Source: Parapedobacter luteus (GTDB lineage Bacteria > Bacteroidota > Bacteroidia > Sphingobacteriales > Sphingobacteriaceae). Taken from it: a stretch of 64,000 bases of DNA. Location of the stretch: the NCBI RefSeq assembly GCF_900168055.1, contig NZ_FUYS01000004.1, forward strand, positions 62,001 through 126,000. The letters run 5' to 3'. Made by a program: the position numbers and the translations under genes. This document shows positions 1 to 64,000 of the stretch, one piece after another (the stretch's first letter is position 1; each line of letters opens with the position of its first letter). The notes under the pieces are model-generated. The model worked only from the letters and a program-made list of their open reading frames with translations, did not search any database and had not been told where the DNA came from.

Positions 1-1
1 A

Positions 2-3000
2 TTGACTGCATATGAAGTGTTTATTCATCGGCTTACCGGCCAGGACGATATTGTTATTGGCCTTCCGGCCGCAGGGCAATCTGCCACCGGACATTTCAGC
101 TTAGTAGGGCATTGCGTCAACTTACTTCCTATTCGGAGTAAGATCGATGGCCAGGTATCATTCTTGGATCACCTAAAGCGACGCAAATCAGCGATTCTTG
201 ATGATTTAGATCACCAACAGATCTCATTTGGAACGTTACTCCAAAAGCTGAACGTCAAGCGCGACCCGTCACAGATCCCGTTGGTCTCCGTGGTATTTAA
301 CATTGACATGGGGATGAATTCGAATGTATCATTCTATGGAACCACACATCGCCTGATATCAAATCCCAGGGAATACGAAACTTTTGACATCTTCTTAAAC
401 GTCTCAGGTTCTGAAGAAGCGCTGACATTGGAATGGTCTTACAACACACAGTTGTTTAAACCGACAACGATTGCGGCGATGATGAGGCAGTTTACAGATC
501 TCTTGAACACCGTTATTGCGCAGCCTTCCGTGAAACTGATGGATATCTCGATCAATCAGGACGCTGAAGCCGATATCAGCCGGCACACGACGGAAGTAGC
601 CTATCCTAAAGACAAGCCCTTCACTGCATATATTACGGAAATTGCCGCAGCAACGCCGGATAAAACCGCGATTAAATTCAAAAACAAGGCAATAAGTTAC
701 CGGGAGTTGGAAGAACGCTCAAACCAATTGGCGAATTACTTGGTTGCCAAAGGCGTGACGACAGGAGCTATTATCGGCGTAGCCTTGGATCGCTCTATCG
801 ACATGGTGATTGCCTTGCTTGGCGTCGTTAAGTCGGGAGCAGCCTATATACCCTTAGACCCAAACTATCCGGTTAACCGTATCGAGTTTATGCTTCACGA
901 TTCGGCGGCGAAATTCTTGCTGACCGAATCGAAATACAGCCGTCTTTTCGACAGCCAGGCGAAGGAGTTGCTTTACGATGAACTGCTTACCGATCTGGGC
1001 GCTTATCCAAGCGAAACACCACAGCGACTTATCCAAGGCGACAACCTTGTTTATGTGCTGTATACCTCCGGGTCTACCGGAAATCCGAAGGGCGTACAAA
1101 TCGAACATCATAGCCTTTCAAATTTATTATTGAGCGTGCAACAAGAACCGGGCATTCATACCAATGATACCTTACTCGGCGTTACGACGATTTCGTTCGA
1201 TATTGCGGGGGTTGAACTTTACCTGCCATTAATTGCGGGCGCCACTCTATTACTGGCGGATGCCGAGACGGCTCGGGATGGCAAGCAATTGCTCCATTTG
1301 GCCACAAAGGAACATGCAACGATTATCCAAGCAACCCCAGCTACGTGGCGCATGATGCTGGAATCTGGCTGGACGGCTAAATTGCCTATCAAAGCCATTT
1401 GCTGTGGCGAAGCCTTCCCAAAAGATCTCGCATATAAACTACTTGAAAAATGCCAATCCGTTTGGAATATGTATGGCCCGACCGAAACGACCATTTTTTC
1501 TACCGGAAAAGAGCTAACGAAGGATTCTATTGACCAGATTACCATCGGCAAACCCATCGCCAATACAAGGGTGTATGTACTGAACGAGGCCTACCGGCCT
1601 CTGGGAGTAGGCCAAGAAGGGCAGCTTTTCATTGCTGGAAGCGGTGTGGCCCGAGGCTATGTAAACCGTCCAGCGCTCACAGCTGAAAAATTTGTTGCGG
1701 ATATCATGGAGCCCGACACAAAAATGTACGCGACGGGTGACCTCGGCATTTTACTCGATAATGGTGAGTACCTCTGCTTAGGCCGTATCGATCATCAAGT
1801 CAAAATCAGGGGACACCGCATTGAGCTGGGAGAAATCGAACACCACTTATCCACATTGGACGGCATAAAAAATGCCGTCGTCATGGCTCGCGAAGACGCC
1901 CCTGGCAACCAACGTCTTGTGGCCTATTTGATCATCGAACGAACGAAAATATCGCGAGAAGATGTTAAAATTTGGCGAGAAGCACTTTCTACCAAACTAC
2001 CAAATTATATGCTTCCCAATGATTGGGTAGCGATCGACGCTTTCCCTCTCACGGCAAATGGTAAAATAGACCGGAAAGCTTTGCCGAAGCCTTCGACCTC
2101 GTCCGCCGTTGAAGGGGCTCGCCATGAATCAGCACTCACGACGAATGAACAAAAAGTGTTCGACATTTGGGCCGCTGTCTTCAAGACAACGGATATTCGG
2201 AAAGACGACGACTTTTTTGAGTTAGGTGGGCATTCCCTCCTTGCCGTCGAAGTGATAACACGGATAGAGAAACAGCTAGGCAAACGTCTGCCGTTAGCTA
2301 GTTTGTTTAACAGCCCTACCATAGAAAAATTAGCTTTACTCCTTGACGACGAAGAAACGCTTCAATGGAACTTACTTGTGCCCATAAAGCCCGAGGGGAA
2401 AAAACCGCCTCTTTATATCGTGCATGGCGCGGGAATGAATGTGCTTGCATTCCAACCCTTATCCAATCACCTCGACCCTGATCAGCCAGTGTATGGGCTG
2501 CAAGCCAAAGGACTCGACGGCGTAACCGCTCCAGCAGAAACCGTGCAGGAAATCGCAAAAGACTATGTCGATGAAATTTGCAAGCACTATCCCTCCGGCC
2601 CATACGCCATAGCCGGATATTCAGCGGGAGGCACCATAGCCATCGAGATGGCTAAGCAGCTTAAAGACGCAGGGCAAGAGGTCCTCTTCGTAGGTCTTAT
2701 TGACTCCTACCCTCACAATGTCTCCAATGACTATAAAACGGTATGGAATCGAGGCTTAGGCCATTTCTTGAAATTCATCTACATGAAGGCAATGCATGTA
2801 CTTGTTTATTTATTCAAGTACCCAAAAACATATCTTCGCGATCGCTATAATTACATAAGGGGCTTCATTTACAATATCTTTAAACGTTTTTTCCCCGACA
2901 CCGAGCTGATTGACACGGAGCCGGCGCATATCAAGGCCATTCAGTGTGTGCATGAGCGGGCTATGCGGCATTACCACATCCCATATTATGACGGTGCGGT

Positions 3001-3229
3001 CTGGCTCTTCCGGACAACGGTAAAAACCACGTATTTCCTTAACTATCGGACGAATGCTTGGGATACGAAGTTATTCAACAGGTTTTCGGTAGTGAATATC
3101 GATGGCGAACATTCGGAAATTTTTAAACCGGCGTTTGTAAAGATACTCGGAAAAAGGCTGCAGGCAGAATTAAACCATGCAAAAACGATGCAAGAAGCCT
3201 CAACAGATCGCTGCGTAGGCGAAGCTTAA
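2..3229 (+). CDS. Nonribosomal peptide synthetase, C(partial)-A-PCP-TE, 5' end outside window
   Basis: The C-terminal part of an NRPS; the reading frame is open to the left edge, so the gene begins upstream. In the visible 1075 residues, about 1-190 are the end of a condensation domain. An adenylation domain follows, with YTSGSTGNPKGV near 354, YATGDL, GRIDHQVKIRGHRIELGEIE near 594 and NGKIDRKALP near 686. Next come a carrier domain (LGGHSLLA, phosphopantetheine Ser near 745) and a thioesterase (GYSAGG, Ser near 873). This is the layout of a final module that loads one amino acid, condenses it and releases the product. By eye the substrate pocket reads D-I-V-Q-I-C-M-I-F, from which I predict no amino acid. 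A PPTase gene at 29495 could activate the carrier. The next gene is a glycosyltransferase, so the product may belong to the polysaccharide locus, but this is inference. Confidence 0.93.
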   Translation: MTAYEVFIHRLTGQDDIVIGLPAAGQSATGHFSLVGHCVNLLPIRSKIDGQVSFLDHLKRRKSAILDDLDHQQISFGTLLQKLNVKRDPSQIPLVSVVFNIDMGMNSNVSFYGTTHRLISNPREYETFDIFLNVSGSEEALTLEWSYNTQLFKPTTIAAMMRQFTDLLNTVIAQPSVKLMDISINQDAEADISRHTTEVAYPKDKPFTAYITEIAAATPDKTAIKFKNKAISYRELEERSNQLANYLVAKGVTTGAIIGVALDRSIDMVIALLGVVKSGAAYIPLDPNYPVNRIEFMLHDSAAKFLLTESKYSRLFDSQAKELLYDELLTDLGAYPSETPQRLIQGDNLVYVLYTSGSTGNPKGVQIEHHSLSNLLLSVQQEPGIHTNDTLLGVTTISFDIAGVELYLPLIAGATLLLADAETARDGKQLLHLATKEHATIIQATPATWRMMLESGWTAKLPIKAICCGEAFPKDLAYKLLEKCQSVWNMYGPTETTIFSTGKELTKDSIDQITIGKPIANTRVYVLNEAYRPLGVGQEGQLFIAGSGVARGYVNRPALTAEKFVADIMEPDTKMYATGDLGILLDNGEYLCLGRIDHQVKIRGHRIELGEIEHHLSTLDGIKNAVVMAREDAPGNQRLVAYLIIERTKISREDVKIWREALSTKLPNYMLPNDWVAIDAFPLTANGKIDRKALPKPSTSSAVEGARHESALTTNEQKVFDIWAAVFKTTDIRKDDDFFELGGHSLLAVEVITRIEKQLGKRLPLASLFNSPTIEKLALLLDDEETLQWNLLVPIKPEGKKPPLYIVHGAGMNVLAFQPLSNHLDPDQPVYGLQAKGLDGVTAPAETVQEIAKDYVDEICKHYPSGPYAIAGYSAGGTIAIEMAKQLKDAGQEVLFVGLIDSYPHNVSNDYKTVWNRGLGHFLKFIYMKAMHVLVYLFKYPKTYLRDRYNYIRGFIYNIFKRFFPDTELIDTEPAHIKAIQCVHERAMRHYHIPYYDGAVWLFRTTVKTTYFLNYRTNAWDTKLFNRFSVVNIDGEHSEIFKPAFVKILGKRLQAELNHAKTMQEASTDRCVGEA

Positions 3230-3232
3230 GCG

Positions 3233-3252
3233 TTGTCGGTTTATCGCTACAA
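3233..3252. promoter_or_regulatory. Copy 1 of the locus-wide inverted repeat (TTGTCG-N8-CTACAA)
   Basis: The left half TTGTCG (3233-3238) and right half CTACAA (3247-3252) are separated by 8 nt, an 11-of-12 match to the motif found perfectly at 18996 and 26841. It starts 3 nt after the NRPS stop codon and lies 124 nt before the first glycosyltransferase at 3376. It may control that operon. The binding protein is unknown. Confidence 0.6.
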
Positions 3253-3375
3253 ATCAAAATATAGTAGAGACAAAGTAAGATTTCACACGGCGCTTTACAC
3301 TAATTTTGGCCCATGCTTGCTACAAGCTCTGTAAGATAACTAACTATACAGGAGCAGCAGCTAAACGCTTGAAAG

Positions 3376-4167
3376 ATGCAGTATCCAGATGTAACATTGT
3401 TAATTACACACTACAACAGAAGCAGTTCCCTTGAAAAATTGCTGTCAAGCATCAGTGAACAGCGCTTAACGTTCGGTGCCATTGTGGTATCAGATGATGC
3501 CAGCAACGCGCTTCACTCGGCCCACCTCAGGGAATTGTGTGATATTTATCCGATTCAATTGGTCACCGCAGCGAAGAATGGGGGCCTTGGCCATAACATT
3601 AACAAGGGACAACGTGCCGTCAAAACACCGTATACACTATATGTGCAGGAAGATTTTCAACCAACCGGTGCATTTCCTCGTGCCTTTGGCGATGCGTTAG
3701 AGCTAATGGAAGACGACCGCACGCTGGATTTGGTAAGTTTTTATGCCTATAAACCATATCCGTATACCCGGCCATACCGAAAAGGGTATTCTGAAAAACT
3801 ATTTAAACCGATGCCTTGGTATGCCAATCACCTAAAATTCTATGTATACAGCGACCATCCGCACCTCCGACGTAACGAATTCCAGAATAAGTTTGGGGCT
3901 TATGCAGAAGGTGTTAACAGTGACAGGACCGAGCGGCTTATGGCACTTTCTTTTATCAAGAACAAGGGAAGAGCATTGGTCTACGACAATCACTATGGAT
4001 TGTTTGTCCAAGAAAACACAACAGACGAGCCAAGCACGGCTACATTCAGGAGCAACTGGCGACAAAGCTCCAATTGGGCGGTAAAGACCATCCGATATGC
4101 CTATCTAAAATGGAAGGTTATCGACCAAACCTATCAGCTCGCTACCTTTAAGAAAAATACACATTAA
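3376..4167 (+). CDS. Family 2-like glycosyltransferase, paralog A
   Basis: Soluble 263-residue GT-A type glycosyltransferase, likely adding a sugar to the lipid-linked repeat unit at the cytoplasmic face. The N-terminus VTLLITHYNRS and the nearby VVSDD are typical of the nucleotide-sugar binding part of GT2 enzymes. Instead of a classical DxD it has YVQEDF (residues 89-94) after a PYTLY strand, and it carries SDHPHLRR at 159-166. The same two blocks are shared with the products at 4179 and 5863, so the three form a local paralog family. It is the first gene of a plus-strand run ending with wzx. Sugar donor and acceptor cannot be told from the sequence. Confidence 0.85.
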   Translation: MQYPDVTLLITHYNRSSSLEKLLSSISEQRLTFGAIVVSDDASNALHSAHLRELCDIYPIQLVTAAKNGGLGHNINKGQRAVKTPYTLYVQEDFQPTGAFPRAFGDALELMEDDRTLDLVSFYAYKPYPYTRPYRKGYSEKLFKPMPWYANHLKFYVYSDHPHLRRNEFQNKFGAYAEGVNSDRTERLMALSFIKNKGRALVYDNHYGLFVQENTTDEPSTATFRSNWRQSSNWAVKTIRYAYLKWKVIDQTYQLATFKKNTH

Positions 4168-4178
4168 TCACATTGATA

Positions 4179-4976
4179 ATGGCTACACATACAACACATT
4201 TCGATAAAATCAGTCTATTGGTCACTCATTTCAACAGAAGCAAGTCTTTAGAGCGGCTGTTGTCTAAATTACGCGAACACGGCGTATCCTTTGCCGAAAC
4301 TATTGTTTCCGACGGTGGGAGTAATTCAGAACACTTGAGATACGTGAACCACTTGCGATTGGATTTCGGGTTCACGCTGCTAACAACAACCGAAAATAAA
4401 GGCTTGGGCAACAGCATCAACGTGGGGCAAGATGCCGCAAAAACCCCTTATATCCTTTACATTCAAGAAGATTTTGTCCCCAAGAGCGACATCATTCCGG
4501 TGCTGACTGATGCTTTTAATATCATGGAACACGAAGAAGAATGGGACATTATCAGGTTTTATGCATTCCCTTGGGCGCGTTTCCCCTACCTAAAGCCTTA
4601 CAAAAAGGGATTTTCAGAAATGGTATTCCATATTGCGCCTTGGTACACTGACCACACCAAATTCTTTGCATACAGCGACCACCCACACCTCAAACGCAGA
4701 TCGTTTCCCGAGAAATTTGGTCGTTACTACGAAACATTAAGTGGCGATGTAACAGAGATGAAAATGTGCCGCTCATTCTTACGCCATAAAGGGAAAGGAT
4801 TGTATTACCATCATGACAATGACCTTTTTGAGCATGATAATCCATTGGAGGAACCCGGACAAGTGCGGGAAGCCCAATTAAAGCGCCAGCGCTTACGCCA
4901 GTTACCTGCGCTTCGATGGGCTTACCTGAAATATCGCATGCTGCGCGACACGGTGCTGCTTTTACAGAACAAATAA
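4179..4976 (+). CDS. Family 2-like glycosyltransferase, paralog B
   Basis: 265-residue paralog of the 3376 product: ISLLVTHFNRSKSLERLL at the N-terminus, then NKGLGNSINVGQDAAKTPY, YIQEDF and YSDHPHLKRRSF. A TTG six bases upstream gives a slightly longer frame, but the ATG at 4179 fits the paralogs better. It follows the previous stop by 11 nt and precedes the next gene by 12 nt, so co-transcription is very likely. The C-terminal 50 residues are basic and may touch the membrane. Donor and linkage are unknown. Confidence 0.85.
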   Translation: MATHTTHFDKISLLVTHFNRSKSLERLLSKLREHGVSFAETIVSDGGSNSEHLRYVNHLRLDFGFTLLTTTENKGLGNSINVGQDAAKTPYILYIQEDFVPKSDIIPVLTDAFNIMEHEEEWDIIRFYAFPWARFPYLKPYKKGFSEMVFHIAPWYTDHTKFFAYSDHPHLKRRSFPEKFGRYYETLSGDVTEMKMCRSFLRHKGKGLYYHHDNDLFEHDNPLEEPGQVREAQLKRQRLRQLPALRWAYLKYRMLRDTVLLLQNK

Positions 4977-4988
4977 ACGCAAGGAAAT

Positions 4989-5849
4989 ATGAGCATGTTA
5001 AAAACCCCTGCTTGGCTACGACAACATATCCATCCTTACGCTTCGGCCGAAGCAATCCCGGAGAAGTGCTTCGATGACATCAATGGGCGGCTTGACCAGC
5101 TTAACCGTGGCGAATCACCATTGGTCTCGATCTTAATTGCAGCATGGAATGAAGAAGTCAACATTCTGAACTGCATATCCAGTCTTTCCGCGATGGAAAG
5201 CTCATTGCCTTTCGAGATCATCGTCATCAACAACAACTCGACGGACCGCACACAGGAAACTATCGACAAACTTCACGTCAAATCGCTTTTCCAGCCTATC
5301 CAAGGGTGCGGACCGGCCAGGCAAATGGGGCAAGAGCATGCTAGCGGCAAGTATATCCTATTGGCGGATGCCGACTGTATCTATCCTCCCTGTTGGCTGG
5401 ATGAGATGATGGCAATGCTGCAAAAACCGGACGTAGTGTGTGTCTACGGCAGGTATTCGTTTATTCCAGAAAAGGGGTATCCGAGATGGAAACTTTACCT
5501 GCTTGAGCGGATGAAAGATATCATTGCGGAATTGCGGCATTTCAAACGTCCTTATTTAAATGCCTACGGCATCAGTATGGGTTATGTGAAAGAGCTCGGC
5601 TTAAAGGTCGGTTATGTGATGTATAAGATCTGGGGAGACGATGGACGGTTATGTTTTGATCTGATGCAATACGGAAAAGTAAAACAGGTAAAAAATAATG
5701 AGTCCAGGGCGTGGACGAGTCCGCGAACCCTTCAGCGTGACGGTAGCTTTCGCAAGGCGCTGGCTTCGCGGATCAAGATCGAACTTAAGCGGCTTGGCTC
5801 CATGTTTACCCCACATCCGCCTCACGACACAAAAACATCACAAAACTGA
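4989..5849 (+). CDS. Glycosyltransferase family 2 (canonical DxD)
   Basis: 286-residue GT2 enzyme of the ordinary kind, unlike its three neighbours. It has VSILIAAWNEE (the donor-binding start of the fold, near residue 46), IIVINNNSTDRT and LADADC, the last giving the metal-binding DxD. No membrane segments are evident. It sits in the tight plus-strand operon, between paralogs B and C, and probably adds one residue of the repeat unit. A second possible start two codons downstream (ATG at 4995) would not change the domain. Confidence 0.87.
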   Translation: MSMLKTPAWLRQHIHPYASAEAIPEKCFDDINGRLDQLNRGESPLVSILIAAWNEEVNILNCISSLSAMESSLPFEIIVINNNSTDRTQETIDKLHVKSLFQPIQGCGPARQMGQEHASGKYILLADADCIYPPCWLDEMMAMLQKPDVVCVYGRYSFIPEKGYPRWKLYLLERMKDIIAELRHFKRPYLNAYGISMGYVKELGLKVGYVMYKIWGDDGRLCFDLMQYGKVKQVKNNESRAWTSPRTLQRDGSFRKALASRIKIELKRLGSMFTPHPPHDTKTSQN

Positions 5850-5862
5850 CCCGGGCATAGAT

Positions 5863-6627
5863 ATGGAGTTTCCCAACGTTACGCTGCTAATCACTCACTA
5901 CAACAGGAGCCAATCCCTCGAACAGCTACTAACGACTATTAATGCACTACAGCTGTCTTTCGGAGATATCGTCGTATCGGACGACGGAAGTGCTGCCAAA
6001 CATGCCCGCGCCCTTACGGCCCTGGAAAAAAAGTTTGGCTTTCGTCTGATCACCACTCCAGTAAATAAAGGGTTGGGGCACAACCTGAATAAAGGTCAGG
6101 ATGCGGTTAGAACACCATATACGCTGTATGTGCAAGAAGACTTCATTCCGCATGAGGCATTCGGACCGATACTGGAAAAGTCCCTGAGTATCATGGAGAA
6201 GCGGAGTGATTTGGATATCGTCAGGTACTATGCTTACCTACCGTTTCCCTATCTGAAACCGTTCGACGAGAATTTCGGAGAGATGTTTGTTCCCTTGAGT
6301 GGTATTCATTACACAAAAATTTATGCCTACAGCGATCATCCTCATCTCAGAAGGAGCGATTTCCTAACAAAATTCGGACGATATGCAGAAGGACTCAAGG
6401 GAGACCGCACGGAATACAAAATGTGCATATCGTTCATTCAATGTGGGGGCAAAGGACTTTTTTATCGTGATTTCAAGCGACTATTCACACAAGCTAATTC
6501 GATTTCAGAGCCCAGCACCATGCACCGCGTAGCTTGGCGGCAAAGCAAGAATTTGCTCATATCCGTTGCACGCGACTTTTATCGGCAAATCAAATACAAT
6601 CTGGATATTTTATTCATGAGGCCATAA
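5863..6627 (+). CDS. Family 2-like glycosyltransferase, paralog C
   Basis: 254 residues from the ATG at 5863. An open frame runs further upstream, but it overlaps the previous gene and has no homology to the paralogs, whose N-termini match MEFPNVTLLITHYNRS here. Shared blocks are NKGLGHNLNKGQDAVRTPY, YVQEDF and YSDHPHLRRSDF. It is closer to paralog A than to B by eye. The start lies 13 nt after the preceding stop, and the wzx gene follows by 28 nt. The function is inferred as in paralogs A and B. Confidence 0.85.
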   Translation: MEFPNVTLLITHYNRSQSLEQLLTTINALQLSFGDIVVSDDGSAAKHARALTALEKKFGFRLITTPVNKGLGHNLNKGQDAVRTPYTLYVQEDFIPHEAFGPILEKSLSIMEKRSDLDIVRYYAYLPFPYLKPFDENFGEMFVPLSGIHYTKIYAYSDHPHLRRSDFLTKFGRYAEGLKGDRTEYKMCISFIQCGGKGLFYRDFKRLFTQANSISEPSTMHRVAWRQSKNLLISVARDFYRQIKYNLDILFMRP

Positions 6628-6655
6628 CGAATCACTAACATTTTTTTCAAACTGC

Positions 6656-8020
6656 ATGGGAATTAGAGGCAATATAACGAAAAACTACTGGATAAAATCC
6701 GGCTTGTTAAGTTTATTCCAAAACATTTTTAACGTTGCGTTCGGCTTCGGCGGCTTTTATTTTTTGATTAGAGTACTCAGCAAGGAGCAGTACGGCACTT
6801 ATGTGCTTTTCCTGGCTACTGTATCCATCATCGAGCTTACGCGGAATGGGCTGCTGCAAAATGCAATGATCAAATTTATCGCCGGAGTTGAAGAGCGCGA
6901 AAAGCCGGCCGTCGTTTCTACTTCCCTGTTAATCAACCTAGGCATCACCTCATTGCTGTCATTGATCATACTGGCATTGGCCCCAATTTTAAGCTATGTT
7001 TGGGATACGCCAGCGATCACTACAATGCTCTATCTCTACATCATCGCTTTCTTCATTTCGGGCATCCAAATGTTCTTTAATAGTGTAGAACAGGCCTATT
7101 TAAACTTCAAAGGGCTGTTTTACTGTAGCTTTACTAGCCAGATCATCAGTTTTGCCTACATCTCGACCTGTTTTTTTCTCGGCATCGAGATTTCTCTGAT
7201 TAGCTTGGTGCTTGTCAACATACTGTCTACTACGATCAGTACAATACCTGCTTGGCGATATGCCCGACATAACCTGCCCGCATTATCACTCAAGCTCCAT
7301 ATCAACTGGATGAAAAAGATGCTGGATTACGGGAAATACGCCATGGGAACATCAGTAAACGCTTTGTTATCAAGCACGATAGATCAAATGATGTTGGGCG
7401 CTTTGCTATCCCCTGCTTCCGCAGGTAAATTCAATATTGCACTGCGAATTAGCAACCTTGCCAATATCCCCAGCAATGCGATGGCAACAATCGTATTCCC
7501 GCAGGGCTCAAAACGTGCAGAAACCGAAGGAAACACGGCGCTGAAATACCTGTACGAAAAATCGGTGGGCAGCATCCTCGCAATATTAGTGCCTGCTTTA
7601 TTATTCATTTATATACTGGCTGACCCGATTATTCACTTTGTCGCGAGCGAGAAATATGCTGACGCTATTCCGCTACTCAAAATCACACTTATTTACAGCC
7701 TGTTTATTCCGTTTAGCAGACAGACCGGAACCATCCTCGAATCAGTAGGAAAAACAAAATTGAATTTTTACCTCGTTCTATTTACCGGAATTTTTAATAT
7801 GTTGCTAAATTTCTTTTTCATCAGCCGATGGGGCGTATTGGGTGCCGCTTATGCGACCTTAGGGACAAACTTTGTGTTCTTCGGCGTGTCCCAGTACTTC
7901 AACAGGAAGCTATTCAACGTCAGTTTGCTTAATCCATGGATCTATGCCATCCAGTTTTATCCGGAAATCTTCCGAAAACTCTTCCCGCGTAAGCCGGCGC
8001 CTCGGTATGAAATAAAATGA
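6656..8020 (+). CDS. Wzx-type oligosaccharide flippase (MOP superfamily)
   Basis: 454-residue polytopic membrane protein with about 12 hydrophobic segments and the general pattern of RfbX/Wzx polysaccharide transporters (N-terminal LLSLFQNIFNVAFGFGGFYFLIRVL, later FSRQTGTILESVGKTKLNFYL). It should turn undecaprenyl-linked repeat units across the inner membrane, upstream of the Wzy-like enzyme at 14506. It is the last gene of the tight plus-strand run, and a hairpin at 8031-8081 follows its stop. The exact specificity is not predictable. Confidence 0.88.
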   Translation: MGIRGNITKNYWIKSGLLSLFQNIFNVAFGFGGFYFLIRVLSKEQYGTYVLFLATVSIIELTRNGLLQNAMIKFIAGVEEREKPAVVSTSLLINLGITSLLSLIILALAPILSYVWDTPAITTMLYLYIIAFFISGIQMFFNSVEQAYLNFKGLFYCSFTSQIISFAYISTCFFLGIEISLISLVLVNILSTTISTIPAWRYARHNLPALSLKLHINWMKKMLDYGKYAMGTSVNALLSSTIDQMMLGALLSPASAGKFNIALRISNLANIPSNAMATIVFPQGSKRAETEGNTALKYLYEKSVGSILAILVPALLFIYILADPIIHFVASEKYADAIPLLKITLIYSLFIPFSRQTGTILESVGKTKLNFYLVLFTGIFNMLLNFFFISRWGVLGAAYATLGTNFVFFGVSQYFNRKLFNVSLLNPWIYAIQFYPEIFRKLFPRKPAPRYEIK

Positions 8021-8030
8021 GTCACCAAAC

Positions 8031-8081
8031 AATAGGGGGATTTTACTTTGAAAACGATACAACGAATTTAAGCCCCCTATT
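8031..8081 (+). terminator. Possible terminator/hairpin after wzx
   Basis: AATAGGGGG (8031-8039) pairs perfectly with CCCCCTATT (8073-8081) and is followed by a few T residues. The loop of 33 nt is long for an intrinsic terminator, so this may instead be an mRNA 3'-end stabiliser. Confidence 0.4.
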
Positions 8082-8152
8082 TTAAATAATCCTAAGGAGA
8101 AAAATTTTCTTTAAATATTTATATCCATATACTGACTGTTCGAAATTATCGT

Positions 8153-8160
8153 TTACTTTG
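8153..8160 (+). promoter_or_regulatory. Candidate -7 element of the beta-helix gene
   Basis: TTACTTTG matches the Bacteroidota -7 consensus TAnnTTTG at all but one defined position and lies 42 nt before the ATG at 8203. A convincing -33 element is not visible. Confidence 0.35.
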
Positions 8161-8202
8161 AAAGGCTGTTTACCGAACAGACATTTTTTTACAGTATACG
8201 AT

Positions 8203-9612
8203 ATGACAAGGTTCGACCTTAGGTTGTTTTTGACATTAGCCCTTAAGGGCTGCATCATGATGGTAACATCTTCCTGCGACACATCTCCCAAAGCTATCAC
8301 TCCTGCCCCTCAAGATTCGGTAGTAACCGGAACACCACCACCAAACAACGGCGGTCTGCCCGAACCCGATGGCCCTGCCGTTTATTTAGGCCAAGCGAAC
8401 AATGAGGAGTTGATTATAGATGGTCAGAAACAAGATTTTGACTGCCATTCCACCATTTATATCAAGGGCGGGAATTACCGCTCGATAGACATACGAAACC
8501 TGGAAAGATCAGCGGGCTGCCCACTGACCATTACGAACCAAGGCCGGATCACGCTCGCCGGCAAAAATGCCGAGCTACGTATTTCCAATGCATCGCATGT
8601 AACAGTAACCGGTGATGTGACCAATGGAAATGAAAAAGGATTTAATTTTCTTGACAATTCTTACCGGGCCTTAATACTTTCCGGCCGGATCCATCATGTC
8701 ACCTTAAGCAATATGGCTTTCAAGAATATCAGCGACTACGTCATCTCTTACAACAATCAAACGGTATTTGATGGCAGTGACCAAACGGCCACCAAAAGCT
8801 TACGCATTCTGAAAATGGATTGTGAAGCGTCAGGGCCATTTATCAATTTCAGCGGCCGGAAAGAGGGCAGCACGGTCATTGGTTTGTACAAGGAACTGGA
8901 AATAGCTCACGTCAATTATTACAACTCACCGTCTCCAGGCATTATTGTATTTGTACCGAATGCAGAAGCATTCAACATCCATCACAATACCATCAATAAT
9001 GTAAACACGCAAAATGAGCATCACAATGCCATGTTTCAAATCCATGGGAACGGCCAATTTCACAATAATTATATCTCCAACCACCAAGGCAACGCCTTGC
9101 GGTCGCGTCCTTTTTCCTTCGGAAATACCGTTAAAGAGGTACTTATCTACAATAATATTGTAATCAACTCGCGTAAATATTCGGCTTTTGAAGTACAAAC
9201 ATTTGCTGAAGATCTGATTCACAGTGCAAATACAGTTGCAAATGTGAAGGTATTTAACAACACCTGCGGCAACCTAAACTTATCATCGGACTGGTACGGC
9301 GTTGTCCTGGACGCCTATACAATCTCAGGAGGCAAATGCGACGTATTCAATAATTTAGCCTTCAATTTGCCCGCGCCTCATCCGAAAAGCCCAATTGTGA
9401 GCTACATGGCCATCAATACGGATGATCTAACCGAGCACAGCAACTTTTACTACGAAAGTGCCGCCGCTGCAGGTATTATTGACGAGACCACGCTAAGGCT
9501 CTCTTCACAATCACCCAACAAAAATAAGGGAATTAAAGTAACAGGGCTCACAACGGATTACTACGGAATATCACGCGACTCCGAGCGACCTTCTGTGGGC
9601 GCGGTCGAATAA
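8203..9612 (+). CDS. Right-handed beta-helix lipoprotein, possible polysaccharide lyase/epimerase-like
   Basis: 469 residues from the ATG at 8203. An in-frame TTG at 8158 lies within a probable promoter, so the ATG is preferred. The N-terminus is a hydrophobic signal ending in a lipobox (TSSC), giving a lipoprotein, followed by a Pro-rich linker. From about residue 60 the protein shows repeating short strands rich in N, H, V and I (for example IHHVTLSNMAFKNISDY and FNIHHNTINNVN), the pattern of parallel beta-helix proteins. Such folds are used by polysaccharide lyases, C5-epimerases and de-esterases. No catalytic residues can be assigned. It converges with the GMC gene, with only 3 nt between the stops. 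Confidence 0.72.
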   Translation: MTRFDLRLFLTLALKGCIMMVTSSCDTSPKAITPAPQDSVVTGTPPPNNGGLPEPDGPAVYLGQANNEELIIDGQKQDFDCHSTIYIKGGNYRSIDIRNLERSAGCPLTITNQGRITLAGKNAELRISNASHVTVTGDVTNGNEKGFNFLDNSYRALILSGRIHHVTLSNMAFKNISDYVISYNNQTVFDGSDQTATKSLRILKMDCEASGPFINFSGRKEGSTVIGLYKELEIAHVNYYNSPSPGIIVFVPNAEAFNIHHNTINNVNTQNEHHNAMFQIHGNGQFHNNYISNHQGNALRSRPFSFGNTVKEVLIYNNIVINSRKYSAFEVQTFAEDLIHSANTVANVKVFNNTCGNLNLSSDWYGVVLDAYTISGGKCDVFNNLAFNLPAPHPKSPIVSYMAINTDDLTEHSNFYYESAAAAGIIDETTLRLSSQSPNKNKGIKVTGLTTDYYGISRDSERPSVGAVE

Positions 9613-9615
9613 GTG

Positions 9616-11313
9616 TCAGAGATCGCCCCTTTTCAACGCCTCCACTGCAAAGTGGCAAGCCCTCGCTGTCAACGCCATATACGTAAGCGAAGGGTTTTGA
9701 CAGGCAGAAGACGCCATGCAACTGCCATCGGTGACGAACAGGTTCTTGACGACATGCAACTGATTGAATTTGTTTAATACGGAAGTGTTTGGATCATGCC
9801 CCATCCGTGCCGTTCCCATTTCGTGAACCGTGCTTCCTCCAGCTTTCGAATAATTAAACCCATAAACATTGACAAAACCGGCATCCTCCAGCAATTGCAT
9901 GGCTGTTTCCTCAATATCTTCCATCATTTCGTGCTCGTTGGTCCGATAAGAGAAAGATATTTTCACCATTGGCATGCCCCATCTATCCTTTTCTTCCCGG
10001 CTCAATGTCACTTGATTATCATGGTACGGCAGGCATTCGCCCCACCCTCCCATCCATACCGTCCACGGTCCCGGTTTCGTCAATTGGTCTTTAAATACGG
10101 TCCCAAACCCATCAAGTACTTGCCCCCTTTCCTGCCATTCCTGCCGCTCGCCATGCCCTTGCATATTGTATCCCCTGAGAAATGGGAGTCCCTCATGACC
10201 CCGCAAATTGCGGAAGCGTGGTATAATAAAGCCACACGGCCGCCGCCCTTTATAATAGGTATCGGCAAAGCCCCGATGTTCGCCGTAGGCGCCCGCATAC
10301 GAATGGTGATCCATCAGGTTGTGCCCTAACTCTCCACTATCATTGCCTAATCCATTCGGAAACCGGCTTGAAGTTGAATTCAGCAGAATGGCCGTGGTTG
10401 CTATCGTCGACGCATTTAAAAAGATAATCCGCGCATAGTACTCGGTCGTCTCCAAGGTGATAGCGTCAATAACCCGCACGCCGTAAGCCCGCTGTTTGGC
10501 ATCGTCATACAATACTTCGGAGACCACAGCATTGGGATGCAGTGTCAAATTTCCGGTAGCCATCGCTGTGGGCAGGGTGGCACTGTTGCTGCTGAAATAG
10601 CCGCCGTAGGGACATCCCCTTGAGCACAAATTGCGGTTCAGGCAGCTGCCTCTGCCATGCCATGGTACCGTCAGATTAGCCACGCGAGCAATAGTCAGCT
10701 TCTTCTGTGCGTCGCGCCCATGAATTGACTGAGCCAAGTGCTTTTCAATACAATTGAGCTCAAAGGGCGGTAAATACTGACCGTCCGGCAATTGCTTTAG
10801 GCCTTCCGCTTTGCCCGAGACGCCCACGAAACGTTCGACATAATCGTACCAAGGCGCAATGTCGCGATAACGTATCGGCCAATCGACTCCGATCCCGTCC
10901 TTTAGGTTGGCTTCAAAATCAAGATCGCTCCAACGATAGCATTGCCTCCCCCATACCAGCGACCTCCCTCCGACCTGATAGCCGCGTATCCAATTGAAGG
11001 GCCGCTCTTGTATATAGGGGTGTTCCTGATCGTTGACAAAGAAGTGTTTGTTGCCGGCGTCAAAGAATAAACTCTGAACAGGACTTTCTTGCTCATCCTG
11101 CTTGGACGGATAAATACCATATTTAAAGTCCCAGGGATGATAATGTGCGGTGGGATAATCCTTAACGTGTTCTACATTTTTGCCGCGCTCCAACAGTAAG
11201 GTGTTCAGCCCTTTCTCACACAGCTCTTTTGCCGCCCATCCGCCACTTATCCCCGACCCCACGACTATGGCATCGTACGTCCTGCTGTCTCTTTCTTTGC
11301 CGACGATATTCAT
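9616..11313 (-). CDS. GMC-family flavin oxidoreductase (sugar dehydrogenase-like)
   Basis: 565-residue GMC oxidoreductase: an N-terminal FAD site (AIVVGSGISGGWAAKEL), a Cys-rich NRNLCSRGCPYGG segment, and a C-terminal HEMGTARMG and CQNPSLTYMA region with the catalytic His/Asn area of the family. This subgroup acts with a partner of the gluconate 2-dehydrogenase subunit 3 family, encoded immediately upstream at 11334, and typically oxidises sugars or glycosides at C2 or C3. There is no obvious Sec signal; export with the partner is possible. It is the last gene of the eight-gene minus operon, which suggests that a sugar of the polysaccharide or its precursor is oxidised (inference). Confidence 0.87.
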   Translation of the reverse strand: MNIVGKERDSRTYDAIVVGSGISGGWAAKELCEKGLNTLLLERGKNVEHVKDYPTAHYHPWDFKYGIYPSKQDEQESPVQSLFFDAGNKHFFVNDQEHPYIQERPFNWIRGYQVGGRSLVWGRQCYRWSDLDFEANLKDGIGVDWPIRYRDIAPWYDYVERFVGVSGKAEGLKQLPDGQYLPPFELNCIEKHLAQSIHGRDAQKKLTIARVANLTVPWHGRGSCLNRNLCSRGCPYGGYFSSNSATLPTAMATGNLTLHPNAVVSEVLYDDAKQRAYGVRVIDAITLETTEYYARIIFLNASTIATTAILLNSTSSRFPNGLGNDSGELGHNLMDHHSYAGAYGEHRGFADTYYKGRRPCGFIIPRFRNLRGHEGLPFLRGYNMQGHGERQEWQERGQVLDGFGTVFKDQLTKPGPWTVWMGGWGECLPYHDNQVTLSREEKDRWGMPMVKISFSYRTNEHEMMEDIEETAMQLLEDAGFVNVYGFNYSKAGGSTVHEMGTARMGHDPNTSVLNKFNQLHVVKNLFVTDGSCMASSACQNPSLTYMALTARACHFAVEALKRGDL

Positions 11314-11333
11314 ATATTGAACGTCCTTTATTG

Positions 11334-11912
11334 TTATTTAGTTGCCCAGGACCGTTGACCGAGCAAGACGAGCGGCACACAGGGCTGATAGCTTTGCGGT
11401 GTGGCTTGATAATTTAAGCAGCGCGTGGCTCCCAGTAGCGATGTGCAATACCCCTCAACGGTATAGGCTTTTAAGTAACTGATAAAAGAAAAACCAAACA
11501 ATTTACGCTTCACCTTAATTAATAACGGGTGCAAAAACAGCTGCTGGTCTTCCAGGCATTCGAGGATTTTCACCCGCTGGTCCATCGTGCAATTCATAAA
11601 AGATTGCCCATAGCCTTTCCGAGATAGTTGTTCAATGTCGCCAAGCCCATCAATAAAAAAGTTCTGTTCTCTCCGGTCGAGGTAAAAAATAACCTTCCCA
11701 ATAACGAAATCAGCTACGCCCGCTTCTTTGGCCCCCGGTGAGTCGGTCGCTGGAATAATGGTTTCAACAAGCTCGCTAATCAATGGCCTCATGGCGTTCA
11801 GTTTGCCCAAATCGGGCTTTCTGCTCGTATAAATGACCCATTTCAATAATGGGTAGGCAGTTATCACACCCACCAACACCATGATCAGATAAAGCGCACG
11901 CCGCCTCGTCAT
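11334..11912 (-). CDS. Gluconate 2-dehydrogenase subunit 3-like partner protein
   Basis: 192 residues. An N-terminal RRR followed by a hydrophobic stretch (LYLIMVLVGVITAYPLL) looks like a Tat or membrane-anchor signal. The body contains LVETIIPATDSPGAKEAGV and later segments typical of the Gluconate_2-dh3 family, whose members chaperone or anchor GMC dehydrogenases. It overlaps the upstream glycosyltransferase by 4 nt (ATGA type) and lies 20 nt before the GMC gene, so the two should be made together. It has no catalytic residues of its own. Confidence 0.82.
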   Translation of the reverse strand: MTRRRALYLIMVLVGVITAYPLLKWVIYTSRKPDLGKLNAMRPLISELVETIIPATDSPGAKEAGVADFVIGKVIFYLDRREQNFFIDGLGDIEQLSRKGYGQSFMNCTMDQRVKILECLEDQQLFLHPLLIKVKRKLFGFSFISYLKAYTVEGYCTSLLGATRCLNYQATPQSYQPCVPLVLLGQRSWATK

Positions 11913-13114
11913 TTTTCCGTTAGGTTTTCTATCTCCGTAATCTGTTTGACCACCGAATGCTGGGTAGCTACTGAAATTTTGTTGGCTTTCCGGGCTTTAA
12001 ATAGTGAAACAAGCTGAAGGGCCATAAACCGGGGAATCCGCCATAACGATCGATACACCCGGCGATCTAACTTACTATGCCATAATGCATTTAAAAAAGC
12101 AACGACAAACAAACTCAGCCCTACCAGCCAAAACGCTGCATGCAAAGGATAAACAAGGAGGTCGACCATCAGGAAAAACAATGCACCCAGCAAAAAGATA
12201 AATAAGGGCGGTCGTAACAGGGTCAAACCGAATAGCACCTGGTTGACATCCAACTTTCGTAGTCCGCTCGCCAGTAGCCGGAAACCGAATCCCATGTACT
12301 TAAACCATGTATTGATCCACCGCGCACGTTGGTTGACCAACTGGGTAGCCTGTGCTGTTTTCTCATCATATACAATGGCGGATGGCGCGAATGCTATGCG
12401 ATATCTGCGTTTTACAAGCTCATATTGTAAAACTTTATCAAAACCGGCACCAGTGATGTCCAGGTTACCCAGGCACTGCTTATACAATTCAGTTGTGAAT
12501 GCCATCCCCGAGCCAGCCAAGGTAGCGGAAGATCCGACACCAAATAACAGCGCACCATCGTAATAGTGGTAATAGCTGTCGCGGGCAGCATCCAAGCACG
12601 CCAGCGTAGTGTCGAGATTCTTGGGCTTGCGTATCCCTTGGACGGCAACAAAGCCGCGGTTGAACCACTGATCCAATTCACGAAGATAATCGGGATGTAC
12701 TAAGTTGTCGCTGTCGATAATCGTAAGCCGCTCATGTGGACGCCTAAACCGATCGATAGCATAGAAGTGTGACCGTGTATTGCTGGCTAATACTTGCTCG
12801 GGCTGAAGGAGGACTATCCGTTCATCCTTGATGTCCAAGGCGGAGCAATCACAGTTGTCTGCAACGACATATACCATAAACCGGTTATAACGCAACTTTA
12901 ATATGGAATCTATTACTGCGGGCAGTGAATCCACCTGACCGTAGGCCGTCACGATAATTGCGTAATCCGTTTCAGTAACGGCGGCACCGCCCGACATGGG
13001 GCTGCGCCGCATCCGGGTTATGGTTACATACAACAAATAAAGCAGTATGGGAGCAACAAGATGTACGCCCACTAACAGTTGCATTCCGAACCAAAAAAAA
13101 TCAAAAAAGTCCAT
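11909..13114 (-). CDS. Membrane glycosyltransferase family 2, QxxRW type
   Basis: 401 residues with an N-terminal membrane segment, a GT2 core (YAIIVTAYGQVDSLPAVIDSIL; IDSDN as DxD near residue 130) and a QRARW motif near 270, followed by hydrophobic segments. QxxRW is the acceptor-site signature of processive enzymes such as cellulose, hyaluronan and poly-GlcNAc synthases, though it also occurs in single-addition relatives. Gene order in the minus operon: GT1-like (13151), this gene, then the dehydrogenase pair. Processivity is not certain. Confidence 0.83.
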   Translation of the reverse strand: MDFFDFFWFGMQLLVGVHLVAPILLYLLYVTITRMRRSPMSGGAAVTETDYAIIVTAYGQVDSLPAVIDSILKLRYNRFMVYVVADNCDCSALDIKDERIVLLQPEQVLASNTRSHFYAIDRFRRPHERLTIIDSDNLVHPDYLRELDQWFNRGFVAVQGIRKPKNLDTTLACLDAARDSYYHYYDGALLFGVGSSATLAGSGMAFTTELYKQCLGNLDITGAGFDKVLQYELVKRRYRIAFAPSAIVYDEKTAQATQLVNQRARWINTWFKYMGFGFRLLASGLRKLDVNQVLFGLTLLRPPLFIFLLGALFFLMVDLLVYPLHAAFWLVGLSLFVVAFLNALWHSKLDRRVYRSLWRIPRFMALQLVSLFKARKANKISVATQHSVVKQITEIENLTEK

Positions 13115-13150
13115 TAGCTATTTTTAGTCGTATTCTCACTGAGCACCAGC

Positions 13151-14335
13151 TCATGCAAGTTTCATTGCCTTATATATTTTTTCAACGCTATTTTCCCAGG
13201 TGTGGTTACCTGCAATATCGGCGCGTCTCCGCCTTACAGCCACTGAATCTTCTTGCAAAGCCAATTCGATTAAGCGCGGATAGTCGTGCGCACTATCTGC
13301 CAAATATACGATATCGCCAAACTCTGCCATGGCCCTTGTTCGTGTTGCGACGACCGGCTTGCCTAAAGCAAGATATTCATCAACTTTCCGTGGGTAATTA
13401 CCTATAGTCAGGTCATTGACCGCTTGTGGGTTAACACAGACATCAAACCGGCTAATGTAGTGTGCCAGTGTTGAAAGCGGCTTTAGCCCGATGAACCGTA
13501 CATTGCTCAATTCGTGCAACTTGCTTTTTTGAAACACCTCATCTTCGGGTCCCACCAGCACCAGCGTCCAATCGGTACGCTCAGACGCCAGCCGCTCAAG
13601 CAACGATACATCAAGCCGGATACTTTGCAACGCACCGACGTAGCCGATTATCGGCGTATCGATACCTTGCAGTTCAGGAGGAACAGGGTAAGTTTTACCA
13701 AAAGAAAAATATCGGAAATCGCACCCTTGGCCTACATAATGTGCGTTGGGGTTATACTGCTTACAATAATCAGCCAAGTACAGCGAGTTAGCTACACAGA
13801 CATCATTCATGGCAATAACCCGCGGTTCCAACCAAGCGCCATGTTTCTTCCAATACGGCGTGGCCAAGATATAGTCCCTTGAATAATACACGCTGCGCTT
13901 GGGTTTTAGCAGATCTGCTAAGTAGTGACATTTGATGATCTCATTGTCATTGAATAGGTAGAACTGGTCAAAGCCAAGCCGTTTAAGTGCTTTCCGTATG
14001 GCATCGGCAAAACGCCGGTTGTTAGCTTGATTGATCTTATCGAAAAGCCACTTGTTGCTGAGCCAGTTGATTGACTCCACCATACAATCAGGGTAAAGAT
14101 TCCAAAGGTTTGGGGCAAGCTCAATCAGCCCTTCAGATTTGCCGGAAATAACATCTAGCCGCTTCCGGATCCCTGGATCATTTCGCGACCGCATCGATGT
14201 GATCCTATCCAATGGCGAATTGACATACAAAACACGGTTGTGTTTGCTAAATACCAGGGCTATATCCTTGCAATTGCTGCCGATTGCCGTATCCCAAGGC
14301 TGCTGGCCTACAATGACGATATTCTCATTCACCAT
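13151..14335 (-). CDS. GT-B glycosyltransferase (family 1/4-like)
   Basis: 394 residues. The N-terminal half starts NIVIVGQQPWDTAIGSNCKDIA, and the C-terminal Rossmann half has IIGYVGALQSIRLDVSLL, the donor-site region NPQAVNDLTIGNYPRKVDEYLALGKPVVAT and a conserved Glu near its end. This resembles bacterial exopolysaccharide GT-B transferases that use nucleotide sugars. It is located 36 nt upstream of the membrane GT2 gene in the same operon. Sugar specificity is unknown. Confidence 0.83.
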   Translation of the reverse strand: MVNENIVIVGQQPWDTAIGSNCKDIALVFSKHNRVLYVNSPLDRITSMRSRNDPGIRKRLDVISGKSEGLIELAPNLWNLYPDCMVESINWLSNKWLFDKINQANNRRFADAIRKALKRLGFDQFYLFNDNEIIKCHYLADLLKPKRSVYYSRDYILATPYWKKHGAWLEPRVIAMNDVCVANSLYLADYCKQYNPNAHYVGQGCDFRYFSFGKTYPVPPELQGIDTPIIGYVGALQSIRLDVSLLERLASERTDWTLVLVGPEDEVFQKSKLHELSNVRFIGLKPLSTLAHYISRFDVCVNPQAVNDLTIGNYPRKVDEYLALGKPVVATRTRAMAEFGDIVYLADSAHDYPRLIELALQEDSVAVRRRRADIAGNHTWENSVEKIYKAMKLA

Positions 14336-14459
14336 GTTGTCGTGTTTTGCTTGTTTCGGAGTAGCCCGGCTCCGCTATACGCTTGTAGTCTGATATGCCT
14401 CGAATAAACCCAACAATCAGACAAATAATACCTGGAACTAAAAATATTTCAAATGGCAT
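14325..14459 (-). CDS. Possible 44-residue single-pass membrane protein
   Basis: A small open frame in the 170-nt gap between the Wzy-like gene and the GT-B gene, ending 11 nt inside the latter (translational-coupling geometry). The predicted product has one hydrophobic helix (IFLVPGIICLIVGFI) and a polar C-terminus (SDYKRIAEPGYSE). Neighbouring operon genes are otherwise packed with 7-36 nt gaps, which makes a coding filler plausible. There is no recognised family; it may be spurious. Confidence 0.35.
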   Translation of the reverse strand: MPFEIFLVPGIICLIVGFIRGISDYKRIAEPGYSETSKTRQHGE

Positions 14460-14505
14460 GATATGATTTGCTTACTTTTAAAAGATTGATAACCAACCGG
14501 TCTAG

Positions 14506-15936
14506 CTATCTACGCTCACTATCCATTTTGGGGCCCAAGTAGATCAACGCCCAAGAAACATACACCACGAGTGATGCGGGTATCCGGTTGATAACCTCGT
14601 TTCCGTAGCTTGACACAAAAATCCCTACGGTGCCCGCCAACAACGCGATCAGTTTTATTCGCAATCCGGGATCACGGATGCGCCAGATATACCCGCCGCA
14701 TTTGCCTTGGATATACAGCATCATGCAAAACCAAATAGTCAAGCCGACAACTCCATACATTGCCCACACTTTCACCCAGTAGCTATCCGGCTCAATGGTG
14801 GAGATAAACTTGTCACTGTTATATTCGTGGCCCCAAGTACCGATCACGCCCAAGCCTTCGCCGAACGGTTTGTTCTTCAGATGATCGTTCAAAATTTGCT
14901 GATTCTGAAAGCGGAGGTTAAGTGATGCATCCTGAGGGTCAAGAGCGGTCCGCAAACGGTAAATATGATAATTGCCGCTACCGATGTGCGTATACTTCAA
15001 AAACGCCAGTGCGCAAATCCCCATGATTAACCCAAGCGTCAACACCTTAAAGTTCTTAAAAAGGAAAATAGCTGAGAATGCGCCAAAGACCAGCACAAAG
15101 AGCGCCCCTCGCGTACCTGAGATGAGCATACCATACAACAGGATACCGCCAGCAATCAACAACAACCCTCTTACCCAAATTTTATAGGGTCCAAAACAAA
15201 GAATCAGCGCGACCAAAGCGATATGTGCCTGAGACGCACCAAACATGCCTGCATCGGTATAAAAAGAGAAAACTCGCAACTTGCCCCATATCAAATGTGT
15301 GCTCGCCACCTGCTCCAAAAAAGCCTGCTCGCCTGGTAACAACCCGATGCGCAGCTGTCTCAGTCCATTCAGCGCGGCGAGCACCGACAGGGCGATAATC
15401 AGCACAAGAAAGATATTGAGATGCCGTTCTTTATTGAATACGAGAAAGACCAACGGAATGATAAGCAACGCATGAAGTGCAGCACCCCGCAACTCCTGTA
15501 CCCAGCCCATAACGCTTGCGCCCGAAGGATTGGCTACCTGCAGCACACTAATCAGAAACCATAACAGCGTAAGTCCTACCAAATCATTACGCACATGGCG
15601 CCAATCTGCTTCAGACGCATTAAACAGTGCAGCTATCCAGCTGATCACCAAAAGCCCTTCGACACCTATTCCAAATGGAACAGACACGATCTCCCGGCCA
15701 AAAAAGGGAAGAATAAAACTGTAAGCTACTGTTATCAAAACCCCTATTTCGGGCCTTTTGAAAAGCACAATAAGGAATGCGACCGCTGCCCACAGCAGCG
15801 CCGCAAGCGCACCACCTAGGATATCCCAACGGAACACCACGTACCCCGTGGCCAACGCTGTTGCTATCCCTGCAAACAATAGCAGGTTTCCGATGGTGAG
15901 TCTGGATTTCAATGTTGCTAACTGCTGATGCGCCAT
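14506..15936 (-). CDS. Wzy/O-antigen ligase-like polysaccharide polymerase
   Basis: 476 residues with about 10-12 hydrophobic helices and a large extracytoplasmic loop containing RLRTALDPQDASLNLRFQNQ and KPFGEGLGVIG, the pattern of the O-antigen ligase/polymerase (Wzy_C) domain. SGTRGALFVLVFGA precedes it. It should polymerise flipped repeat units on the periplasmic side, working with Wzx (6656) and the Wzc-like protein (15948). It lies 11 nt downstream of the Wzc-like gene. Ligase and polymerase roles cannot be separated by sequence alone. Confidence 0.83.
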   Translation of the reverse strand: MAHQQLATLKSRLTIGNLLLFAGIATALATGYVVFRWDILGGALAALLWAAVAFLIVLFKRPEIGVLITVAYSFILPFFGREIVSVPFGIGVEGLLVISWIAALFNASEADWRHVRNDLVGLTLLWFLISVLQVANPSGASVMGWVQELRGAALHALLIIPLVFLVFNKERHLNIFLVLIIALSVLAALNGLRQLRIGLLPGEQAFLEQVASTHLIWGKLRVFSFYTDAGMFGASQAHIALVALILCFGPYKIWVRGLLLIAGGILLYGMLISGTRGALFVLVFGAFSAIFLFKNFKVLTLGLIMGICALAFLKYTHIGSGNYHIYRLRTALDPQDASLNLRFQNQQILNDHLKNKPFGEGLGVIGTWGHEYNSDKFISTIEPDSYWVKVWAMYGVVGLTIWFCMMLYIQGKCGGYIWRIRDPGLRIKLIALLAGTVGIFVSSYGNEVINRIPASLVVYVSWALIYLGPKMDSERR

Positions 15937-15947
15937 AGAACTATCGA

Positions 15948-18110
15948 TTAGTTTACCGAGATGTTGGGCCGCACTTTCACCTGATTAAGCACCCACCCCA
16001 TAAAACCTTTCATACCAACAAGGCTTTCCAAAAATCCACTGTCGGCGTCACTGAAGGATTCTCCGGACTTAAACACCGCGATGCTGCAATCGGTAAACAT
16101 CAGCCATTCTTTAGCCCGGTTGACATCTTTCAAACTATTAATGTCAATCAGTATGATGTCAAATGTGTCACGCAATATTTCGAATCCGGCGATCAAGTTG
16201 TTGGCGTCTCTCATTTCCAGCAAGGATGTGTTGTCCGGGTTACGCTTCAATACGGTAATCAGATCTTCCGCCTTGATTTCTTTTTTCACCAAAAACTTTT
16301 CAAACTGATTGGCACCAACTTTATCTTCATTAGCGATGAGTGAAGCAAGGTCGTTGCAATCGTCTCCAATCATCAGCACCTTCTTGCCAGTGAGCGCAAA
16401 CGCATAGGCTAGACTGGAGGCGACAAATGTCTTGCCTTCCGACCCGGAAATACTGGTAATACCCAGCACCTTCCATTGATTATCGACCATTGTGTTCGAG
16501 ATTTCAAAACGCAGCGCCCTTACCAAATCTTTATATACTTGACGACTGAAGTCGCTTTCCTCGCTTTCCCAAATTGTCCGCAGGTCCTTGCTTTTACCTT
16601 TCACCAAACTCAATGCGCCCAATACTTTATGCCCGGTTCTTGCTTGTAACTGCCTCGAATCGACGATTTTGTTGTCCAACAGGAAAAATATCAGAAAAGC
16701 GGTAAAGCAAATCGCCATACTTGCGATACCTGAACCGGCTATATACAAACTTTTCTTCGACGGTTCCGGCAGACCCGGTAATCCTTCTTGTATGATCCTT
16801 AAGCGCAATCGCCCTGCATTTTCGGTATTGGCTTGGTTATAGCGATTCAGCGCTTCCGTGTATTCTTGAACGGAAAGCTGTGCCTCGCGTTCCAGATCCT
16901 GTACACCTGCTTCGGCAGGGGCCATGGTGTAATACCTGCTTTTCAGCGATGCCAAATCGCGTTCGATGGCAGAAATACTGTTTTCGGCCCTGGCCAGTTC
17001 GATTTCCAATGTGGTCCGCTCCTGTATCAGGTTTTGCCTGTTTGCCTGTGGATTGTTCAGCTGCTTATTCGAAATTCTCGCCACAATAGTCGAGCGCACG
17101 CGCTCCAGAGAATCCACCGCACGCTTATCTTGCAGGCTAAAATTATTGTCGACGTAGCGTTTACTGGCCAGTTCAATTTCCCTACCGATACGCAACAGCT
17201 CATTATTCTCGGCAGCTACCGCCGAATTCACATCTGCATCATTTGCATTTCCTAATTTTTCGTTGATCCGCCGTATAGCCCCGCTGATGGACTGAACATC
17301 GCTGAGCGCCTGCGATCGCTTGGTTTCGTATTCGGCAATTTGCTGATACAATGCTTCAGCCTGCGCATCGATATTGACCACACCGCTGCTTGATTTGTAA
17401 TTACGAAGCAAGGCGTTTTTTTCATCCATAATGCGCTTTTTCTCAACCAACATCGAATCCAGCAACGCCATCGTACTGGTTTCGTTCCGCGTTGCGGTCA
17501 GGTAATAATGGCCTATGAATGCTTGGGAGAGCGTATTGACAGCATAGACCGACAATGCGGAATTTTCCGAAATAAATTCTATATTAACAATATCGGTTTC
17601 CCCCCTGCGCGAAATGCTTAGGCTCTCAAGCAAGCGATCTTCGTCATATCCAATCATAGCTAAGTAGTCGAAAAACGGGTAGTCACCGTTATCCAGCAAC
17701 GACATCGGTTTTCCTGCCGCAAGCCGCTGCTTATACCATTGGATCACCTCATTCCGTTGCTGCACGGTTAATTGGGCCAATTCTTCAGGTAAAGGACGGA
17801 ATGCTCTTTCCGGACTTTCTAAGTCATGTAAAATGAGGTGGATGGACAGCTTGTTGATGACATTTCTGGATTGCATCATCTCTATCAAGCCGTTGAACTG
17901 CTGCATCACCCGATAATAATCATTGGCGGAAGCACTGAGCAACTCTTGCGTCCTGTCGGCGATCCCCGTAGCGATTTGAGCCTCCGACCGATATTGGTCA
18001 GGAAGATTCTTGACCAGAAAATAAGTAGTCAGCAGGCAACAAACGGTCACCAATCCGATTATCCACAAACGTCGTTTCAGGAATCGTAAAAATGCGGCTA
18101 TGTCTATCAT
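15948..18110 (-). CDS. Wzc-like chain-length determinant with degenerate tyrosine-kinase domain
   Basis: 720 residues: an N-terminal membrane helix (LWIIGLVTVCCLLTTYFLV) and Wzz domain, a long periplasmic coiled region (about 190-430), a second membrane helix near 455-480 and a cytosolic P-loop domain. Walker A is present (ISGSEGKT near 555). Walker A' reads KVLMIGDDCN instead of the usual IDADxR, so the first Asp is Gly. Walker B is LIDIN without the usual following DxxP context, and there is no C-terminal tyrosine cluster (the end is VKVRPNISVN). It probably controls chain length and assembly but may not autophosphorylate. It is the second gene of the operon, 6 nt after the TolC-like gene. 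Confidence 0.87.
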   Translation of the reverse strand: MIDIAAFLRFLKRRLWIIGLVTVCCLLTTYFLVKNLPDQYRSEAQIATGIADRTQELLSASANDYYRVMQQFNGLIEMMQSRNVINKLSIHLILHDLESPERAFRPLPEELAQLTVQQRNEVIQWYKQRLAAGKPMSLLDNGDYPFFDYLAMIGYDEDRLLESLSISRRGETDIVNIEFISENSALSVYAVNTLSQAFIGHYYLTATRNETSTMALLDSMLVEKKRIMDEKNALLRNYKSSSGVVNIDAQAEALYQQIAEYETKRSQALSDVQSISGAIRRINEKLGNANDADVNSAVAAENNELLRIGREIELASKRYVDNNFSLQDKRAVDSLERVRSTIVARISNKQLNNPQANRQNLIQERTTLEIELARAENSISAIERDLASLKSRYYTMAPAEAGVQDLEREAQLSVQEYTEALNRYNQANTENAGRLRLRIIQEGLPGLPEPSKKSLYIAGSGIASMAICFTAFLIFFLLDNKIVDSRQLQARTGHKVLGALSLVKGKSKDLRTIWESEESDFSRQVYKDLVRALRFEISNTMVDNQWKVLGITSISGSEGKTFVASSLAYAFALTGKKVLMIGDDCNDLASLIANEDKVGANQFEKFLVKKEIKAEDLITVLKRNPDNTSLLEMRDANNLIAGFEILRDTFDIILIDINSLKDVNRAKEWLMFTDCSIAVFKSGESFSDADSGFLESLVGMKGFMGWVLNQVKVRPNISVN

Positions 18111-18116
18111 AAGGCA

Positions 18117-18800
18117 CTATTTCTCAATGTCAGTTAATTTTACTCCAATGATTTCCTCCAAGGCATCCTTAGCCACAAGTAAATTCATCTCGGCTTGTAG
18201 TATTTCAGCTTGGGATGACGACACAGCGGATTTAATGGTGGAATAGCTTTCGATATCGACTTCCCCTCGTTCAAACTTCAGCTGCGCATCCTGCAACAGC
18301 ATTTTGCTATCACTTGCGGCTTGAGTTTTTACTTTATAATCTTCAAGCACGAGGATATATTCATAATAGCGTTTTTTCACCTCGTTCTCCAGTGTGCGTT
18401 CATAGGCCTGCCGCTCCAGCTGGGTGATTTTGTAGTCTGCTTTGGCCTGCTTTGTCAAAAAGGGTCGTTGGATTAAAGACGACAGGTTGATGTTGATACC
18501 GTATTGGAACCCGTTGAATACATAAGGGTTATCGGGGCTGAGCGCAGCTCTTTCATTCGGCCGGTAAAAATAAGATACATTGAACATGTCGAGATATCCT
18601 ACCGGTTGCGAACGGTAAAGGCTCTTGGCTTTCTCTTCATTAAGTTCCATCACTTTAAGCTGCGGATAATACGCTTTTGCTAATTCAATGAAACGCTCTA
18701 ATTGCTTTTCGTTCATGTTGCCGATGACCGTTGCGTCTTGCGCCCTGACCATCACCGAACAGACCATGAGTAGACAAACGGTTAATTTAAATTCCTTCAT
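18117..18800 (-). CDS. Half-length TolC/OEP-like periplasmic protein
   Basis: 227 residues with a Sec signal (cleavage after VRAQ). It contains a long helix pair, an amphipathic strand pair (FNVSYFYRPNE and GFQYGININLS) and another helix pair, matching only one of the two repeats of the TolC outer-membrane efflux family (normally about 400-480 residues). It is the first gene of the operon with wzc and wzy. No SLBB-type Wza exporter gene is present in the window, so this protein may form or help form the outer-membrane exit as an oligomer. That role is inference; truncation is also possible, but start, stop and signal all look intact. Confidence 0.72.
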   Translation of the reverse strand: MKEFKLTVCLLMVCSVMVRAQDATVIGNMNEKQLERFIELAKAYYPQLKVMELNEEKAKSLYRSQPVGYLDMFNVSYFYRPNERAALSPDNPYVFNGFQYGININLSSLIQRPFLTKQAKADYKITQLERQAYERTLENEVKKRYYEYILVLEDYKVKTQAASDSKMLLQDAQLKFERGEVDIESYSTIKSAVSSSQAEILQAEMNLLVAKDALEEIIGVKLTDIEK

Positions 18801-18870
18801 TTTTTTATTTATTGTTTAATGGCACGCACGCAAAACATACGCGATCGTTTGTTAGATGATTAATTATTCT

Positions 18871-18889
18871 GACCTTAACTGTTAAGGTC
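18871..18889. repeat. Perfect 19-nt palindrome
   Basis: GACCTTAAC-T-GTTAAGGTC, every position of the 9-nt arms matching. It lies 71-89 nt before the start codon of the minus operon and therefore in its leader or promoter. Either a dimer binding site or an RNA hairpin is possible. It differs from the 20-bp repeat at 18996. Confidence 0.75.
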
Positions 18890-18995
18890 TCTTTCTGTTT
18901 TTCCATTTAAAGCAGATGACGTTACTGATTTCATCAAAGCAAAGTTGGAACTTATTTCGTTAGCAATGGTGGATATTCCTGCTAATTTTCTTGAT

Positions 18996-19015
18996 TTGTA
19001 GAAATCCACCTACAA
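18996..19015. promoter_or_regulatory. Copy 2 of the locus-wide inverted repeat (TTGTAG-N8-CTACAA)
   Basis: Perfect 6+6 inverted repeat with an 8-nt spacer (aaatccac). It lies 196 nt before the TolC-wzc-wzy operon start (minus) and 136 nt before the hydrolase GTG (plus). Identical half-sites and spacing recur at 26841, with one mismatch each at 3233 and 29313. Likely operator of an unidentified dimeric regulator. Confidence 0.7.
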
Positions 19016-19150
19016 ACCAACAACCTATCCGGTCGACGCCAACTTATGTGTCGGCAGCAGTACTACGAATGTGATTTTATAATTTTAATTTATTTTAGAA
19101 GAAGTTTAATTTAAACAACTATTTTTACCGAAATAAGTGCAAAAAAAGAC

Positions 19151-20767
19151 GTGAAATCAAAGCCATTACAACTAATTTTCCTTAAAATGAATATTCTTTT
19201 ATGTGTCTTATGCTTCGTTTTGGGAATGGGAGCGTGCACCAAACAAATTGAAGGCGAAAAAGCCATTCCGGAAGACAGTTCCGGCTCCATTGACATACCG
19301 CCTGTAGCCGGCATACGGATGAAGGACGTGCTTGGTATTAACGGATTTGAGTGGGAGTTTTTGGTTAATAACGAAATCGACCCCGTTCGAACCAACTTGA
19401 TAAAACCGTTTGGAGGATTCAGGCACTATCTGGACTGGGGACGCATAGAAAACGAAGAGGGAGAATATGCATTCAGTCCCACGCTAAGCGGAAATTGGGA
19501 TTATGACGCCATCTACGCTTGGTGCCAACAAAATGACGTTACGGTATTGGCGTGCGTGAAAACGGTTCCTGGTTGGTTTTTGGACAAAAACTATCCATCT
19601 GATTTGCATGACGCAGAAAATGTGCCCGCAGCTTACAACGCCGATCGTACCGATCCAGCCTCGTACATCCAGCTTGCAAAAATAGGCTTCCAATTTGCTG
19701 CGCGCTATGGAAAAAATAAGAACATCGACGCCGATTTGGTGTCCGTGGTTCCAAAACCGAGCTGGCGCCCAAACCAAAAGAAAATCGGTTTAGGTCTTGT
19801 TGATTACATCGAATGCAACAATGAACCAGACCGGTGGTGGAAGGGCCCGAAAGCCCAACAGACCCCCGAAGAATACGCTGCTAATCTTTCCGCATTTTAC
19901 GACGGCCATAAAGGAAAATTAGGCCGGGACGTAGGTGTAAAAAACGCGGATCCGACCATGCAGGTAGTCATGGGCGGCATAGCCAAACCGGATGTCAATT
20001 TTGTTTTGCAAATGGTCGAATGGTGCAAAAAGCACCGTGGGTATCGCCAAGACGGCTCGGTGGACCTGTGCTTTGATGTGATCAACTATCACCATTACTC
20101 CAATAACAAACAGAGCGATTGGTCTGCGCCTGGAATCAGGGGCGAAGCGCCGGAGGTGTCTGATTCGCCGGCATACGCCTCAGCTTTTGTAAAGATGGCT
20201 AAGGAACATTTAAACGGCATGCAGGTATGGGTCACTGAGTTGGGTTATGACGTCAACAGCAACAGTCCGCAACGAGCAATGGCCATTCAAGACAAATCGG
20301 CCTTGGTGACCCAAGCCGATTGGAGTATCCGGTCTGCATTGATGTATGCCAGAAGCGGCGTCAGCCGGATACATTTCTATATGTTGAACGATGTCGACAC
20401 GCAAAGCCCCGTGCAATATGCTTCTTCAGGGTTTGCTACACCCGAAGGACGCAAACGACCCGCATTGAACTATGTCACCCAAATAAGGGACCTGATGGGC
20501 GATTTTGTATATACCAAGACACTGAATAACGATCCATTTGTGGATTTATACACCTTAGGAGACAATAAAATCTACGTACTCACCGTGCCCGATGAAAAGG
20601 GCCGCCAGGAACGCTTCGAATTTGACCTGTCCGACGAAAAAGTCAGTCAGGTAAAAATCCATGAGTTACAACCTGCATCCAGTCAATTGAGTACCAGAAC
20701 AGAAGCTGTACAGGGCGGAAAGTTAGTGATTACCGTCTCCGAAACGCCGATCTTTGTTGAGCTCTAG
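19151..20767 (+). CDS. Clan-A glycoside hydrolase-like lipoprotein (GH39-like)
   Basis: 538 residues from the GTG at 19151. A start at the ATG at 19187 is also possible, but the longer form gives the signal a basic n-region. The lipobox is GMGAC. A TIM-barrel hydrolase of clan A is suggested by YIECNNEPDRWW (acid/base Glu near 223) and VWVTELGYD (nucleophile Glu near 362), with the WGRIENEEGEY strand-2 region earlier. Such enzymes in polysaccharide loci trim or release the polymer at the cell surface. The exact family and substrate are unsure. It is divergent from the export operon and shares its operator-containing region. The stop lies 9 nt from the convergent esterase gene. Confidence 0.75.
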   Translation: MKSKPLQLIFLKMNILLCVLCFVLGMGACTKQIEGEKAIPEDSSGSIDIPPVAGIRMKDVLGINGFEWEFLVNNEIDPVRTNLIKPFGGFRHYLDWGRIENEEGEYAFSPTLSGNWDYDAIYAWCQQNDVTVLACVKTVPGWFLDKNYPSDLHDAENVPAAYNADRTDPASYIQLAKIGFQFAARYGKNKNIDADLVSVVPKPSWRPNQKKIGLGLVDYIECNNEPDRWWKGPKAQQTPEEYAANLSAFYDGHKGKLGRDVGVKNADPTMQVVMGGIAKPDVNFVLQMVEWCKKHRGYRQDGSVDLCFDVINYHHYSNNKQSDWSAPGIRGEAPEVSDSPAYASAFVKMAKEHLNGMQVWVTELGYDVNSNSPQRAMAIQDKSALVTQADWSIRSALMYARSGVSRIHFYMLNDVDTQSPVQYASSGFATPEGRKRPALNYVTQIRDLMGDFVYTKTLNNDPFVDLYTLGDNKIYVLTVPDEKGRQERFEFDLSDEKVSQVKIHELQPASSQLSTRTEAVQGGKLVITVSETPIFVEL

Positions 20768-20776
20768 GCTGGGATT

Positions 20777-21655
20777 CTATCGGGACTTTGTATACTGGTA
20801 CAGCCAGCTATAAATATCCTGATCGAAACGGTCAAGCGCCGGGTTTTCCCTTCCCATTCCGGAGCCGTCGTATGTCATACTCCAGGAGTCGTGTCCAACG
20901 CTTGGATACAAGGTCATCTTTGCCTTCACACGCGGATTTAATGCATTGATAGCTGATACAATTTCATAAGCCCGCACAACAGGAACATCCGGATCGTTTT
21001 CGCCATGGAAAACCCAAATGGGGACTCCGGAGAGATTGTTCACGTAATTGCTACGCAACGAGCCACGACCGCAGATGGGAACTGCCGCCGCAATCCTCGC
21101 TTCGTTTCCGTATTCCCCTAAGTAATCGAAAATCCCATATGCGCCCATGCTAAGGCCTGTCAGATAGACGCGTTCACGGTCTATTTTATGCGTGCTTAAC
21201 AAAAAGTCGATAAAAGCCTTGAGCGTGCCGGGGGCCCACGAGCGGGCATCGGTTTGCGCCGAAACGACCAAAAATTCCTGTTCAGGCGCCCAAGCACCTT
21301 CTTTAATCAACTTACCCGGACCATGTACGATGGCCAAATCGAGCGTCTCGGGACTGTTCCTGCTGCTCCCCCTTTCGCCCGACCCATGCAGCACCACAAG
21401 CAACGGATAGGACTTTTCTGTTTCTTGGTAAGCCGTCGGAATGAACAGATAATACCCATAATTACCTTCGGTCGTTCCTTCGTAAAACGGTATATGGTAA
21501 CCGCCCTTCACTGCATACTTTCCAATATCTGCAGGTATAGACTGATCAATGGAAACGGGATTCGGCTCACCGCCGGACTTAGATGGCTCATCATGGTTTT
21601 GTTTACACCCTAAAATTCCCAGCCCAACCACCAACATAACAAATTTTAACATCAT
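20777..21655 (-). CDS. Alpha/beta-hydrolase esterase lipoprotein
   Basis: 292 residues. The N-terminal signal ends at a lipobox (GILGC), so it is a cell-envelope lipoprotein. It has an alpha/beta-hydrolase fold of the PHB-depolymerase/feruloyl-esterase type: oxyanion region VVLHGSGERG, nucleophile elbow GLSMGA, acid FHGENDPDVPV and catalytic His in VGHDSW. The likely reaction is removal of acyl groups, possibly acetyl or other substituents of the polysaccharide. It is the last gene of the five-gene minus operon, 36 nt after the UbiA-like gene. The substrate is inferred only from context. Confidence 0.8.
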   Translation of the reverse strand: MMLKFVMLVVGLGILGCKQNHDEPSKSGGEPNPVSIDQSIPADIGKYAVKGGYHIPFYEGTTEGNYGYYLFIPTAYQETEKSYPLLVVLHGSGERGSSRNSPETLDLAIVHGPGKLIKEGAWAPEQEFLVVSAQTDARSWAPGTLKAFIDFLLSTHKIDRERVYLTGLSMGAYGIFDYLGEYGNEARIAAAVPICGRGSLRSNYVNNLSGVPIWVFHGENDPDVPVVRAYEIVSAINALNPRVKAKMTLYPSVGHDSWSMTYDGSGMGRENPALDRFDQDIYSWLYQYTKSR

Positions 21656-21691
21656 AATAATTAAGAAAATATAAGTATATGTACAAAAAAA

Positions 21692-22711
21692 CTAAGCACT
21701 AGCAGACCGCCTTTTGAGTATGCCCAGCGATAAGAACCATCGAGCAAAATTTTTACCGATGTCGACCAATGTAGTTGGAAAAACAAAGACGTGAATAACC
21801 AAAATCCACCACACCTGTGCATGTTGGGACGCCGCAACCAACAGCAAGGATACTGGCCAGAACGATTGGTAAAAAAGCTGAAAAACCAACTGATATGCAC
21901 CGGTTTGTGGCGTAAGCACTATGGTGGGTCGTATGCCACGGAGAAAATACCCAAGGAGCAGCGAGGCTCCGTATACCATCAAAGCCATGTAAACAACAAA
22001 TTCCCCAATACTAATGAGCATGGCAGCAAATGCCGTCAATTCTAGCGCCAGTATCATCCGCTCTATGGGACGGAAAACCGTTGGTGGCACATGGACGGCA
22101 AACGTGTGCAGGTTTGATGCGATGTCATTTTCGCGATCCTGATACTGATGCCACAAAATACCCCTGAGCCCGTGGAAGAACGCCCACGCGCCCACACAGA
22201 CGGACCACCCAATATCCGGTGTAGCCCCGGCATAATGACAGATCGCATAAACCATATAAAGCGAAGGAAACAAATGAGCTCCGGCAGCGTCTGCTAAGGC
22301 ACCGGCCAGTCCCCTGTTTTTTAAGCGGATTGGCGGTAGTGAATACAAACTAAACACGATCCACGACATGGAATAAAACAGCAACGATAGCGGATCAATA
22401 CCTAGCCTAAGGGCTGAGAAAAAGCCGACAACCAGACACAACAACAGTAGCAGCCAACGCAAAACTGGCGGTACATGTTGCATTTTATTCCGTTTGCCAT
22501 TAGCCAAATCCACTTCAATGTCTGTGATATCATTGATAAGGCTTACGTATATAGCCCCAACGATAATCGAAAATAATAGAAGCCCGATGTAGCCCACGGC
22601 ATCATGCAGCGGAACCGGTGTCTGTAAAACGGTTGCATACGCTACCGCGAGCAATGTAGGCAGCTTGTTCGACCACCAGTCTGCCACCCGGATGTAAGTC
22701 AGTAACTTCAT
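21692..22711 (-). CDS. UbiA-family membrane prenyltransferase
   Basis: 339 residues, about nine hydrophobic helices. The two Asp-rich motifs of the UbiA family are visible: NDITDIEVD (60-68) and QDRENDIAS (191-199). These bind the Mg-pyrophosphate of a polyprenyl substrate. Relatives include the decaprenyl-phosphoribose synthase that makes lipid-linked pentose donors and the quinone/heme prenyltransferases. Its place inside a glycosyltransferase operon, overlapping the upstream GT2 by 4 nt, argues for a lipid-linked sugar donor or glycan lipid anchor rather than quinone synthesis (inference). Confidence 0.8.
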   Translation of the reverse strand: MKLLTYIRVADWWSNKLPTLLAVAYATVLQTPVPLHDAVGYIGLLLFSIIVGAIYVSLINDITDIEVDLANGKRNKMQHVPPVLRWLLLLLCLVVGFFSALRLGIDPLSLLFYSMSWIVFSLYSLPPIRLKNRGLAGALADAAGAHLFPSLYMVYAICHYAGATPDIGWSVCVGAWAFFHGLRGILWHQYQDRENDIASNLHTFAVHVPPTVFRPIERMILALELTAFAAMLISIGEFVVYMALMVYGASLLLGYFLRGIRPTIVLTPQTGAYQLVFQLFYQSFWPVSLLLVAASQHAQVWWILVIHVFVFPTTLVDIGKNFARWFLSLGILKRRSASA

Positions 22712-23706
22712 GATTGGATTTTCACGAATGATTCGCCGCCGGCTGCCATCCGCGATCTTCTATTTCGGATGGCGGTGAGCAATAGCTTGGGTATTTGATC
22801 AAGCGTAAACCAGCTACTTATACCGATGGATTTGTAAAATAATTGCCAAGATGACCGAACATTTCGATCGCGGATGAGGCGATGTTTTGATAGCTCCATG
22901 AGCGTTGCCACGTAGCGCCTCCGCATGAGCATTAGCTCATCGTCAGCCAGGTATTGCTGATATCTGTCAATAATACGGGCTTCATCGTCCACCAAAATTT
23001 CGAGCACTTCGCTCCTTTTCCGACCGTCATAGATGTTCGCGTGGTGCACATGTTTTTGCCACAACTTTTCCAACGTGAATGCCGCCTTGCACGGTTTGGT
23101 AAATATCATATCGAGGTATAGGCTCCAGTCTTCACCTATCCGGATTCGTCTGTCCCATCCTGCTACAATAGAAGACTTTCTAATGACCGCCGACGAGGTC
23201 GGTGATGGGCAGGATACCAAAAAGAGCGATCGGAGATCTGTATTGCTTAGGTACCGCCAGTTCCCCTCGCTATTTTTTAATATAAACGGCTTTACGTATG
23301 GATCTCCTGCAAGAAAATCGAACCAGGTACCATCCCTGCCCACCTGAAGCCAATTGGCAAAGACAAAGTCAAGTTGATCACCGACGAGCCGATCCATGCA
23401 TTGTTCCAAAAAGTCAGGGCACCATACGTCATCGGAATCAAGCGATGCTATAAATTCGCCCTTCGCTCTCGCCAACCCAAGATTCCGCGCAACCGATTGC
23501 CCGGCATGTTCAATATAGATATACTCAGCTGCATCAAACCGACCTACCAATTGGGCCGTATTGTCAGTAGAGCCATCATCCACTACAATTACCTGGATAT
23601 TGGGGTATGTCTGGGCGAAGATACTCTCAAGAGCCTTATGCAGAATATAAGCCCGATTATAAGTAGCTACGATAACACTGACAAGAGGTTTAGTTGTTAG
23701 TTGCAT
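22708..23706 (-). CDS. Glycosyltransferase family 2
   Basis: 332 residues, canonical GT2: VSVIVATYNRAYILHKAL at the N-terminus, VIVVDDGSTDNTAQL, QSVARNLGLARAKGEF, then LDSDD as metal-binding DxD. The C-terminal third is helical and basic, without clear membrane spans. It is located between a GT-B gene (overlap 10 nt) and the UbiA-like gene (overlap 4 nt), so translational coupling is likely. Sugar unknown. Confidence 0.88.
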   Translation of the reverse strand: MQLTTKPLVSVIVATYNRAYILHKALESIFAQTYPNIQVIVVDDGSTDNTAQLVGRFDAAEYIYIEHAGQSVARNLGLARAKGEFIASLDSDDVWCPDFLEQCMDRLVGDQLDFVFANWLQVGRDGTWFDFLAGDPYVKPFILKNSEGNWRYLSNTDLRSLFLVSCPSPTSSAVIRKSSIVAGWDRRIRIGEDWSLYLDMIFTKPCKAAFTLEKLWQKHVHHANIYDGRKRSEVLEILVDDEARIIDRYQQYLADDELMLMRRRYVATLMELSKHRLIRDRNVRSSWQLFYKSIGISSWFTLDQIPKLLLTAIRNRRSRMAAGGESFVKIQS

Positions 23707-24911
23707 AATTGATTAGTTAACATATTGACAAATACTTTTTCCGGTGATTCAGGAACTATTTCGGCAATTTCTGCTGCAGCCACCCTTCCCATCTCTTCCC
23801 ACTCGTGCCGTCGATTCCAGGCGCGTTCCATTGCTTCTTCGAAGGATTCTTCATGAGCATAGCCAATAAAGCCCGTCTTTCCGTCTTCCAAAAACTCCGC
23901 ATTTCCCCCTACATGGGTAGTAATGACGGGCCTTCCGGCAAACATCGCCTCAACAATAGTAAGCGGCAACCCTTCACACCTTGACGGAAGCACAAGCGCA
24001 TGGTGACGTCGCCATACTTGCACCATATCATCACAATACCCCTCGAAACTGACCTGTACTACGTCAAAGAACGCCGCCAAATCGCGTAATGCTTTTTCAT
24101 CCTTGCCAGCTCCGATAAAGGTCACGGAGACAGATCTGCTTTTCCATTTAGGTTTGCTGAGTATCCGCAGCAGCATGTCCTGCCCCTTGTCTCCGATGAA
24201 CAACCTCCCCACGCAACATAGGCGAACTTCATCACCTAAGGTTGGATAGTCTACATAATGTGTTGATTCTACGGGATTAAACACCACCTGAGCGTTGTCC
24301 AAACGTATAGCGAATTGCTCCTCTGTCAAGCGTTTGTTATGCTGGGAAACAAAGTAATTAGCGCGGGCGTGCCGATACAATGTCCGGAATAACTCGCGTT
24401 GTAACGGCGATGGCCAGTAAAAATCAACCGCTTTATGTGAAACAATAGCATATGGAATCTTTAACAGCTTACAAGCATAAGCGTACGCCATCCCGTCAAA
24501 ATTAATACCTTGAGAAATCAAGATCAACCGGGGGCTAACGCCATGGGAAAGTGTCCGGAAAAAGGCATAGTATGGATCTGAAGCCAACAGCGGAAGCAAT
24601 GCAGGGTTAAACAAACCGTTCAGCTTAATCGAGACTTTCCTCCATAACTGCTCGAATCTGGATCGTCTCGGGCATAACTCAATAAACTCGACGCCCTCCC
24701 TTTTATGGGCTGCGATACGCGGATGTGCTTCATGCACAACCGCTTTATAGACCACCACTTCATAGCCCTGCGCTTGAAGATGGGTTACACTTTTTGACCA
24801 CAGTTCTTCACAACCGCCCCATTCATCGGCTATCGCTGTTACGATACCAATGGCATTGGCTCGCCGTGTGTCCAAACGCCCGCGCAAGGTATTAGCAATC
24901 GCTGCTTTCAT
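23697..24911 (-). CDS. Glycosyltransferase family 4-like (GT-B)
   Basis: 404 residues. The C-terminal donor domain has VRLCCVGRLFIGDKGQDML, PSRCEGLPLTIVEAMFAGRP (the EX7E catalytic signature) and THVGGNAEFL, which are typical of GT4 retaining enzymes. It overlaps the ABC exporter gene upstream by 20 nt and the GT2 downstream by 10 nt. It is part of the second polysaccharide operon. Donor sugar unknown. Confidence 0.87.
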   Translation of the reverse strand: MKAAIANTLRGRLDTRRANAIGIVTAIADEWGGCEELWSKSVTHLQAQGYEVVVYKAVVHEAHPRIAAHKREGVEFIELCPRRSRFEQLWRKVSIKLNGLFNPALLPLLASDPYYAFFRTLSHGVSPRLILISQGINFDGMAYAYACKLLKIPYAIVSHKAVDFYWPSPLQRELFRTLYRHARANYFVSQHNKRLTEEQFAIRLDNAQVVFNPVESTHYVDYPTLGDEVRLCCVGRLFIGDKGQDMLLRILSKPKWKSRSVSVTFIGAGKDEKALRDLAAFFDVVQVSFEGYCDDMVQVWRRHHALVLPSRCEGLPLTIVEAMFAGRPVITTHVGGNAEFLEDGKTGFIGYAHEESFEEAMERAWNRRHEWEEMGRVAAAEIAEIVPESPEKVFVNMLTNQLCN

Positions 24912-26721
24912 AAATCAAATCGGTATTGAACAAAGCGGTGAAATAACCATTTTTTGCAATTAATTCTTCAGGGATTCCCTCTTCTACCACTTCCCCTTCC
25001 CGCAACACATAGGCGTAATCTGCCTGCTTGACCGTCGAATACCGATGGCTGACGACAATGGCACCGCGTGTCCCCAAGAAACTCCGTAGCGAGGCAAACA
25101 ATCCATTTTCTGACTGTGTATCCAGCGCGCTTGTCGCCTCATCCAACACAAGAAACCTCCCGGGATGATACAAAGCGCGCGCCGTGGCCAATTTTTGCCA
25201 CTGCCCGATACTTAATTCGCTTCCACCCTCGAATACCCGACCAAGTACCGTTTGATAATCTTTTGGCAGCGCACTGATGAAGCCATGTGCACCTGCTTGG
25301 CTTGCTGCTTGTTTGATAGCGGCCGACTCGTGATTGGCCAAATCGATGTTGCCGAAAGCAATATTCTCCGACACGGACACATGATACCTGCAAAAGTCCT
25401 GAAACACCACACCGATCTGCTTCCGGTAGGCATTGCTTGAAAACTTCCTGATATCGGTTCCTTGCAGGGTTATCCGTCCGGAAACCGGATCATACAACCT
25501 ATTTAGCAATTTAATGATGGTACTCTTCCCGGCGCCGTTCGCTCCAACTATCGCAACGATTTTCCCTTGGGGAAACATGAGGTTGATGTTCCGCAATACG
25601 AGTCTGCTATCAAAAGGATAATGAAAGCTTACCTGTTCAAATTTCAACACCAGCGGTTCATCGTCTTGAGGGACGGCCCGTGCCGCTTTCGGATCATCAA
25701 ATGTGCTTTTCAGATCCAACAGGTCAAATATCGAATCCATGAATATACTATTCTGGTAGACGGTAGATATACCGTTGGTTGTTGCTTGCAATGCAGAAAA
25801 CAGCTGCGGAAACATAACTAAAAATATAGAAATATCTCCGACCGTAACAGCCCCGTGAATGGCCTTGTTAACCATATATGCCATGCAAGCAAAAAAACCA
25901 ATACTGGCCAGCGCGGTAGTAGCGATCTCTCTCGTGGTTTGCTGTTTGGTTAACTTGTACCGTTCGGTTAATAACCGCATTCGGATATTAAAATAACATT
26001 GTTTCAAGTACGCGCCTAATCCGTAACTCCTGATTTCTTTGGCAGACGATTCAGCGGTGATCAGCTGGCTATAATAATTAGACGCTCGTTCTATCGCCGT
26101 GTTTCTAATCCGAAGTGCTTTCAGCTTGTCGGAATAAACGATGCGAACCATCATTGTAGGAAGCACAAAACAGGCCATGATGGGGAGTAAAAGCCAATCA
26201 ATCGCAATAAATAGATAAGCGATCGCTCCCAAGCTTAGCAGATTTTTTGCGGTATCAACCAACGCCATCAACACCGCATGAGGACGTCCATCTCCCGCTT
26301 CTTTCGCACGCTGCAGCTTATCAAAATAACCCGGTGATTCATAAAAGGACAAATCCAATTCCACGGCTTTTGCGTGTATGCTGTCATTGAGGTGTTCGGC
26401 TACTTTGGCAGATTGAATTTCGGATGAGTAAAATGATATAGCCCGGGCAATATTATAGAAAAGAGTCAGCGCTCCGGCTATCAGGATTTGGCGTATTACG
26501 GCTTCTACATGAGTACCGAGATGCCCGCCGGATTCGGCAATAATATCAATCAGTCCTTTCAGTGCATATAATGAGCTGAACAAGAAAGCGGTCTCAACCA
26601 CTATCATCGCCACGACAAATAACATCCCCCTTCCCTCAAGCGACCAGATAAGCCTAAGTGTACGGGCGATCTGCAGGTTTGATTTTAAATCCAACAATTG
26701 TTTAGTAAAGCTTGACACCAT
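24892..26721 (-). CDS. ABC exporter, fused membrane and ATPase domains
   Basis: 609 residues: about six N-terminal helices (1-330) and a nucleotide-binding domain with Walker A GANGAGKST, signature LSIGQWQK (a variant of LSGGQ, as seen in peptide and lantibiotic exporters), Walker B VLDEATSALD and a switch His in VVSHR. It is a type-IV (MsbA-like) exporter working as a homodimer. It heads the second minus operon with glycosyltransferases and UbiA, so the cargo may be a lipid-linked glycan or the NRPS product. A Wzx flippase exists in the same locus, so the two exporters probably have different cargos (inference). Confidence 0.88.
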   Translation of the reverse strand: MVSSFTKQLLDLKSNLQIARTLRLIWSLEGRGMLFVVAMIVVETAFLFSSLYALKGLIDIIAESGGHLGTHVEAVIRQILIAGALTLFYNIARAISFYSSEIQSAKVAEHLNDSIHAKAVELDLSFYESPGYFDKLQRAKEAGDGRPHAVLMALVDTAKNLLSLGAIAYLFIAIDWLLLPIMACFVLPTMMVRIVYSDKLKALRIRNTAIERASNYYSQLITAESSAKEIRSYGLGAYLKQCYFNIRMRLLTERYKLTKQQTTREIATTALASIGFFACMAYMVNKAIHGAVTVGDISIFLVMFPQLFSALQATTNGISTVYQNSIFMDSIFDLLDLKSTFDDPKAARAVPQDDEPLVLKFEQVSFHYPFDSRLVLRNINLMFPQGKIVAIVGANGAGKSTIIKLLNRLYDPVSGRITLQGTDIRKFSSNAYRKQIGVVFQDFCRYHVSVSENIAFGNIDLANHESAAIKQAASQAGAHGFISALPKDYQTVLGRVFEGGSELSIGQWQKLATARALYHPGRFLVLDEATSALDTQSENGLFASLRSFLGTRGAIVVSHRYSTVKQADYAYVLREGEVVEEGIPEELIAKNGYFTALFNTDLIYESSDC

Positions 26722-26840
26722 CTGAAATGTAACTTCGATAATCTGAGGTTGATTTATTTGTTAACGCCGTCTTTTTATTTCAAGCAAATCTCGTTAAAAT
26801 TGCACGATGATTGGATTTATTGATAACTTGATTTTTTGGT

Positions 26841-26860
26841 TTGTAGTAAATAGGCTACAA
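26841..26860. promoter_or_regulatory. Copy 3 of the locus-wide inverted repeat (TTGTAG-N8-CTACAA)
   Basis: Perfect match in both half-sites with spacer taaatagg. It lies 120 nt before the ABC exporter operon (minus) and only 16 nt before the ATG of the GT14-like gene (plus). The short distance to the plus gene is more compatible with repression of that gene, or with action on the minus operon only. Confidence 0.7.
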
Positions 26861-26876
26861 TAAACGGATATAAACG

Positions 26877-27743
26877 ATGCCCACCGTCGCCCACCTTATA
26901 CTTGCCTACCGTAATCCGAAACAATTAGCTAGGTTGGTCTCCCGGTTGCTGCATCCCAAGGCTGAAGTATTCATCCATATCGACCGCAAGGCCGATATAC
27001 GCGTTTTCAAAGCGGCCTTACCCAACCGGCAGGACATTCACTTTATAAAAAAGCGGGCCTCCATCAATTGGGGCGGCTACAGCATGGTACAGGCTACGTT
27101 GAATGCTTTTCAGGAAATTCTGCACTGCAAATCGTATGATTTTGTCAACCTGATGAGTGAGTCTGACTACCCGCTGACTACGCCAGATCAATTGATTGAA
27201 TTTCTTGACCAACATCGAAATAAAACATTTGCGGAATTTGTACAGGAAGGTGACCCTTGGTGGGCGGAAGCCAAGGAAAAACTGAGCAAATACCACCTTG
27301 TCGATGTCCGTTGTAAAGGGAAACATCAGTTCGAACGCTTGTTAAACGGTATACTGCCGCAGCGGAAAGTCCCTTTGGGGATGACAATCGTAGGCCGCTC
27401 ACAATGGCTTATCTTGTGCCGGGAACATGTCCAATATATCCAACGCTTTCTTGAAGACAATCCGGTTGTCAGGCGCTTTTTTCGTTACACTTGGGGAGCA
27501 GACGAGATTATTTTCCAAACTATCCTTTTCAACTCCCCTTATAAGGATCGACTGGTGAACAACAATTTAAGATACATCGACTGGAGTGAAGGGAAATCTA
27601 GTCCGAAAATTCTAAAAACAGAAGACTTGCCATCATTGAAAGCCTCGCAAAAATTCTATGCTCGGAAATTTGACACCGATGTTGACCATGTCATAATGGA
27701 TCGTATCGACCAATGGATTTTCCGTGTTCCGCAAGAAGAATGA
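26877..27743 (+). CDS. GT14-like (core-2/I-branching type) glycosyltransferase
   Basis: 288 residues. It starts VAHLILAYRNPKQLARLV, followed by VFIHIDRKAD, INWGGYSMVQATLNAF, NLMSESDYPL and RYTWGADEIIFQTIL, which together are the landmark blocks of the core-2/I-branching beta-1,6-GlcNAc transferase-like family in bacteria. It may add a branch (often GlcNAc or xylose) to a glycan. It is a single gene, divergent from the ABC exporter operon and convergent with the sugar transferase gene (14 nt between stops). Confidence 0.85.
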   Translation: MPTVAHLILAYRNPKQLARLVSRLLHPKAEVFIHIDRKADIRVFKAALPNRQDIHFIKKRASINWGGYSMVQATLNAFQEILHCKSYDFVNLMSESDYPLTTPDQLIEFLDQHRNKTFAEFVQEGDPWWAEAKEKLSKYHLVDVRCKGKHQFERLLNGILPQRKVPLGMTIVGRSQWLILCREHVQYIQRFLEDNPVVRRFFRYTWGADEIIFQTILFNSPYKDRLVNNNLRYIDWSEGKSSPKILKTEDLPSLKASQKFYARKFDTDVDHVIMDRIDQWIFRVPQEE

Positions 27744-27757
27744 AGCAAACCCGTAGT

Positions 27758-28846
27758 CTAAACTTTTTCTTTCTGCAACAAAGCAGGAACAGTTTTCAGT
27801 AAAATCTTCAAATCCATCCAGAAAGAGAAGTGCGTAGCGTAGTCATTATCCAAGCGCCGACGCTCTTCATCTGACATCTCACTTTTCCCGCGTTTCGTCA
27901 CCTGCCATAGCCCGGTGATTCCAGCAGGCCCTAAAAACCGCATCGCCCATTCGTCAGACGTTAATTCTTGCGCTTCATAGAGCGGTAACGGCCGGTTTCC
28001 CACTAATGACATATCGCCCCTAAACACATTAAAAAGTTGCGGCAGCTCGTCTAAACTGGTGTTGCGTAAAAACGATCCCAATCGCGTTACACGCGGGTCA
28101 TCTTTAATCTTGACAAATGCCGATGTCCCTCCATTTGCGGCATATTGGTTCAAGGCGGCAAGCTTTTCAAGTTCTTTATCCGCATTTACCTTCATGGATC
28201 GGAACTTGTAAAAACTAAAAACCTTGTACCCTGTTCCGGCACGTTTACTCTTATAGATAATTGGTCCTTTCGAATCCAGTTTAATCAGTAAAGCAATGAC
28301 GGCCATCAATGGAGCTAACAACAACAATAATGTACCTGAAAATAAGATATCAAACGCCCGTTTGGACAATGGAATTTGATACGGTTGTGCCTGTCCCTCC
28401 CGTGTGCGGACCGAAGCGTGCTTATCCCCGATCAACTTGAACTTGACAAGAAATTTCAGCCGTTCTTCGATATTCGACACGTTGAATGGATAGCAATAAA
28501 TATCGCTCACATACGGCGCAAACATCTCGGTCAACAACGCCCTGTTATTTTTGAATCCAAGAAGGATAATACTGACAGAACGCGAAAGGGGGTTAGCCTT
28601 TATTCCTTTGATAAACGAATGAATGCTTGACAACTCGTCTTCCACTTCCAGGATAAGGATATCGGGAATGCTGAGAATGGACTGGTTTTCGACGTGCCTT
28701 TTGACATCAGCCAATTTGCTGAACCGGATAACATCAATATCATCATGGAGCGCCTCATCCAATTCATCGACGAATTTGGTTCCCAGATAAGCTACGGAAA
28801 TCGTTAGAAATTTATTTTCTTGTTTTATCTTAGTTAACAAATCCAT
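27758..28846 (-). CDS. Initiating undecaprenyl-phosphate sugar transferase with N-terminal pseudo-receiver
   Basis: 362 residues. The C-terminal part (about 155-360) is a bacterial sugar transferase: RAFDILFSG with one membrane helix, FYKFRSM, SLDELPQLFNVF and GDMSLVGNRP, the same family as WcaJ/WbaP/PglC. It should load the first sugar phosphate onto the lipid carrier. Residues 1-135 resemble a response-regulator receiver fold, but the phospho-Asp position is Glu (E67 in PDILILEVED) and the conserved Lys before Pro is Tyr (Y119). The gene overlaps the true receiver gene upstream by 17 nt. A regulatory input to the first step of synthesis is therefore likely (inference). Confidence 0.87.
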   Translation of the reverse strand: MDLLTKIKQENKFLTISVAYLGTKFVDELDEALHDDIDVIRFSKLADVKRHVENQSILSIPDILILEVEDELSSIHSFIKGIKANPLSRSVSIILLGFKNNRALLTEMFAPYVSDIYCYPFNVSNIEERLKFLVKFKLIGDKHASVRTREGQAQPYQIPLSKRAFDILFSGTLLLLLAPLMAVIALLIKLDSKGPIIYKSKRAGTGYKVFSFYKFRSMKVNADKELEKLAALNQYAANGGTSAFVKIKDDPRVTRLGSFLRNTSLDELPQLFNVFRGDMSLVGNRPLPLYEAQELTSDEWAMRFLGPAGITGLWQVTKRGKSEMSDEERRRLDNDYATHFSFWMDLKILLKTVPALLQKEKV

Positions 28847-29219
28847 AGGACGATGTGTTAAATATACCTCCGATAACTTCTTTTAAAACAAGCGGATCAA
28901 ATGGTTTACGAAGACATTTATTGACCGAGTAGGGCAAGCGATCCAGTTCTTCCAAGATATTCTCCGAGGCAGACAGTACGATGACCGGAATATCGCTATA
29001 TAAGCCACTTATCTTGATACATTTCAAAAATGACTTTCCATCCATAAAAGGCATCATCCAATCCATGATAATCAAGTCGGGCAATTGATGTTGTTCAAGC
29101 CAAAGAAACGCTTCGAAGCCGTTTGCGGCGACCTTCACATCAAAATCCTTGGAAAGGATAAAACACAGCAACCGCTGTATGGTTGGTTCGTCTTCTATTA
29201 ACAGTATTTTTTTCTTCAT
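28830..29219 (-). CDS. Single-domain response regulator (receiver only)
   Basis: 129 residues, a complete receiver domain with no output domain: acidic pocket EDE near 9-11, phosphoacceptor D53 in IIMDWMMP, Ser in VLSAS and K105 in LRKPFD. It is probably phosphorylated by a histidine kinase encoded elsewhere and acts by protein contact. The overlap of 17 nt with the sugar-transferase gene, whose N-terminus is a degenerate receiver, suggests the two proteins meet. It is the first gene of the operon preceded by the 29313 inverted repeat. Confidence 0.9.
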   Translation of the reverse strand: MKKKILLIEDEPTIQRLLCFILSKDFDVKVAANGFEAFLWLEQHQLPDLIIMDWMMPFMDGKSFLKCIKISGLYSDIPVIVLSASENILEELDRLPYSVNKCLRKPFDPLVLKEVIGGIFNTSSYGFVN

Positions 29220-29312
29220 ACCTCGCTGGATGGATGAGTAACGTATTTTTCAGCAGCAAATCTCCGTCATTTTTCATAAAAAGAACCTAAAAAACCCTGC
29301 AAATCAATCCAA

Positions 29313-29332
29313 TTGTAGCGATTCCACTACAC
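29313..29332. promoter_or_regulatory. Copy 4 of the locus-wide inverted repeat (TTGTAG-N8-CTACAC)
   Basis: Left half TTGTAG, 8-nt spacer cgattcca, right half CTACAC: 11 of 12 positions. It lies 94 nt before the response-regulator operon (minus) and 163 nt before the phosphopantetheinyl transferase gene (plus). Confidence 0.6.
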
Positions 29333-29494
29333 GGGTTCGCGACAACTGGCTAAAACTAAAGTCCGCTATGCATCCATGGCATAAGAATCCGCCCCATCTT
29401 CCAATTCCCGCATTTAATCGCTATTTTTGATTGCTAATCCATGCCATACATCGTTTCGAATAAGGTTGGAGTCGCTGATTAGCATATTATATAA

Positions 29495-30253
29495 ATGACA
29501 AATACAACAGTTATTTCCACTTGGTTGGACGAAACGAAATGGACCGATGGCTGGAACATTATCCAGCGCGGCACCCAAAGCGGGCAACCGGCTATTTGGG
29601 TGGTTGATCCTTCGGAGGCGAACGCGCGGTTAATGGGACAGTATGCCAACATCCTAAGCCGTGAAGAGATCCTAAGGAGCGAACGGTTCCATCAACCCGC
29701 TCATGCTACGCGTTTCAAAGTCGCCCATGCACTGCTTCGACTGCTGTTGGCGAATTCAACAGGTACTTCCGCCAACACCGTCCACTTTGAAAAGGGCCAT
29801 CATAACAAGCCCTTGTTGTCCGCTCAGGCTAGCAGCGCCATGGAATTTAACTTGTCCTATACAGCGCACAAGGTCATGATTGGGACGGCCCCTCATTCCA
29901 TCGGTATTGACATCGAGTGGTTACAACGCCCATTGGATATCGAAGATATGCTAACGGCATGTTTTTCTACGAACGAAATTGCCTATATCAAATCCCGTAC
30001 GAACGATATGCTGCTACGTTTTTATACCTTATGGACCAGAAAGGAGGCCATTTTGAAATTAACCGGTGAAGGGATAGGCGAACATCTTCCGCATTTTGAA
30101 GTATTGGACGGTATTTGCGAGGCAAGGAAGGAAGTGATCGGTGGCCAGCCGCCGGACCGTATCTTCCTTTATTCATTTTGTATCGGCGATGACTTTATCG
30201 GATGCGTGGCCACCCCGATGCCGGTTAATCGTTTTTTTCTTTACAGGATATAG
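29495..30253 (+). CDS. Sfp-type 4'-phosphopantetheinyl transferase
   Basis: 252 residues with the family blocks in order: RFKVAHALLRLLL, HNKPLLS, MEFNLSYTAHKVMIG, GIDIEWLQR (metal-binding Asp/Glu) and FYTLWTRKEAILKLTGEG (the WxxKEA motif). It transfers phosphopantetheine from CoA to the Ser of a carrier domain; the obvious client in the window is the NRPS carrier near 2235. A single plus gene, it ends at the strong terminator at 30319. Its placement inside the regulated locus suggests coordinated expression with the NRPS. Confidence 0.9.
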   Translation: MTNTTVISTWLDETKWTDGWNIIQRGTQSGQPAIWVVDPSEANARLMGQYANILSREEILRSERFHQPAHATRFKVAHALLRLLLANSTGTSANTVHFEKGHHNKPLLSAQASSAMEFNLSYTAHKVMIGTAPHSIGIDIEWLQRPLDIEDMLTACFSTNEIAYIKSRTNDMLLRFYTLWTRKEAILKLTGEGIGEHLPHFEVLDGICEARKEVIGGQPPDRIFLYSFCIGDDFIGCVATPMPVNRFFLYRI

Positions 30254-30318
30254 CCTGCTTCCGGCTCACGATAGCACGTCGTGCAGAAAAGTAACGCATT
30301 AGCTATGCCATGAACGAA

Positions 30319-30352
30319 AAAAGCCACGGCAATATATACTGCCGTGGCTTTT
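30319..30352. terminator. Bidirectional intrinsic terminator
   Basis: AAAAGCCACGGCA (30319-30331), an 8-nt loop, then TGCCGTGGCTTTT (30340-30352): a 13-bp perfect stem with A/T flanks on both sides. It lies between the convergent PPTase and rpmA genes and marks the right border of the polysaccharide locus. Confidence 0.9.
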
Positions 30353-30375
30353 ATGTATCATTAACCGCTCGCTCG

Positions 30376-30789
30376 TTAGGCCCCTTCTTCGGCGCTCGCT
30401 TCCGCGGTTTCAGCTTTTGCTTTCTTGGCTTTGGCAGGTTTATCAGCGACTTCTCCATCCGCCTTAGCTTCTACTTCAGCCGCTGCTGGCTTTTGCGCAG
30501 CCGACTTAGGCTGCTCAGCTGCCACCGTTTCCTTTTCAAACGGCACCACCGAAACGTACGATTTGTTATTTGCCTTTTTGCGGAACACCACTTTGCCATC
30601 GATCAAGGCAAACAACGTATGATCCTTACCAATGCCCACATTGACGTCAGGATGGTGTTTGGTACCACGCTGACGGACGATGATATTTCCAGCGATGGCC
30701 TGTTGACCACCAAATATTTTCACTCCTAAACGTTTGCTATGTGACTCACGGCCGTTCTTCGAACTACCCGCACCTTTTTTATGTGCCAT
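30376..30789 (-). CDS. rpmA: 50S ribosomal protein L27 with C-terminal extension
   Basis: 137 residues. [24 protein letters not shown] and [32 protein letters not shown] sequence identify L27, which places its N-terminus near the peptidyl transferase centre. The usual length is about 85; here roughly 50 extra residues, rich in Ala, Lys and Glu, follow the core. The flexible tail is compositionally simple and probably peripheral. It lies downstream of rplU in the normal pair (60-nt gap). Confidence 0.96.
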
Positions 30790-30849
30790 GTCTTTACTTA
30801 GTTTGTATCGTTAAAGGCTAATGCCTAAGTTAAACAATCTTTCCTTTAA

Positions 30850-31161
30850 TTATAAGGTAATGCCCGTAATCTCAATTTTGGTAAATTGCTGACGGTGCCC
30901 ATTTTTCTTTTTGTACCCCTTACGGCGTTTCTTCTTGAAAACGATCACCTTATCACCTTTCAAATGTGACAAAATTTTAGCCGAAACTTTGGCACCTTCC
31001 ACCGTAGGGGCTCCTATGGTAAACTTACCACCATTTTCTGCTAACAATACATTGTCAAATTCAATACTAGCGCCCTCATCCCCTTGCAAACGGTGTACAA
31101 AGAGCTGTTGGTCTTTTGCAACTTTGAATTGCTGTCCGGCTATATTTACTATTGCGTACAT
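30850..31161 (-). CDS. rplU: 50S ribosomal protein L21
   Basis: 103 residues, standard length. [14 protein letters not shown] at the N-terminus and [20 protein letters not shown] near the C-terminus are diagnostic. It binds 23S rRNA in the large subunit. It is the first gene of the rplU-rpmA operon, preceded by a consensus Bacteroidota promoter at 31207-31237. Confidence 0.97.
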
Positions 31162-31206
31162 TGTTAATGGATTAATAAATTAAATTTGTCTCTAAAATTC
31201 GAAGCG

Positions 31207-31237
31207 CAAAGATAATGCTTTATTTCTATTATTCAAA
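31207..31237 (-). promoter_or_regulatory. Promoter of rplU-rpmA
   Basis: On the minus strand TTTG (31237-31234), 19 nt, then TATCTTTG (31214-31207): an exact match to TTTG-N19-TAnnTTTG. The start codon is 46 nt further on. Confidence 0.8.
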
Positions 31238-31267
31238 CAAAAAGCATAAAAATTATCCTGACAGAAC

Positions 31268-31298
31268 TTTGATATCAAAAAGTTTATCCCTAAATTTG
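31268..31298 (+). promoter_or_regulatory. Promoter of rpsF-rpsR-rplI
   Basis: TTTG (31268-31271), 19 nt, TAAATTTG (31291-31298): exact match to the Bacteroidota consensus, with the rpsF ATG 52 nt downstream. It is divergent from the rplU promoter. Confidence 0.8.
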
Positions 31299-31350
31299 CA
31301 ACCCGTTTCAAGACGGAGTATTTTAATTCATTCTATTTTAAACGAAAAGT

Positions 31351-31722
31351 ATGCAACAGTACGAAACCGTTATCATTCTTACCCCGTTGCTTTCTGAAGA
31401 AGTTTCGAAGGAGGTTATTGCCAAATTCCGGAACATCCTTACTGAAGGCGGAGCCGAAATTGTCCATGAAGACAATTGGGGTTTGAAAAAACTTGCGTAT
31501 CCGATTGAAAAAAAGACAACCGGATTTTATCACCTTACAGAATTCAAGGCTCCAGGTGAATTGATTGGTAAACTGGAAATTGAATACAAGCGTGACGAGC
31601 GAGTAATGCGTTTCCTGACCATCAAATTAGACAAACACGCCATTGCTTACAACGAAAAGAAACGCAGTGGTGCTTTCAACAAAAAGGCTGAAGCGCCTAA
31701 AACAGAGGAGGTAGCAAACTAA
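31351..31722 (+). CDS. rpsF: 30S ribosomal protein S6
   Basis: 123 residues. MQQYETVIILTPLLSEE at the start, and NWGLKKLAYPIEKKTTGFYHL and LDKHA further in, are typical of S6, which binds the 16S central domain together with S18. Short Lys/Glu-rich tail. Its stop overlaps the rpsR start by one base (TAATG), so translation is coupled. Confidence 0.97.
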   Translation: MQQYETVIILTPLLSEEVSKEVIAKFRNILTEGGAEIVHEDNWGLKKLAYPIEKKTTGFYHLTEFKAPGELIGKLEIEYKRDERVMRFLTIKLDKHAIAYNEKKRSGAFNKKAEAPKTEEVAN

Positions 31723-31985
31723 TGGCAAACGAACAAATTCAATACGTGACCGCCCCCAAGGTGGAGGACAACCGTAAGAAATACTGCCGCTTCAAGAAAA
31801 ATGGCATCAAATACATCGACTACAAAGACGCCAACTTCCTGTTGAAATTTGTCAATGACCAGGGCAAGGTGTTGCCCCGCCGGCTTACCGGTACTTCGTT
31901 GAAGTTTCAGCGTAAGGTAGCTCAAGCAGTAAAGCGCGCACGCCACATTGGTTTGTTGCCTTATGTCACAGATTCACTAAAATAG
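31722..31985 (+). CDS. rpsR: 30S ribosomal protein S18
   Basis: 87 residues, normal length for the Bacteroidota form. KKYCRFKKNGIKYIDYKD, then LPRRLTGTSLKFQRKVAQAVKRARHIGLLPY, are the S18 signature. It partners S6 on the platform of the small subunit. It lies between rpsF (overlapping) and rplI (13 nt gap). Confidence 0.97.
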   Translation: MANEQIQYVTAPKVEDNRKKYCRFKKNGIKYIDYKDANFLLKFVNDQGKVLPRRLTGTSLKFQRKVAQAVKRARHIGLLPYVTDSLK

Positions 31986-31998
31986 GGAGGGAAACGAC

Positions 31999-32442
31999 AT
32001 GGAAGTAATTTTAAAGCAAGATATCAAGAAGTTGGGTGAAAAGGATGACGTTGTCACCGTAAAGCCCGGATATGGACGCAATTACCTCATCCCCCAGGGA
32101 TTCGCGGTATTAGCTACCCCGTCTGCCAAGAAGGTGCTCGCCGAAAACATCCGTCAAGCGCAATTCAAGCAGGAAAAAATCAAAAAGGACGCTACGCAAT
32201 TGGCCAATAAGCTGGAAGGTGTGAAATTGACGATTGGCGCGAAGGCCGGTGAAACTGGAAAGATTTTTGGTTCGGTAAACAGCATCCAAATTGCCGAAGC
32301 ATTGAAAAAGCAAGGTTTTGACGTAGACCGCCGTCGCATCACCTTTGAGCAAGACCCAAAAGTGTTAGGCGAATATGTAGCCAACCTTAACTTGCATAAG
32401 GAAGTAAAGGTTCAGGTGCCTTTTGAAGTGGTTGCTGAATAG
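31999..32442 (+). CDS. rplI: 50S ribosomal protein L9
   Basis: 147 residues. MEVILKQDIKKLGEKDDVVTVKPGYGRNYLIP is the N-terminal rRNA-binding domain; a long helix and a C-terminal domain (KIFGSVNSIQIAEALKKQG) follow. It is the third gene of the operon, with the terminator at 32470. Confidence 0.97.
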   Translation: MEVILKQDIKKLGEKDDVVTVKPGYGRNYLIPQGFAVLATPSAKKVLAENIRQAQFKQEKIKKDATQLANKLEGVKLTIGAKAGETGKIFGSVNSIQIAEALKKQGFDVDRRRITFEQDPKVLGEYVANLNLHKEVKVQVPFEVVAE

Positions 32443-32469
32443 CAGACCGAATAGTATCTAACAAAAAAA

Positions 32470-32498
32470 GCCGTCCCATTATCTGGGATGGCTTTTTT
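32470..32498 (+). terminator. Intrinsic terminator of the rpsF operon
   Basis: GCCGTCCCA (32470-32478) pairs with TGGGATGGC (32484-32492) with one G-U pair, followed by TTTTTT. An A-run precedes it, so it could also act weakly on the other strand. Confidence 0.88.
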
Positions 32499-32612
32499 GT
32501 TAGCTTGGTAACATCAGAGAACGTAATCCAATACGTATCCACAGCAAAACAAAATCCAGCGACAATCCAAGCGACAAGCAGGCTAATCGCCCCTTTCCCA
32601 CCAACCAACCTA

Positions 32613-33257
32613 TTACTTTTCGGATTCTATCATATCAAAAAGCCGGATTAGATCTGCTTCTTTCTTAATATTCAATCGGTATTGCTTCTGGCGCTCTGCA
32701 ATATTTTCACCTGGAAAAATTCTCTCCAAGTCATCGACCGTCTTAAATTTAACCAGTTGCTGATCCACAACAGTGTAGTAGGTTGATGATGTTAACACGT
32801 TTTTGATTTGGTTAGGCTGGCCGAATGTCGCGGCTTGATCAACTAGCGACTTCACCGTTTTCTTATACAATGGAGCTTCTCCGTCAACGAGTATTTCAAG
32901 ATACCCCACTACCCCACTTAATTGGATAAAATTCAGTGTATCTCCCGTTGTCGGCTCAATAAGCGAAAAACCCGAGACCGGCTTATTAAAAGCTAGTGTG
33001 TTCCCTGCCTTATCTTTAAATACAAGTTGCTCCGCCAACATATCGTATAATAGATCGATATTTGTATAACTGCTACCGTCTGATAAGGTAACACGTCCTT
33101 TCGCCCAATCAGCAAACAGATAAGGGGATCCTTTGATACCTTGATATGACTGTCCCTTAATGGGCGTACCTCCAACAGGATCGGCCGATATCGTCCATTG
33201 ACCGAAACTGGCATTTATAAAAACACCTAAGCAGAGAAAAAAGAAAAGAGCTTTCAT
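32613..33257 (-). CDS. Secreted protein of unknown function
   Basis: 214 residues from the ATG at 33257; a TTG three codons upstream overlaps a terminator and is less likely. It has a clear signal peptide (ALFFFLCLGVFINASFGQ). The mature part begins with alternating strands (TLSDGSSYTNIDLLYDMLAEQLVFKDKAGNTL), recalling small periplasmic proteins that carry a YTNIDLLYD-like motif in Bacteroidota, and ends in a charged helix. I do not recognise a named family. A strong terminator sits directly upstream, so it needs its own promoter, which I cannot see clearly. Confidence 0.7.
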   Translation of the reverse strand: MKALFFFLCLGVFINASFGQWTISADPVGGTPIKGQSYQGIKGSPYLFADWAKGRVTLSDGSSYTNIDLLYDMLAEQLVFKDKAGNTLAFNKPVSGFSLIEPTTGDTLNFIQLSGVVGYLEILVDGEAPLYKKTVKSLVDQAATFGQPNQIKNVLTSSTYYTVVDQQLVKFKTVDDLERIFPGENIAERQKQYRLNIKKEADLIRLFDMIESEK

Positions 33258-33264
33258 AACATTC

Positions 33265-33298
33265 AAAAAAGGGAATCACTTCATAAAAAGTAATTCCC
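33265..33298 (-). terminator. Intrinsic terminator after the 33338 gene
   Basis: On the minus strand: GGGAATTACTT, 6-nt loop, AAGTGATTCCC, then TTTTTT. The 11-nt arms have one mismatch. It separates the SusC-SusD-33338 group from the 32613 gene. Confidence 0.85.
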
Positions 33299-33313
33299 GA
33301 TGTCAAAGAATAT

Positions 33314-33337
33314 TTAATTTACCAATGTGGGGTTGGT
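33314..33337 (-). pseudogene. Possible relic of a second SusD C-terminus
   Basis: Directly after the TAA stop of the 33338 gene, and in the same frame, the sequence continues T-N-P-T-L-V-N-stop. The intact SusD at 33868 ends L-T-N-P-A-L-V-N-stop; 16 of the last 21 bases agree. This looks like the last codons of a lost susD paralog. It is short enough that chance cannot be ruled out. Confidence 0.4.
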
Positions 33338-33721
33338 TTACTCAATCCCGATATACACTGTAAATTCTTCGTTGTTAAAAGTGAAAACGCCATTACTTGT
33401 CGAAAATGTTCCGGTTATTGTATAGATCCCGTTCGGGTAGGGAACGAAATGAACAATTGCGTCAATATTATAAACCGGCTCAATGATCCCGCCGTCAATA
33501 GTAGCGTATGCTTGTGTAATAAAAAACGAGTTGGTTCCACCAGATGGTTCAAACACAAAATCAAAACGGGCATTATATGGTGAATTCGTATAAACAATGC
33601 CGGAATAACGGTAATCATGCTTAACTCCACTTTTAGGCAAATGCATTTTAGATTCAACAAATTTTGTTGGAAATACAATCATTCCCAAAATGATGGCAAA
33701 AAAGGAAATTCTTTTTTTCAT
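33338..33721 (-). CDS. Small secreted beta-rich protein, unknown function
   Basis: 127 residues with a signal peptide (basic KKR, then SFFAIILGMIVF). The mature part is a run of beta-strand-like segments (YSGIVYTNSPYNARFDFVF, GIYTITGTFSTSNGVFTFNNEEF), suggesting a small beta-sandwich. No Cys and no recognised family. It lies 146 nt downstream of susD on the same strand with a hairpin between, and ends at a strong terminator, so it is probably a partly read-through third gene of the SusC/D unit. The function may be substrate binding at the surface (inference). Confidence 0.6.
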   Translation of the reverse strand: MKKRISFFAIILGMIVFPTKFVESKMHLPKSGVKHDYRYSGIVYTNSPYNARFDFVFEPSGGTNSFFITQAYATIDGGIIEPVYNIDAIVHFVPYPNGIYTITGTFSTSNGVFTFNNEEFTVYIGIE

Positions 33722-33826
33722 AGTATCCTAGCTATTAAGTATCATCAAAATCTCAGGGACTAACATATGGCCACAACATTGATTGAATACAAAAAATGCA
33801 TCAATCTATTATAGTTTATTATAACA

Positions 33827-33858
33827 GGATAAGGCCAAACTTTCATCCGGCCTTATCC
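33827..33858 (-). terminator. Hairpin after susD
   Basis: GGATAAGGCC (33827-33836) and GGCCTTATCC (33849-33858) form a perfect 10-bp stem with a 12-nt loop, starting 9 nt after the susD stop. The minus strand has no proper T-run behind it, so it may be a partial terminator or an mRNA-stabilising structure. Confidence 0.6.
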
Positions 33859-33867
33859 TCTATTAAG

Positions 33868-35319
33868 TTAGTTTACCAACGCTGGATTCGTTAGAATCTC
33901 AGCAGTAGGTATCGGATAAACATACCTATCATCCGACGGTTCAATACTGGCACCAGCGCCAACAGAAACGATGGGTTCAAGCCTGCGTTGCAAATCAGGA
34001 ATGCGGAAACCTTCTCCTAAAAGTTCTATCCGCCTTTCTGTTGCGATAGCCGTTAGAATGGCTTCCCTTGAAGTCAATCCCGCAAACTCATAATCAGGAT
34101 CTGAACGATGCCTTACGGCTTCTAAGAGTGCTATTGCACGGCCTTGATCTCCAACCTCAGCTTCCGCTTCAGCTAAGTTCAATAACACTTCGGCATAACG
34201 GATGATAGGCACCCAGTCGTCATAAGGTGAATCCCCACTCCATTTTGTCAAGATATGCCAAGCATCACTGTATACTTCCGTAAGGCTTCTACGCGCATCA
34301 GACTCCGGCCAAGCTTCGCGGTCGGCATAAATACCAGGAGCCGATTGATTGAGGTAATATTCAATATTCCCTACATTGTAATAATACCCAAGCTGATTCT
34401 GCGTGCCCGGAGCGTTTGTGTCTGCCATAGGAAATGAAAAAATGTTCTCCAATGTATTATATTGCGTGTACAAGGCCATCACGTCCGCTGATAGCACATG
34501 CGCAACATTGTTCGGGGAACTGAATGGAGCCGACGCCGAAACAATTTTATTTGCTTCTGTAATGACGTCTCCATGTCTCCCCATTGCCAGATACACCCTT
34601 GTTTTTAATGCTATTGCGGTATTTTTGTGCGCACGCGTCGTATTATTAGAACCTTGCGTAGCAGGCAATCCAGCTTCTGCGTCGTTCAGGTCCTGCAGAA
34701 TTTGGGCATACACATCGGCCACAGAGCTAGCAGCAAGTTCGTTGTTTGCAGAGTTTGTCTCCGGCTGCAAGCGCAAAGGCAATCCTCTAGATTGCCCATT
34801 ATCCAACGTATATGGCTTTGCAAACAATTGAACCAAAGCGTAATAAGTTAATCCACGAATGAATTTAGCTTCAGCTCGATATTGTGCTTCCAATTCGTCA
34901 CTGACTGCATCTGGATAGTTGTCGAAGTCGGCCAAAAATTTATTAATCCGGTTGATGGTTAGATATCCCTGGCTCCAGAAATTGGCAATATAAGTGTCAC
35001 TTGGATCATTTGTAAATTGGTAAGAACTGTAACCAGTCACCACGTTTGATGTCCGATTCCTAAATTCCTCCCCGCGGATATCGTTATATATCAAATACCG
35101 GCCACCGAATAATGCGCCGTTTTTGGCCGACCCATATAGCCCGTTTACTTGGGACAAAATGCGTTCCGGAGTTTCGAACGCCCTGTCTTCCGGAATAGAT
35201 GTCTCCGACGGATAACTTAAAAAATCATCCCCGCATGAAGATAACAGCGTAACTAAAGGCAGTGATAGTACCGCAACTTTTACGATAGTAGACTTAGTTT
35301 TTGAATATATTCGTTTCAT
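33868..35319 (-). CDS. SusD/RagB-family outer-membrane nutrient-binding lipoprotein
   Basis: 483 residues. Signal ending LLSSC (lipobox), then GDDFLSYPSETS, the conserved SusD start. The TPR-like helices and the C-terminal RRIELLGEGFRIPDLQRR region match the family. It captures a glycan or peptide ligand on the cell surface and passes it to the TonB-dependent partner encoded 20 nt upstream. No glycosidase or sigma/anti-sigma gene adjoins the pair, so the ligand cannot be deduced. Confidence 0.95.
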   Translation of the reverse strand: MKRIYSKTKSTIVKVAVLSLPLVTLLSSCGDDFLSYPSETSIPEDRAFETPERILSQVNGLYGSAKNGALFGGRYLIYNDIRGEEFRNRTSNVVTGYSSYQFTNDPSDTYIANFWSQGYLTINRINKFLADFDNYPDAVSDELEAQYRAEAKFIRGLTYYALVQLFAKPYTLDNGQSRGLPLRLQPETNSANNELAASSVADVYAQILQDLNDAEAGLPATQGSNNTTRAHKNTAIALKTRVYLAMGRHGDVITEANKIVSASAPFSSPNNVAHVLSADVMALYTQYNTLENIFSFPMADTNAPGTQNQLGYYYNVGNIEYYLNQSAPGIYADREAWPESDARRSLTEVYSDAWHILTKWSGDSPYDDWVPIIRYAEVLLNLAEAEAEVGDQGRAIALLEAVRHRSDPDYEFAGLTSREAILTAIATERRIELLGEGFRIPDLQRRLEPIVSVGAGASIEPSDDRYVYPIPTAEILTNPALVN

Positions 35320-35339
35320 GTGATATTCATCATTATAAA

Positions 35340-38300
35340 TTAAAACCCTAAACTCACTCCGAACGTAAATGCGCGTCCCTGCGGAATCGAGTTCCGTTCA
35401 ATACCGGAAGCAATGTTTGAATTTCCGTTAGAGGATATTTCCGGATCTACACCAGTATAACCTGTAATTAAAAAGAGATTATTAGCTTGTACATAGAGTC
35501 TTAGGGAATTAATACCGCTTGCGCCAAATACCGATTGAGGTAACCTATAACCTAGGGTAGCTGTTTGCAGACGTAAAAAATCCCCTTTTTCTACATTAGA
35601 TTCTATTAGGAATGCCGAACCATTGGATACGTTATCACTATAGATTGCCCTCGGGATATCGGTGTTGGTATTCGTAGGAGTCCAAGCGTTTAACGCTTCT
35701 GTTGAATTATTCCAGACCCGCTGATCAAGCAAACCAGCCCGAGTACCATTATAAATATAATTTCCTCCTGAAAAAGTAAAATTGAGTGCCAAATCCCAAT
35801 TCCTATATGAAAGGTTATTGTTAAAGCCTCCGTACCAAGTTGGTATCGTATTTCCTAGCGGGACAGCAGCACCTGTAACCGACGAAGTCGGCACTGGCGT
35901 ACCATTCTCCACTAATGTATAAGAATTTGCACCGCCTAAATGTTGATACTGCACTTGCCGACCTTGATTATCGATAAAAATTCGACGACCATTCTCAGGA
36001 TTGACGCCAGCTGTCCTAACACCGTAAATCTGTGCAGCAGAGTATCCAACCTGAGTATAACTTGACAGCTCTAATGAACTAGTATATCCTAAAATTGGAT
36101 TCCCATCGCCAACCAATGCAGTAACTTCATTTTTCAACGTGGCAAAATTCAGATTAGTCGACCACGTAAAGTCGCCCTTTTGAATGGGAACGGCGTTGAC
36201 CGCAAATTCAAATCCACGGTTGTACATAGCGCCAACGTTTAATAGAATACTGTTTCCTGGAATACCTTTTGAAGGGGCTTGAGGAACTTCCAAAATCATG
36301 TTGTCAATATCCTTATTAAACCAGTTCGCTTCCAAGCTCAGTCGGTTGTTAAAAAACCCTAAGTCAAGACCAACGTTGGTTTGTTGACTGGTCTCCCACT
36401 TCAATTCATTGTTCCCCGCCTGAGAGTAAGAAATACTGGGCACACTGCCATAAATACCGGTTCCAAACAAATTGTATGCTCCATAATAACTGTTTAAGTT
36501 ACCGTTGCCGGTCCGGCCCCAACTTGCTCTGACTCTAAAATTCGAAACAGTATTTGCGATTGAGCCGGACTTAAAAAATTCCTCTTCAGAAATGGTCCAT
36601 CCCAAGGAAGCTCCTCCGAAATTACCCCAACGGTTATTAGCTGACAATGCAGAGTTCCCGTCCCTGCGGAAGTTACCACTCACAAAATATTTGTTGGCAT
36701 AGTTGTAGCTCACACTACCCAAATATGCCTCAAATGCCAAATCGTTAATGCTATTGCCACCTGCAGTATTCGTCAGGAAACTGCCTTGATACTGGTTAAA
36801 AAATGGATCACCCAAGTCTTGGCGTTGCCCTCCCCATCCCGCTGTACGCGTGCGTTGAACATCAGATCCGAGAACGATATTTAAATTATGAACTCCAGCA
36901 AAACTTTTCTGATATTGTAAAGTGTTAATCCAGTTCCAGTTATCTGAACGCACTTGTTGATTAAACGCGTGCCCGTTAGTAGCACGGCCGTCGCCGTTTA
37001 TCGGGTTCCAAAAACGGTGGTTTTCTGTATTACGCAAATCCCAAGTATACGAAGTCTTAAACGTCAGTCCATCAGCCAAATTTAATTCTGCGGCCATGTT
37101 TGCAAACAATCGATTCGTCTCGGAATAGTTTTTATCCAAATCGATCAGCACCTGAGGATTAGACCATTGCATCGCCACAAGGTTGGCTCCTCTTCCGATC
37201 GAATTAGCTTCGGTGTTATAATCTCCGTTCTCGTTATAAACCGGAACGTTCGGTGCCTGCGCCATTGCAATGCGCCCTAAACCAGAGGATGCGAAAGCCC
37301 CGCCAGAATAAGATCCACTGTTTGGTGCATTATTCTGGTTATTGGTATAATTAATATTAGCCGACAATTTAAGCCAATTAGTCGCCTGGTGGTCGATATT
37401 GAAGCGAGCACTTCTTCGCTTAAAATTATTAGCTCTTAAAAAACCATCTTGATCCGTGATACCTGCTGAAAAATAGTATACAGTTTTTTCTGAACCTCCT
37501 GAAAACGTCAGGTTGTGGTTTTGAGAAACAGCAGTTCTATATACAACATCATTCTGCCAATCTACATCAACTAAATTACCATTTGCATCTTGCGTTGCAA
37601 CAAATGCATTACGTGGAGCTCCGGTAAAATTAGGATTGACTTCAAACGCATTATCAATCGCAGCGTTCTTATATGCAATGTATTGCTCCGCATTCAGCAC
37701 CTCAGGAAGCCTTACGGCATTTGTTACACCAACCCATCCGTCATAAGTAACACGAGGGCGGCCTTGGCTTCCTCTTTTCGTAGTGATAACGAGTACCCCC
37801 GCTGCAGCCCTAGATCCATATATTGAAGCTGATGCCGCATCTTTTAAGATGTCGATTGACTCGATATCAGCAGGATTGATATCAGATAAGGGGTTATTGG
37901 TCGCCGCGTTTGAGGAAACATCCCCGGTCGAGATAGGAATACCGTCGACCACAATCAGAGGAAAGGAACTTAGGGAAATAGAGCTCAACCCGCGCACACG
38001 GATAACCGGTGGGTTATTCAATAAGCCATTGGGTTGAATGATATTAACACCAGCAGCCTGTCCTGTGAGCCCTTGGCTAAAGCTTTGCACAGGGCGATCA
38101 GCTATTTTAGAGCCGCTGACCGTAGCGGCGGCCCCGGTGAACTCCGTTCTCCGCTGCGTTCCATACCCTGTAACTACCACTTCGCTTAGCGCCGTGGCAT
38201 CCGTGGCCAATACCACAGTGATGTTGTTACTCGACCCTAACGTTACCGTCTGCGAAACATAACCAAGGTATCGAAATTCCAGCGAGGTCACAGACGCGGG

Positions 38301-38495
38301 AATATCGATAGTAAACGTACCCAAGTTGTCTGTTTGCGCGGCTATATTGGCACCAACGGCCAACACGGACACGCCAGCGATTGGGCTTCCATCGTCTTCG
38401 GCTGTTACCCTACCGCTGATTCTCCTGTCTTGGGCATACGCCGATCCGATCAACAGTATACCCAGCATAAAGAAACATAGTAATTTTTGTTTCAT
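35340..38495 (-). CDS. SusC/RagA-family TonB-dependent transporter
   Basis: 1051 residues. Signal peptide (cleavage after SAYAQ); a carboxypeptidase-regulatory-like domain at about 22-105 (ISGRVTAEDDGSPIAGVSV); a TonB-box-like stretch (EVVVTGYG); a plug with VNIIQPNG and SIDILKDAASASIYGSRAAAGV; then the 22-strand barrel ending in FTFGVSLGF, with the terminal Phe expected of outer-membrane barrels. It imports a ligand with SusD using TonB energy. A consensus promoter at 38863-38893 implies a leader of about 360 nt. Confidence 0.96.
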   Translation of the reverse strand: MKQKLLCFFMLGILLIGSAYAQDRRISGRVTAEDDGSPIAGVSVLAVGANIAAQTDNLGTFTIDIPASVTSLEFRYLGYVSQTVTLGSSNNITVVLATDATALSEVVVTGYGTQRRTEFTGAAATVSGSKIADRPVQSFSQGLTGQAAGVNIIQPNGLLNNPPVIRVRGLSSISLSSFPLIVVDGIPISTGDVSSNAATNNPLSDINPADIESIDILKDAASASIYGSRAAAGVLVITTKRGSQGRPRVTYDGWVGVTNAVRLPEVLNAEQYIAYKNAAIDNAFEVNPNFTGAPRNAFVATQDANGNLVDVDWQNDVVYRTAVSQNHNLTFSGGSEKTVYYFSAGITDQDGFLRANNFKRRSARFNIDHQATNWLKLSANINYTNNQNNAPNSGSYSGGAFASSGLGRIAMAQAPNVPVYNENGDYNTEANSIGRGANLVAMQWSNPQVLIDLDKNYSETNRLFANMAAELNLADGLTFKTSYTWDLRNTENHRFWNPINGDGRATNGHAFNQQVRSDNWNWINTLQYQKSFAGVHNLNIVLGSDVQRTRTAGWGGQRQDLGDPFFNQYQGSFLTNTAGGNSINDLAFEAYLGSVSYNYANKYFVSGNFRRDGNSALSANNRWGNFGGASLGWTISEEEFFKSGSIANTVSNFRVRASWGRTGNGNLNSYYGAYNLFGTGIYGSVPSISYSQAGNNELKWETSQQTNVGLDLGFFNNRLSLEANWFNKDIDNMILEVPQAPSKGIPGNSILLNVGAMYNRGFEFAVNAVPIQKGDFTWSTNLNFATLKNEVTALVGDGNPILGYTSSLELSSYTQVGYSAAQIYGVRTAGVNPENGRRIFIDNQGRQVQYQHLGGANSYTLVENGTPVPTSSVTGAAVPLGNTIPTWYGGFNNNLSYRNWDLALNFTFSGGNYIYNGTRAGLLDQRVWNNSTEALNAWTPTNTNTDIPRAIYSDNVSNGSAFLIESNVEKGDFLRLQTATLGYRLPQSVFGASGINSLRLYVQANNLFLITGYTGVDPEISSNGNSNIASGIERNSIPQGRAFTFGVSLGF

Positions 38496-38862
38496 GTGTT
38501 TGTGAATTTGGTTAAAAAAATAAAGAATTAATTTTTAGAAGTCGGTATAAAGGCAAACCCAACCTATCGTTAATCGGATGGCGCCCATATACCTATCTTA
38601 CTCACCAGGTTTAACAATAAGGGAATAAAATCTTAATTGAAAAAAAGCCTTGACAGCCCTAATTAATATCATGGTTGATACCATCCTTTCCAACATTGCA
38701 CTTTACGTTTGAAACACCCTGCTAAACCACAAAATCTGGCATGAATCATTTGCCGATTGATTGAATCCGTTAATATCAATCAAGCCTACAAACTAAATCA
38801 ACAAAACCGATACAATGCGTTCAATAAGGTGTTTTATGTGTGTCTTAATTCTATCGCTGCGT

Positions 38863-38893
38863 CAAAAATACAATGTTCAACCATTTAAACAAA
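38863..38893 (-). promoter_or_regulatory. Promoter of susC-susD
   Basis: On the minus strand TTTG (38893-38890), 19 nt, TATTTTTG (38870-38863): exact consensus. The susC ATG is 368 nt downstream of the -7 element. Confidence 0.6.
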
Positions 38894-38937
38894 TTTTTCA
38901 GCAAAAAATGTTAAAAAAAGTTAATCTTTTATTAGCA

Positions 38938-38964
38938 TTGCGCTCAAAGAAATTGCTACTTTCG
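38938..38964 (+). promoter_or_regulatory. Promoter of the LapA-like gene
   Basis: TTG (38938-38940), 16 nt, TACTTTCG (38957-38964): -7 element with one mismatch to TAnnTTTG, 26 nt before the ATG at 38990. Confidence 0.5.
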
Positions 38965-38989
38965 TCATAAAATCCTTCAAAAAGCAAAC

Positions 38990-39265
38990 ATGCGTGCAAA
39001 AACCATCATTATCATCATCATAACCGTCTTGGTTACGGTGATTCTCATGAAAAACATGGACGAGGTCAACTTCTGGATATTCGGCACGCGAAGTGTCCCC
39101 AAGTTAGCCGTACTCGGTATCATGTTTTTTATCGGTGCTGTGGTAGGTTTTCTGCTTGGCCGGCCTCGGAAAAAGCAACAAACCGAAAAAACGGACCAGC
39201 AAATCAGCCCGACGTTTGAAGCTAAAAAACCGCTGGATCCCGCGGATGAGGACTACATCAATTAA
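38990..39265 (+). CDS. LapA/DUF1049-like small inner-membrane protein
   Basis: 91 residues with two hydrophobic helices (IIIIIITVLVTVILM and LAVLGIMFFIGAVVGFLLG) joined by a short loop (NMDEVNFWIFGTRSVP), then a polar basic-acidic tail. This is the layout of the LapA domain family, which in enterobacteria helps lipopolysaccharide assembly and envelope regulation. The role here is inferred from family. Its 3' end overlaps the convergent kinase gene by 8 nt. Confidence 0.72.
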   Translation: MRAKTIIIIIITVLVTVILMKNMDEVNFWIFGTRSVPKLAVLGIMFFIGAVVGFLLGRPRKKQQTEKTDQQISPTFEAKKPLDPADEDYIN

Positions 39266-40532
39266 TGAACCGGAAAGACAGGTGATGCAAGCCGCCTTCA
39301 TACTGGTAGGCCACCCGGGCGTGGTAGCGCTGGGCTATTGCATTGACCACGGCCAAACCGAGTCCTGTGGATGACGCGTGGTCCGTTGGTCGATAAAAAC
39401 GGGTAAATAACTTGTCTGTTTCCAAGGGTTGCGCGCGGCCGGTATTGGCTATTTCAAAACCATTATCAGTCACCCTGACCCGGATACTTCCCCCATCGTG
39501 GTTATGCACGATTGCGTTTTTCAATAAGTTAGCTATCAAAACGTCTGCCAAGTCGACATTGAACAACACGTTCAATTGAGCTTCCTCTCGGATTTCCAAG
39601 TTGATGCGCTTGTATTGCAGCAGTTCGCCGAAGTCTTCGATTTGCTGTCGCAGACGCGCGTTGAAATCGACCCGCTCTTCCTTGGAAAACTGTTGGTTTT
39701 CTATTTTTGAAAGGAGCAGCAACGATTTATTGAGCCTGGTCATCCGCTCAAGGTGTTGGATAGCATTGGCCAGCAGCTGTACCTGGGCGTCTTCGCCCTG
39801 AACTTGCTCAAGCAATAATTCCAGTTTATTAAGCGCAATCGCCAAGGGAGTCTGCAACTCGTGCGAAACGTTTTCAATAAATTGTTTTTGATTCTGGAAA
39901 ACAGCAATATTGGCCTTAAGCAATGCTGCCACCGTATCGTTCATATCCCGGAATTCCGTTACCCGCGTTTGCGGCGGGCTGAATACGTTATCTTCCCCAA
40001 GCTTGAATCCGCGGAGTTCGTTTTGCAGTTGATAAAATGGTCGCCATATTTTCCGCAACACCCAATTGTTGATGATAAATGCGCTGGCAATAACCGCAAG
40101 ATACAGCCAAAGCAACGCATGCAACAGATCAGCCACCAAATCGTCCTCCTCCACCATCGAAGCAATAATTTTGAGCTCATAGTACCGGTCGTTCCTGGTC
40201 GAAAAATAGGTGGTAAGCATGCGCACAGTTTCGAACTCTTCTTCATACTCCATATACATGGCTGTATCCTTAAACACTTCGGTAGCCCGCAATGCCCACT
40301 CGCGCTTTATGGGCCGTATGGCGTAATTACTTTCTCCAAAGTTTCGCTTATTCAACAACGAAGTGTCCTGATGCGCTTTTTTGATAATCAAGATTTTATA
40401 ATTCTCCAAGCCGTCATCAATGCTGTCATACACCTCATCCATCATGCTGAAATAAAAAACCACCGCCCATATGCTTAAAATGAAAATCAGCGAAGCCGAC
40501 AAATATAACAGCGTGTGGTTGAGCAGTTTCAT
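39258..40532 (-). CDS. Sensor histidine kinase
   Basis: 424 residues. Two membrane helices (about 7-30 and 140-160) enclose a periplasmic sensor domain of some 110 residues, followed by a HAMP-like linker. The dimerisation/phosphoacceptor motif ENVSHELQTPLAI has the His near residue 221. The ATPase domain has an N box (LLKNAIVHNHDGG), and a G box STGLGLAVV. It is next to its OmpR-type partner, with no gap. The stimulus is unknown; the adjacent His-rich lipoprotein hints at metal or envelope stress. Confidence 0.93.
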   Translation of the reverse strand: MKLLNHTLLYLSASLIFILSIWAVVFYFSMMDEVYDSIDDGLENYKILIIKKAHQDTSLLNKRNFGESNYAIRPIKREWALRATEVFKDTAMYMEYEEEFETVRMLTTYFSTRNDRYYELKIIASMVEEDDLVADLLHALLWLYLAVIASAFIINNWVLRKIWRPFYQLQNELRGFKLGEDNVFSPPQTRVTEFRDMNDTVAALLKANIAVFQNQKQFIENVSHELQTPLAIALNKLELLLEQVQGEDAQVQLLANAIQHLERMTRLNKSLLLLSKIENQQFSKEERVDFNARLRQQIEDFGELLQYKRINLEIREEAQLNVLFNVDLADVLIANLLKNAIVHNHDGGSIRVRVTDNGFEIANTGRAQPLETDKLFTRFYRPTDHASSTGLGLAVVNAIAQRYHARVAYQYEGGLHHLSFRFIN

Positions 40533-41207
40533 TTAGACGGTTAGCTTATAACCTACACCATAGATAGCCTGTATCTCCAGATTCGCACCATGTTCTTTCA
40601 ATTTTTTACGTAGGTTCTTGATCTGCGAATAAATAAAATCGAAATTATCTGCATTGTCAATATGGTCGCCCCAGACGTGTTCGGCCAGGGCGGATTTATA
40701 GATAAGCCTGTTTTTATTGACGATGAAAAAAGCCAAGATGTCAAACTCTTTTCGATTAAGGTGGATATCGTTACCGTCGACACGGAGCACCCGGCCATCA
40801 AAGTCCAACTCCATATTGTTCAGCGCGATCACGTTGCGCCCGCCCAAGGCCTTTCGGCGCAGTACGGCCTTAATGCGGGCATTCAATTCGGCCAGGTGAA
40901 AAGGTTTGGTCAAGTAATCGTCAGCGCCGAGTTCAAGCCCTTCCAATTTGTCGTCCAACGAATCTTTGGCCGAAATGATAATGACATTGTCCCGCTTTTG
41001 TTTCGATTTGAGGACCTCAAGCAAACTAAGTCCGCTTCCATCCGGCAACCCCACATCCAAAAGGATGCAATCATAGTCATACAGGGATACCTTCTCCATA
41101 GCCGAATGAAAATCGGAAGCAGTTTCCACGATGTACTGTTCTTTACACAAAAACTGCATCATGTTATCCCGTAATCCTTGTTCGTCTTCTACGATAAGCA
41201 GTTTCAT
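40533..41207 (-). CDS. OmpR/PhoB-family response regulator
   Basis: 224 residues: receiver domain with phosphoacceptor D51 (CILLDVGLPDGSG) and K101 (LTKPF), then a winged-helix DNA-binding domain (about 130-224: LNRKEFDILAFFIVNKN, ending IQAIYGVGYKLTV). It is the first gene of the two-component operon, with the kinase following immediately. Confidence 0.95.
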   Translation of the reverse strand: MKLLIVEDEQGLRDNMMQFLCKEQYIVETASDFHSAMEKVSLYDYDCILLDVGLPDGSGLSLLEVLKSKQKRDNVIIISAKDSLDDKLEGLELGADDYLTKPFHLAELNARIKAVLRRKALGGRNVIALNNMELDFDGRVLRVDGNDIHLNRKEFDILAFFIVNKNRLIYKSALAEHVWGDHIDNADNFDFIYSQIKNLRKKLKEHGANLEIQAIYGVGYKLTV

Positions 41208-41252
41208 TTCAAGTGTTTTTTATACAAGCCCCAGCGCGGGAGCTTGGGCAAC

Positions 41253-41281
41253 AAAAAACCCATAGGAATACGCCCATGGGT
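41253..41281 (-). terminator. Intrinsic terminator of the His-rich lipoprotein gene
   Basis: On the minus strand: ACCCATGGG, a short loop, CCTATGGGT, then TTTTTT; 9 bp with one G-U pair. It lies 27 nt after the stop of the 41308 gene and so separates it from the response-regulator gene. Confidence 0.85.
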
Positions 41282-41307
41282 GATATGATTGGTATGTCAA
41301 GTGCTAA

Positions 41308-41739
41308 TTAATTCTTCTTTTTCACCTCTTCCTTCACATCTTCGACGGCCTTATTGACTTCACTACCGACCTTCTTAGCCGCATTTTTTATGTCTTGAGC
41401 GGCCGCACTGGAAGCTTCCTTTACCTCTTCTTGGGCACTTTTGACACCTGCTTTTATACCTTCTTTAGCCTCATCGAAAGTCGATTTTGCGTCGTCTCCC
41501 AACGCTTCCGCCTTTGCGCCGATTTCATCGCCTGCTTTTTCTATACTGTCCATCGCCGAATCGATCTCTTCCCCTACCACATGATCGTGATGGTCATGAT
41601 CATGGTCATGGCCTTCATGGCCGTGGTCATGTGCTGAATGGTCATGGTGATCCGATTCAGCGTTTGATTGGCTGTTATTGCAAGCCGAAAACGCAAGCGC
41701 ACCTGCGAATAATGCTATGAATGCTATTTTGTTCATCAA
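41308..41739 (-). CDS. His-rich lipoprotein with long amphipathic helices
   Basis: 143 residues. Lipobox LAFSAC gives a lipid-anchored protein. Residues about 29-54 contain some 14 His alternating with Asp and Gly (HHDHSAHDHGHEGHD and similar), a likely Zn/Ni/Cu-binding stretch. The rest (60-143) is Ala/Lys/Glu-rich with an 11-residue-like periodicity, as in YtxH- and LEA-type proteins or apolipoprotein helices. The mature part has no Cys beyond the lipidated one. It has its own terminator. Metal buffering in the periplasm is a guess from composition. Confidence 0.75.
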   Translation of the reverse strand: MMNKIAFIALFAGALAFSACNNSQSNAESDHHDHSAHDHGHEGHDHDHDHHDHVVGEEIDSAMDSIEKAGDEIGAKAEALGDDAKSTFDEAKEGIKAGVKSAQEEVKEASSAAAQDIKNAAKKVGSEVNKAVEDVKEEVKKKN

Positions 41740-41792
41740 TGTTTAATTTATAATAAGCACGCACAATATGCGTACCAATCCTAAAATTAGTC

Positions 41793-42674
41793 TTATTTAT
41801 AGATACTTTTTTTCGCTGCCTCCAACGTATTTTTCAGCAACCCCACGATGGTCATCAGCCCTACCCCACCCGGTACCGGCGTGATCCATGACGCCAGCGG
41901 GGCAACGCGCTCAAAGTCGACATCCCCATACAGTTTATATCCCGATTTGGTTTCGCTGCTGATTTCGCGATTGATGCCTACATCGATGACGATGGCGCCT
42001 TCTTTAACCATATCGGCCGTGATGAAGTGCTTTTTTCCTATGGCCGCTACCACAATGTCGGCTCGCCTCACCTCATCTTTGATATTTTTTGTCCGGCTAT
42101 GGGTCAGTGTCACGGTGCAATTGCCGGGACTGGCATTGCGGGCAAGCAGAATGCTCATCGGACTTCCGACGATATTACTGCGCCCTACGACCACCGCATG
42201 CATCCCTGCTGTATCGAGACCATAGTACTCAAGCATCAACAAAATGCCATAGGGTGTAGCGGGTATAAAGCAAGGGAGGTTGCGTTGCATCCGGCCGAGA
42301 TTGACCGGGTGAAAGCCATCTACATCCTTCCGGTAGTCAATTGCTTCCGTGATCCGTTCGGGATCAATGTGTTTTGGCAACGGTAATTGCACAATGATAC
42401 CGTCTACCCCCTCGTCTGCATTGAGCTCCCTAATCTTGGCGATCAATGAGTCCTCGGAGATAGTTGCCGGATAGTGGATATTGGTCGATTCAAACCCCAC
42501 AAGCTCGCAATTGCGCATTTTACTGGCTACATACGTTTCGCTTGCACCGTCATTCCCCACAAGAACCGCTACCAGATGGGGCTTCCTTCCTGTTGAAGCT
42601 AAAAACGCTGCTGCTTCTTGTTTAATGCCTTCTTTTATTTTTGCTGATACCAGCTTGCCGTCGAGTAATTTCAT
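41793..42674 (-). CDS. folD: Methylenetetrahydrofolate dehydrogenase/cyclohydrolase
   Basis: 293 residues, full length. Substrate site YVASKMRNCE (with the catalytic Lys), DGIIVQLPLPKH, DVDGFHP and the NADP site GRSNIVGSPM are all present. It interconverts methylene-, methenyl- and formyl-tetrahydrofolate in the cytosol. It lies 87 nt downstream of lepA on the same strand; the gap contains small direct repeats. Confidence 0.97.
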   Translation of the reverse strand: MKLLDGKLVSAKIKEGIKQEAAAFLASTGRKPHLVAVLVGNDGASETYVASKMRNCELVGFESTNIHYPATISEDSLIAKIRELNADEGVDGIIVQLPLPKHIDPERITEAIDYRKDVDGFHPVNLGRMQRNLPCFIPATPYGILLMLEYYGLDTAGMHAVVVGRSNIVGSPMSILLARNASPGNCTVTLTHSRTKNIKDEVRRADIVVAAIGKKHFITADMVKEGAIVIDVGINREISSETKSGYKLYGDVDFERVAPLASWITPVPGGVGLMTIVGLLKNTLEAAKKSIYK

Positions 42675-42683
42675 ATTGATAGC

Positions 42684-42745
42684 TTTAGGCTTTAGGCTTT
42701 TAGGCTGTATGTGCAGACAGGGAAGCCCATCGCTTACAGCTTACA
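42684..42745. repeat. Short direct repeats between lepA and folD
   Basis: Three copies of TTTAGGC (42684, 42691, 42699) and two of GCTTACA (42732, 42739), all within about 60 nt. The gap is otherwise non-coding. TGTAAGC, the complement of GCTTACA, also occurs once at 51586. Confidence 0.6.
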
Positions 42746-42761
42746 GCGTAAAGCAATCTGA

Positions 42762-44552
42762 TTAATCCAATTTCAAAACCGCCATAAACGCAGACTGTGG
42801 GATTTCCACGTTACCCACCTGGCGCATACGTCTTTTTCCTTTCTTTTGCTTTTCCAGCAGTTTGCGCTTACGCGAAATGTCCCCGCCATAACACTTGGCG
42901 GTCACATCCTTCCGCAATGCACGGATGTTTTCACGTGCAATGATTTTAGCTCCGATGGAGGCTTGTATTGCAATTTCAAATTGTTGCCTTGGCAGCAACT
43001 CTTTTAGCTTTTCGCAGATCTTTTTGCCGAATTCGTACGCATTGTTCCGGTGAATGAGGGACGACAGGGCGTCGACCGGCTCACTATTCAGCCGGATATC
43101 TAACTTCACCAAGTCTGATTGCCGGTATCCAATTTGATGATAATCAAATGAAGCATAGCCTTTGGATATCGTTTTCAGCTTATCATAAAAGTCAAACACA
43201 ATCTCACCCATCGGCATCTCGAAGACCAGTTCAACCCGATCTGCTGTGAGATAAGACTGGTTGATGATGACACCACGCTTCTGGATACAGAGCGACATCA
43301 CCGGGCCGACAAACTCCGCTTTCGTAATGATATTGGCTTTGATATAAGGCTCTTCTACATAGTCCAGCTTGCTTGGATCGGGCAAATCTGAGGGGTTATG
43401 GACAATGATTTCCTCATGGTCCTTGGTGAGGTATGCTTTATAAGACACGTTGGGTACCGTCGTGATGACCGTCATATCAAACTCCCGTTCCAATCGCTCC
43501 TGAATAATTTCCATGTGCAGCATACCGAGGAATCCACAGCGGAAGCCGAAACCCAAGGCTGCCGAAGATTCCGGTTCGAACACCAGTGAAGCGTCGTTGA
43601 GCTGCAATCGGTGCATACTTTCACGGAGCTCTTCAAAATCTTCCGTATCGACCGGATAGATACCAGCAAATACCATGGGCTTTACTTCTTCAAATCCTTT
43701 GATAGCCTCCTTGCTCGGACGGGCAACGTGCGTGATGGTGTCGCCTACCTTCACTTCACGCGCCTCTTTGATGCCGGAAATAATATAGCCTACATCACCT
43801 GTCCGTATTACTTCCTTAGGCACTTGATTAAGCCGCAATGTCCCGATTTCATCCGCAATATACTCTTTGCCCGTGGCAATGAATTTCACCCTATCGCCCT
43901 TGCGTATCTCTCCATTCTCCACTTTGAAATATGCCATGATGCCTCGGAAGGAATTAAATACCGAATCAAAGATCAGTGCCTGTAACGGAGCCTGCGGGTC
44001 GCCCACCGGGTGGGGGATCCGTTCAATAATCGCATCAAGGATATCCCTGACCCCCAATCCGGTTTTGCCCGATGCAGGAATAATGTCTTCCCGCCTTCCA
44101 CCGATAAGGTCGACAATCTGGTCTTTGACCTCCTCAGGCATCGCGCCGGGGAGGTCCATCTTGTTCAACACCGGAATGATTTCCAAATCGTGTTCCAACG
44201 CGAGGTACAAGTTGGAGATGGTTTGCGCCTGAATACCCTGCGAGGCATCGACGATAAGCAGCGCACCTTCACAGGCCGCAATGGAGCGCGATACTTCATA
44301 CGAAAAATCAACGTGCCCCGGGGTATCAATAAGGTTCAGCACGTATTCTTGTCCGTCTTTCACGTAATTCATCTGGATGGCATGGCTCTTTATGGTGATG
44401 CCACGCTCCCGCTCCAAATCCATGTTATCCAACAACTGGGCCTGCGCTTCGCGCTGGCTGATGGTATTTGTATATTCCAACAGCCTGTCGGCCAGCGTAC
44501 TCTTCCCGTGGTCTATGTGTGCAATGATGCAAAAATTGCGGATATGATTCAT
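42762..44552 (-). CDS. lepA: Elongation factor 4 (LepA)
   Basis: 596 residues, the family length. GTPase motifs [28 protein letters not shown] and NKMDLPGA; C-terminal LepA domain with [16 protein letters not shown]. It is a ribosome-associated GTPase affecting translocation and subunit assembly. It heads a unit with folD, with a -7 element at 44652-44659. Confidence 0.97.
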
Positions 44553-44651
44553 TCAAAATAACGTTATACGAAGCGATCGCATGGGACCTGCATTTCACCG
44601 CCTTTGGAAAGGCACCGGCATGAATGGTCCATACAAAACGACTTCAAACGG

Positions 44652-44659
44652 CAAAGATA
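44652..44659 (-). promoter_or_regulatory. Candidate -7 element of lepA
   Basis: TATCTTTG on the minus strand, an exact match to TAnnTTTG, 99 nt before the lepA ATG. No clear -33 element at the normal distance. Confidence 0.5.
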
Positions 44660-44691
44660 ATTTTTTGGCCGCATATTTTTCATGATGTTTG

Positions 44692-44699
44692 TACCTTTG
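44692..44699 (+). promoter_or_regulatory. Candidate -7 element of the GlxA-type regulator gene
   Basis: TACCTTTG, exact match to TAnnTTTG, 23 nt before the ATG at 44723. This position argues against the earlier in-frame ATG at 44624 as the start. Confidence 0.55.
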
Positions 44700-44722
44700 G
44701 TGTAAACAACGATGCGATTACC

Positions 44723-45703
44723 ATGCAACTGTCCATCATTTTGACCAATAAATACCGACTATTGAGCCTTGCAGCTATCGTGGACGTATTTGAAACCGCC
44801 AATCGTTTCTTGCAAGAGGATGGCAAGCCCGAGTTGTTCAACATTACCTTCGTCGGCACGACGGCAACCAAGGTACTTCCTGACAGCTTAAGTCATATCG
44901 CTTACGCAACAATCGAACGGGAGCAGGTTTACGACCTGATTTTTGTGCCTGCTTTCGGACCGGTAGACATGGCGAAAACCTTGGAAGAAAACAGCTGTTT
45001 ATTCCCGTGGTTGCATGCGCAATATCAACGGGGCGCCATGCTGGCCAGCAATTGTACGGGGGCATTCCTCCTCGCCGCCTCGGGACTGCTCAACGATAGG
45101 CGGGCGACCACGCATGTAGACGCCGCCGATAAACTGGCGACTTACTTTCCGAAGGTCAAGCTTGAACAGGATGCGGTAGTGACCCATGACGCCAACATCT
45201 ACACCAGTGGCGGCGCGACGAGCGGTTTCCACCTCATGCTGGCATTGATTCAGAAATGCTGCGGCAGGGAAATGGCCGTTCGCATCGCAAAAACGTTTTC
45301 CATCGACATGGACAGGGAGAACCAGGCGCACTTTAGCCATTTTGCTCCCGTGGAAACGCATGACGACGCACTGGTGATGCGCGTCCAGCACAAAATCAAA
45401 AGCCAATTCCCTGAAATCAGGAGCATCGAGGAAGCTATCGCTGATATTCCGGCCAGTAGACGGAATTTTGTGCGTCGGTTTAAGCAGGCCACAGGCCTCA
45501 CTCCCATCCGTTATCTACAAAAAACCAAAATCGAAGCGGCAAAGAAATTGCTGGAAAATACCGAAAAAGGATTGTTTGAAATTATGCTCGCGGCCGGATA
45601 CAATGATATGAAAAATTTCAGGCAGCTATTCAAAGAAAACACCGGCATGACACCTAAGGCATACCGGGATAAATTCGCCATGCGGTTCGAACCCATAATC
45701 TGA
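44723..45703 (+). CDS. GlxA-family transcriptional regulator (DJ-1/PfpI-like + AraC HTH)
   Basis: 326 residues from the ATG at 44723. The N-terminal half is a DJ-1/PfpI-like domain (SNCTGAFLLAASGLL with the Cys elbow, YTSGGATSGFHLMLALI). The C-terminal 100 residues are two AraC helix-turn-helices (SRRNFVRRFKQATGLTPIRYL and LAAGYNDMKNFRQLFKENTG). Such proteins sense a metabolite and activate neighbours. It is followed after 5 nt by a secreted protein gene, which could be a target. The ligand is unknown. Confidence 0.9.
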   Translation: MQLSIILTNKYRLLSLAAIVDVFETANRFLQEDGKPELFNITFVGTTATKVLPDSLSHIAYATIEREQVYDLIFVPAFGPVDMAKTLEENSCLFPWLHAQYQRGAMLASNCTGAFLLAASGLLNDRRATTHVDAADKLATYFPKVKLEQDAVVTHDANIYTSGGATSGFHLMLALIQKCCGREMAVRIAKTFSIDMDRENQAHFSHFAPVETHDDALVMRVQHKIKSQFPEIRSIEEAIADIPASRRNFVRRFKQATGLTPIRYLQKTKIEAAKKLLENTEKGLFEIMLAAGYNDMKNFRQLFKENTGMTPKAYRDKFAMRFEPII

Positions 45704-45708
45704 TCACG

Positions 45709-46251
45709 ATGCGTACGATAACCGGATATACCCTTTTTGTGCTCTTGCTCGCTGCGTTTCACGTCAACGCGCAGCCGACCCCTGGGAAAGAAAAGCTTGT
45801 ACTCACCCTTCCGGCCGAATACCGGTGGAAAGACAAGACGATACCGAAGGACACCAAAGGGATACGGGGCATGTCCTATACAGTAAGGGGGAAAAATGCG
45901 CAACTCGCCCCGGTGAAGACGGTCACCACTACAACCATCGATAAGCGTTATTACCCGATGAAAGCCGAGGGGTCGCCAGCGGAAAAGCTCGAATTCGAAA
46001 AAGCCGGATGCCCCGGTGCAACGCTCGACGTGATTGATAAAAAGACCGTAGATGGCCGCACAGCAATTCTATACGCGATTAAGGATACGAAGTCCGCGGA
46101 TGGTGACTGCGGAACAACGGTATTGCTGACCTATGTAGCCGAAGGGCCCACGGCATTGCATACCGTTGAGGTGGCTATTCCGACGGCGCATTTTACGCAG
46201 GAACTATACCAGCTATGGTGTGACGTATTGCTGCAAAGCCGTATCGAATAG
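45709..46251 (+). CDS. Secreted protein of unknown function
   Basis: 180 residues with a Sec signal (LFVLLLAAFHVNAQ). The mature part begins with a basic strand (KEKLVLTLPAEYRWKDKTI) and contains three Cys (in KAGCPGAT, DGDCGTT and LWCDV). I recognise no family. It starts 5 nt after the GlxA-type regulator and is surely co-transcribed with it. It ends 11 nt from the convergent oxidoreductase pseudogene. Confidence 0.7.
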   Translation: MRTITGYTLFVLLLAAFHVNAQPTPGKEKLVLTLPAEYRWKDKTIPKDTKGIRGMSYTVRGKNAQLAPVKTVTTTTIDKRYYPMKAEGSPAEKLEFEKAGCPGATLDVIDKKTVDGRTAILYAIKDTKSADGDCGTTVLLTYVAEGPTALHTVEVAIPTAHFTQELYQLWCDVLLQSRIE

Positions 46252-46262
46252 CGAAAACCAAC

Positions 46263-47373
46263 CTAAAGCACTATCCGTTCGCCTCGCTTAGCCGATTCCC
46301 TTGCCGCATGCAAAATCTCCACGACAATAAGGTTGTTGGCGAGGGAAGACAAATCGTTTTCCGTATCCATGGTTCCACTAAGCACCGCTTCCAAGTAAGC
46401 GAGGTGATCGCGGAAATACCCGTTCTTCACCGGTATATTCGTCTGGCTACCGGGGCTTGAGTAACGCACCAGTGTACTACCGTCTATTGGCATGAAACGA
46501 AACGTCCTCGCCATATACCTGTATATCTTTAATGCTGTACGGCCAATCCCATGAGGCCTGAATGATGCCGGTGACGCCTCCCTTATATTCCAGTATGATT
46601 GTGGCGTCGTCATCCACATTCGGATATACCGCCGGTTTTAATTGGCGGGTAACGGCCGTCACCGCCAAGGGCCGCTGGTTTTTCATCAGCCACGTCATCA
46701 GGTTGGCACCATAACAGCCGAAATCTATCAACGCGCCGCCTCCATTTTTTTCCGGATCAGTTAGCCAACTTAAAAAAGCCTCGCTGCATCCAATTTCTTT
46801 TGGCCCCTGATGCCCATCCTTGACGATCACTTTTTTCAATGTGCCGAGCGCTCCTCCATCTGCCATTTGTTTTAATGCCTGGTTACTTGGATACCAGGTC
46901 GTCTCGTAATTGGTATATACCGCCGTCCCATGTGCTGCAGATAAGGCAGCGATGCGTTGCGCTTGTTCGTTATTAATCGCCAAGGGCTTCTCTACCATCA
47001 GCGGTATTTTCAACGGCAAGCAGGCCTCCGCAATCTTCACGTGCTCGGAGATGGCGTTGTAAGCCAGCACGACGTCAGGGCGAACGGCCTGGAGCATCTC
47101 GTCGACCGTTGAATAAAACAACGTGTCCGAAAGTTTATAACGTGCCTGAAAGCGACGTATCAACGCCTGATCCGATTCGGCGATGCCAAGGATGTCCACC
47201 TCATGCCGCTGATAAGCGCTTAACAGCGGATGGACATGATCATGGCTCAATCCGGCAACTGCCACTTTTAAGCCTTCCCGTGCAAATGCATCATTGAATA
47301 GCAATAACGAGAAAATGAGGGACACATATCGCTTCGAATAGGTTGGCATCATCATTGTACTTATCTTCACCAT
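46263..47373 (-). pseudogene. Gfo/Idh/MocA-family oxidoreductase, split by a frameshift near 46485
   Basis: The first part (47373-46477) has a signal peptide (VSLIFSLLLFNDAFA), the NAD-binding VAVAGLSHDHVHPL and the conserved VEKPLAIN. It runs into a stop soon after DIQVYGEDVSFHAN. The family C-terminus (DGSTLVRYSS to ARESAKRGERIVL) continues in another frame down to 46263. Removing one base between about 46480 and 46490 restores HAN-DGSTLVRY and a protein of some 369 residues. So either a recent one-base insertion or a sequence error. The intact enzyme would be a periplasmic NAD-dependent sugar oxidoreductase-like protein. Confidence 0.85.
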
Positions 47374-47443
47374 AACTATGAATTCATGTAATTCCGCATA
47401 AACAGATTAAGAACCAAGTATATGGAAAAAAATCATAGTTATG
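47371..47443. repeat. 10-bp inverted repeat flanking 53 nt
   Basis: CATAACTATG (47371-47380) and its exact complement CATAGTTATG (47434-47443) flank the space between the Gfo/Idh start codon and the OmpA-like gene. The first copy overlaps the start codon. Function unknown. Confidence 0.5.
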
Positions 47444-47507
47444 TATGATCCACTCCATATAATTTATCAGATATTTTCCTATGTTTACAACAGCAAAGTT
47501 ATTTCAC

Positions 47508-48053
47508 ATGAAAACCGTAAAGAGTTGTATATTAATGGCCTATATCGGGATATTGGCCGTATCTCATCAAAGCTGCAAGCCGAAACAAGTCGTACTCCAG
47601 CCTGCCGCTGAAGTAATTGAAAGGGAAACCCCGGCAGAGCGGGTTGTTGCGGAGCCAAAAAAAGAAGAGCCTAAAGCAGCACCTACCCAATCGGAGCCGG
47701 CACCGGTAGCACCGCCAAACTACAATTTCAAGAATATTCAATTTGAGTATGATTCGCACGTATTGAAAACGGAATCTTATGCCATCCTCGATCAAATCGC
47801 ACGGGAAATGCAAAAAGATCCCAATGCCCGATTTGTTATCGACGGCCATGCTTCTATCGAAGGTACCGCTGCTTATAATATGGAATTATCTATTGATAGA
47901 GCGAATGCCGTTAAATTATATTTGGTCAATTCGGGAATCAGTGGAAATAACCTAACCGTCAACGGCTATGGGGCTACCCGGCCTTCAGCATCTAACGATA
48001 CCGAGGCCGGCCGGGCGCTCAACCGGCGTGTAGAAATCAAGCATGTAGATTAA
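47508..48053 (+). CDS. OmpA-family peptidoglycan-associated lipoprotein
   Basis: 181 residues from the ATG at 47508; an ATG 9 codons upstream is possible, but this start leaves a compact signal with lipobox (SHQSC). A Pro/Ala/Glu-rich linker precedes the OmpA domain (IQFEYDSHVL, RFVIDGHASIEGTAAYNMELSIDRANAV, VNGYGATRPSASNDTEAGRALNRRVE), which binds peptidoglycan through the conserved Asp and Arg. It tethers the outer membrane to the wall. It is followed 9 nt later by purM. Confidence 0.88.
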   Translation: MKTVKSCILMAYIGILAVSHQSCKPKQVVLQPAAEVIERETPAERVVAEPKKEEPKAAPTQSEPAPVAPPNYNFKNIQFEYDSHVLKTESYAILDQIAREMQKDPNARFVIDGHASIEGTAAYNMELSIDRANAVKLYLVNSGISGNNLTVNGYGATRPSASNDTEAGRALNRRVEIKHVD

Positions 48054-48062
48054 GGGAGGGAA

Positions 48063-49241
48063 ATGGCAGATTTAAAGTATAACCAACGGGGGGTTTCCGC
48101 AGGCAAAGAGGACGTACACCATGCCATCAGAAATTTGGATAAAGGGTTATTTCCAAAGGCCTTCTGCAAGATTATACCCGATATATTAGGCGGTCACGAC
48201 GCTTGGTGCAACATCATGCATGCAGACGGGGCGGGCACGAAATCATCGTTGGCTTACGTGTACTGGAAAGAGACCGGCGATCGGTCGGTATGGCGCGGCA
48301 TTGCCCAAGATGCGATTGTCATGAATCTCGACGATTTGCTGTGCGTGGGCGCGACGGATAACATCTTATTATCGTCGACCATCGGACGCAATAAGCATCT
48401 TATTCCCGGAGAAGTGATTGCCGAACTTATCAATGGCACGGAGGAGATCCTCGCTGAGCTTCGGGAGTTGGGTGTCGGTATCTATTCCACGGGTGGCGAA
48501 ACCGCCGATGTTGGCGACCTGGTACGGACCATCATTGTGGATAGCACGGTCACCTGCCGGATGAAGCGATCGGACGTCATCTCCAATCACCGCATACAGG
48601 CCGGCGATGTTATCGTCGGATTGTCCTCCTACGGGCAGGCCACCTACGAACGGGAGTACAATGGCGGCATGGGCTCGAACGGGCTGACCTCGGCGCGGCA
48701 CGATGTGTTCCATAAGGCAATTGCTTCCAAATTTCCGGAGAGCTACGATCCGGCCGTCCCTGACGAGTTGGTATTTGCCGGCTCCAAGGGGCTGACTGAG
48801 ACGATTGACATCCCGGGCCAAGGCCCTGTGACGATAGGCAAGCTGGTATTGTCGCCTACGCGCACGTACGCTCCTGTCATTAAACAGGTCTTCGACAACT
48901 ATCGCCCGCAGATCAATGGCATGATTCATTGCAGCGGCGGAGCGCAGACCAAGGTGCTTCACTTTATTGACGATTTGCACGTCATCAAAGATAACTTATT
49001 TGATGTGCCGCCACTGTTCAAGCTTATCCAGCAAGAGTCCAATACCAGTTGGGAGGAGATGTACAAAGTATTTAACATGGGACACCGGATGGAACTATAC
49101 GTGCCCGAATCCATAGCCGCAGACATTATCCGCATTTCGGAACAATATGGCATCGCCGCACAGGTCATCGGGCGTGTAGAATCCTCGGCCGCAAAACAGG
49201 TCACCGTTGAGTCTCCTCTTGGTACGTACGTTTATTATTGA
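48063..49241 (+). CDS. purM: Phosphoribosylformylglycinamidine cyclo-ligase, Bacteroidota type
   Basis: 392 residues. YNQRGVSAGKEDVHHAI, HADGAGTKSSLA, DDLLCVGATDN, STGGETADVGDLVRT and GMIHCSGGAQTK match the long PurM form of Bacteroidota (the E. coli enzyme is about 345). It makes aminoimidazole ribotide in purine synthesis. The stop overlaps a TTG-started extension of the next gene. Confidence 0.9.
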   Translation: MADLKYNQRGVSAGKEDVHHAIRNLDKGLFPKAFCKIIPDILGGHDAWCNIMHADGAGTKSSLAYVYWKETGDRSVWRGIAQDAIVMNLDDLLCVGATDNILLSSTIGRNKHLIPGEVIAELINGTEEILAELRELGVGIYSTGGETADVGDLVRTIIVDSTVTCRMKRSDVISNHRIQAGDVIVGLSSYGQATYEREYNGGMGSNGLTSARHDVFHKAIASKFPESYDPAVPDELVFAGSKGLTETIDIPGQGPVTIGKLVLSPTRTYAPVIKQVFDNYRPQINGMIHCSGGAQTKVLHFIDDLHVIKDNLFDVPPLFKLIQQESNTSWEEMYKVFNMGHRMELYVPESIAADIIRISEQYGIAAQVIGRVESSAAKQVTVESPLGTYVYY

Positions 49242-49276
49242 CCCAGCCCACGTCTAAGGCAACAACCACCCCCTTT

Positions 49277-49714
49277 ATGTTGAAAACCATCGGCTGGAAG
49301 GAAACCGTAGATTTGCCGGAGTTGGGTATCACCGATATCCCCGCTAAGGTGGATACTGGCGCACGTACATCCGTGCTCCATTGCAGCCACGTTCAATTAA
49401 TCAAGAAAGGCAGGAAGCAATATGTCGAATTCCGCCCGTTGGATGGCCATCCCGGTCATCAAACGAATACGTATGTCTTCCCCTTTCATAGCGAGCGGCG
49501 CATTCGGAATTCGTTTGGACAGGAGGAAAATCGCTATATTATCAAGACCACCATCTTGTTTTTCAACGAACTGCATCCGATTGAACTGTCCCTGCGCGAC
49601 CGTTCAGGCATGGAGTTTCCAATATTGTTGGGCCGATCGTTCATCCGGAGGAAGTTCCTTGTAGACGTTTCTCGGGCAAATCTGTCAAAAAAATCAACCA
49701 AAGACAGCAAGTAA
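49277..49714 (+). CDS. RimK-associated retropepsin-like (ATP-dependent Zn protease family) protein
   Basis: 145 residues from the ATG at 49277; an in-frame TTG at 49238 would add 13 residues. IGWKETVDLPELGITDIPAKVDTGARTSVLH contains the DTGA catalytic-type motif, and LLGRSFI is the second conserved block. This small family (PF05618 type) is encoded next to RimK-like ATP-grasp ligases in many bacteria, as here (49769). Proposed roles are proteolysis or a partner for the ligase; activity not certain. Confidence 0.8.
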   Translation: MLKTIGWKETVDLPELGITDIPAKVDTGARTSVLHCSHVQLIKKGRKQYVEFRPLDGHPGHQTNTYVFPFHSERRIRNSFGQEENRYIIKTTILFFNELHPIELSLRDRSGMEFPILLGRSFIRRKFLVDVSRANLSKKSTKDSK

Positions 49715-49768
49715 TCCAAACATTAACCCGTCCTTATTGTTTCTATCGACGATTAATCGCAGCACCAC

Positions 49769-50695
49769 GTGAAAATAGCCGTATTATCGACAATCAAAAG
49801 CCTATATTCTACCCGCAGACTGGTGGAGGCCGCCCAAATGCGCGGCCACGAGTGTGTGGTCATCGATCACAGCCAATGTTATGTAGGTATCAAACAAGGA
49901 AAACCCAGCATCCATTACAAAGGACAGGACATCTCCGATATTGACGCAATCATCCCGCGTATCGGGGCTTCCGTCACCTTCTATGGTTCGGCCATTGTCC
50001 GTCAATTTGAAGTAATGGGCGTTATATCGGCCAACCCAAGCCAAGCGATCACGCGGTCGCGCGATAAGCTTCGCTGCATGCAGATACTCTCCGGGGCTGG
50101 CATTGGCATGCCTACCACCGGTTTTGCCCGCCGAACACGTGATGTAGACGACTTAATTAAAATGGTTGGTGGCCCGCCCCTGGTCATCAAACTGCTGGAA
50201 GGCACCCAGGGTATTGGCGTCGTGTTGGCCGAAACCCGTAAGGCGGCTTCATCCGTTATCGAAGCATTTTACGGGTTGGGCAATAATATCCTTATCCAGG
50301 AGTACATTAAAGAGTCCCGCGGAACAGACATTCGTGCTTTTGTCGTGGATGGCAAGGTGGTCGGCGCCATGAAACGTACCGCCAAAGAGGGCGAATTCCG
50401 GTCAAACTTACACCGAGGTGGCACCGCGGCTGTAATAAAGCTGAATAAAGCCGAACGGGAAACCGCAGTGCGGGCGGCACGGGAATTGGGACTGACCGTA
50501 TGCGGGGTGGATTTGCTGCCCTCAGACCGGGGACCACTGGTGCTCGAAGTCAACTCATCTCCGGGGCTTGAGGGCATCGAAAAGGCCACGCACAAAGACA
50601 TTGCCGGCGAAGTCATCGCCTTCCTTGAGAAACAATACATCTTAAAACAACAAACCAAAAAAGAACGGAAGGCAAAGGCAGGCCCTAAACTTTAA
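49769..50695 (+). CDS. rimK: RimK-type ATP-grasp ligase
   Basis: 308 residues from the GTG at 49769. N-terminal [21 protein letters not shown]-grasp core [45 protein letters not shown] and [13 protein letters not shown]. RimK adds glutamates to the C-terminus of ribosomal protein S6; relatives make other gamma- or alpha-linked peptides. The gene order retropepsin-rimK supports the family call; the S6 of this window ends EEVAN, which is not the E. coli type, so the acceptor is uncertain. Confidence 0.88.
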
Positions 50696-50732
50696 AAACA
50701 CTATATTTACCGGCCTAAACAGTTTAATAACC

Positions 50733-51557
50733 ATGACAAACAGCATATTAAGCGCCATTCACTGGAATGTAAGCCCTGAGATATTCAGTATCGGCAGTTT
50801 TGAGGTCCGGTATTATACCCTGTGTTTCCTGCTGGCTTTTGTCAGCAGTTATTTCCTGATGCTACGTATCTTTCAACGCGAAAACAAGTCACAGGAATTG
50901 CTTGATCAGTTAAGTATCTACATCTTCATTGGTACCTTGCTGGGTGCCCGCTTGGGGCATTGTTTATTTTACGAGTTCGATTACTATAAAGACCACCCGT
51001 TGGAGATGATCTTGCCCTACACCTATGTCAATGGCAAATTTACCCTTACAGGTTTCCACGGGTTGGCCAGCCATGGCGGCGCTATCGGTATTTTGGCTGG
51101 CATTTTCCTGTTTTGCCGCAAAACGAAAACCGATTTTCTTTGGCTTACCGATAGGCTCGTGATCGTCATTCCGTTGGCAGGCGCCTTTGTACGCATCGGC
51201 AATTTCTTTAATTCAGAAATCATAGGCTTACCTTCCGATTTGCCTTGGGCCGTAGTCTTCGAACGTGTAGACCAAATCCCGAGGCATCCTGCACAGCTAT
51301 ACGAGGCCCTGTCATACGTGCTTATATTTGTCTTGTTGTGGAATATCTACCACAAGAAGCCCGCGTTGAAACCAGGATTCATTTTCGGCTTATTTCTGAT
51401 CCTGCTCTTCGGTGCCCGATTTGTCCTTGAATTTGTCAAAGAAAACCAAGAAGCGTTCGAAGACGGGATGACCTACAACATGGGACAATTATTGAGTCTG
51501 CCCTTCGTCGCTGTTGGTATTTACCTCTTATTCAGGCCAGCTAAGAAAACAGCGTAA
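50733..51557 (+). CDS. lgt: Prolipoprotein diacylglyceryl transferase
   Basis: 274 residues, about seven membrane helices. YYTLCFLLAF, LGARLGHCLFYE, GLASHGGAIGIL (the His-Gly-Gly signature), VRIGNFFNSEIIG and HPAQLYEAL are the conserved Lgt blocks. It attaches diacylglycerol to lipobox Cys at the inner membrane, needed by the many lipoproteins in this window. TATATTTA 25 nt upstream of its start is a weak promoter candidate. Confidence 0.94.
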   Translation: MTNSILSAIHWNVSPEIFSIGSFEVRYYTLCFLLAFVSSYFLMLRIFQRENKSQELLDQLSIYIFIGTLLGARLGHCLFYEFDYYKDHPLEMILPYTYVNGKFTLTGFHGLASHGGAIGILAGIFLFCRKTKTDFLWLTDRLVIVIPLAGAFVRIGNFFNSEIIGLPSDLPWAVVFERVDQIPRHPAQLYEALSYVLIFVLLWNIYHKKPALKPGFIFGLFLILLFGARFVLEFVKENQEAFEDGMTYNMGQLLSLPFVAVGIYLLFRPAKKTA

Positions 51558-51784
51558 CCGTCGGCAGACCGGCTCAATAGGTAGCTGTAAGCTGTGCTGA
51601 CAGGTTTCGGGCCGAACAGGGGCTTTCGCGGGATCCGAGGGCAGCTTTGGATACGCAACGCAACTGGAGGACTCGCTCCGTTCATCCCCCAGGTTGCTTA
51701 TGCGCATCCAAAGTGCCCGGACAAAATGCTTAAAAGGCGCCCCTACCAATTGAATAAAGAAAGTAAAAAGCCGAAACAAAGCTG

Positions 51785-51792
51785 TAATTTTG
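51785..51792 (+). promoter_or_regulatory. Candidate -7 element of the MFS gene, implying a leaderless transcript
   Basis: TAATTTTG matches TAnnTTTG exactly and ends 7 nt before the ATG at 51800. Transcription would start at about the first base of the start codon. Confidence 0.5.
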
Positions 51793-51799
51793 TAACTGC

Positions 51800-53017
51800 A
51801 TGGCAGCTACAACAAGGCATCGTCTTTTTACCTTCATTATCCTTGGACTCTTATCGGCTGTAGGCCCTTTTTCCATTGATATGTACTTGCCCGGTTTCGA
51901 TGCCATCGCAGCCAGCTTAAAGACCACTGTAGCACACGTCCAACTCTCATTAACGTCTTTTTTCATCGGCATCGCTTCCGGCCAGCTCGTTTACGGGCCG
52001 CTGCTCGACCGTTTCGGCCGTAAGCCACCATTGATTGTCGGGCTGGTTATTTATATTGCAGCATCCATCGGTTGTGCCTTGACCAACTCCGCAGACAACC
52101 TGATGGTGTACCGCTTTATTCAAGCACTGGGCAGCTGCGGCGGCATGGTGGCATCGCGCGCTATGGTCAGGGACTTTTTCGGACCGTCGGAGAGCGCCAA
52201 GGTCTTTTCCCTGCTGATGCTGGTCATCGGTATTTCGCCAATCCTGGCCCCTACCGTGGGCAGTTTCGTCATCGCACATTGGAATTGGCATGGTATCTTT
52301 ATCGTATTGGCGGTCATTACGGCGTTGATATTGGCCGTAGTCGCTTTTTTCCTTCCCGAAAGCAAAGGCCCCAATCCAACCATGTCGCTAATGCCCCGGC
52401 CCATTACCCAATCGTACTGGCAGGTCTTCAAGACAAGACAGTTTTTTACTTACGCATTTGCCGGCGGCTTGGCCTCTTCGGGGCTATACGCCTATTTGGC
52501 CGGATCGCCTTATGTCATGGTGTCGCTCTATGGGTTGAACGAAAAGCAGTACGGATTGGTATTTGCGTTTATAGCGTCAGCATTAATTGTTGCAAGCCAG
52601 TTAAACAGCGTGTTGCTCAATAAACACAGCAGCGAGAAAATAGCCAGAATAGCGTTGATGGCACAATCATCCGTCGGACTCATCCTGACTATCCTCTGTG
52701 TCACCGGATATATCAATTTATTGGTGATGATTGGCCTGATTTTTCTGTTCTTGGGCTGTCAAGGTTTTGTGTTCCCCAACACATCGGCATTGGCGCTCAG
52801 CCCATTCAGCAGACTGGCTGGTAGCGCCTCGGCATTGATGGGCAGCATCCAGATGGGCTGTGGCGCGCTATCATCTGCCTTGGTAAGCTATCTTCACGAT
52901 GAAACCACGGTACCGATGGCCGCGGTGATGGCAGGCTGTGCCTTGCTGAGCTTAATTATCTTGTTAGCAAGCTCTCCAGCGCCAGCCGGTAACCATCCAA
53001 CCCGAAACCGCAAATAA
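51800..53017 (+). CDS. Bcr/CflA-family MFS drug exporter
   Basis: 405 residues with 12 hydrophobic helices. GPFSIDMYLPGF at the N-terminus, GQLVYGPLLDRFGRKPPLIVG (the MFS motif A) and RFIQALGSCGGMVASRAMVRD are the marks of the Bcr/CflA subfamily of DHA1 exporters (bicyclomycin, chloramphenicol and other small molecules). The last 62 nt overlap the convergent aroQ gene. Confidence 0.92.
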   Translation: MAATTRHRLFTFIILGLLSAVGPFSIDMYLPGFDAIAASLKTTVAHVQLSLTSFFIGIASGQLVYGPLLDRFGRKPPLIVGLVIYIAASIGCALTNSADNLMVYRFIQALGSCGGMVASRAMVRDFFGPSESAKVFSLLMLVIGISPILAPTVGSFVIAHWNWHGIFIVLAVITALILAVVAFFLPESKGPNPTMSLMPRPITQSYWQVFKTRQFFTYAFAGGLASSGLYAYLAGSPYVMVSLYGLNEKQYGLVFAFIASALIVASQLNSVLLNKHSSEKIARIALMAQSSVGLILTILCVTGYINLLVMIGLIFLFLGCQGFVFPNTSALALSPFSRLAGSASALMGSIQMGCGALSSALVSYLHDETTVPMAAVMAGCALLSLIILLASSPAPAGNHPTRNRK

Positions 53018-53378
53018 CCCCTTTGCAATTTTTTGCCAAATAGGAATGATGTCGGTAGGACTCCCTGGCGTACACATTGGAAATATGCACCTCCACCACC
53101 GGGGCCGTTACCGCCGCAATGGCATCTGCTATTGCCAGGGAAGTGTGGGTGTACGCGCCGGCGTTGAGGATGATCCCCTCCGTTGCGAACCCGACCTCAT
53201 GAATTTTGTCGATGATAGCGCCTTCATGATTGCTTTGGAAATAAGACAACGCCACTGCGGGATAGGCGTCTCGCAGTGCCGCCAAAAACGTGGTAAAATC
53301 CTGATCGCCGTAAATGCTTTTTTCCCGTATGCCTAAGAGGTTCAGATTCGGGCCGTTGATGATGGTAATCCTGCTCAT
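52956..53378 (-). CDS. aroQ: 3-dehydroquinate dehydratase, type II
   Basis: 140 residues, family length. ITIINGPNLNLLGIREKSIYG with the catalytic Tyr, QSNHEGAIIDKIH, LNAGAYTHTSLAIADA and VEVHISNVYARESYRHHS are the type II signatures. Third step of the shikimate pathway, cytosolic, dodecameric in relatives. Its 3' end lies within the MFS gene. Confidence 0.96.
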   Translation of the reverse strand: MSRITIINGPNLNLLGIREKSIYGDQDFTTFLAALRDAYPAVALSYFQSNHEGAIIDKIHEVGFATEGIILNAGAYTHTSLAIADAIAAVTAPVVEVHISNVYARESYRHHSYLAKNCKGVICGFGLDGYRLALESLLTR

Positions 53379-53406
53379 ACTGCAATATCAAAAAAAATAG
53401 TCTGTT

Positions 53407-55065
53407 TTAAAAATCATAATAGAAATTGCGGAACGAGCCACGCAAGCCCAGGGTAATCATGCCCGTCTGGGGATGCCTGCCCAATTCAGGGATTTCATGC
53501 CGGCGGTATACCGCACCGGCTTCAATCCGCAGGTTATATTTCGGATTAAACAAATAGGATACCCGCCCATCGGCAAAGAATAAATTGTTTTTAACTCCCT
53601 GGCCGATGTAATTGCCATACTCGTTGGCCGGTATCAGATACGATTTGAAAATATCTCCGCCGAAATTCGCTTCGGCATCTGGATCTGTACCGAACTGGCC
53701 CCATATCCCCTGGAATGAAAAATCAAACCGGCCGTATGAATAATTTAGTATACCCACCAATTCCCGGAAGTTGGCCCCCCAGGGGTGCGCCAACGGCTGC
53801 CCGTAATTGCTGTAGTTGCTTGCCGGATCGAAGTGCGCATAAGTATACGGGCGCGCCGTATTGTATTCTGCCAAGAAGTTCAGATCTTTTATGCCAAAAG
53901 CGTCAAATCCTCGGAAACCAAGTTGCGCCCCCCATTTGTTGGTCACATGCCCGTTGGTTGAGAAGAAATTCTTGGCCACGAATTCCCCCAAAAGGAACTG
54001 CCCGTACACCGATAGGTTCTTCAGGGCTTTGTATTTGGCATTTAATCCCAGGTGCATTTTGTCCGGAGAAGATGTATTGGTCAGTTCCACCGGTCGCATA
54101 AAAATAACCGGGTTAAAATAGTTAAAATCAAACCCCCGCCGCCCCGCGGCATTTTTGGCTCCCCACACGACCGATTGGAATAAGCCCACAGATAGCCTAT
54201 TGTCAACATTCCAATCCAGGTATTGGAAAGCCCCCCATTTCCAGTTGTCGCCGCCCCGTGTCGGCAAACCGGTAATCGGGTCATACGTATTCGAACGCGG
54301 ATGCATGGGATCCATCATGTACGTCCACATACTTAAGTATTGGACATTTCCCAAATTTCCGGTCAGCTTCAACGCCGTATAGTTTGATGAAACATCAGAC
54401 AGCAGCATCGAACGGTATCCATCGCCAATAAACTGTTTGTCGTAGGCCAGCGTAACATTGAGGTATTTATTTACGGTGTACGACAATACCGCCGAAGAAT
54501 ACATCCAGTCGCTCATCTTCGGGTTGGAGTAGGACGTCTTGCCATGGCCTTGACCAGGAACGATGGCTTGCTCAAAAACATAAGCATTCAGGTACTGCGG
54601 AAACACCGCTTGATTCTCGAAAAAATTCACATAAAGGAAAAACTTATCCTGTATGGTCAGGCCCGCTTGTGCACCCCTGGTGTTTACCCAGGTCGTCCGA
54701 CCTCCGCCGGCAAAATCACGCCCAAGCTGAAAATCAGGCAGAAAATCGGCATAAAACGTGTGATCGTCTTTTTTGATATCAATCAAATGCTCATTATACA
54801 GCTTGCGGCCCCACCATGAAGTCCGTTCGGTCACACCCAACTGCATCAACGAATCATACCGCGGCTGCAACGCGCTGTCAATGATGAGCGGTTTCAACGC
54901 GGTATGAAGCCTTGTATCGCTATGGTACAATACGTTATTGAGTTTCTGGTAAAACTGATAAGAATAAGGCTGATAGGTTGATTGCGCGTTTCCGATATAA
55001 ACCGCACAACTTAATATCACGACGGACACCGTCCGTATGCAATTATCGTATAGACGTTCTATCAT
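53407..55065 (-). CDS. RemB/Wzi-like outer-membrane barrel, capsule-associated
   Basis: 552 residues with a signal peptide (VSVVILSCAVYIGNAQ) and a beta-strand-rich body (NKYLNVTLAYDKQFIGDGYRSM, NLRIEAGAVYRR), ending in YYDF as an outer-membrane barrel would. It resembles the Caps_assemb_Wzi family and RemB of flavobacteria, linked with capsule attachment and with gliding. The polysaccharide locus lies 25 kb away, so a shared function is possible but not shown. A -7 element lies at 55083-55090. Confidence 0.82.
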   Translation of the reverse strand: MIERLYDNCIRTVSVVILSCAVYIGNAQSTYQPYSYQFYQKLNNVLYHSDTRLHTALKPLIIDSALQPRYDSLMQLGVTERTSWWGRKLYNEHLIDIKKDDHTFYADFLPDFQLGRDFAGGGRTTWVNTRGAQAGLTIQDKFFLYVNFFENQAVFPQYLNAYVFEQAIVPGQGHGKTSYSNPKMSDWMYSSAVLSYTVNKYLNVTLAYDKQFIGDGYRSMLLSDVSSNYTALKLTGNLGNVQYLSMWTYMMDPMHPRSNTYDPITGLPTRGGDNWKWGAFQYLDWNVDNRLSVGLFQSVVWGAKNAAGRRGFDFNYFNPVIFMRPVELTNTSSPDKMHLGLNAKYKALKNLSVYGQFLLGEFVAKNFFSTNGHVTNKWGAQLGFRGFDAFGIKDLNFLAEYNTARPYTYAHFDPASNYSNYGQPLAHPWGANFRELVGILNYSYGRFDFSFQGIWGQFGTDPDAEANFGGDIFKSYLIPANEYGNYIGQGVKNNLFFADGRVSYLFNPKYNLRIEAGAVYRRHEIPELGRHPQTGMITLGLRGSFRNFYYDF

Positions 55066-55082
55066 ATGAAAAAATCAGACAA

Positions 55083-55090
55083 CAAAGATA
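55083..55090 (-). promoter_or_regulatory. Candidate -7 element of the RemB/Wzi-like gene
   Basis: TATCTTTG on the minus strand (exact TAnnTTTG), 17 nt before the ATG at 55065. The -33 region is unremarkable. Confidence 0.5.
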
Positions 55091-55245
55091 ACATTGCCAT
55101 CCAAGAATTAAGCCATATTATGGATTAAAATGGTTTGCTGGCGCTAAAACGAATTGGCAGCTACTTGGTATTAGTTTTTTTTGCATATTGCGGCACTGAA
55201 ATCGGTGCAGATGAATCTGCAGTACCCATAAATGAACCAGGTATC

Positions 55246-56664
55246 ATGAAACGAAGAACATTTATTCAAAACACAGCGATGTTAAGCGCGGGGCTTTGGG
55301 CAAGTAAGTTTTCGATGGCTTCCAACGCGCAGGAATTTCCGACGGTACGTGTATCGCCCAACGAGCGGCACTTCTCCAGCGAAGCGATCGAGCAGGCTAT
55401 TCAAGAATTCCAACGTCAAGTGGGAGATAAAGAACTCGTATGGTTATTTGGCAATTGTTTCCCCAATACGCTTGATACCACCGTCTATCCCGAAGACAAG
55501 GACGGCAAGCCTTACACCTATGTGATTACCGGCGATATCGACGCCATGTGGCTCCGCGATAGCTGCGCACAGGTCTGGCCTTACCTACCTTTTATGGCTG
55601 CCGACAAAAGCCTTCAACGGCTGGTCGCAGGTCTGGTCAATAAACAGAGCCAATGCATCAACATCGATCCATACGCCAACGCGTTCTACAACGACCCCAC
55701 CAAGGTGGGTGAATGGGGCAGTGACCACACCGACATGAAGCCGGGCATCCATGAGCGCAAGTGGGAAATCGACTCCCTTTGTTATGCGGTCCGCCTGGCT
55801 TACGCGTATTGGAAAGCTACGGAGGATACCTCTCCGTTTGGTAAGGAATGGGTGACCGCCCAGCGGAATATCCTGAAAACGTTCAAGGAACAGCAGCGCA
55901 AAGACAGCCTGGGGCCTTATCGGTTTGAACGGACCACCGCACGCGGATCGGATACGTTGCAGGTAGACGGATACGGGTACCCTGTCAACCCTGTAGGACT
56001 TATCTGTTCCAGCTTCCGGCCCAGTGACGATGCCACTGTCTTTTCGTTTCTCATCCCCTCCAATCTATTTGCGGTGGTGAGTCTGCGCCAATCAGCAGAA
56101 ATGCTCGCTCACCTCGCCAATGAACAAGCGCTCGCTACGGAAATGCTTGACTTGGCCAATGAGGTGGAAAATGCCGTAAAGGAATACGGCATCGTAGACC
56201 ATCCGATGCATGGAAGGATATACGCTTATGAGGTCGACGGGTTTGGCAGTTACATGATGATGGATGATGCCAATGTACCCAGCCTCCTATCGCTTCCCTA
56301 TCTCGGCGCGGTGGATGTCAACGACCCGATTTACCAACGGACACGCGCTTACGTACTTTCCGAAAACAATCCGTTCTTCTTTAAAGGTTCGGCCGCGGAA
56401 GGTATTGGCGGGCCACACATCGGACGAGACATGATTTGGCCCATGGCCATCACCATGCGGGGTTTGACGGCTATTAACGATGCAGAGATAAAATCCTGTA
56501 TCGAGACCTTAAAAAACACCCACGGTGATACCGGCTTTATGCACGAGTCGTTCCATAAAGATGATCCGAAACGGTTCACCCGTAAATGGTTTGCATGGGC
56601 AAACACACTATTTGGCGAATTTTTATGGAAAACCTACAAAGAAAAGCCATATTTGCTGAAGTAA
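55246..56664 (+). CDS. GH125-family exo-alpha-mannosidase-like hydrolase
   Basis: 472 residues from the ATG at 55246; the frame is open to a TTG at 55135, but the MKRRTFIQNTAMLSAG start gives a twin-arginine-like signal. The body has VITGDIDAMWLRDSCAQVWPY, a WEIDSLCYAVRLAY stretch, VDGYGYPVNPVGLICSSFRPSDDA and GIGGPHIGRDMIWPMA, matching GH125 alpha-1,6-mannosidases that act without metal on mannan or N-glycan branches. Periplasmic. No other mannan gene is beside it; murI follows after 32 nt. Confidence 0.86.
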   Translation: MKRRTFIQNTAMLSAGLWASKFSMASNAQEFPTVRVSPNERHFSSEAIEQAIQEFQRQVGDKELVWLFGNCFPNTLDTTVYPEDKDGKPYTYVITGDIDAMWLRDSCAQVWPYLPFMAADKSLQRLVAGLVNKQSQCINIDPYANAFYNDPTKVGEWGSDHTDMKPGIHERKWEIDSLCYAVRLAYAYWKATEDTSPFGKEWVTAQRNILKTFKEQQRKDSLGPYRFERTTARGSDTLQVDGYGYPVNPVGLICSSFRPSDDATVFSFLIPSNLFAVVSLRQSAEMLAHLANEQALATEMLDLANEVENAVKEYGIVDHPMHGRIYAYEVDGFGSYMMMDDANVPSLLSLPYLGAVDVNDPIYQRTRAYVLSENNPFFFKGSAAEGIGGPHIGRDMIWPMAITMRGLTAINDAEIKSCIETLKNTHGDTGFMHESFHKDDPKRFTRKWFAWANTLFGEFLWKTYKEKPYLLK

Positions 56665-56696
56665 ACGGGGTTGAGTGACCTCCGACTACTAAAAAA

Positions 56697-57518
56697 ATGG
56701 GGCCCATAGGTATATTTGACTCTGGTTATGGCGGATTGACGGTCTTCCGGGAAATCGTGAAGAAACTGCCGCTGTACGACTACGTATATTTAGGTGATAA
56801 CGCCCGCGTGCCTTATGGCACGCGGTCATTTGAAACCGTATATGCCTATACAAAGGAATGCGTCGAAAGCCTGTTTAGTATGGGATGCCATTTAGTGGTT
56901 TTGGCATGCAATACGGCCTCGGCCAAAGCGCTCCGCACCATCCAGCAAAAAGACTTGCCCCATTGCCCCGATTTGCGCAAGGTTCTGGGCGTCATCCGCC
57001 CCACAACCGAAGTAATCGGTCTTCACACCTCGACACGCCATGTCGGTATCCTGGCAACCCCCGGAACGGTGAAGTCCGCTTCATACCCGATCGAAATCCG
57101 GAAATTTTTTCCCGACATAACGGTGTTCCAGCAAGCATGTCCGATGTGGGTTCCCTTGGTTGAAAATAACGAATTGGATTCTGAGGGCGCCGCCTATTTT
57201 GTCGAGGCAGATATCAAGCGGCTACTCCATCAATCTCCCGATATCGACACGGTCATATTAGCCTGTACGCACTACCCGTTGCTCCTGCCGCTCATCAGAC
57301 GTTTCATGCCGCCATCTATCCAAATCCTACCGCAAGGCGGTCTGGTGGCCGATAGTCTGGCCGACTACCTCAAGCGCCATGCGGAAGTAGAAATGCTTTG
57401 CACGAAGAATGGCCGCACGCATTTCTTTACGACAGACAACGCAGCAGATTTTGAAGAACGGGCCGGAAGGTTTTATGGCCAAGCCGTCAAGGCGTCCGAA
57501 TTGAAAATGCAATTTTAA
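56697..57518 (+). CDS. murI: Glutamate racemase
   Basis: 273 residues. IGIFDSGYGGLTVFREI, YLGDNARVPYG, LACNTASAKALRT (first catalytic Cys) and LACTHYPLLLPLI (second catalytic Cys) are all intact. It supplies D-glutamate for peptidoglycan. It ends 10 nt from a convergent OmpA-like gene. Confidence 0.96.
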   Translation: MGPIGIFDSGYGGLTVFREIVKKLPLYDYVYLGDNARVPYGTRSFETVYAYTKECVESLFSMGCHLVVLACNTASAKALRTIQQKDLPHCPDLRKVLGVIRPTTEVIGLHTSTRHVGILATPGTVKSASYPIEIRKFFPDITVFQQACPMWVPLVENNELDSEGAAYFVEADIKRLLHQSPDIDTVILACTHYPLLLPLIRRFMPPSIQILPQGGLVADSLADYLKRHAEVEMLCTKNGRTHFFTTDNAADFEERAGRFYGQAVKASELKMQF

Positions 57519-57528
57519 GAAGCTACTA

Positions 57529-58053
57529 CTATCGCTTCGCTGTCACAATGGTGACCTCAACCCGGCGATTTCGTTGCCTGCCTTCCTTGGTGTTATTGGG
57601 GGCCACAGGTTTAGACTGGCCGTACCCATTCGTCGTAATTCGGGTTTCGTCCAATCCTTTTTCGACAGCATATTTCTTTACAGACTCGGCCCTTTTTTCA
57701 GACAACCACTGGTTATACGTTTCTGTCCCCGTAGCATCGGTATGCCCGTCCACAATGAGTGTCGCCCCGGGATAGTCGTTCAAAAGCGCCACCAATTTGT
57801 CCAGTTCATTTTTCGCCTGGTCGGTCAAATAAGAAGAGTTCAGCGGGAAAAGCACGTCCGCATCAAACGTGACCATAATGCCCCGATCGGTCATTGCAGC
57901 ATCTTCAAAATTGCTTTGCACATGCTTCAGGCCATCCTGCGTACCGTCAACGGTTACTTGAGCCCCTGGATTGACTGCCATTTGTTTGTTTTTGCAGGAA
58001 AACACCGCGGCAGAAATAATGAATACAAACGTAAAAATGCTATATCGTTTCAT
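57529..58053 (-). CDS. OmpA-family lipoprotein (Pal-like)
   Basis: 174 residues. Lipobox VFSC; a short linker; OmpA domain with LLNDYPGATLIVDGHTDATGTETYNQWLSEKRAESVK and TNGYGQSKPVAPNNTKEGRQRNRRVE, including the Asp and Arg that hold peptidoglycan. Binds the cell wall from the outer membrane. Paralog of the 47508 product; separated by 32 nt from the GH144-like gene on the same strand. Confidence 0.9.
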   Translation of the reverse strand: MKRYSIFTFVFIISAAVFSCKNKQMAVNPGAQVTVDGTQDGLKHVQSNFEDAAMTDRGIMVTFDADVLFPLNSSYLTDQAKNELDKLVALLNDYPGATLIVDGHTDATGTETYNQWLSEKRAESVKKYAVEKGLDETRITTNGYGQSKPVAPNNTKEGRQRNRRVEVTIVTAKR

Positions 58054-58085
58054 GTTGAGAATTGGATGACGTAAAAATAAAAAAA

Positions 58086-60257
58086 CTACTCAATTGAAAA
58101 ATGATTTTCAATAACCTTTTTTATGTCCGGATGATCGGAAAACAAATCCCAGATTAATCCACTGCGTCCATTTTCAATCATCACCACTACCGCCGCCTGA
58201 TTCATGGCGTCGTATTCATCTGCCAGCGTGTTTTCACCGATCGCAATCCATTTGCGGAATCCATATTCCGTAAACAGCGCAGGCCCAAGCTGATGGTAGA
58301 ATGCGCGGATGGACCGCATAGCATCCTCCGGCAGGTAACCATAAGTGGCCGATGCGATAGCGGGATTAACCGCCACCAAGGTATCAGTCGTATCCGAGCG
58401 TGTTTCCATCCCCCAGATATCTTTTGAAAACCCACAACATTGATGCTCGTTGTCACGCCGCTGATACGCTTTTGCAAGATTGACGTTGTTGACGAAATAA
58501 TTGGTGAACCTGTCTTTTTTATTCCTCGGATCAAATGCCAAAAACGGCTTGTATGCTTCCAGCAATGAGGTATCGACCGTTCCAACGGCTATTGGCAAAC
58601 CATACACGGTACTGTCCGAAGTATAGGGAAATTCCAGATAGCTGGGTAATGAAGGGCCGCTTCCCTCGCGGATCTTCACCGAAAAAACACGGTTGTCTGC
58701 CCGGGCCAAGGCCTGGGTCGAATCCACCAGTGTCCTCCGTACCCCCAACCCCCGGGCATAAGCATCCGGTTCAAGTGCAAACTGGGGCGAAGCCAACGCC
58801 AGTATATAACAGATAAAGTCGGCATTGAAGCCGCCTAATGGTGAAGCTTCCGTAAATCCGGTAACGGGCGACCAGCGGTCAAGTAAAATATGTTCGTGCC
58901 CTTCGATGGCAAATTGATTCCAGGCTACGCCCGCCCATAAGGAATCAATTTTTTCAGTCAGCGAGTCGGTATCGTCACTATCGGCCTGAAAATATTGCTG
59001 CGCGACCAGCAATCCCTGCATCAGGAATGCCGTGGCCTTAAGGTCTGCCACGGGAATGGTATCGACCGCAAAGACTCCTTTGCCCGTACGGCCGTTTAGC
59101 TCAGCGGGGTACGCCCCGTTGTACCGTTCTACTTTACCCAAAAAATCCACGATACGCTGGAGCCTGCTTTTGACCAACGAACGTGACACAAACCCTCGTT
59201 CAACCCCCACGATATATGACAAAATGCCCAAGCCCGTTTCTTTCACGGAAACCGTGGCGTCATCCGTACCGAAATGTGCCGAATGCATGCCGCTGTTTAC
59301 TTCCGCCCGTTCCCAGAAGTAATTGAAATGTGCCGCTTGCACAGCATCCAACAACGCCTCATCACTGGACGTTTCCGGCGAAGCCTCCACGATATTGGAA
59401 AATGGCGATTCGAGGTAATCATAATCTACCCAGGCTATCTTGTAATAGTACGTTTTATTTGAATGGGGCACAAAATCAGTACATTTTTGCACAAAAATAG
59501 GCCGGATAGCGACAGGCTCGAAATGCGTGTTGTCTTCTGACCGATAGATTTTAATGTACCGTATGCTGGGGGTGAGCGGCAGTTGCCAGGTAAGGTCCAC
59601 ATGCCTGTCGTACGCTTTCGCCGTCGATAACACGGCTGGCGACGAAAGCTTCACACGTGGCGGCTTAGCGGGCAGAAATTCAATCTGATCGATGTATAGC
59701 CAGTGGGTGCCGTTGTCTCCCGTCCCCTGAGAAAACCGCACACCGTCGATTGCCTCATCCATGCGCAAGCCGCCGATAACCCGCAATGGCAATCGTACAT
59801 TCAGCCACATGTTTTGCTGAAAGTCAACCACATATTTAGCCAAATCTATGAAATTGCTAAGCGTATCCTTCTGCCGCAAAGCTATTCTGGGCAACGCGCC
59901 ACTTTCCGTATCTGACGCAACAAACAGCTTGAACGTTAGCACGTCATCCGCTTTTGGTTGATAGTGATTTGAACTGTTGGGATAGTCGATCTGCGCATAC
60001 CAGTGCCCCTCCGGCGAAGCTGTATACTTCAAAGACAACGCATTACCGGGCGTGAAATACACCGAATCCGACACCGGCAACCTGCCACCGACATTTTCCA
60101 TCCAGCTTCCGCCTTCGTAATGCACCTGACTGTAGGCATAGCTCCCCGGCAACACACTGTTTTCAAATAGTACTTCTGGATAGGTTTCTGCTATGGCCGA
60201 AAACGCCGACACGAAAAAAAAATAAAAAGATAACGTAGTTGCTCTAATCATACGCAT
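58086..60257 (-). CDS. GH144/glucoamylase-domain (PF10091-like) secreted hydrolase
   Basis: 723 residues from the ATG at 60257. A longer frame to 60344 would include a -7 promoter element (60286-60293) and lacks a signal; from 60257 there is a good signal (LSFYFFFVSAFSAIAE). Residues about 25-220 look like a carbohydrate-binding beta-sandwich; a fibronectin-III-like stretch follows (VDLTWQLPLTPSIRYIKIYRS). From about 300 on come HFNYFWERAEVNSGMHSAHFG and the (alpha/alpha)6 catalytic part (DRWSPVTGFTEASPLGGFNADF). This is the family of beta-1,2-glucanases; the activity is a family-level guess. Confidence 0.82.
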   Translation of the reverse strand: MRMIRATTLSFYFFFVSAFSAIAETYPEVLFENSVLPGSYAYSQVHYEGGSWMENVGGRLPVSDSVYFTPGNALSLKYTASPEGHWYAQIDYPNSSNHYQPKADDVLTFKLFVASDTESGALPRIALRQKDTLSNFIDLAKYVVDFQQNMWLNVRLPLRVIGGLRMDEAIDGVRFSQGTGDNGTHWLYIDQIEFLPAKPPRVKLSSPAVLSTAKAYDRHVDLTWQLPLTPSIRYIKIYRSEDNTHFEPVAIRPIFVQKCTDFVPHSNKTYYYKIAWVDYDYLESPFSNIVEASPETSSDEALLDAVQAAHFNYFWERAEVNSGMHSAHFGTDDATVSVKETGLGILSYIVGVERGFVSRSLVKSRLQRIVDFLGKVERYNGAYPAELNGRTGKGVFAVDTIPVADLKATAFLMQGLLVAQQYFQADSDDTDSLTEKIDSLWAGVAWNQFAIEGHEHILLDRWSPVTGFTEASPLGGFNADFICYILALASPQFALEPDAYARGLGVRRTLVDSTQALARADNRVFSVKIREGSGPSLPSYLEFPYTSDSTVYGLPIAVGTVDTSLLEAYKPFLAFDPRNKKDRFTNYFVNNVNLAKAYQRRDNEHQCCGFSKDIWGMETRSDTTDTLVAVNPAIASATYGYLPEDAMRSIRAFYHQLGPALFTEYGFRKWIAIGENTLADEYDAMNQAAVVVMIENGRSGLIWDLFSDHPDIKKVIENHFSIE

Positions 60258-60285
60258 GACTGAATAATGCCTCGTACTAACAGGA

Positions 60286-60293
60286 CAAAGGTA
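60286..60293 (-). promoter_or_regulatory. Candidate -7 element of the GH144-like gene
   Basis: TACCTTTG on the minus strand, exact TAnnTTTG, 28 nt before the ATG at 60257. It supports this start codon over the one at 60344. Confidence 0.5.
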
Positions 60294-60314
60294 CACAAAA
60301 ACCAAGCCATTGCT

Positions 60315-60355
60315 GGTAGTAGGCGATAAGTGACGGGCAATCACTGACCACTACC
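60315..60355. repeat. Nested inverted repeat between GH144 and accA genes
   Basis: Outer arms GGTAGT (60315-60320) and ACTACC (60350-60355) enclose inner arms AGTGA (60329-60333) and TCACT (60341-60345). It lies in the 162-nt divergent intergenic space and could be an operator or hairpin. Confidence 0.45.
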
Positions 60356-60419
60356 GATCACATTTTTAAATAATCAATACAATTCCCTAACTTAGCGGCC
60401 TGATTTTGCAAAGGCATTT

Positions 60420-61373
60420 ATGGAGACAACGTTTGATTTTGAAAAACCCATTGCAGATCTGCAGCTACAGATCGAAAAAGTGCGCCAAGTAGCCGACAAG
60501 ACCAAAGTGGATATGAGCGCTACGTTGACGGAGTTGCAGGATAAATTGGAAAAAACCAAACACCAAATATATAGCAATATGACTGGTTGGCAAAAAGTGC
60601 AGATGTCGCGTCATCCCGACAGGCCCCAGACGCTGGATTATGTCAGTCAGATTTGTGAACAATTCATTGAACTACATGGCGACCGGAATGTAAAAGACGA
60701 CAAAGCCATCGTCGGCGGTTTTGCCACCATTGGCGGCCAGCCCGTCATGATCATTGGTCATCAGAAAGGCAAGAATACGAAGGAAAGGCAATTCCGGAAT
60801 TTCGGGATGGCCAATCCCGAGGGCTACCGCAAAGCCTTGCGTTTGATGAAATTGGCCGAGAAATTCAATAAGCCGGTCATCACATTGATTGATACCATGG
60901 GCGCCTATCCGGGCATAGAAGCCGAAGAACGGGGGCAAGGCGAAGCCATTGCCCGTAACCTCTTGGAAATGGCTGTCCTGAAAGTACCGATCATCTGTAT
61001 TGTTATCGGTGAAGGCGCTTCCGGCGGTGCATTAGGTATCGGCGTAGGTGATAAGGTGTATATGCTTGAACACACGTGGTATTCGGTCATATCGCCTGAA
61101 TCCTGTTCCTCCATCCTGTGGCGTAGCTGGGATTACAAAGAACGGGCTGCCGAGGCCCTCAAATTGACAGCCGCCGATATGCTGAATAATGGTCTTATCG
61201 ATGGTATTATTCCCGAACCATTGGGCGGGGCGCATCACAATCCGGCAGAAATCGCCGAATCGGTCAAACAACAAGTGCTTGCAGACCTGGCTATTTTGCA
61301 GAAAAAGCCAGCCGGCCAACTGGTTTCCGAACGCATCGATAAATTCAGCAAAATGGGCGTCGTTATTGAATAA
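60420..61373 (+). CDS. accA: Acetyl-CoA carboxylase carboxyltransferase subunit alpha
   Basis: 317 residues, family length. [20 protein letters not shown] at the start, [65 protein letters not shown] and [15 protein letters not shown] are the conserved blocks. It makes malonyl-CoA with AccD. TAACTTAG at 60388-60395 (one mismatch) is a possible -7 element. Confidence 0.97.
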
Positions 61374-61674
61374 CCCCGGGTACGAAGAAGATTCAGCTCG
61401 TATTCTTACGCACTTACGACCTCCCGCGGATTCTTGGCATTCCGGCCGTTTCCTCACAGCAGATTTCCGTTTGCTCAACAAACGTCTAACCTGACTCATT
61501 CTGTTAAAGGTTAGCCGTCCGTCGCAGTAAAGCATCCGCTAATGATAGCCGACTACGCTGGTCAGGGCAATCGGGTCTTGTTTTATGAGCGTTATCCACA
61601 TAGGTCAAAAGATTCCGTTTTAGGTCCAGGGAAAAGGTGTTGGACATTAATGAAATTTTTTATATTTTTACATC
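61374..61674. other. Non-coding gap between accA and the toxin-antitoxin pair
   Basis: About 300 nt. Apart from the promoter-like elements at 61640-61668, I see no open frame with coding character, no terminator with a T-run and no recognisable RNA gene. Confidence 0.5.
61640..61668 (+). promoter_or_regulatory. Candidate promoter of the DUF433 antitoxin gene
   Basis: TTG (61640-61642), 18 nt, TATATTTT (61661-61668), one mismatch from TAnnTTTG. The ATG at 61675 is 7 nt further, so the transcript may have almost no leader. Confidence 0.45.
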
Positions 61675-61902
61675 ATGGAACAGTTTTCATCCTATATCGC
61701 AATCGATCCTAACATCCGTTTCGGAAAGCCGTGTATTAAGGGTACGCGTATTGCTGTTGTTGATATTCTCCAATGGCTGGCTTCCGGCATGACCAATGCT
61801 GAAATCCTTGAAGACTACCCACTATTGAAAGAAGAGCACATTCGGGCTGCACTTGCATTCGCCGCCAACCGGGAAGCCTTCATCAGAATTGTAGCCGCAT
61901 AG
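61675..61902 (+). CDS. DUF433-family antitoxin-like protein
   Basis: 75 residues, typical length. IAIDPNIRFGKPCIKGTRIAVVDILQWLASGMTNAEILEDYPLLKEEHIRAALAF is the DUF433 pattern: a VapB-like strand followed by a winged helix. It is normally paired with a DUF5615 PIN-like toxin, which follows here after one base but is interrupted. Likely autoregulates the pair. Confidence 0.88.
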   Translation: MEQFSSYIAIDPNIRFGKPCIKGTRIAVVDILQWLASGMTNAEILEDYPLLKEEHIRAALAFAANREAFIRIVAA

Positions 61903-61903
61903 C

Positions 61904-62242
61904 ATGAAACTGCTTTTGGATGCAAACTTGTCCTGGCGTTTATCAAACAAACTTAAAGTCTACTTTGAAGATTGTTTACACGTAGATTATATCGGCCTCA
62001 CCGTACCTGCCAAAGACATTGATTGATATTGGAATTATGCTTTGGCTAACGACTTAATCATCGTTACCAATGATGATGATTTTCTCAATCTTGCCAATGT
62101 GAAGGGTTTTCCGCCAAAAGTGGTTTTATTAAGGACGGGCAACCAAAGCAATGTCTTTTTGGAGCAATTACTAATCAGACACAAGGAAGACATCGACGGG
62201 TTATTCGGTTCGAACGAATACGGTTTCCTTGAAATCATATAA
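61904..62242 (+). pseudogene. DUF5615/PIN-like toxin interrupted by an in-frame TGA at 62024
   Basis: MKLLLDANLSWRLSNKL and the downstream WNYALANDLIIVTNDDDFLNLANVKGFPPKVVLLRTG are the two halves of the DUF5615 fold (LLDANLS, then IVTNDDDF with the acidic active-site residues). Both are in one frame but separated by TGA after PAKDID. The full frame would give about 112 residues. Either a nonsense mutation inactivated the toxin or the base call is wrong. The antitoxin upstream is intact. Confidence 0.83.
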
Positions 62243-62377
62243 CCAATCCGCTGGCACGCACATATGCATGCTGTCCATAATACAACATGCCTTGGTTTGC
62301 ATCCCGACCATGGTCATCTCCAGCGTGACTTGCAAAGGATGTCTGCATCAGTCGCGAAGCGGCCGGACCCCACGTCT

Positions 62378-63157
62378 TTAAAGCGCCCTATCCAAATGCA
62401 CGTACCCGCCATCCACGTGGATCAACTGGCCCGTGGTGTGGCTCGAACAAGGTGACAGCAAAAACACCACCATGTTCGCTATTTCCTCGGCCGTGGTCAT
62501 CCGTTGTCCGAGCGGAATTCGTTCGGTAATTTTCCGCAACATCTCGTCAGGGTTAGGCAATGTTCGAATCCATGCATCGTACAGGGGCGTAAAACACTCG
62601 GCCACAATCACCGCATTTACACGAATCCCATATTTTAATAATTCCACGGCCCATTCCCGTGTCAGTGCATTGCGGCCTCCATTAGCCGCGGCATAAGCCG
62701 ACGTATTGCCTTGTCCGGTTTCGGCGGTTTTGGAGCTGATATTGACGATGCTGCCTTGGCTTACTTTCAAGGCTGGCAGTGCATGATGAGCCATCAGGTA
62801 ATAGTGGATAAGCGATTTATGTAAGCTATCCACAAACTTTTGGTAACTGCCGTGTTCCAAGCCGATCCCATCGTTTACACCCGCATTATTCACCAAGCCG
62901 TCGATACGTCCGAACCGGGCCAGCGTTTCGCTGACAGCGCGTTCGCAATCCTCCGGACGGGCCAATTCGGCTTCTACGCTGAGTGCCTGCCCGCCCATTG
63001 CTTCCACTTCAAGCTGCACCGCGGTATTATCGGCCTGTTTTCGCCCTACAATCACCGGAATCGCTCCCTCGGCAGCCAAGGCCAACACAATGCCCTTGCC
63101 GATGCCTTTAGCTCCCCCCGTTACGATGATTATTTTATCGTTCAAATTTAAATTCAT
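62378..63157 (-). CDS. SDR-family dehydrogenase, probable L-fucose dehydrogenase
   Basis: 259 residues. NAD site IIVTGGAKGIGKG, NNAG, the catalytic Ser in IVNISSKTAETG and YAAANGGRN with the Tyr. The usual YxxxK Lys position reads Asn-Gly-Gly (Y-A-A-A-N), so the Lys appears to be replaced or displaced. It lies 5 nt downstream of a fuconolactonase-like gene, and this gene pair is known from oxidative L-fucose degradation in Bacteroidota; substrate call is from context. Confidence 0.8.
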   Translation of the reverse strand: MNLNLNDKIIIVTGGAKGIGKGIVLALAAEGAIPVIVGRKQADNTAVQLEVEAMGGQALSVEAELARPEDCERAVSETLARFGRIDGLVNNAGVNDGIGLEHGSYQKFVDSLHKSLIHYYLMAHHALPALKVSQGSIVNISSKTAETGQGNTSAYAAANGGRNALTREWAVELLKYGIRVNAVIVAECFTPLYDAWIRTLPNPDEMLRKITERIPLGQRMTTAEEIANMVVFLLSPCSSHTTGQLIHVDGGYVHLDRAL

Positions 63158-63162
63158 GATGG

Positions 63163-63993
63163 TTATAATTTATAAAAGTCTACGGCATTTTTATACCATA
63201 CCCGCTCTTGTTCGGCCGGTGATAACCGACCAACCAGGCCGTCCACCAACGCAAGCACCTGTGCATAGTCGGCCGCAACCAAGCAAACCGGCCAGTCCGA
63301 ACCAAACATCATCCGGCGAGGTCCAAACACCTCCATGGCGTGTTGTGCATAATACCCAAAATCCGAGGGCTTCCAGTCGTTCCAGTCTGCTTCGGTAACC
63401 ATCCCCGAAAGTTTGCAGTACACGTGTTCATGTCGGGCCATCGCCTCCATCTGCGCGGCCCAAGGTTGGCGAGCTCCGCTTTTGATATACGGTTTGGCCA
63501 AGTGATCAATCACAAATGGCTGGTTAGGAAAATACCCGACAAACTCCAACGCCGCTTCCAGTTGATGGGGCTTGATGAGTATGTCATAGGTATAACCGTA
63601 GCCGGCCAGCATTTCAATGCCGTTCAGGAACGCCGGGCGCAATAAAAAACGGGGATCCTCCTCCCCTTGCACAATATGCCGAAACCCTTTTAGTTTGGGG
63701 TATCGGCTAAAGTATGCCAGGCGTTCCGAGACATTGGCCGACTGCAAATCTACCCAGCCAACCACGCCTTCGATAAACGCGTACCGGTCGGCCAGATCCA
63801 GCAGAAACAACGTTTCCGCCTCCGATTGATCGGCCTGTACAGCTACACACCCCGATATACCATTGGCGTCATATACCGGCTTCAAATCGACCGGCAAAAA
63901 ATCGCGCTGAATCGGCGCCATATCATTGGTTATCCAGGCATCCCTTACGGGTTGGTATTGCCAAAAGTGCTGATGTGCGTCAATACGTTTCAT
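63163..63993 (-). CDS. Amidohydrolase-2 family lactonase, probable L-fuconolactonase
   Basis: 276 residues. MKRIDAHQHFWQY has the HxH metal/active-site motif; GVVGWVDLQS, KGFRHIVQ, VIDHLAKP, VYCKLSGMVTEADW and MFGSDWPV are conserved in the family. It would hydrolyse L-fucono-1,5-lactone after the neighbouring SDR. The ATG lies 7 nt from the window end, so upstream partners (transporter, dehydratase) are not seen. Confidence 0.85.
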   Translation of the reverse strand: MKRIDAHQHFWQYQPVRDAWITNDMAPIQRDFLPVDLKPVYDANGISGCVAVQADQSEAETLFLLDLADRYAFIEGVVGWVDLQSANVSERLAYFSRYPKLKGFRHIVQGEEDPRFLLRPAFLNGIEMLAGYGYTYDILIKPHQLEAALEFVGYFPNQPFVIDHLAKPYIKSGARQPWAAQMEAMARHEHVYCKLSGMVTEADWNDWKPSDFGYYAQHAMEVFGPRRMMFGSDWPVCLVAADYAQVLALVDGLVGRLSPAEQERVWYKNAVDFYKL

Positions 63994-64000
63994 CGTTTGA

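Follow-up and report, generated by a model that had tools for sequence, protein, structure and literature searches.

The window analysed here, a stretch of 64,000 nucleotides from Parapedobacter luteus, carries three neighbouring genes on one strand (copies A, B and C) whose products share the motif QEDF and a block reading SDHPHLRR or SDHPHLKR. The question raised by this locus is whether these genes are recent copies of one glycosyltransferase gene or separate enzymes, and what each of them would contribute to the polymer encoded around them.

Gene content of the locus

The open reading frames and their alignment agree with the original prediction of three products with common motifs, at 3376, 4179 and 5863, and of an ordinary GT2 between the second and the third. 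Together with the following polysaccharide genes they are:

3376..4167, + strand: copy A (263 aa), a glycosyltransferase of GT2 type carrying QEDF and SDHPHLRR; lies outside the beta clade
4179..4976, + strand: copy B, QEDF family, 265 aa, SDHPHLKR, outside the beta clade
4989..5849, + strand: ordinary GT2 between B and C, 286 aa, DxD present as DAD (Pfam, profile alignment)
5863..6627, + strand: copy C, QEDF family, 254 aa, beta clade, the copy modelled structurally
6656..8020, + strand: flippase of Wzx type (Polysacc_synt_3), following C in the presumed operon; 66 of 84 loci have a homologue, some of these only 21-27% identical
11909..13114, - strand: GT2 belonging to the polysaccharide genes; homologues in 56 of 84 loci
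13151..14335, - strand: GT4-type glycosyltransferase of the locus; homologues in 70 of 84 loci
14506..15936, - strand: Wzy_C / O-antigen-ligase-type polymerase; homologues in 53 of 84 loci
15948..18110, - strand: Wzz/Wzc-type chain-length protein; homologues in 54 of 84 loci
18117..18800, - strand: presumed export protein, Pfam OEP (PF02321); homologues in 34 of 84 loci
27758..28846, - strand: priming sugar transferase (PF02397); homologues in 34 of 84 loci

Translation was taken to start at ATG 3376 for A, at ATG 4179 for B (the ORF tool places a TTG at 4173) and at ATG 5863 for C, the mechanical frame of which opens at 5698 within the preceding gene. In the alignment THxNRS, QEDF and YSDHPHLR/KR are conserved columns common to the three proteins. 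Copy A shares 41% identity with B and 49% with C, while B and C are 43% identical to each other; B shows small departures (SDGGS, SDHPHLKR). The GT2 at 4989 is an ordinary member of its family, with 95 bits against PF00535 and the motif DAD. Because the intergenic gaps comprise only 11 (A-B), 12 (B-GT2) and 13 bases (GT2-C), with 28 bases from C to the flippase at 6656, the arrangement suggests a single operon of A, B, GT2, C and flippase.

Flippase, Wzy, Wzc, export protein and priming transferase were all recognised by Pfam in the window, and this gene content identifies the surroundings of A, B and C as a predicted Wzx/Wzy exopolysaccharide locus. When 84 loci were taken with about 10 kb to either side of a family gene, most of them had homologues of the flippase, Wzy, Wzc and glycosyltransferase genes next to the QEDF family; these are best blastp matches, some at only 21-27% identity, and two of six extra loci apparently duplicate genomes already present (L119 = L033, L120 = L076).

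Family membership and ancestry

Only the general Glycos_transf_2 model matched above the Pfam cut-off, in agreement with the earlier description of an unusual glycosyltransferase family. PF00535 scores A, B and C with 41.6-43.7 bits (curated cut-off 23.3) and matches 77/77 QEDF-family members at E <= 0.01; these 77 were aligned from 84 non-redundant members after seven had been dropped by eye (long N-termini or a nearby contig end). All NCBIfam matches listed for A, B and C, among them EpsD, PgaC and PglI, stay below the respective cut-offs. TIGR04440, which has a cut-off of 70 bits, is the top NCBIfam match of C (residues 5-121); it gives 33.8 bits for C and 21 bits for A and B, and likewise matches all 77 members at E <= 0.01.

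Of 301 genomes belonging to this bacterial family, the own genome included, 87 contain a match to a profile built from A, B and C at E <= 1e-20, so the shared motifs do not reflect chance. QEDF is invariant in all 181 aligned copies, as are R15, D40, Q91-F94, D118, K152, D158, H161, M187, N212 and E216, and E184 is kept in 180 of them. This invariance is partly built in, since the species-genome scan chose loci by the stretches PY[TI]LY[VI]QE and K[FI][YF][AV]YSDH; however, 32 of the 181 copies come from 19 loci found by profile and not by motif scan, some of them sharing genomes with the motif-selected set (e.g. G002), and 32/32 keep QEDF. Of 193 stretches confirmed in the scan, the best 80 were retained, corresponding to 78 loci; all 78 carry names of Bacteroidota, as judged from the genera named, and the tree rows were assigned by their labels. 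Two sister proteins (L109, L110) from two genomes of another family match the profile along most of their length, at about 150 bits, and retain QEDF, YSDHP and a Glu aligned to E184, but they carry FIIR or FVTK in place of HLRR and are 31% and 27% identical to C.

Structure, profile and literature searches found no QEDF-family member with known activity or solved structure, and, in the paper collection searched, nothing on QEDF in connection with a glycosyltransferase or on a 'QED motif' in connection with GT2. Used alone against the sequences of solved structures, C gave weak matches only (best E 0.009). As to a phage or plasmid origin, a tblastn search with C in plasmid and phage collections gave no match, which is not proof of absence; in a viral contig scan none of 26 pattern matches was confirmed, and a viral structure library contains many GT-A-type folds at 9-18% identity. 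By sequence, A, B and C belong to a distinct, uncharacterised clade within the GT2/GT-A clan.

The three genes had been regarded as a local triplication. In its recent form, one gene would have been copied twice in this lineage so that the same or nearly the same residue is added three times. Three neighbours on one strand with common motifs would suit such an origin, but it is largely refuted and we grant it only a minimal chance. The AU test rejected a clade of A+B+C (p 9e-57) and of A+B (p 2e-5), though not of A+C (p 0.08). In the phylogenetic tree B clusters with sequences from Pedobacter and the same genus (support 100). A is placed next to Pedobacter and same-genus sequences (support 83), and C falls among those of other genera (support 86). 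Support across the tree is modest, with 95 reached on 7 of 63 inner branches and 30 open, and the alpha/beta split depends on midpoint rooting and on one clade with support 0.88. A genome of the same genus (G078) holds counterparts of A, B and C at three separate places, and in Pedobacter sandarakinus, where the order is copy-copy-flippase-GT2-copy, the three copies fall separately in the A, B and C groups. B, which clearly has nearer relatives elsewhere, has a separate ancestry, and A, B and C do not form a set of their own; the placement of A and of C has moderate support. Altogether, the sequences point to separate older lineages, not to recent copies of one gene. Adjacent QEDF-family pairs in related loci stand in the same order in 47 of 55 cases, and the persistence of this ordered pair in several families suggests that its members carry out consecutive steps in building one repeat unit.

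Putative donor site, proposed function and the neighbouring PKS-NRPS

The common core of the GT-A fold comprises a DxD motif, an xED motif, a glycine loop and a C-terminal metal-binding His, but some inverting families lack the Asp of xED and in others DxD is altered or missing (text excerpt of PMC7185993). Profile alignments place Q-E-D of the QEDF family opposite the D-C-D of chondroitin synthase and opposite the D-A-D of the GT2 at 4989, the latter alignment ending before loop and base. Gln replaces the first Asp and the last Asp is kept (QED in 181/181). The anticipated metal position in a QED context holds as regards the DxD place, and the last Asp (Asp93) is the most likely metal ligand as judged from the alignments. 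SDHPHLRR aligns, with a gap, to a G-A-A-M-M-x-K-R segment of another GT2 of these loci, before the catalytic helix, and is devoid of a conserved Gly in the 181 copies. Since it aligns with an ordinary pre-catalytic-helix loop, the block is better described as a variant site than as an extra module. Profile alignments are weak past about residue 150, where the pairing of the loop requires the gap and the T-E at 183-184 lies near E-E-M-D of another locus GT2, with Glu184 shifted by one residue relative to the E and D of the canonical E-x-D. Position 210 (Gln in 174 and His in 7 of 181 copies; His in copy B) is one off the aligned C-terminal metal His, a pairing obtained by counting on from an alignment that ends just before.

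We consider it likely that A, B and C, as anciently diverged paralogues, act as cytoplasmic, metal-dependent, probably inverting GT-A enzymes that build a lipid-linked repeat unit. Clan, predicted fold, the alignment position of QED, the locus and the separate ancestry of B and of A+B+C as a set come directly from the analyses; we infer the use of a metal, the part played by the loop, the base, inversion, donor and acceptor and the order of addition. Each enzyme would bind a nucleotide sugar in the cytoplasm, with Asp40 at base and ribose, Asp93 of Q-E-D holding the metal, the SDHPHLRR loop positioning the diphosphate and Glu184 acting as base. One sugar would be added, with inversion, to the undecaprenyl-linked repeat unit, which the flippase at 6656 and the downstream Wzy, Wzc and export genes would turn into exopolysaccharide. 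The three enzymes probably make different additions, and three related linkages are possible.

Two other readings depart from this scheme in chemistry and in acceptor. A, B and C may be retaining or metal-independent GT-A enzymes in which Gln for Asp and a basic loop replace the usual metal chemistry. In favour of this, the alignment shows Gln at the first DxD position in 181/181 copies, a loop in which Arg/Lys residues and two His are conserved, and Gln near the C-terminal His position in 174/181; moreover, some GT-A families have lost DxD and are metal-free, with GT14 and prokaryotic GT6 members among them (text excerpt of PMC7185993). However, all 181 copies keep the final Asp of QED. The E-D-D of GT13 enzymes, which are metal dependent, resembles Q-E-D, and we regard metal independence or retention as unlikely. 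The other reading takes its acceptor from a PKS-NRPS pair directly upstream of A, with the domain order A-T-KS-AT-aminotransferase and a second carrier domain, then C-A-T-TE, and a predicted product in which a beta-amino acid, possibly a 3,4-diamino acid, is linked to another amino acid. That A, B and C glycosylate this small peptide, and not a polysaccharide repeat unit, would fit the end of the NRPS gene only 146 bases before A and a genome (G019) in which a single contig holds the PKS and, at a distance of about 21 kb, a QEDF-family member. Nevertheless, it appears very improbable, given that PKS or NRPS was the best match of no ORF in the 84 QEDF-family loci (about 10 kb on each side) and that just 3 of 11 same-family genomes with the PKS possess the QEDF family.

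The PKS-NRPS pair adjoins such polysaccharide genes in 10 of 12 PKS-carrying genomes. We tentatively entertain, as a possibility we still doubt, that the polymer carries or is anchored by the PKS-NRPS peptide, the QEDF enzymes, as ordered paralogues, being one among several interchangeable glycosyltransferase cassettes of the locus. The WcbR/RkpA PKS of capsule clusters is a different enzyme but offers a precedent (text excerpt of PMC3908369); among the papers listed by a literature search on NRPS/PKS in polysaccharide loci, none concerned such a PKS-NRPS arrangement. Should the peptide indeed be part of the polymer, the locus would make a polysaccharide substituted with an assembly-line peptide, an idea open to chemical test. 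The PKS-NRPS pair beside polysaccharide genes may prove of greater interest than A, B and C.

As for the proposed repeat-unit enzymes themselves, they represent a GT2 clade that is sharply conserved and has its metal motif altered, and in which no characterised member was found. It is a clean target for the assignment of donors and linkages in exopolysaccharides of soil and freshwater Bacteroidota. The genera concerned are Mucilaginibacter, Pedobacter, Dyadobacter and Hymenobacter, for which little polymer genetics was found in the literature; a search on exopolysaccharide genetics of Mucilaginibacter/Sphingobacteriaceae returned one genome report (PMC6260751), the available excerpt of which names no such enzyme.

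Predicted fold and comparison with known enzymes

The model of C (mean pLDDT 95.0, pTM 0.92) predicts a GT-A fold for this copy. Among the aligned solved chains, 991 of 999 reached Z >= 8, and the top rows are GT-A enzymes. The best match was B4GALNT1 (Z 19.4, 184 residues, rmsd 2.3), followed by TarS (Z 18.3), RmlT (Z 17.8) and POMGNT1 (Z 17.3), and GnT-I reached 16.9; in a Foldseek search with the same model TarS, TarP and RmlT took the lead.

B4GALNT1 (GT12) and POMGNT1/GnT-I (GT13) show high structural Z values, but they are eukaryotic, belong to other families and are absent from the sequence-level matches. B4GALNT1 carries a DxD motif, D356 and D358 (text excerpt of PMC12217166), and in GnT-IV enzymes an EDD motif is described as the putative donor site (text excerpt of PMC9296478). 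The best profile match was the chondroitin synthase of E. coli K4 (2z87), a GT-A enzyme with D-C-D where the family of A-C has Q-E-D. TarS/TarP of S. aureus and RmlT of L. monocytogenes are the GT-A fold matches among GT2-type enzymes; like 2z87, they are larger proteins with about 12-16% identity to the QEDF family. TIGR04440, a TIGR00180-type glycosyltransferase domain, aligns only with the N-terminal half of C. With PF00535, A-C share the core and an SDD-type nucleotide site, but they score 42-44 bits as compared to 95 bits of the neighbouring GT2, and carry QED instead of DxD together with the SDHPHLRR loop.

Gene organisation and the surrounding polysaccharide locus

The three glycosyltransferase paralogues A, B and C (the QEDF family) and their neighbours are arranged as follows:

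3376-4167, + strand: copy A, ORF of 263 codons
4179-4976, + strand: copy B, ORF of 265 codons
4989-5849: ordinary GT2 between B and C (Pfam)
5863-6627, + strand: copy C, ORF of 254 codons
6656-8020: Wzx-like flippase, after C (Pfam)
8158-9612: protein without Pfam match, secreted-looking by eye, downstream of the flippase
9616-11912: GMC oxidoreductase and gluconate-dehydrogenase subunit 3 (Pfam)
starts at 27758: priming transferase (Pfam)

The ORF positions and the alignment of the three confirmed the original prediction of three related ORFs, with B 41% and C 49% identical to A. The motifs reported with them fall in conserved columns of this alignment, with small changes in B. The gaps from A to the flippase measure only 11, 12, 13 and 28 bases, so A-B-GT2-C-flippase is likely a single operon.

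Beyond 11912, Pfam identified two glycosyltransferases, a Wzy_C protein, a Wzz/Wzc protein and an OEP-type protein. In 84 loci of the QEDF family, which span only about 10 kb on either side, best-hit homologues were found for GT4 (70), flippase (66), GT2 (56), Wzc (54), Wzy (53), and OEP and the priming transferase (34 each). Because flippase, Wzy, Wzc, glycosyltransferase, export and priming homologues recur, the predicted gene set fits a Wzx/Wzy exopolysaccharide locus. The GMC oxidoreductase is 65-74% identical in relatives and thereby better conserved than the glycosyltransferases; its subunit is 34-52% identical. The region 20777-26721 encodes a group made up of an alpha/beta hydrolase, a UbiA prenyltransferase, a GT2, a GT4 and an ABC transporter.

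The upstream PKS-NRPS pair

Directly upstream of A, two assembly-line genes lie in this polysaccharide locus, with a further gene at its far end:

2-3229 and upstream (L102:12483-19169 in the window's own locus with upstream DNA; contig 54483-65229): PKS and NRPS pair
29495-30253: phosphopantetheinyl transferase

The window starts inside the NRPS gene (C-A-T-TE, 1350 codons), which begins at contig position 61177, 824 bases ahead of the window. Before it lies a 2229-codon PKS whose domains are adenylation, carrier, ketosynthase, acyltransferase and aminotransferase, along with a second carrier stretch. The PKS was matched in 14 of 60 genomes searched (E ≤ 1e-100, own included), nearly full length in 12. 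At least three polysaccharide-gene homologues occur near it in 10 of these 12, own included, as judged in the other 11 genomes from roughly 10-40 kb of flanking sequence; the exceptions are G703 and G002, with the PKS at a contig end. Some of the homologues are weak, as near the PKS of G014 (flippase 21%, Wzy 25%), and the fetched flank of G003 contained no Wzy or Wzc. Homologues of the phosphopantetheinyl transferase, which presumably serves the PKS-NRPS, lie near the PKS in four of the 11 other genomes (G013, G014, G019 and G057). A UbiA-GT2-GT4-ABC set was also seen near the PKS in G068, G093 and G013. Since just three of 11 same-family genomes with the PKS carry the QEDF family (G000, G002 and G019), PKS and QEDF family appear to be independent modules within one type of locus. 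A PKS-NRPS embedded in a polysaccharide locus merits attention in its own right.

Family membership and ancestry of the three copies

Glycos_transf_2 was the sole Pfam model over its cut-off (A 43.5, B 43.7 and C 41.6 bits, against 95 bits for the ordinary GT2) and matched 77 of 77 members of a diverse alignment (E ≤ 0.01); in an NCBIfam scan of A, B and C no model attained its cut-off. The three belong to a recognisable, uncharacterised GT2 clade. They are the three matches in the P. luteus genome (E ≤ 0.001), and the A+B+C profile matched 87 of 301 same-family genomes in 14 of 25 genera (E ≤ 1e-20). Phylum-wide, 14 of 395 genomes were matched (E ≤ 1e-10), six over most of the profile and eight over approximately its first 110 positions only (44-49 bits), as generic GT2s would be. 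Two of the genomes with long matches (G449 and G512) encode sister proteins that have QEDF and YSDHP but lack HLRR. The sister genes, with QEDF and YSDHPF, are at L109:1447-2277 and L110:1336-2124, each flanked by an ORF of about 495 codons, glycosyltransferase-like by eye, and one of 339 codons. All 78 loci from a one-genome-per-species scan (from the best 80 of 193 confirmed stretches) bear Bacteroidota names, and no relative of the family was found in plasmid, phage and viral contig collections.

Local triplication had been proposed for A, B and C; it proved wrong. In a FastTree of 181 copies, C fell within and A and B outside a 98-copy clade (support 0.88). A mixture-model tree with 66 rows, where seven of 63 inner branches reached at least 95 and 30 were open, put B in a clade of five rows together with copies from Pedobacter and the same genus (support 100). 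A stood next to a group that likewise consists of Pedobacter and same-genus copies (83), and C grouped with Pedobacter sandarakinus and Siphonobacter copies (86). Tree tests rejected an A+B+C clade (p 9e-57) and an A+B clade (p 2e-5); an A+C clade survived (p 0.08). In the same-genus genome G078, three copies are spread over three sites on two contigs; by blastp their nearest counterparts are B, A and C in turn, and the third groups in the mixture-model tree with Mucilaginibacter copies and not beside C. In P. sandarakinus the order is two copies, a flippase, a GT2 resembling the one at 4989, and a third copy. Given these placements, tests and arrangements, the neighbourhood is one of old paralogues and not a fresh triplication.

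Two copies occur in 59 of the 78 loci, one in 15, three in three and four in one, and 47 of 55 adjacent same-strand pairs have an alpha copy (outside the 98-copy clade, a split resting on the midpoint root) upstream and a beta copy (inside) downstream, the others being alpha-alpha (5), beta-beta (2) and beta-alpha (1); the loci are related, so these are not independent events. The order in the window is alpha, alpha, GT2, beta.

Predicted active site and structural relatives

Invariant in all 181 aligned copies are R15, D40, Q91-E92-D93-F94, D118, K152, D158, H161, M187, N212 and E216; position 184 is Glu in 180, and Arg occupies positions 163 and 164 in 172 and 176, respectively. QEDF is kept in 32 of 32 copies from profile-found loci, which are part of the 181 and partly from genomes also in the motif-selected set. 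Q-E-D pairs with D-C-D of chondroitin synthase in a profile alignment and with D-A-D of the ordinary GT2 in a profile comparison, so a replacement of the first Asp of DxD by Gln, with the last Asp kept, is well supported. An alignment with another GT2 from these loci, weak but extending further than the comparison with the GT2 at 4989-5849, places HPH..LRR, with a gap, on G-A-A-M-M-x-K-R, the following stretch on A-G-x-M-A-E, and T-E, one residue off, on the start of E-E-M-D.

According to an analysis of GT-A enzymes (PMC7185993), their common core is made up of a DxD motif, a glycine loop, an xED motif and a His near the C-terminus. In our reading, the family would retain all four sites in its own letters, as QED, SDHPHLRR, TE and Gln210; QED alone is well supported, and we infer the other three from this one weak alignment. 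His replaces Gln210 in seven of 181 copies, including B.

Most likely, each enzyme would use a cytoplasmic nucleotide sugar as donor and transfer the sugar onto an undecaprenyl-linked unit. The diphosphate would be stabilised by a metal on Asp93 and by the basic loop, and Glu184 would activate the acceptor, with inversion; the unit would then be flipped and polymerised. That A, B and C have diverged speaks for differences in donor or linkage among them.

An AlphaFold2 model of C (77 sequences; mean pLDDT 95.0, pTM 0.92) gave TarS, TarP and RmlT as top Foldseek matches, with AvpGT and SpsA close behind. A second ranking, in which rows less than one Z unit apart are ties, placed B4GALNT1 first (Z 19.4, rmsd 2.3, 184 aligned), followed by TarS (18.3), RmlT (17.8), POMGNT1 (17.3) and GnT-I (16.9). 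Such likeness of a predicted fold proves no function. Departures from D-x-D do exist, as an EDD motif is reported as the putative donor site in GnT-IV enzymes (PMC9296478). B4GALNT1 itself has a DxD (PMC12217166).
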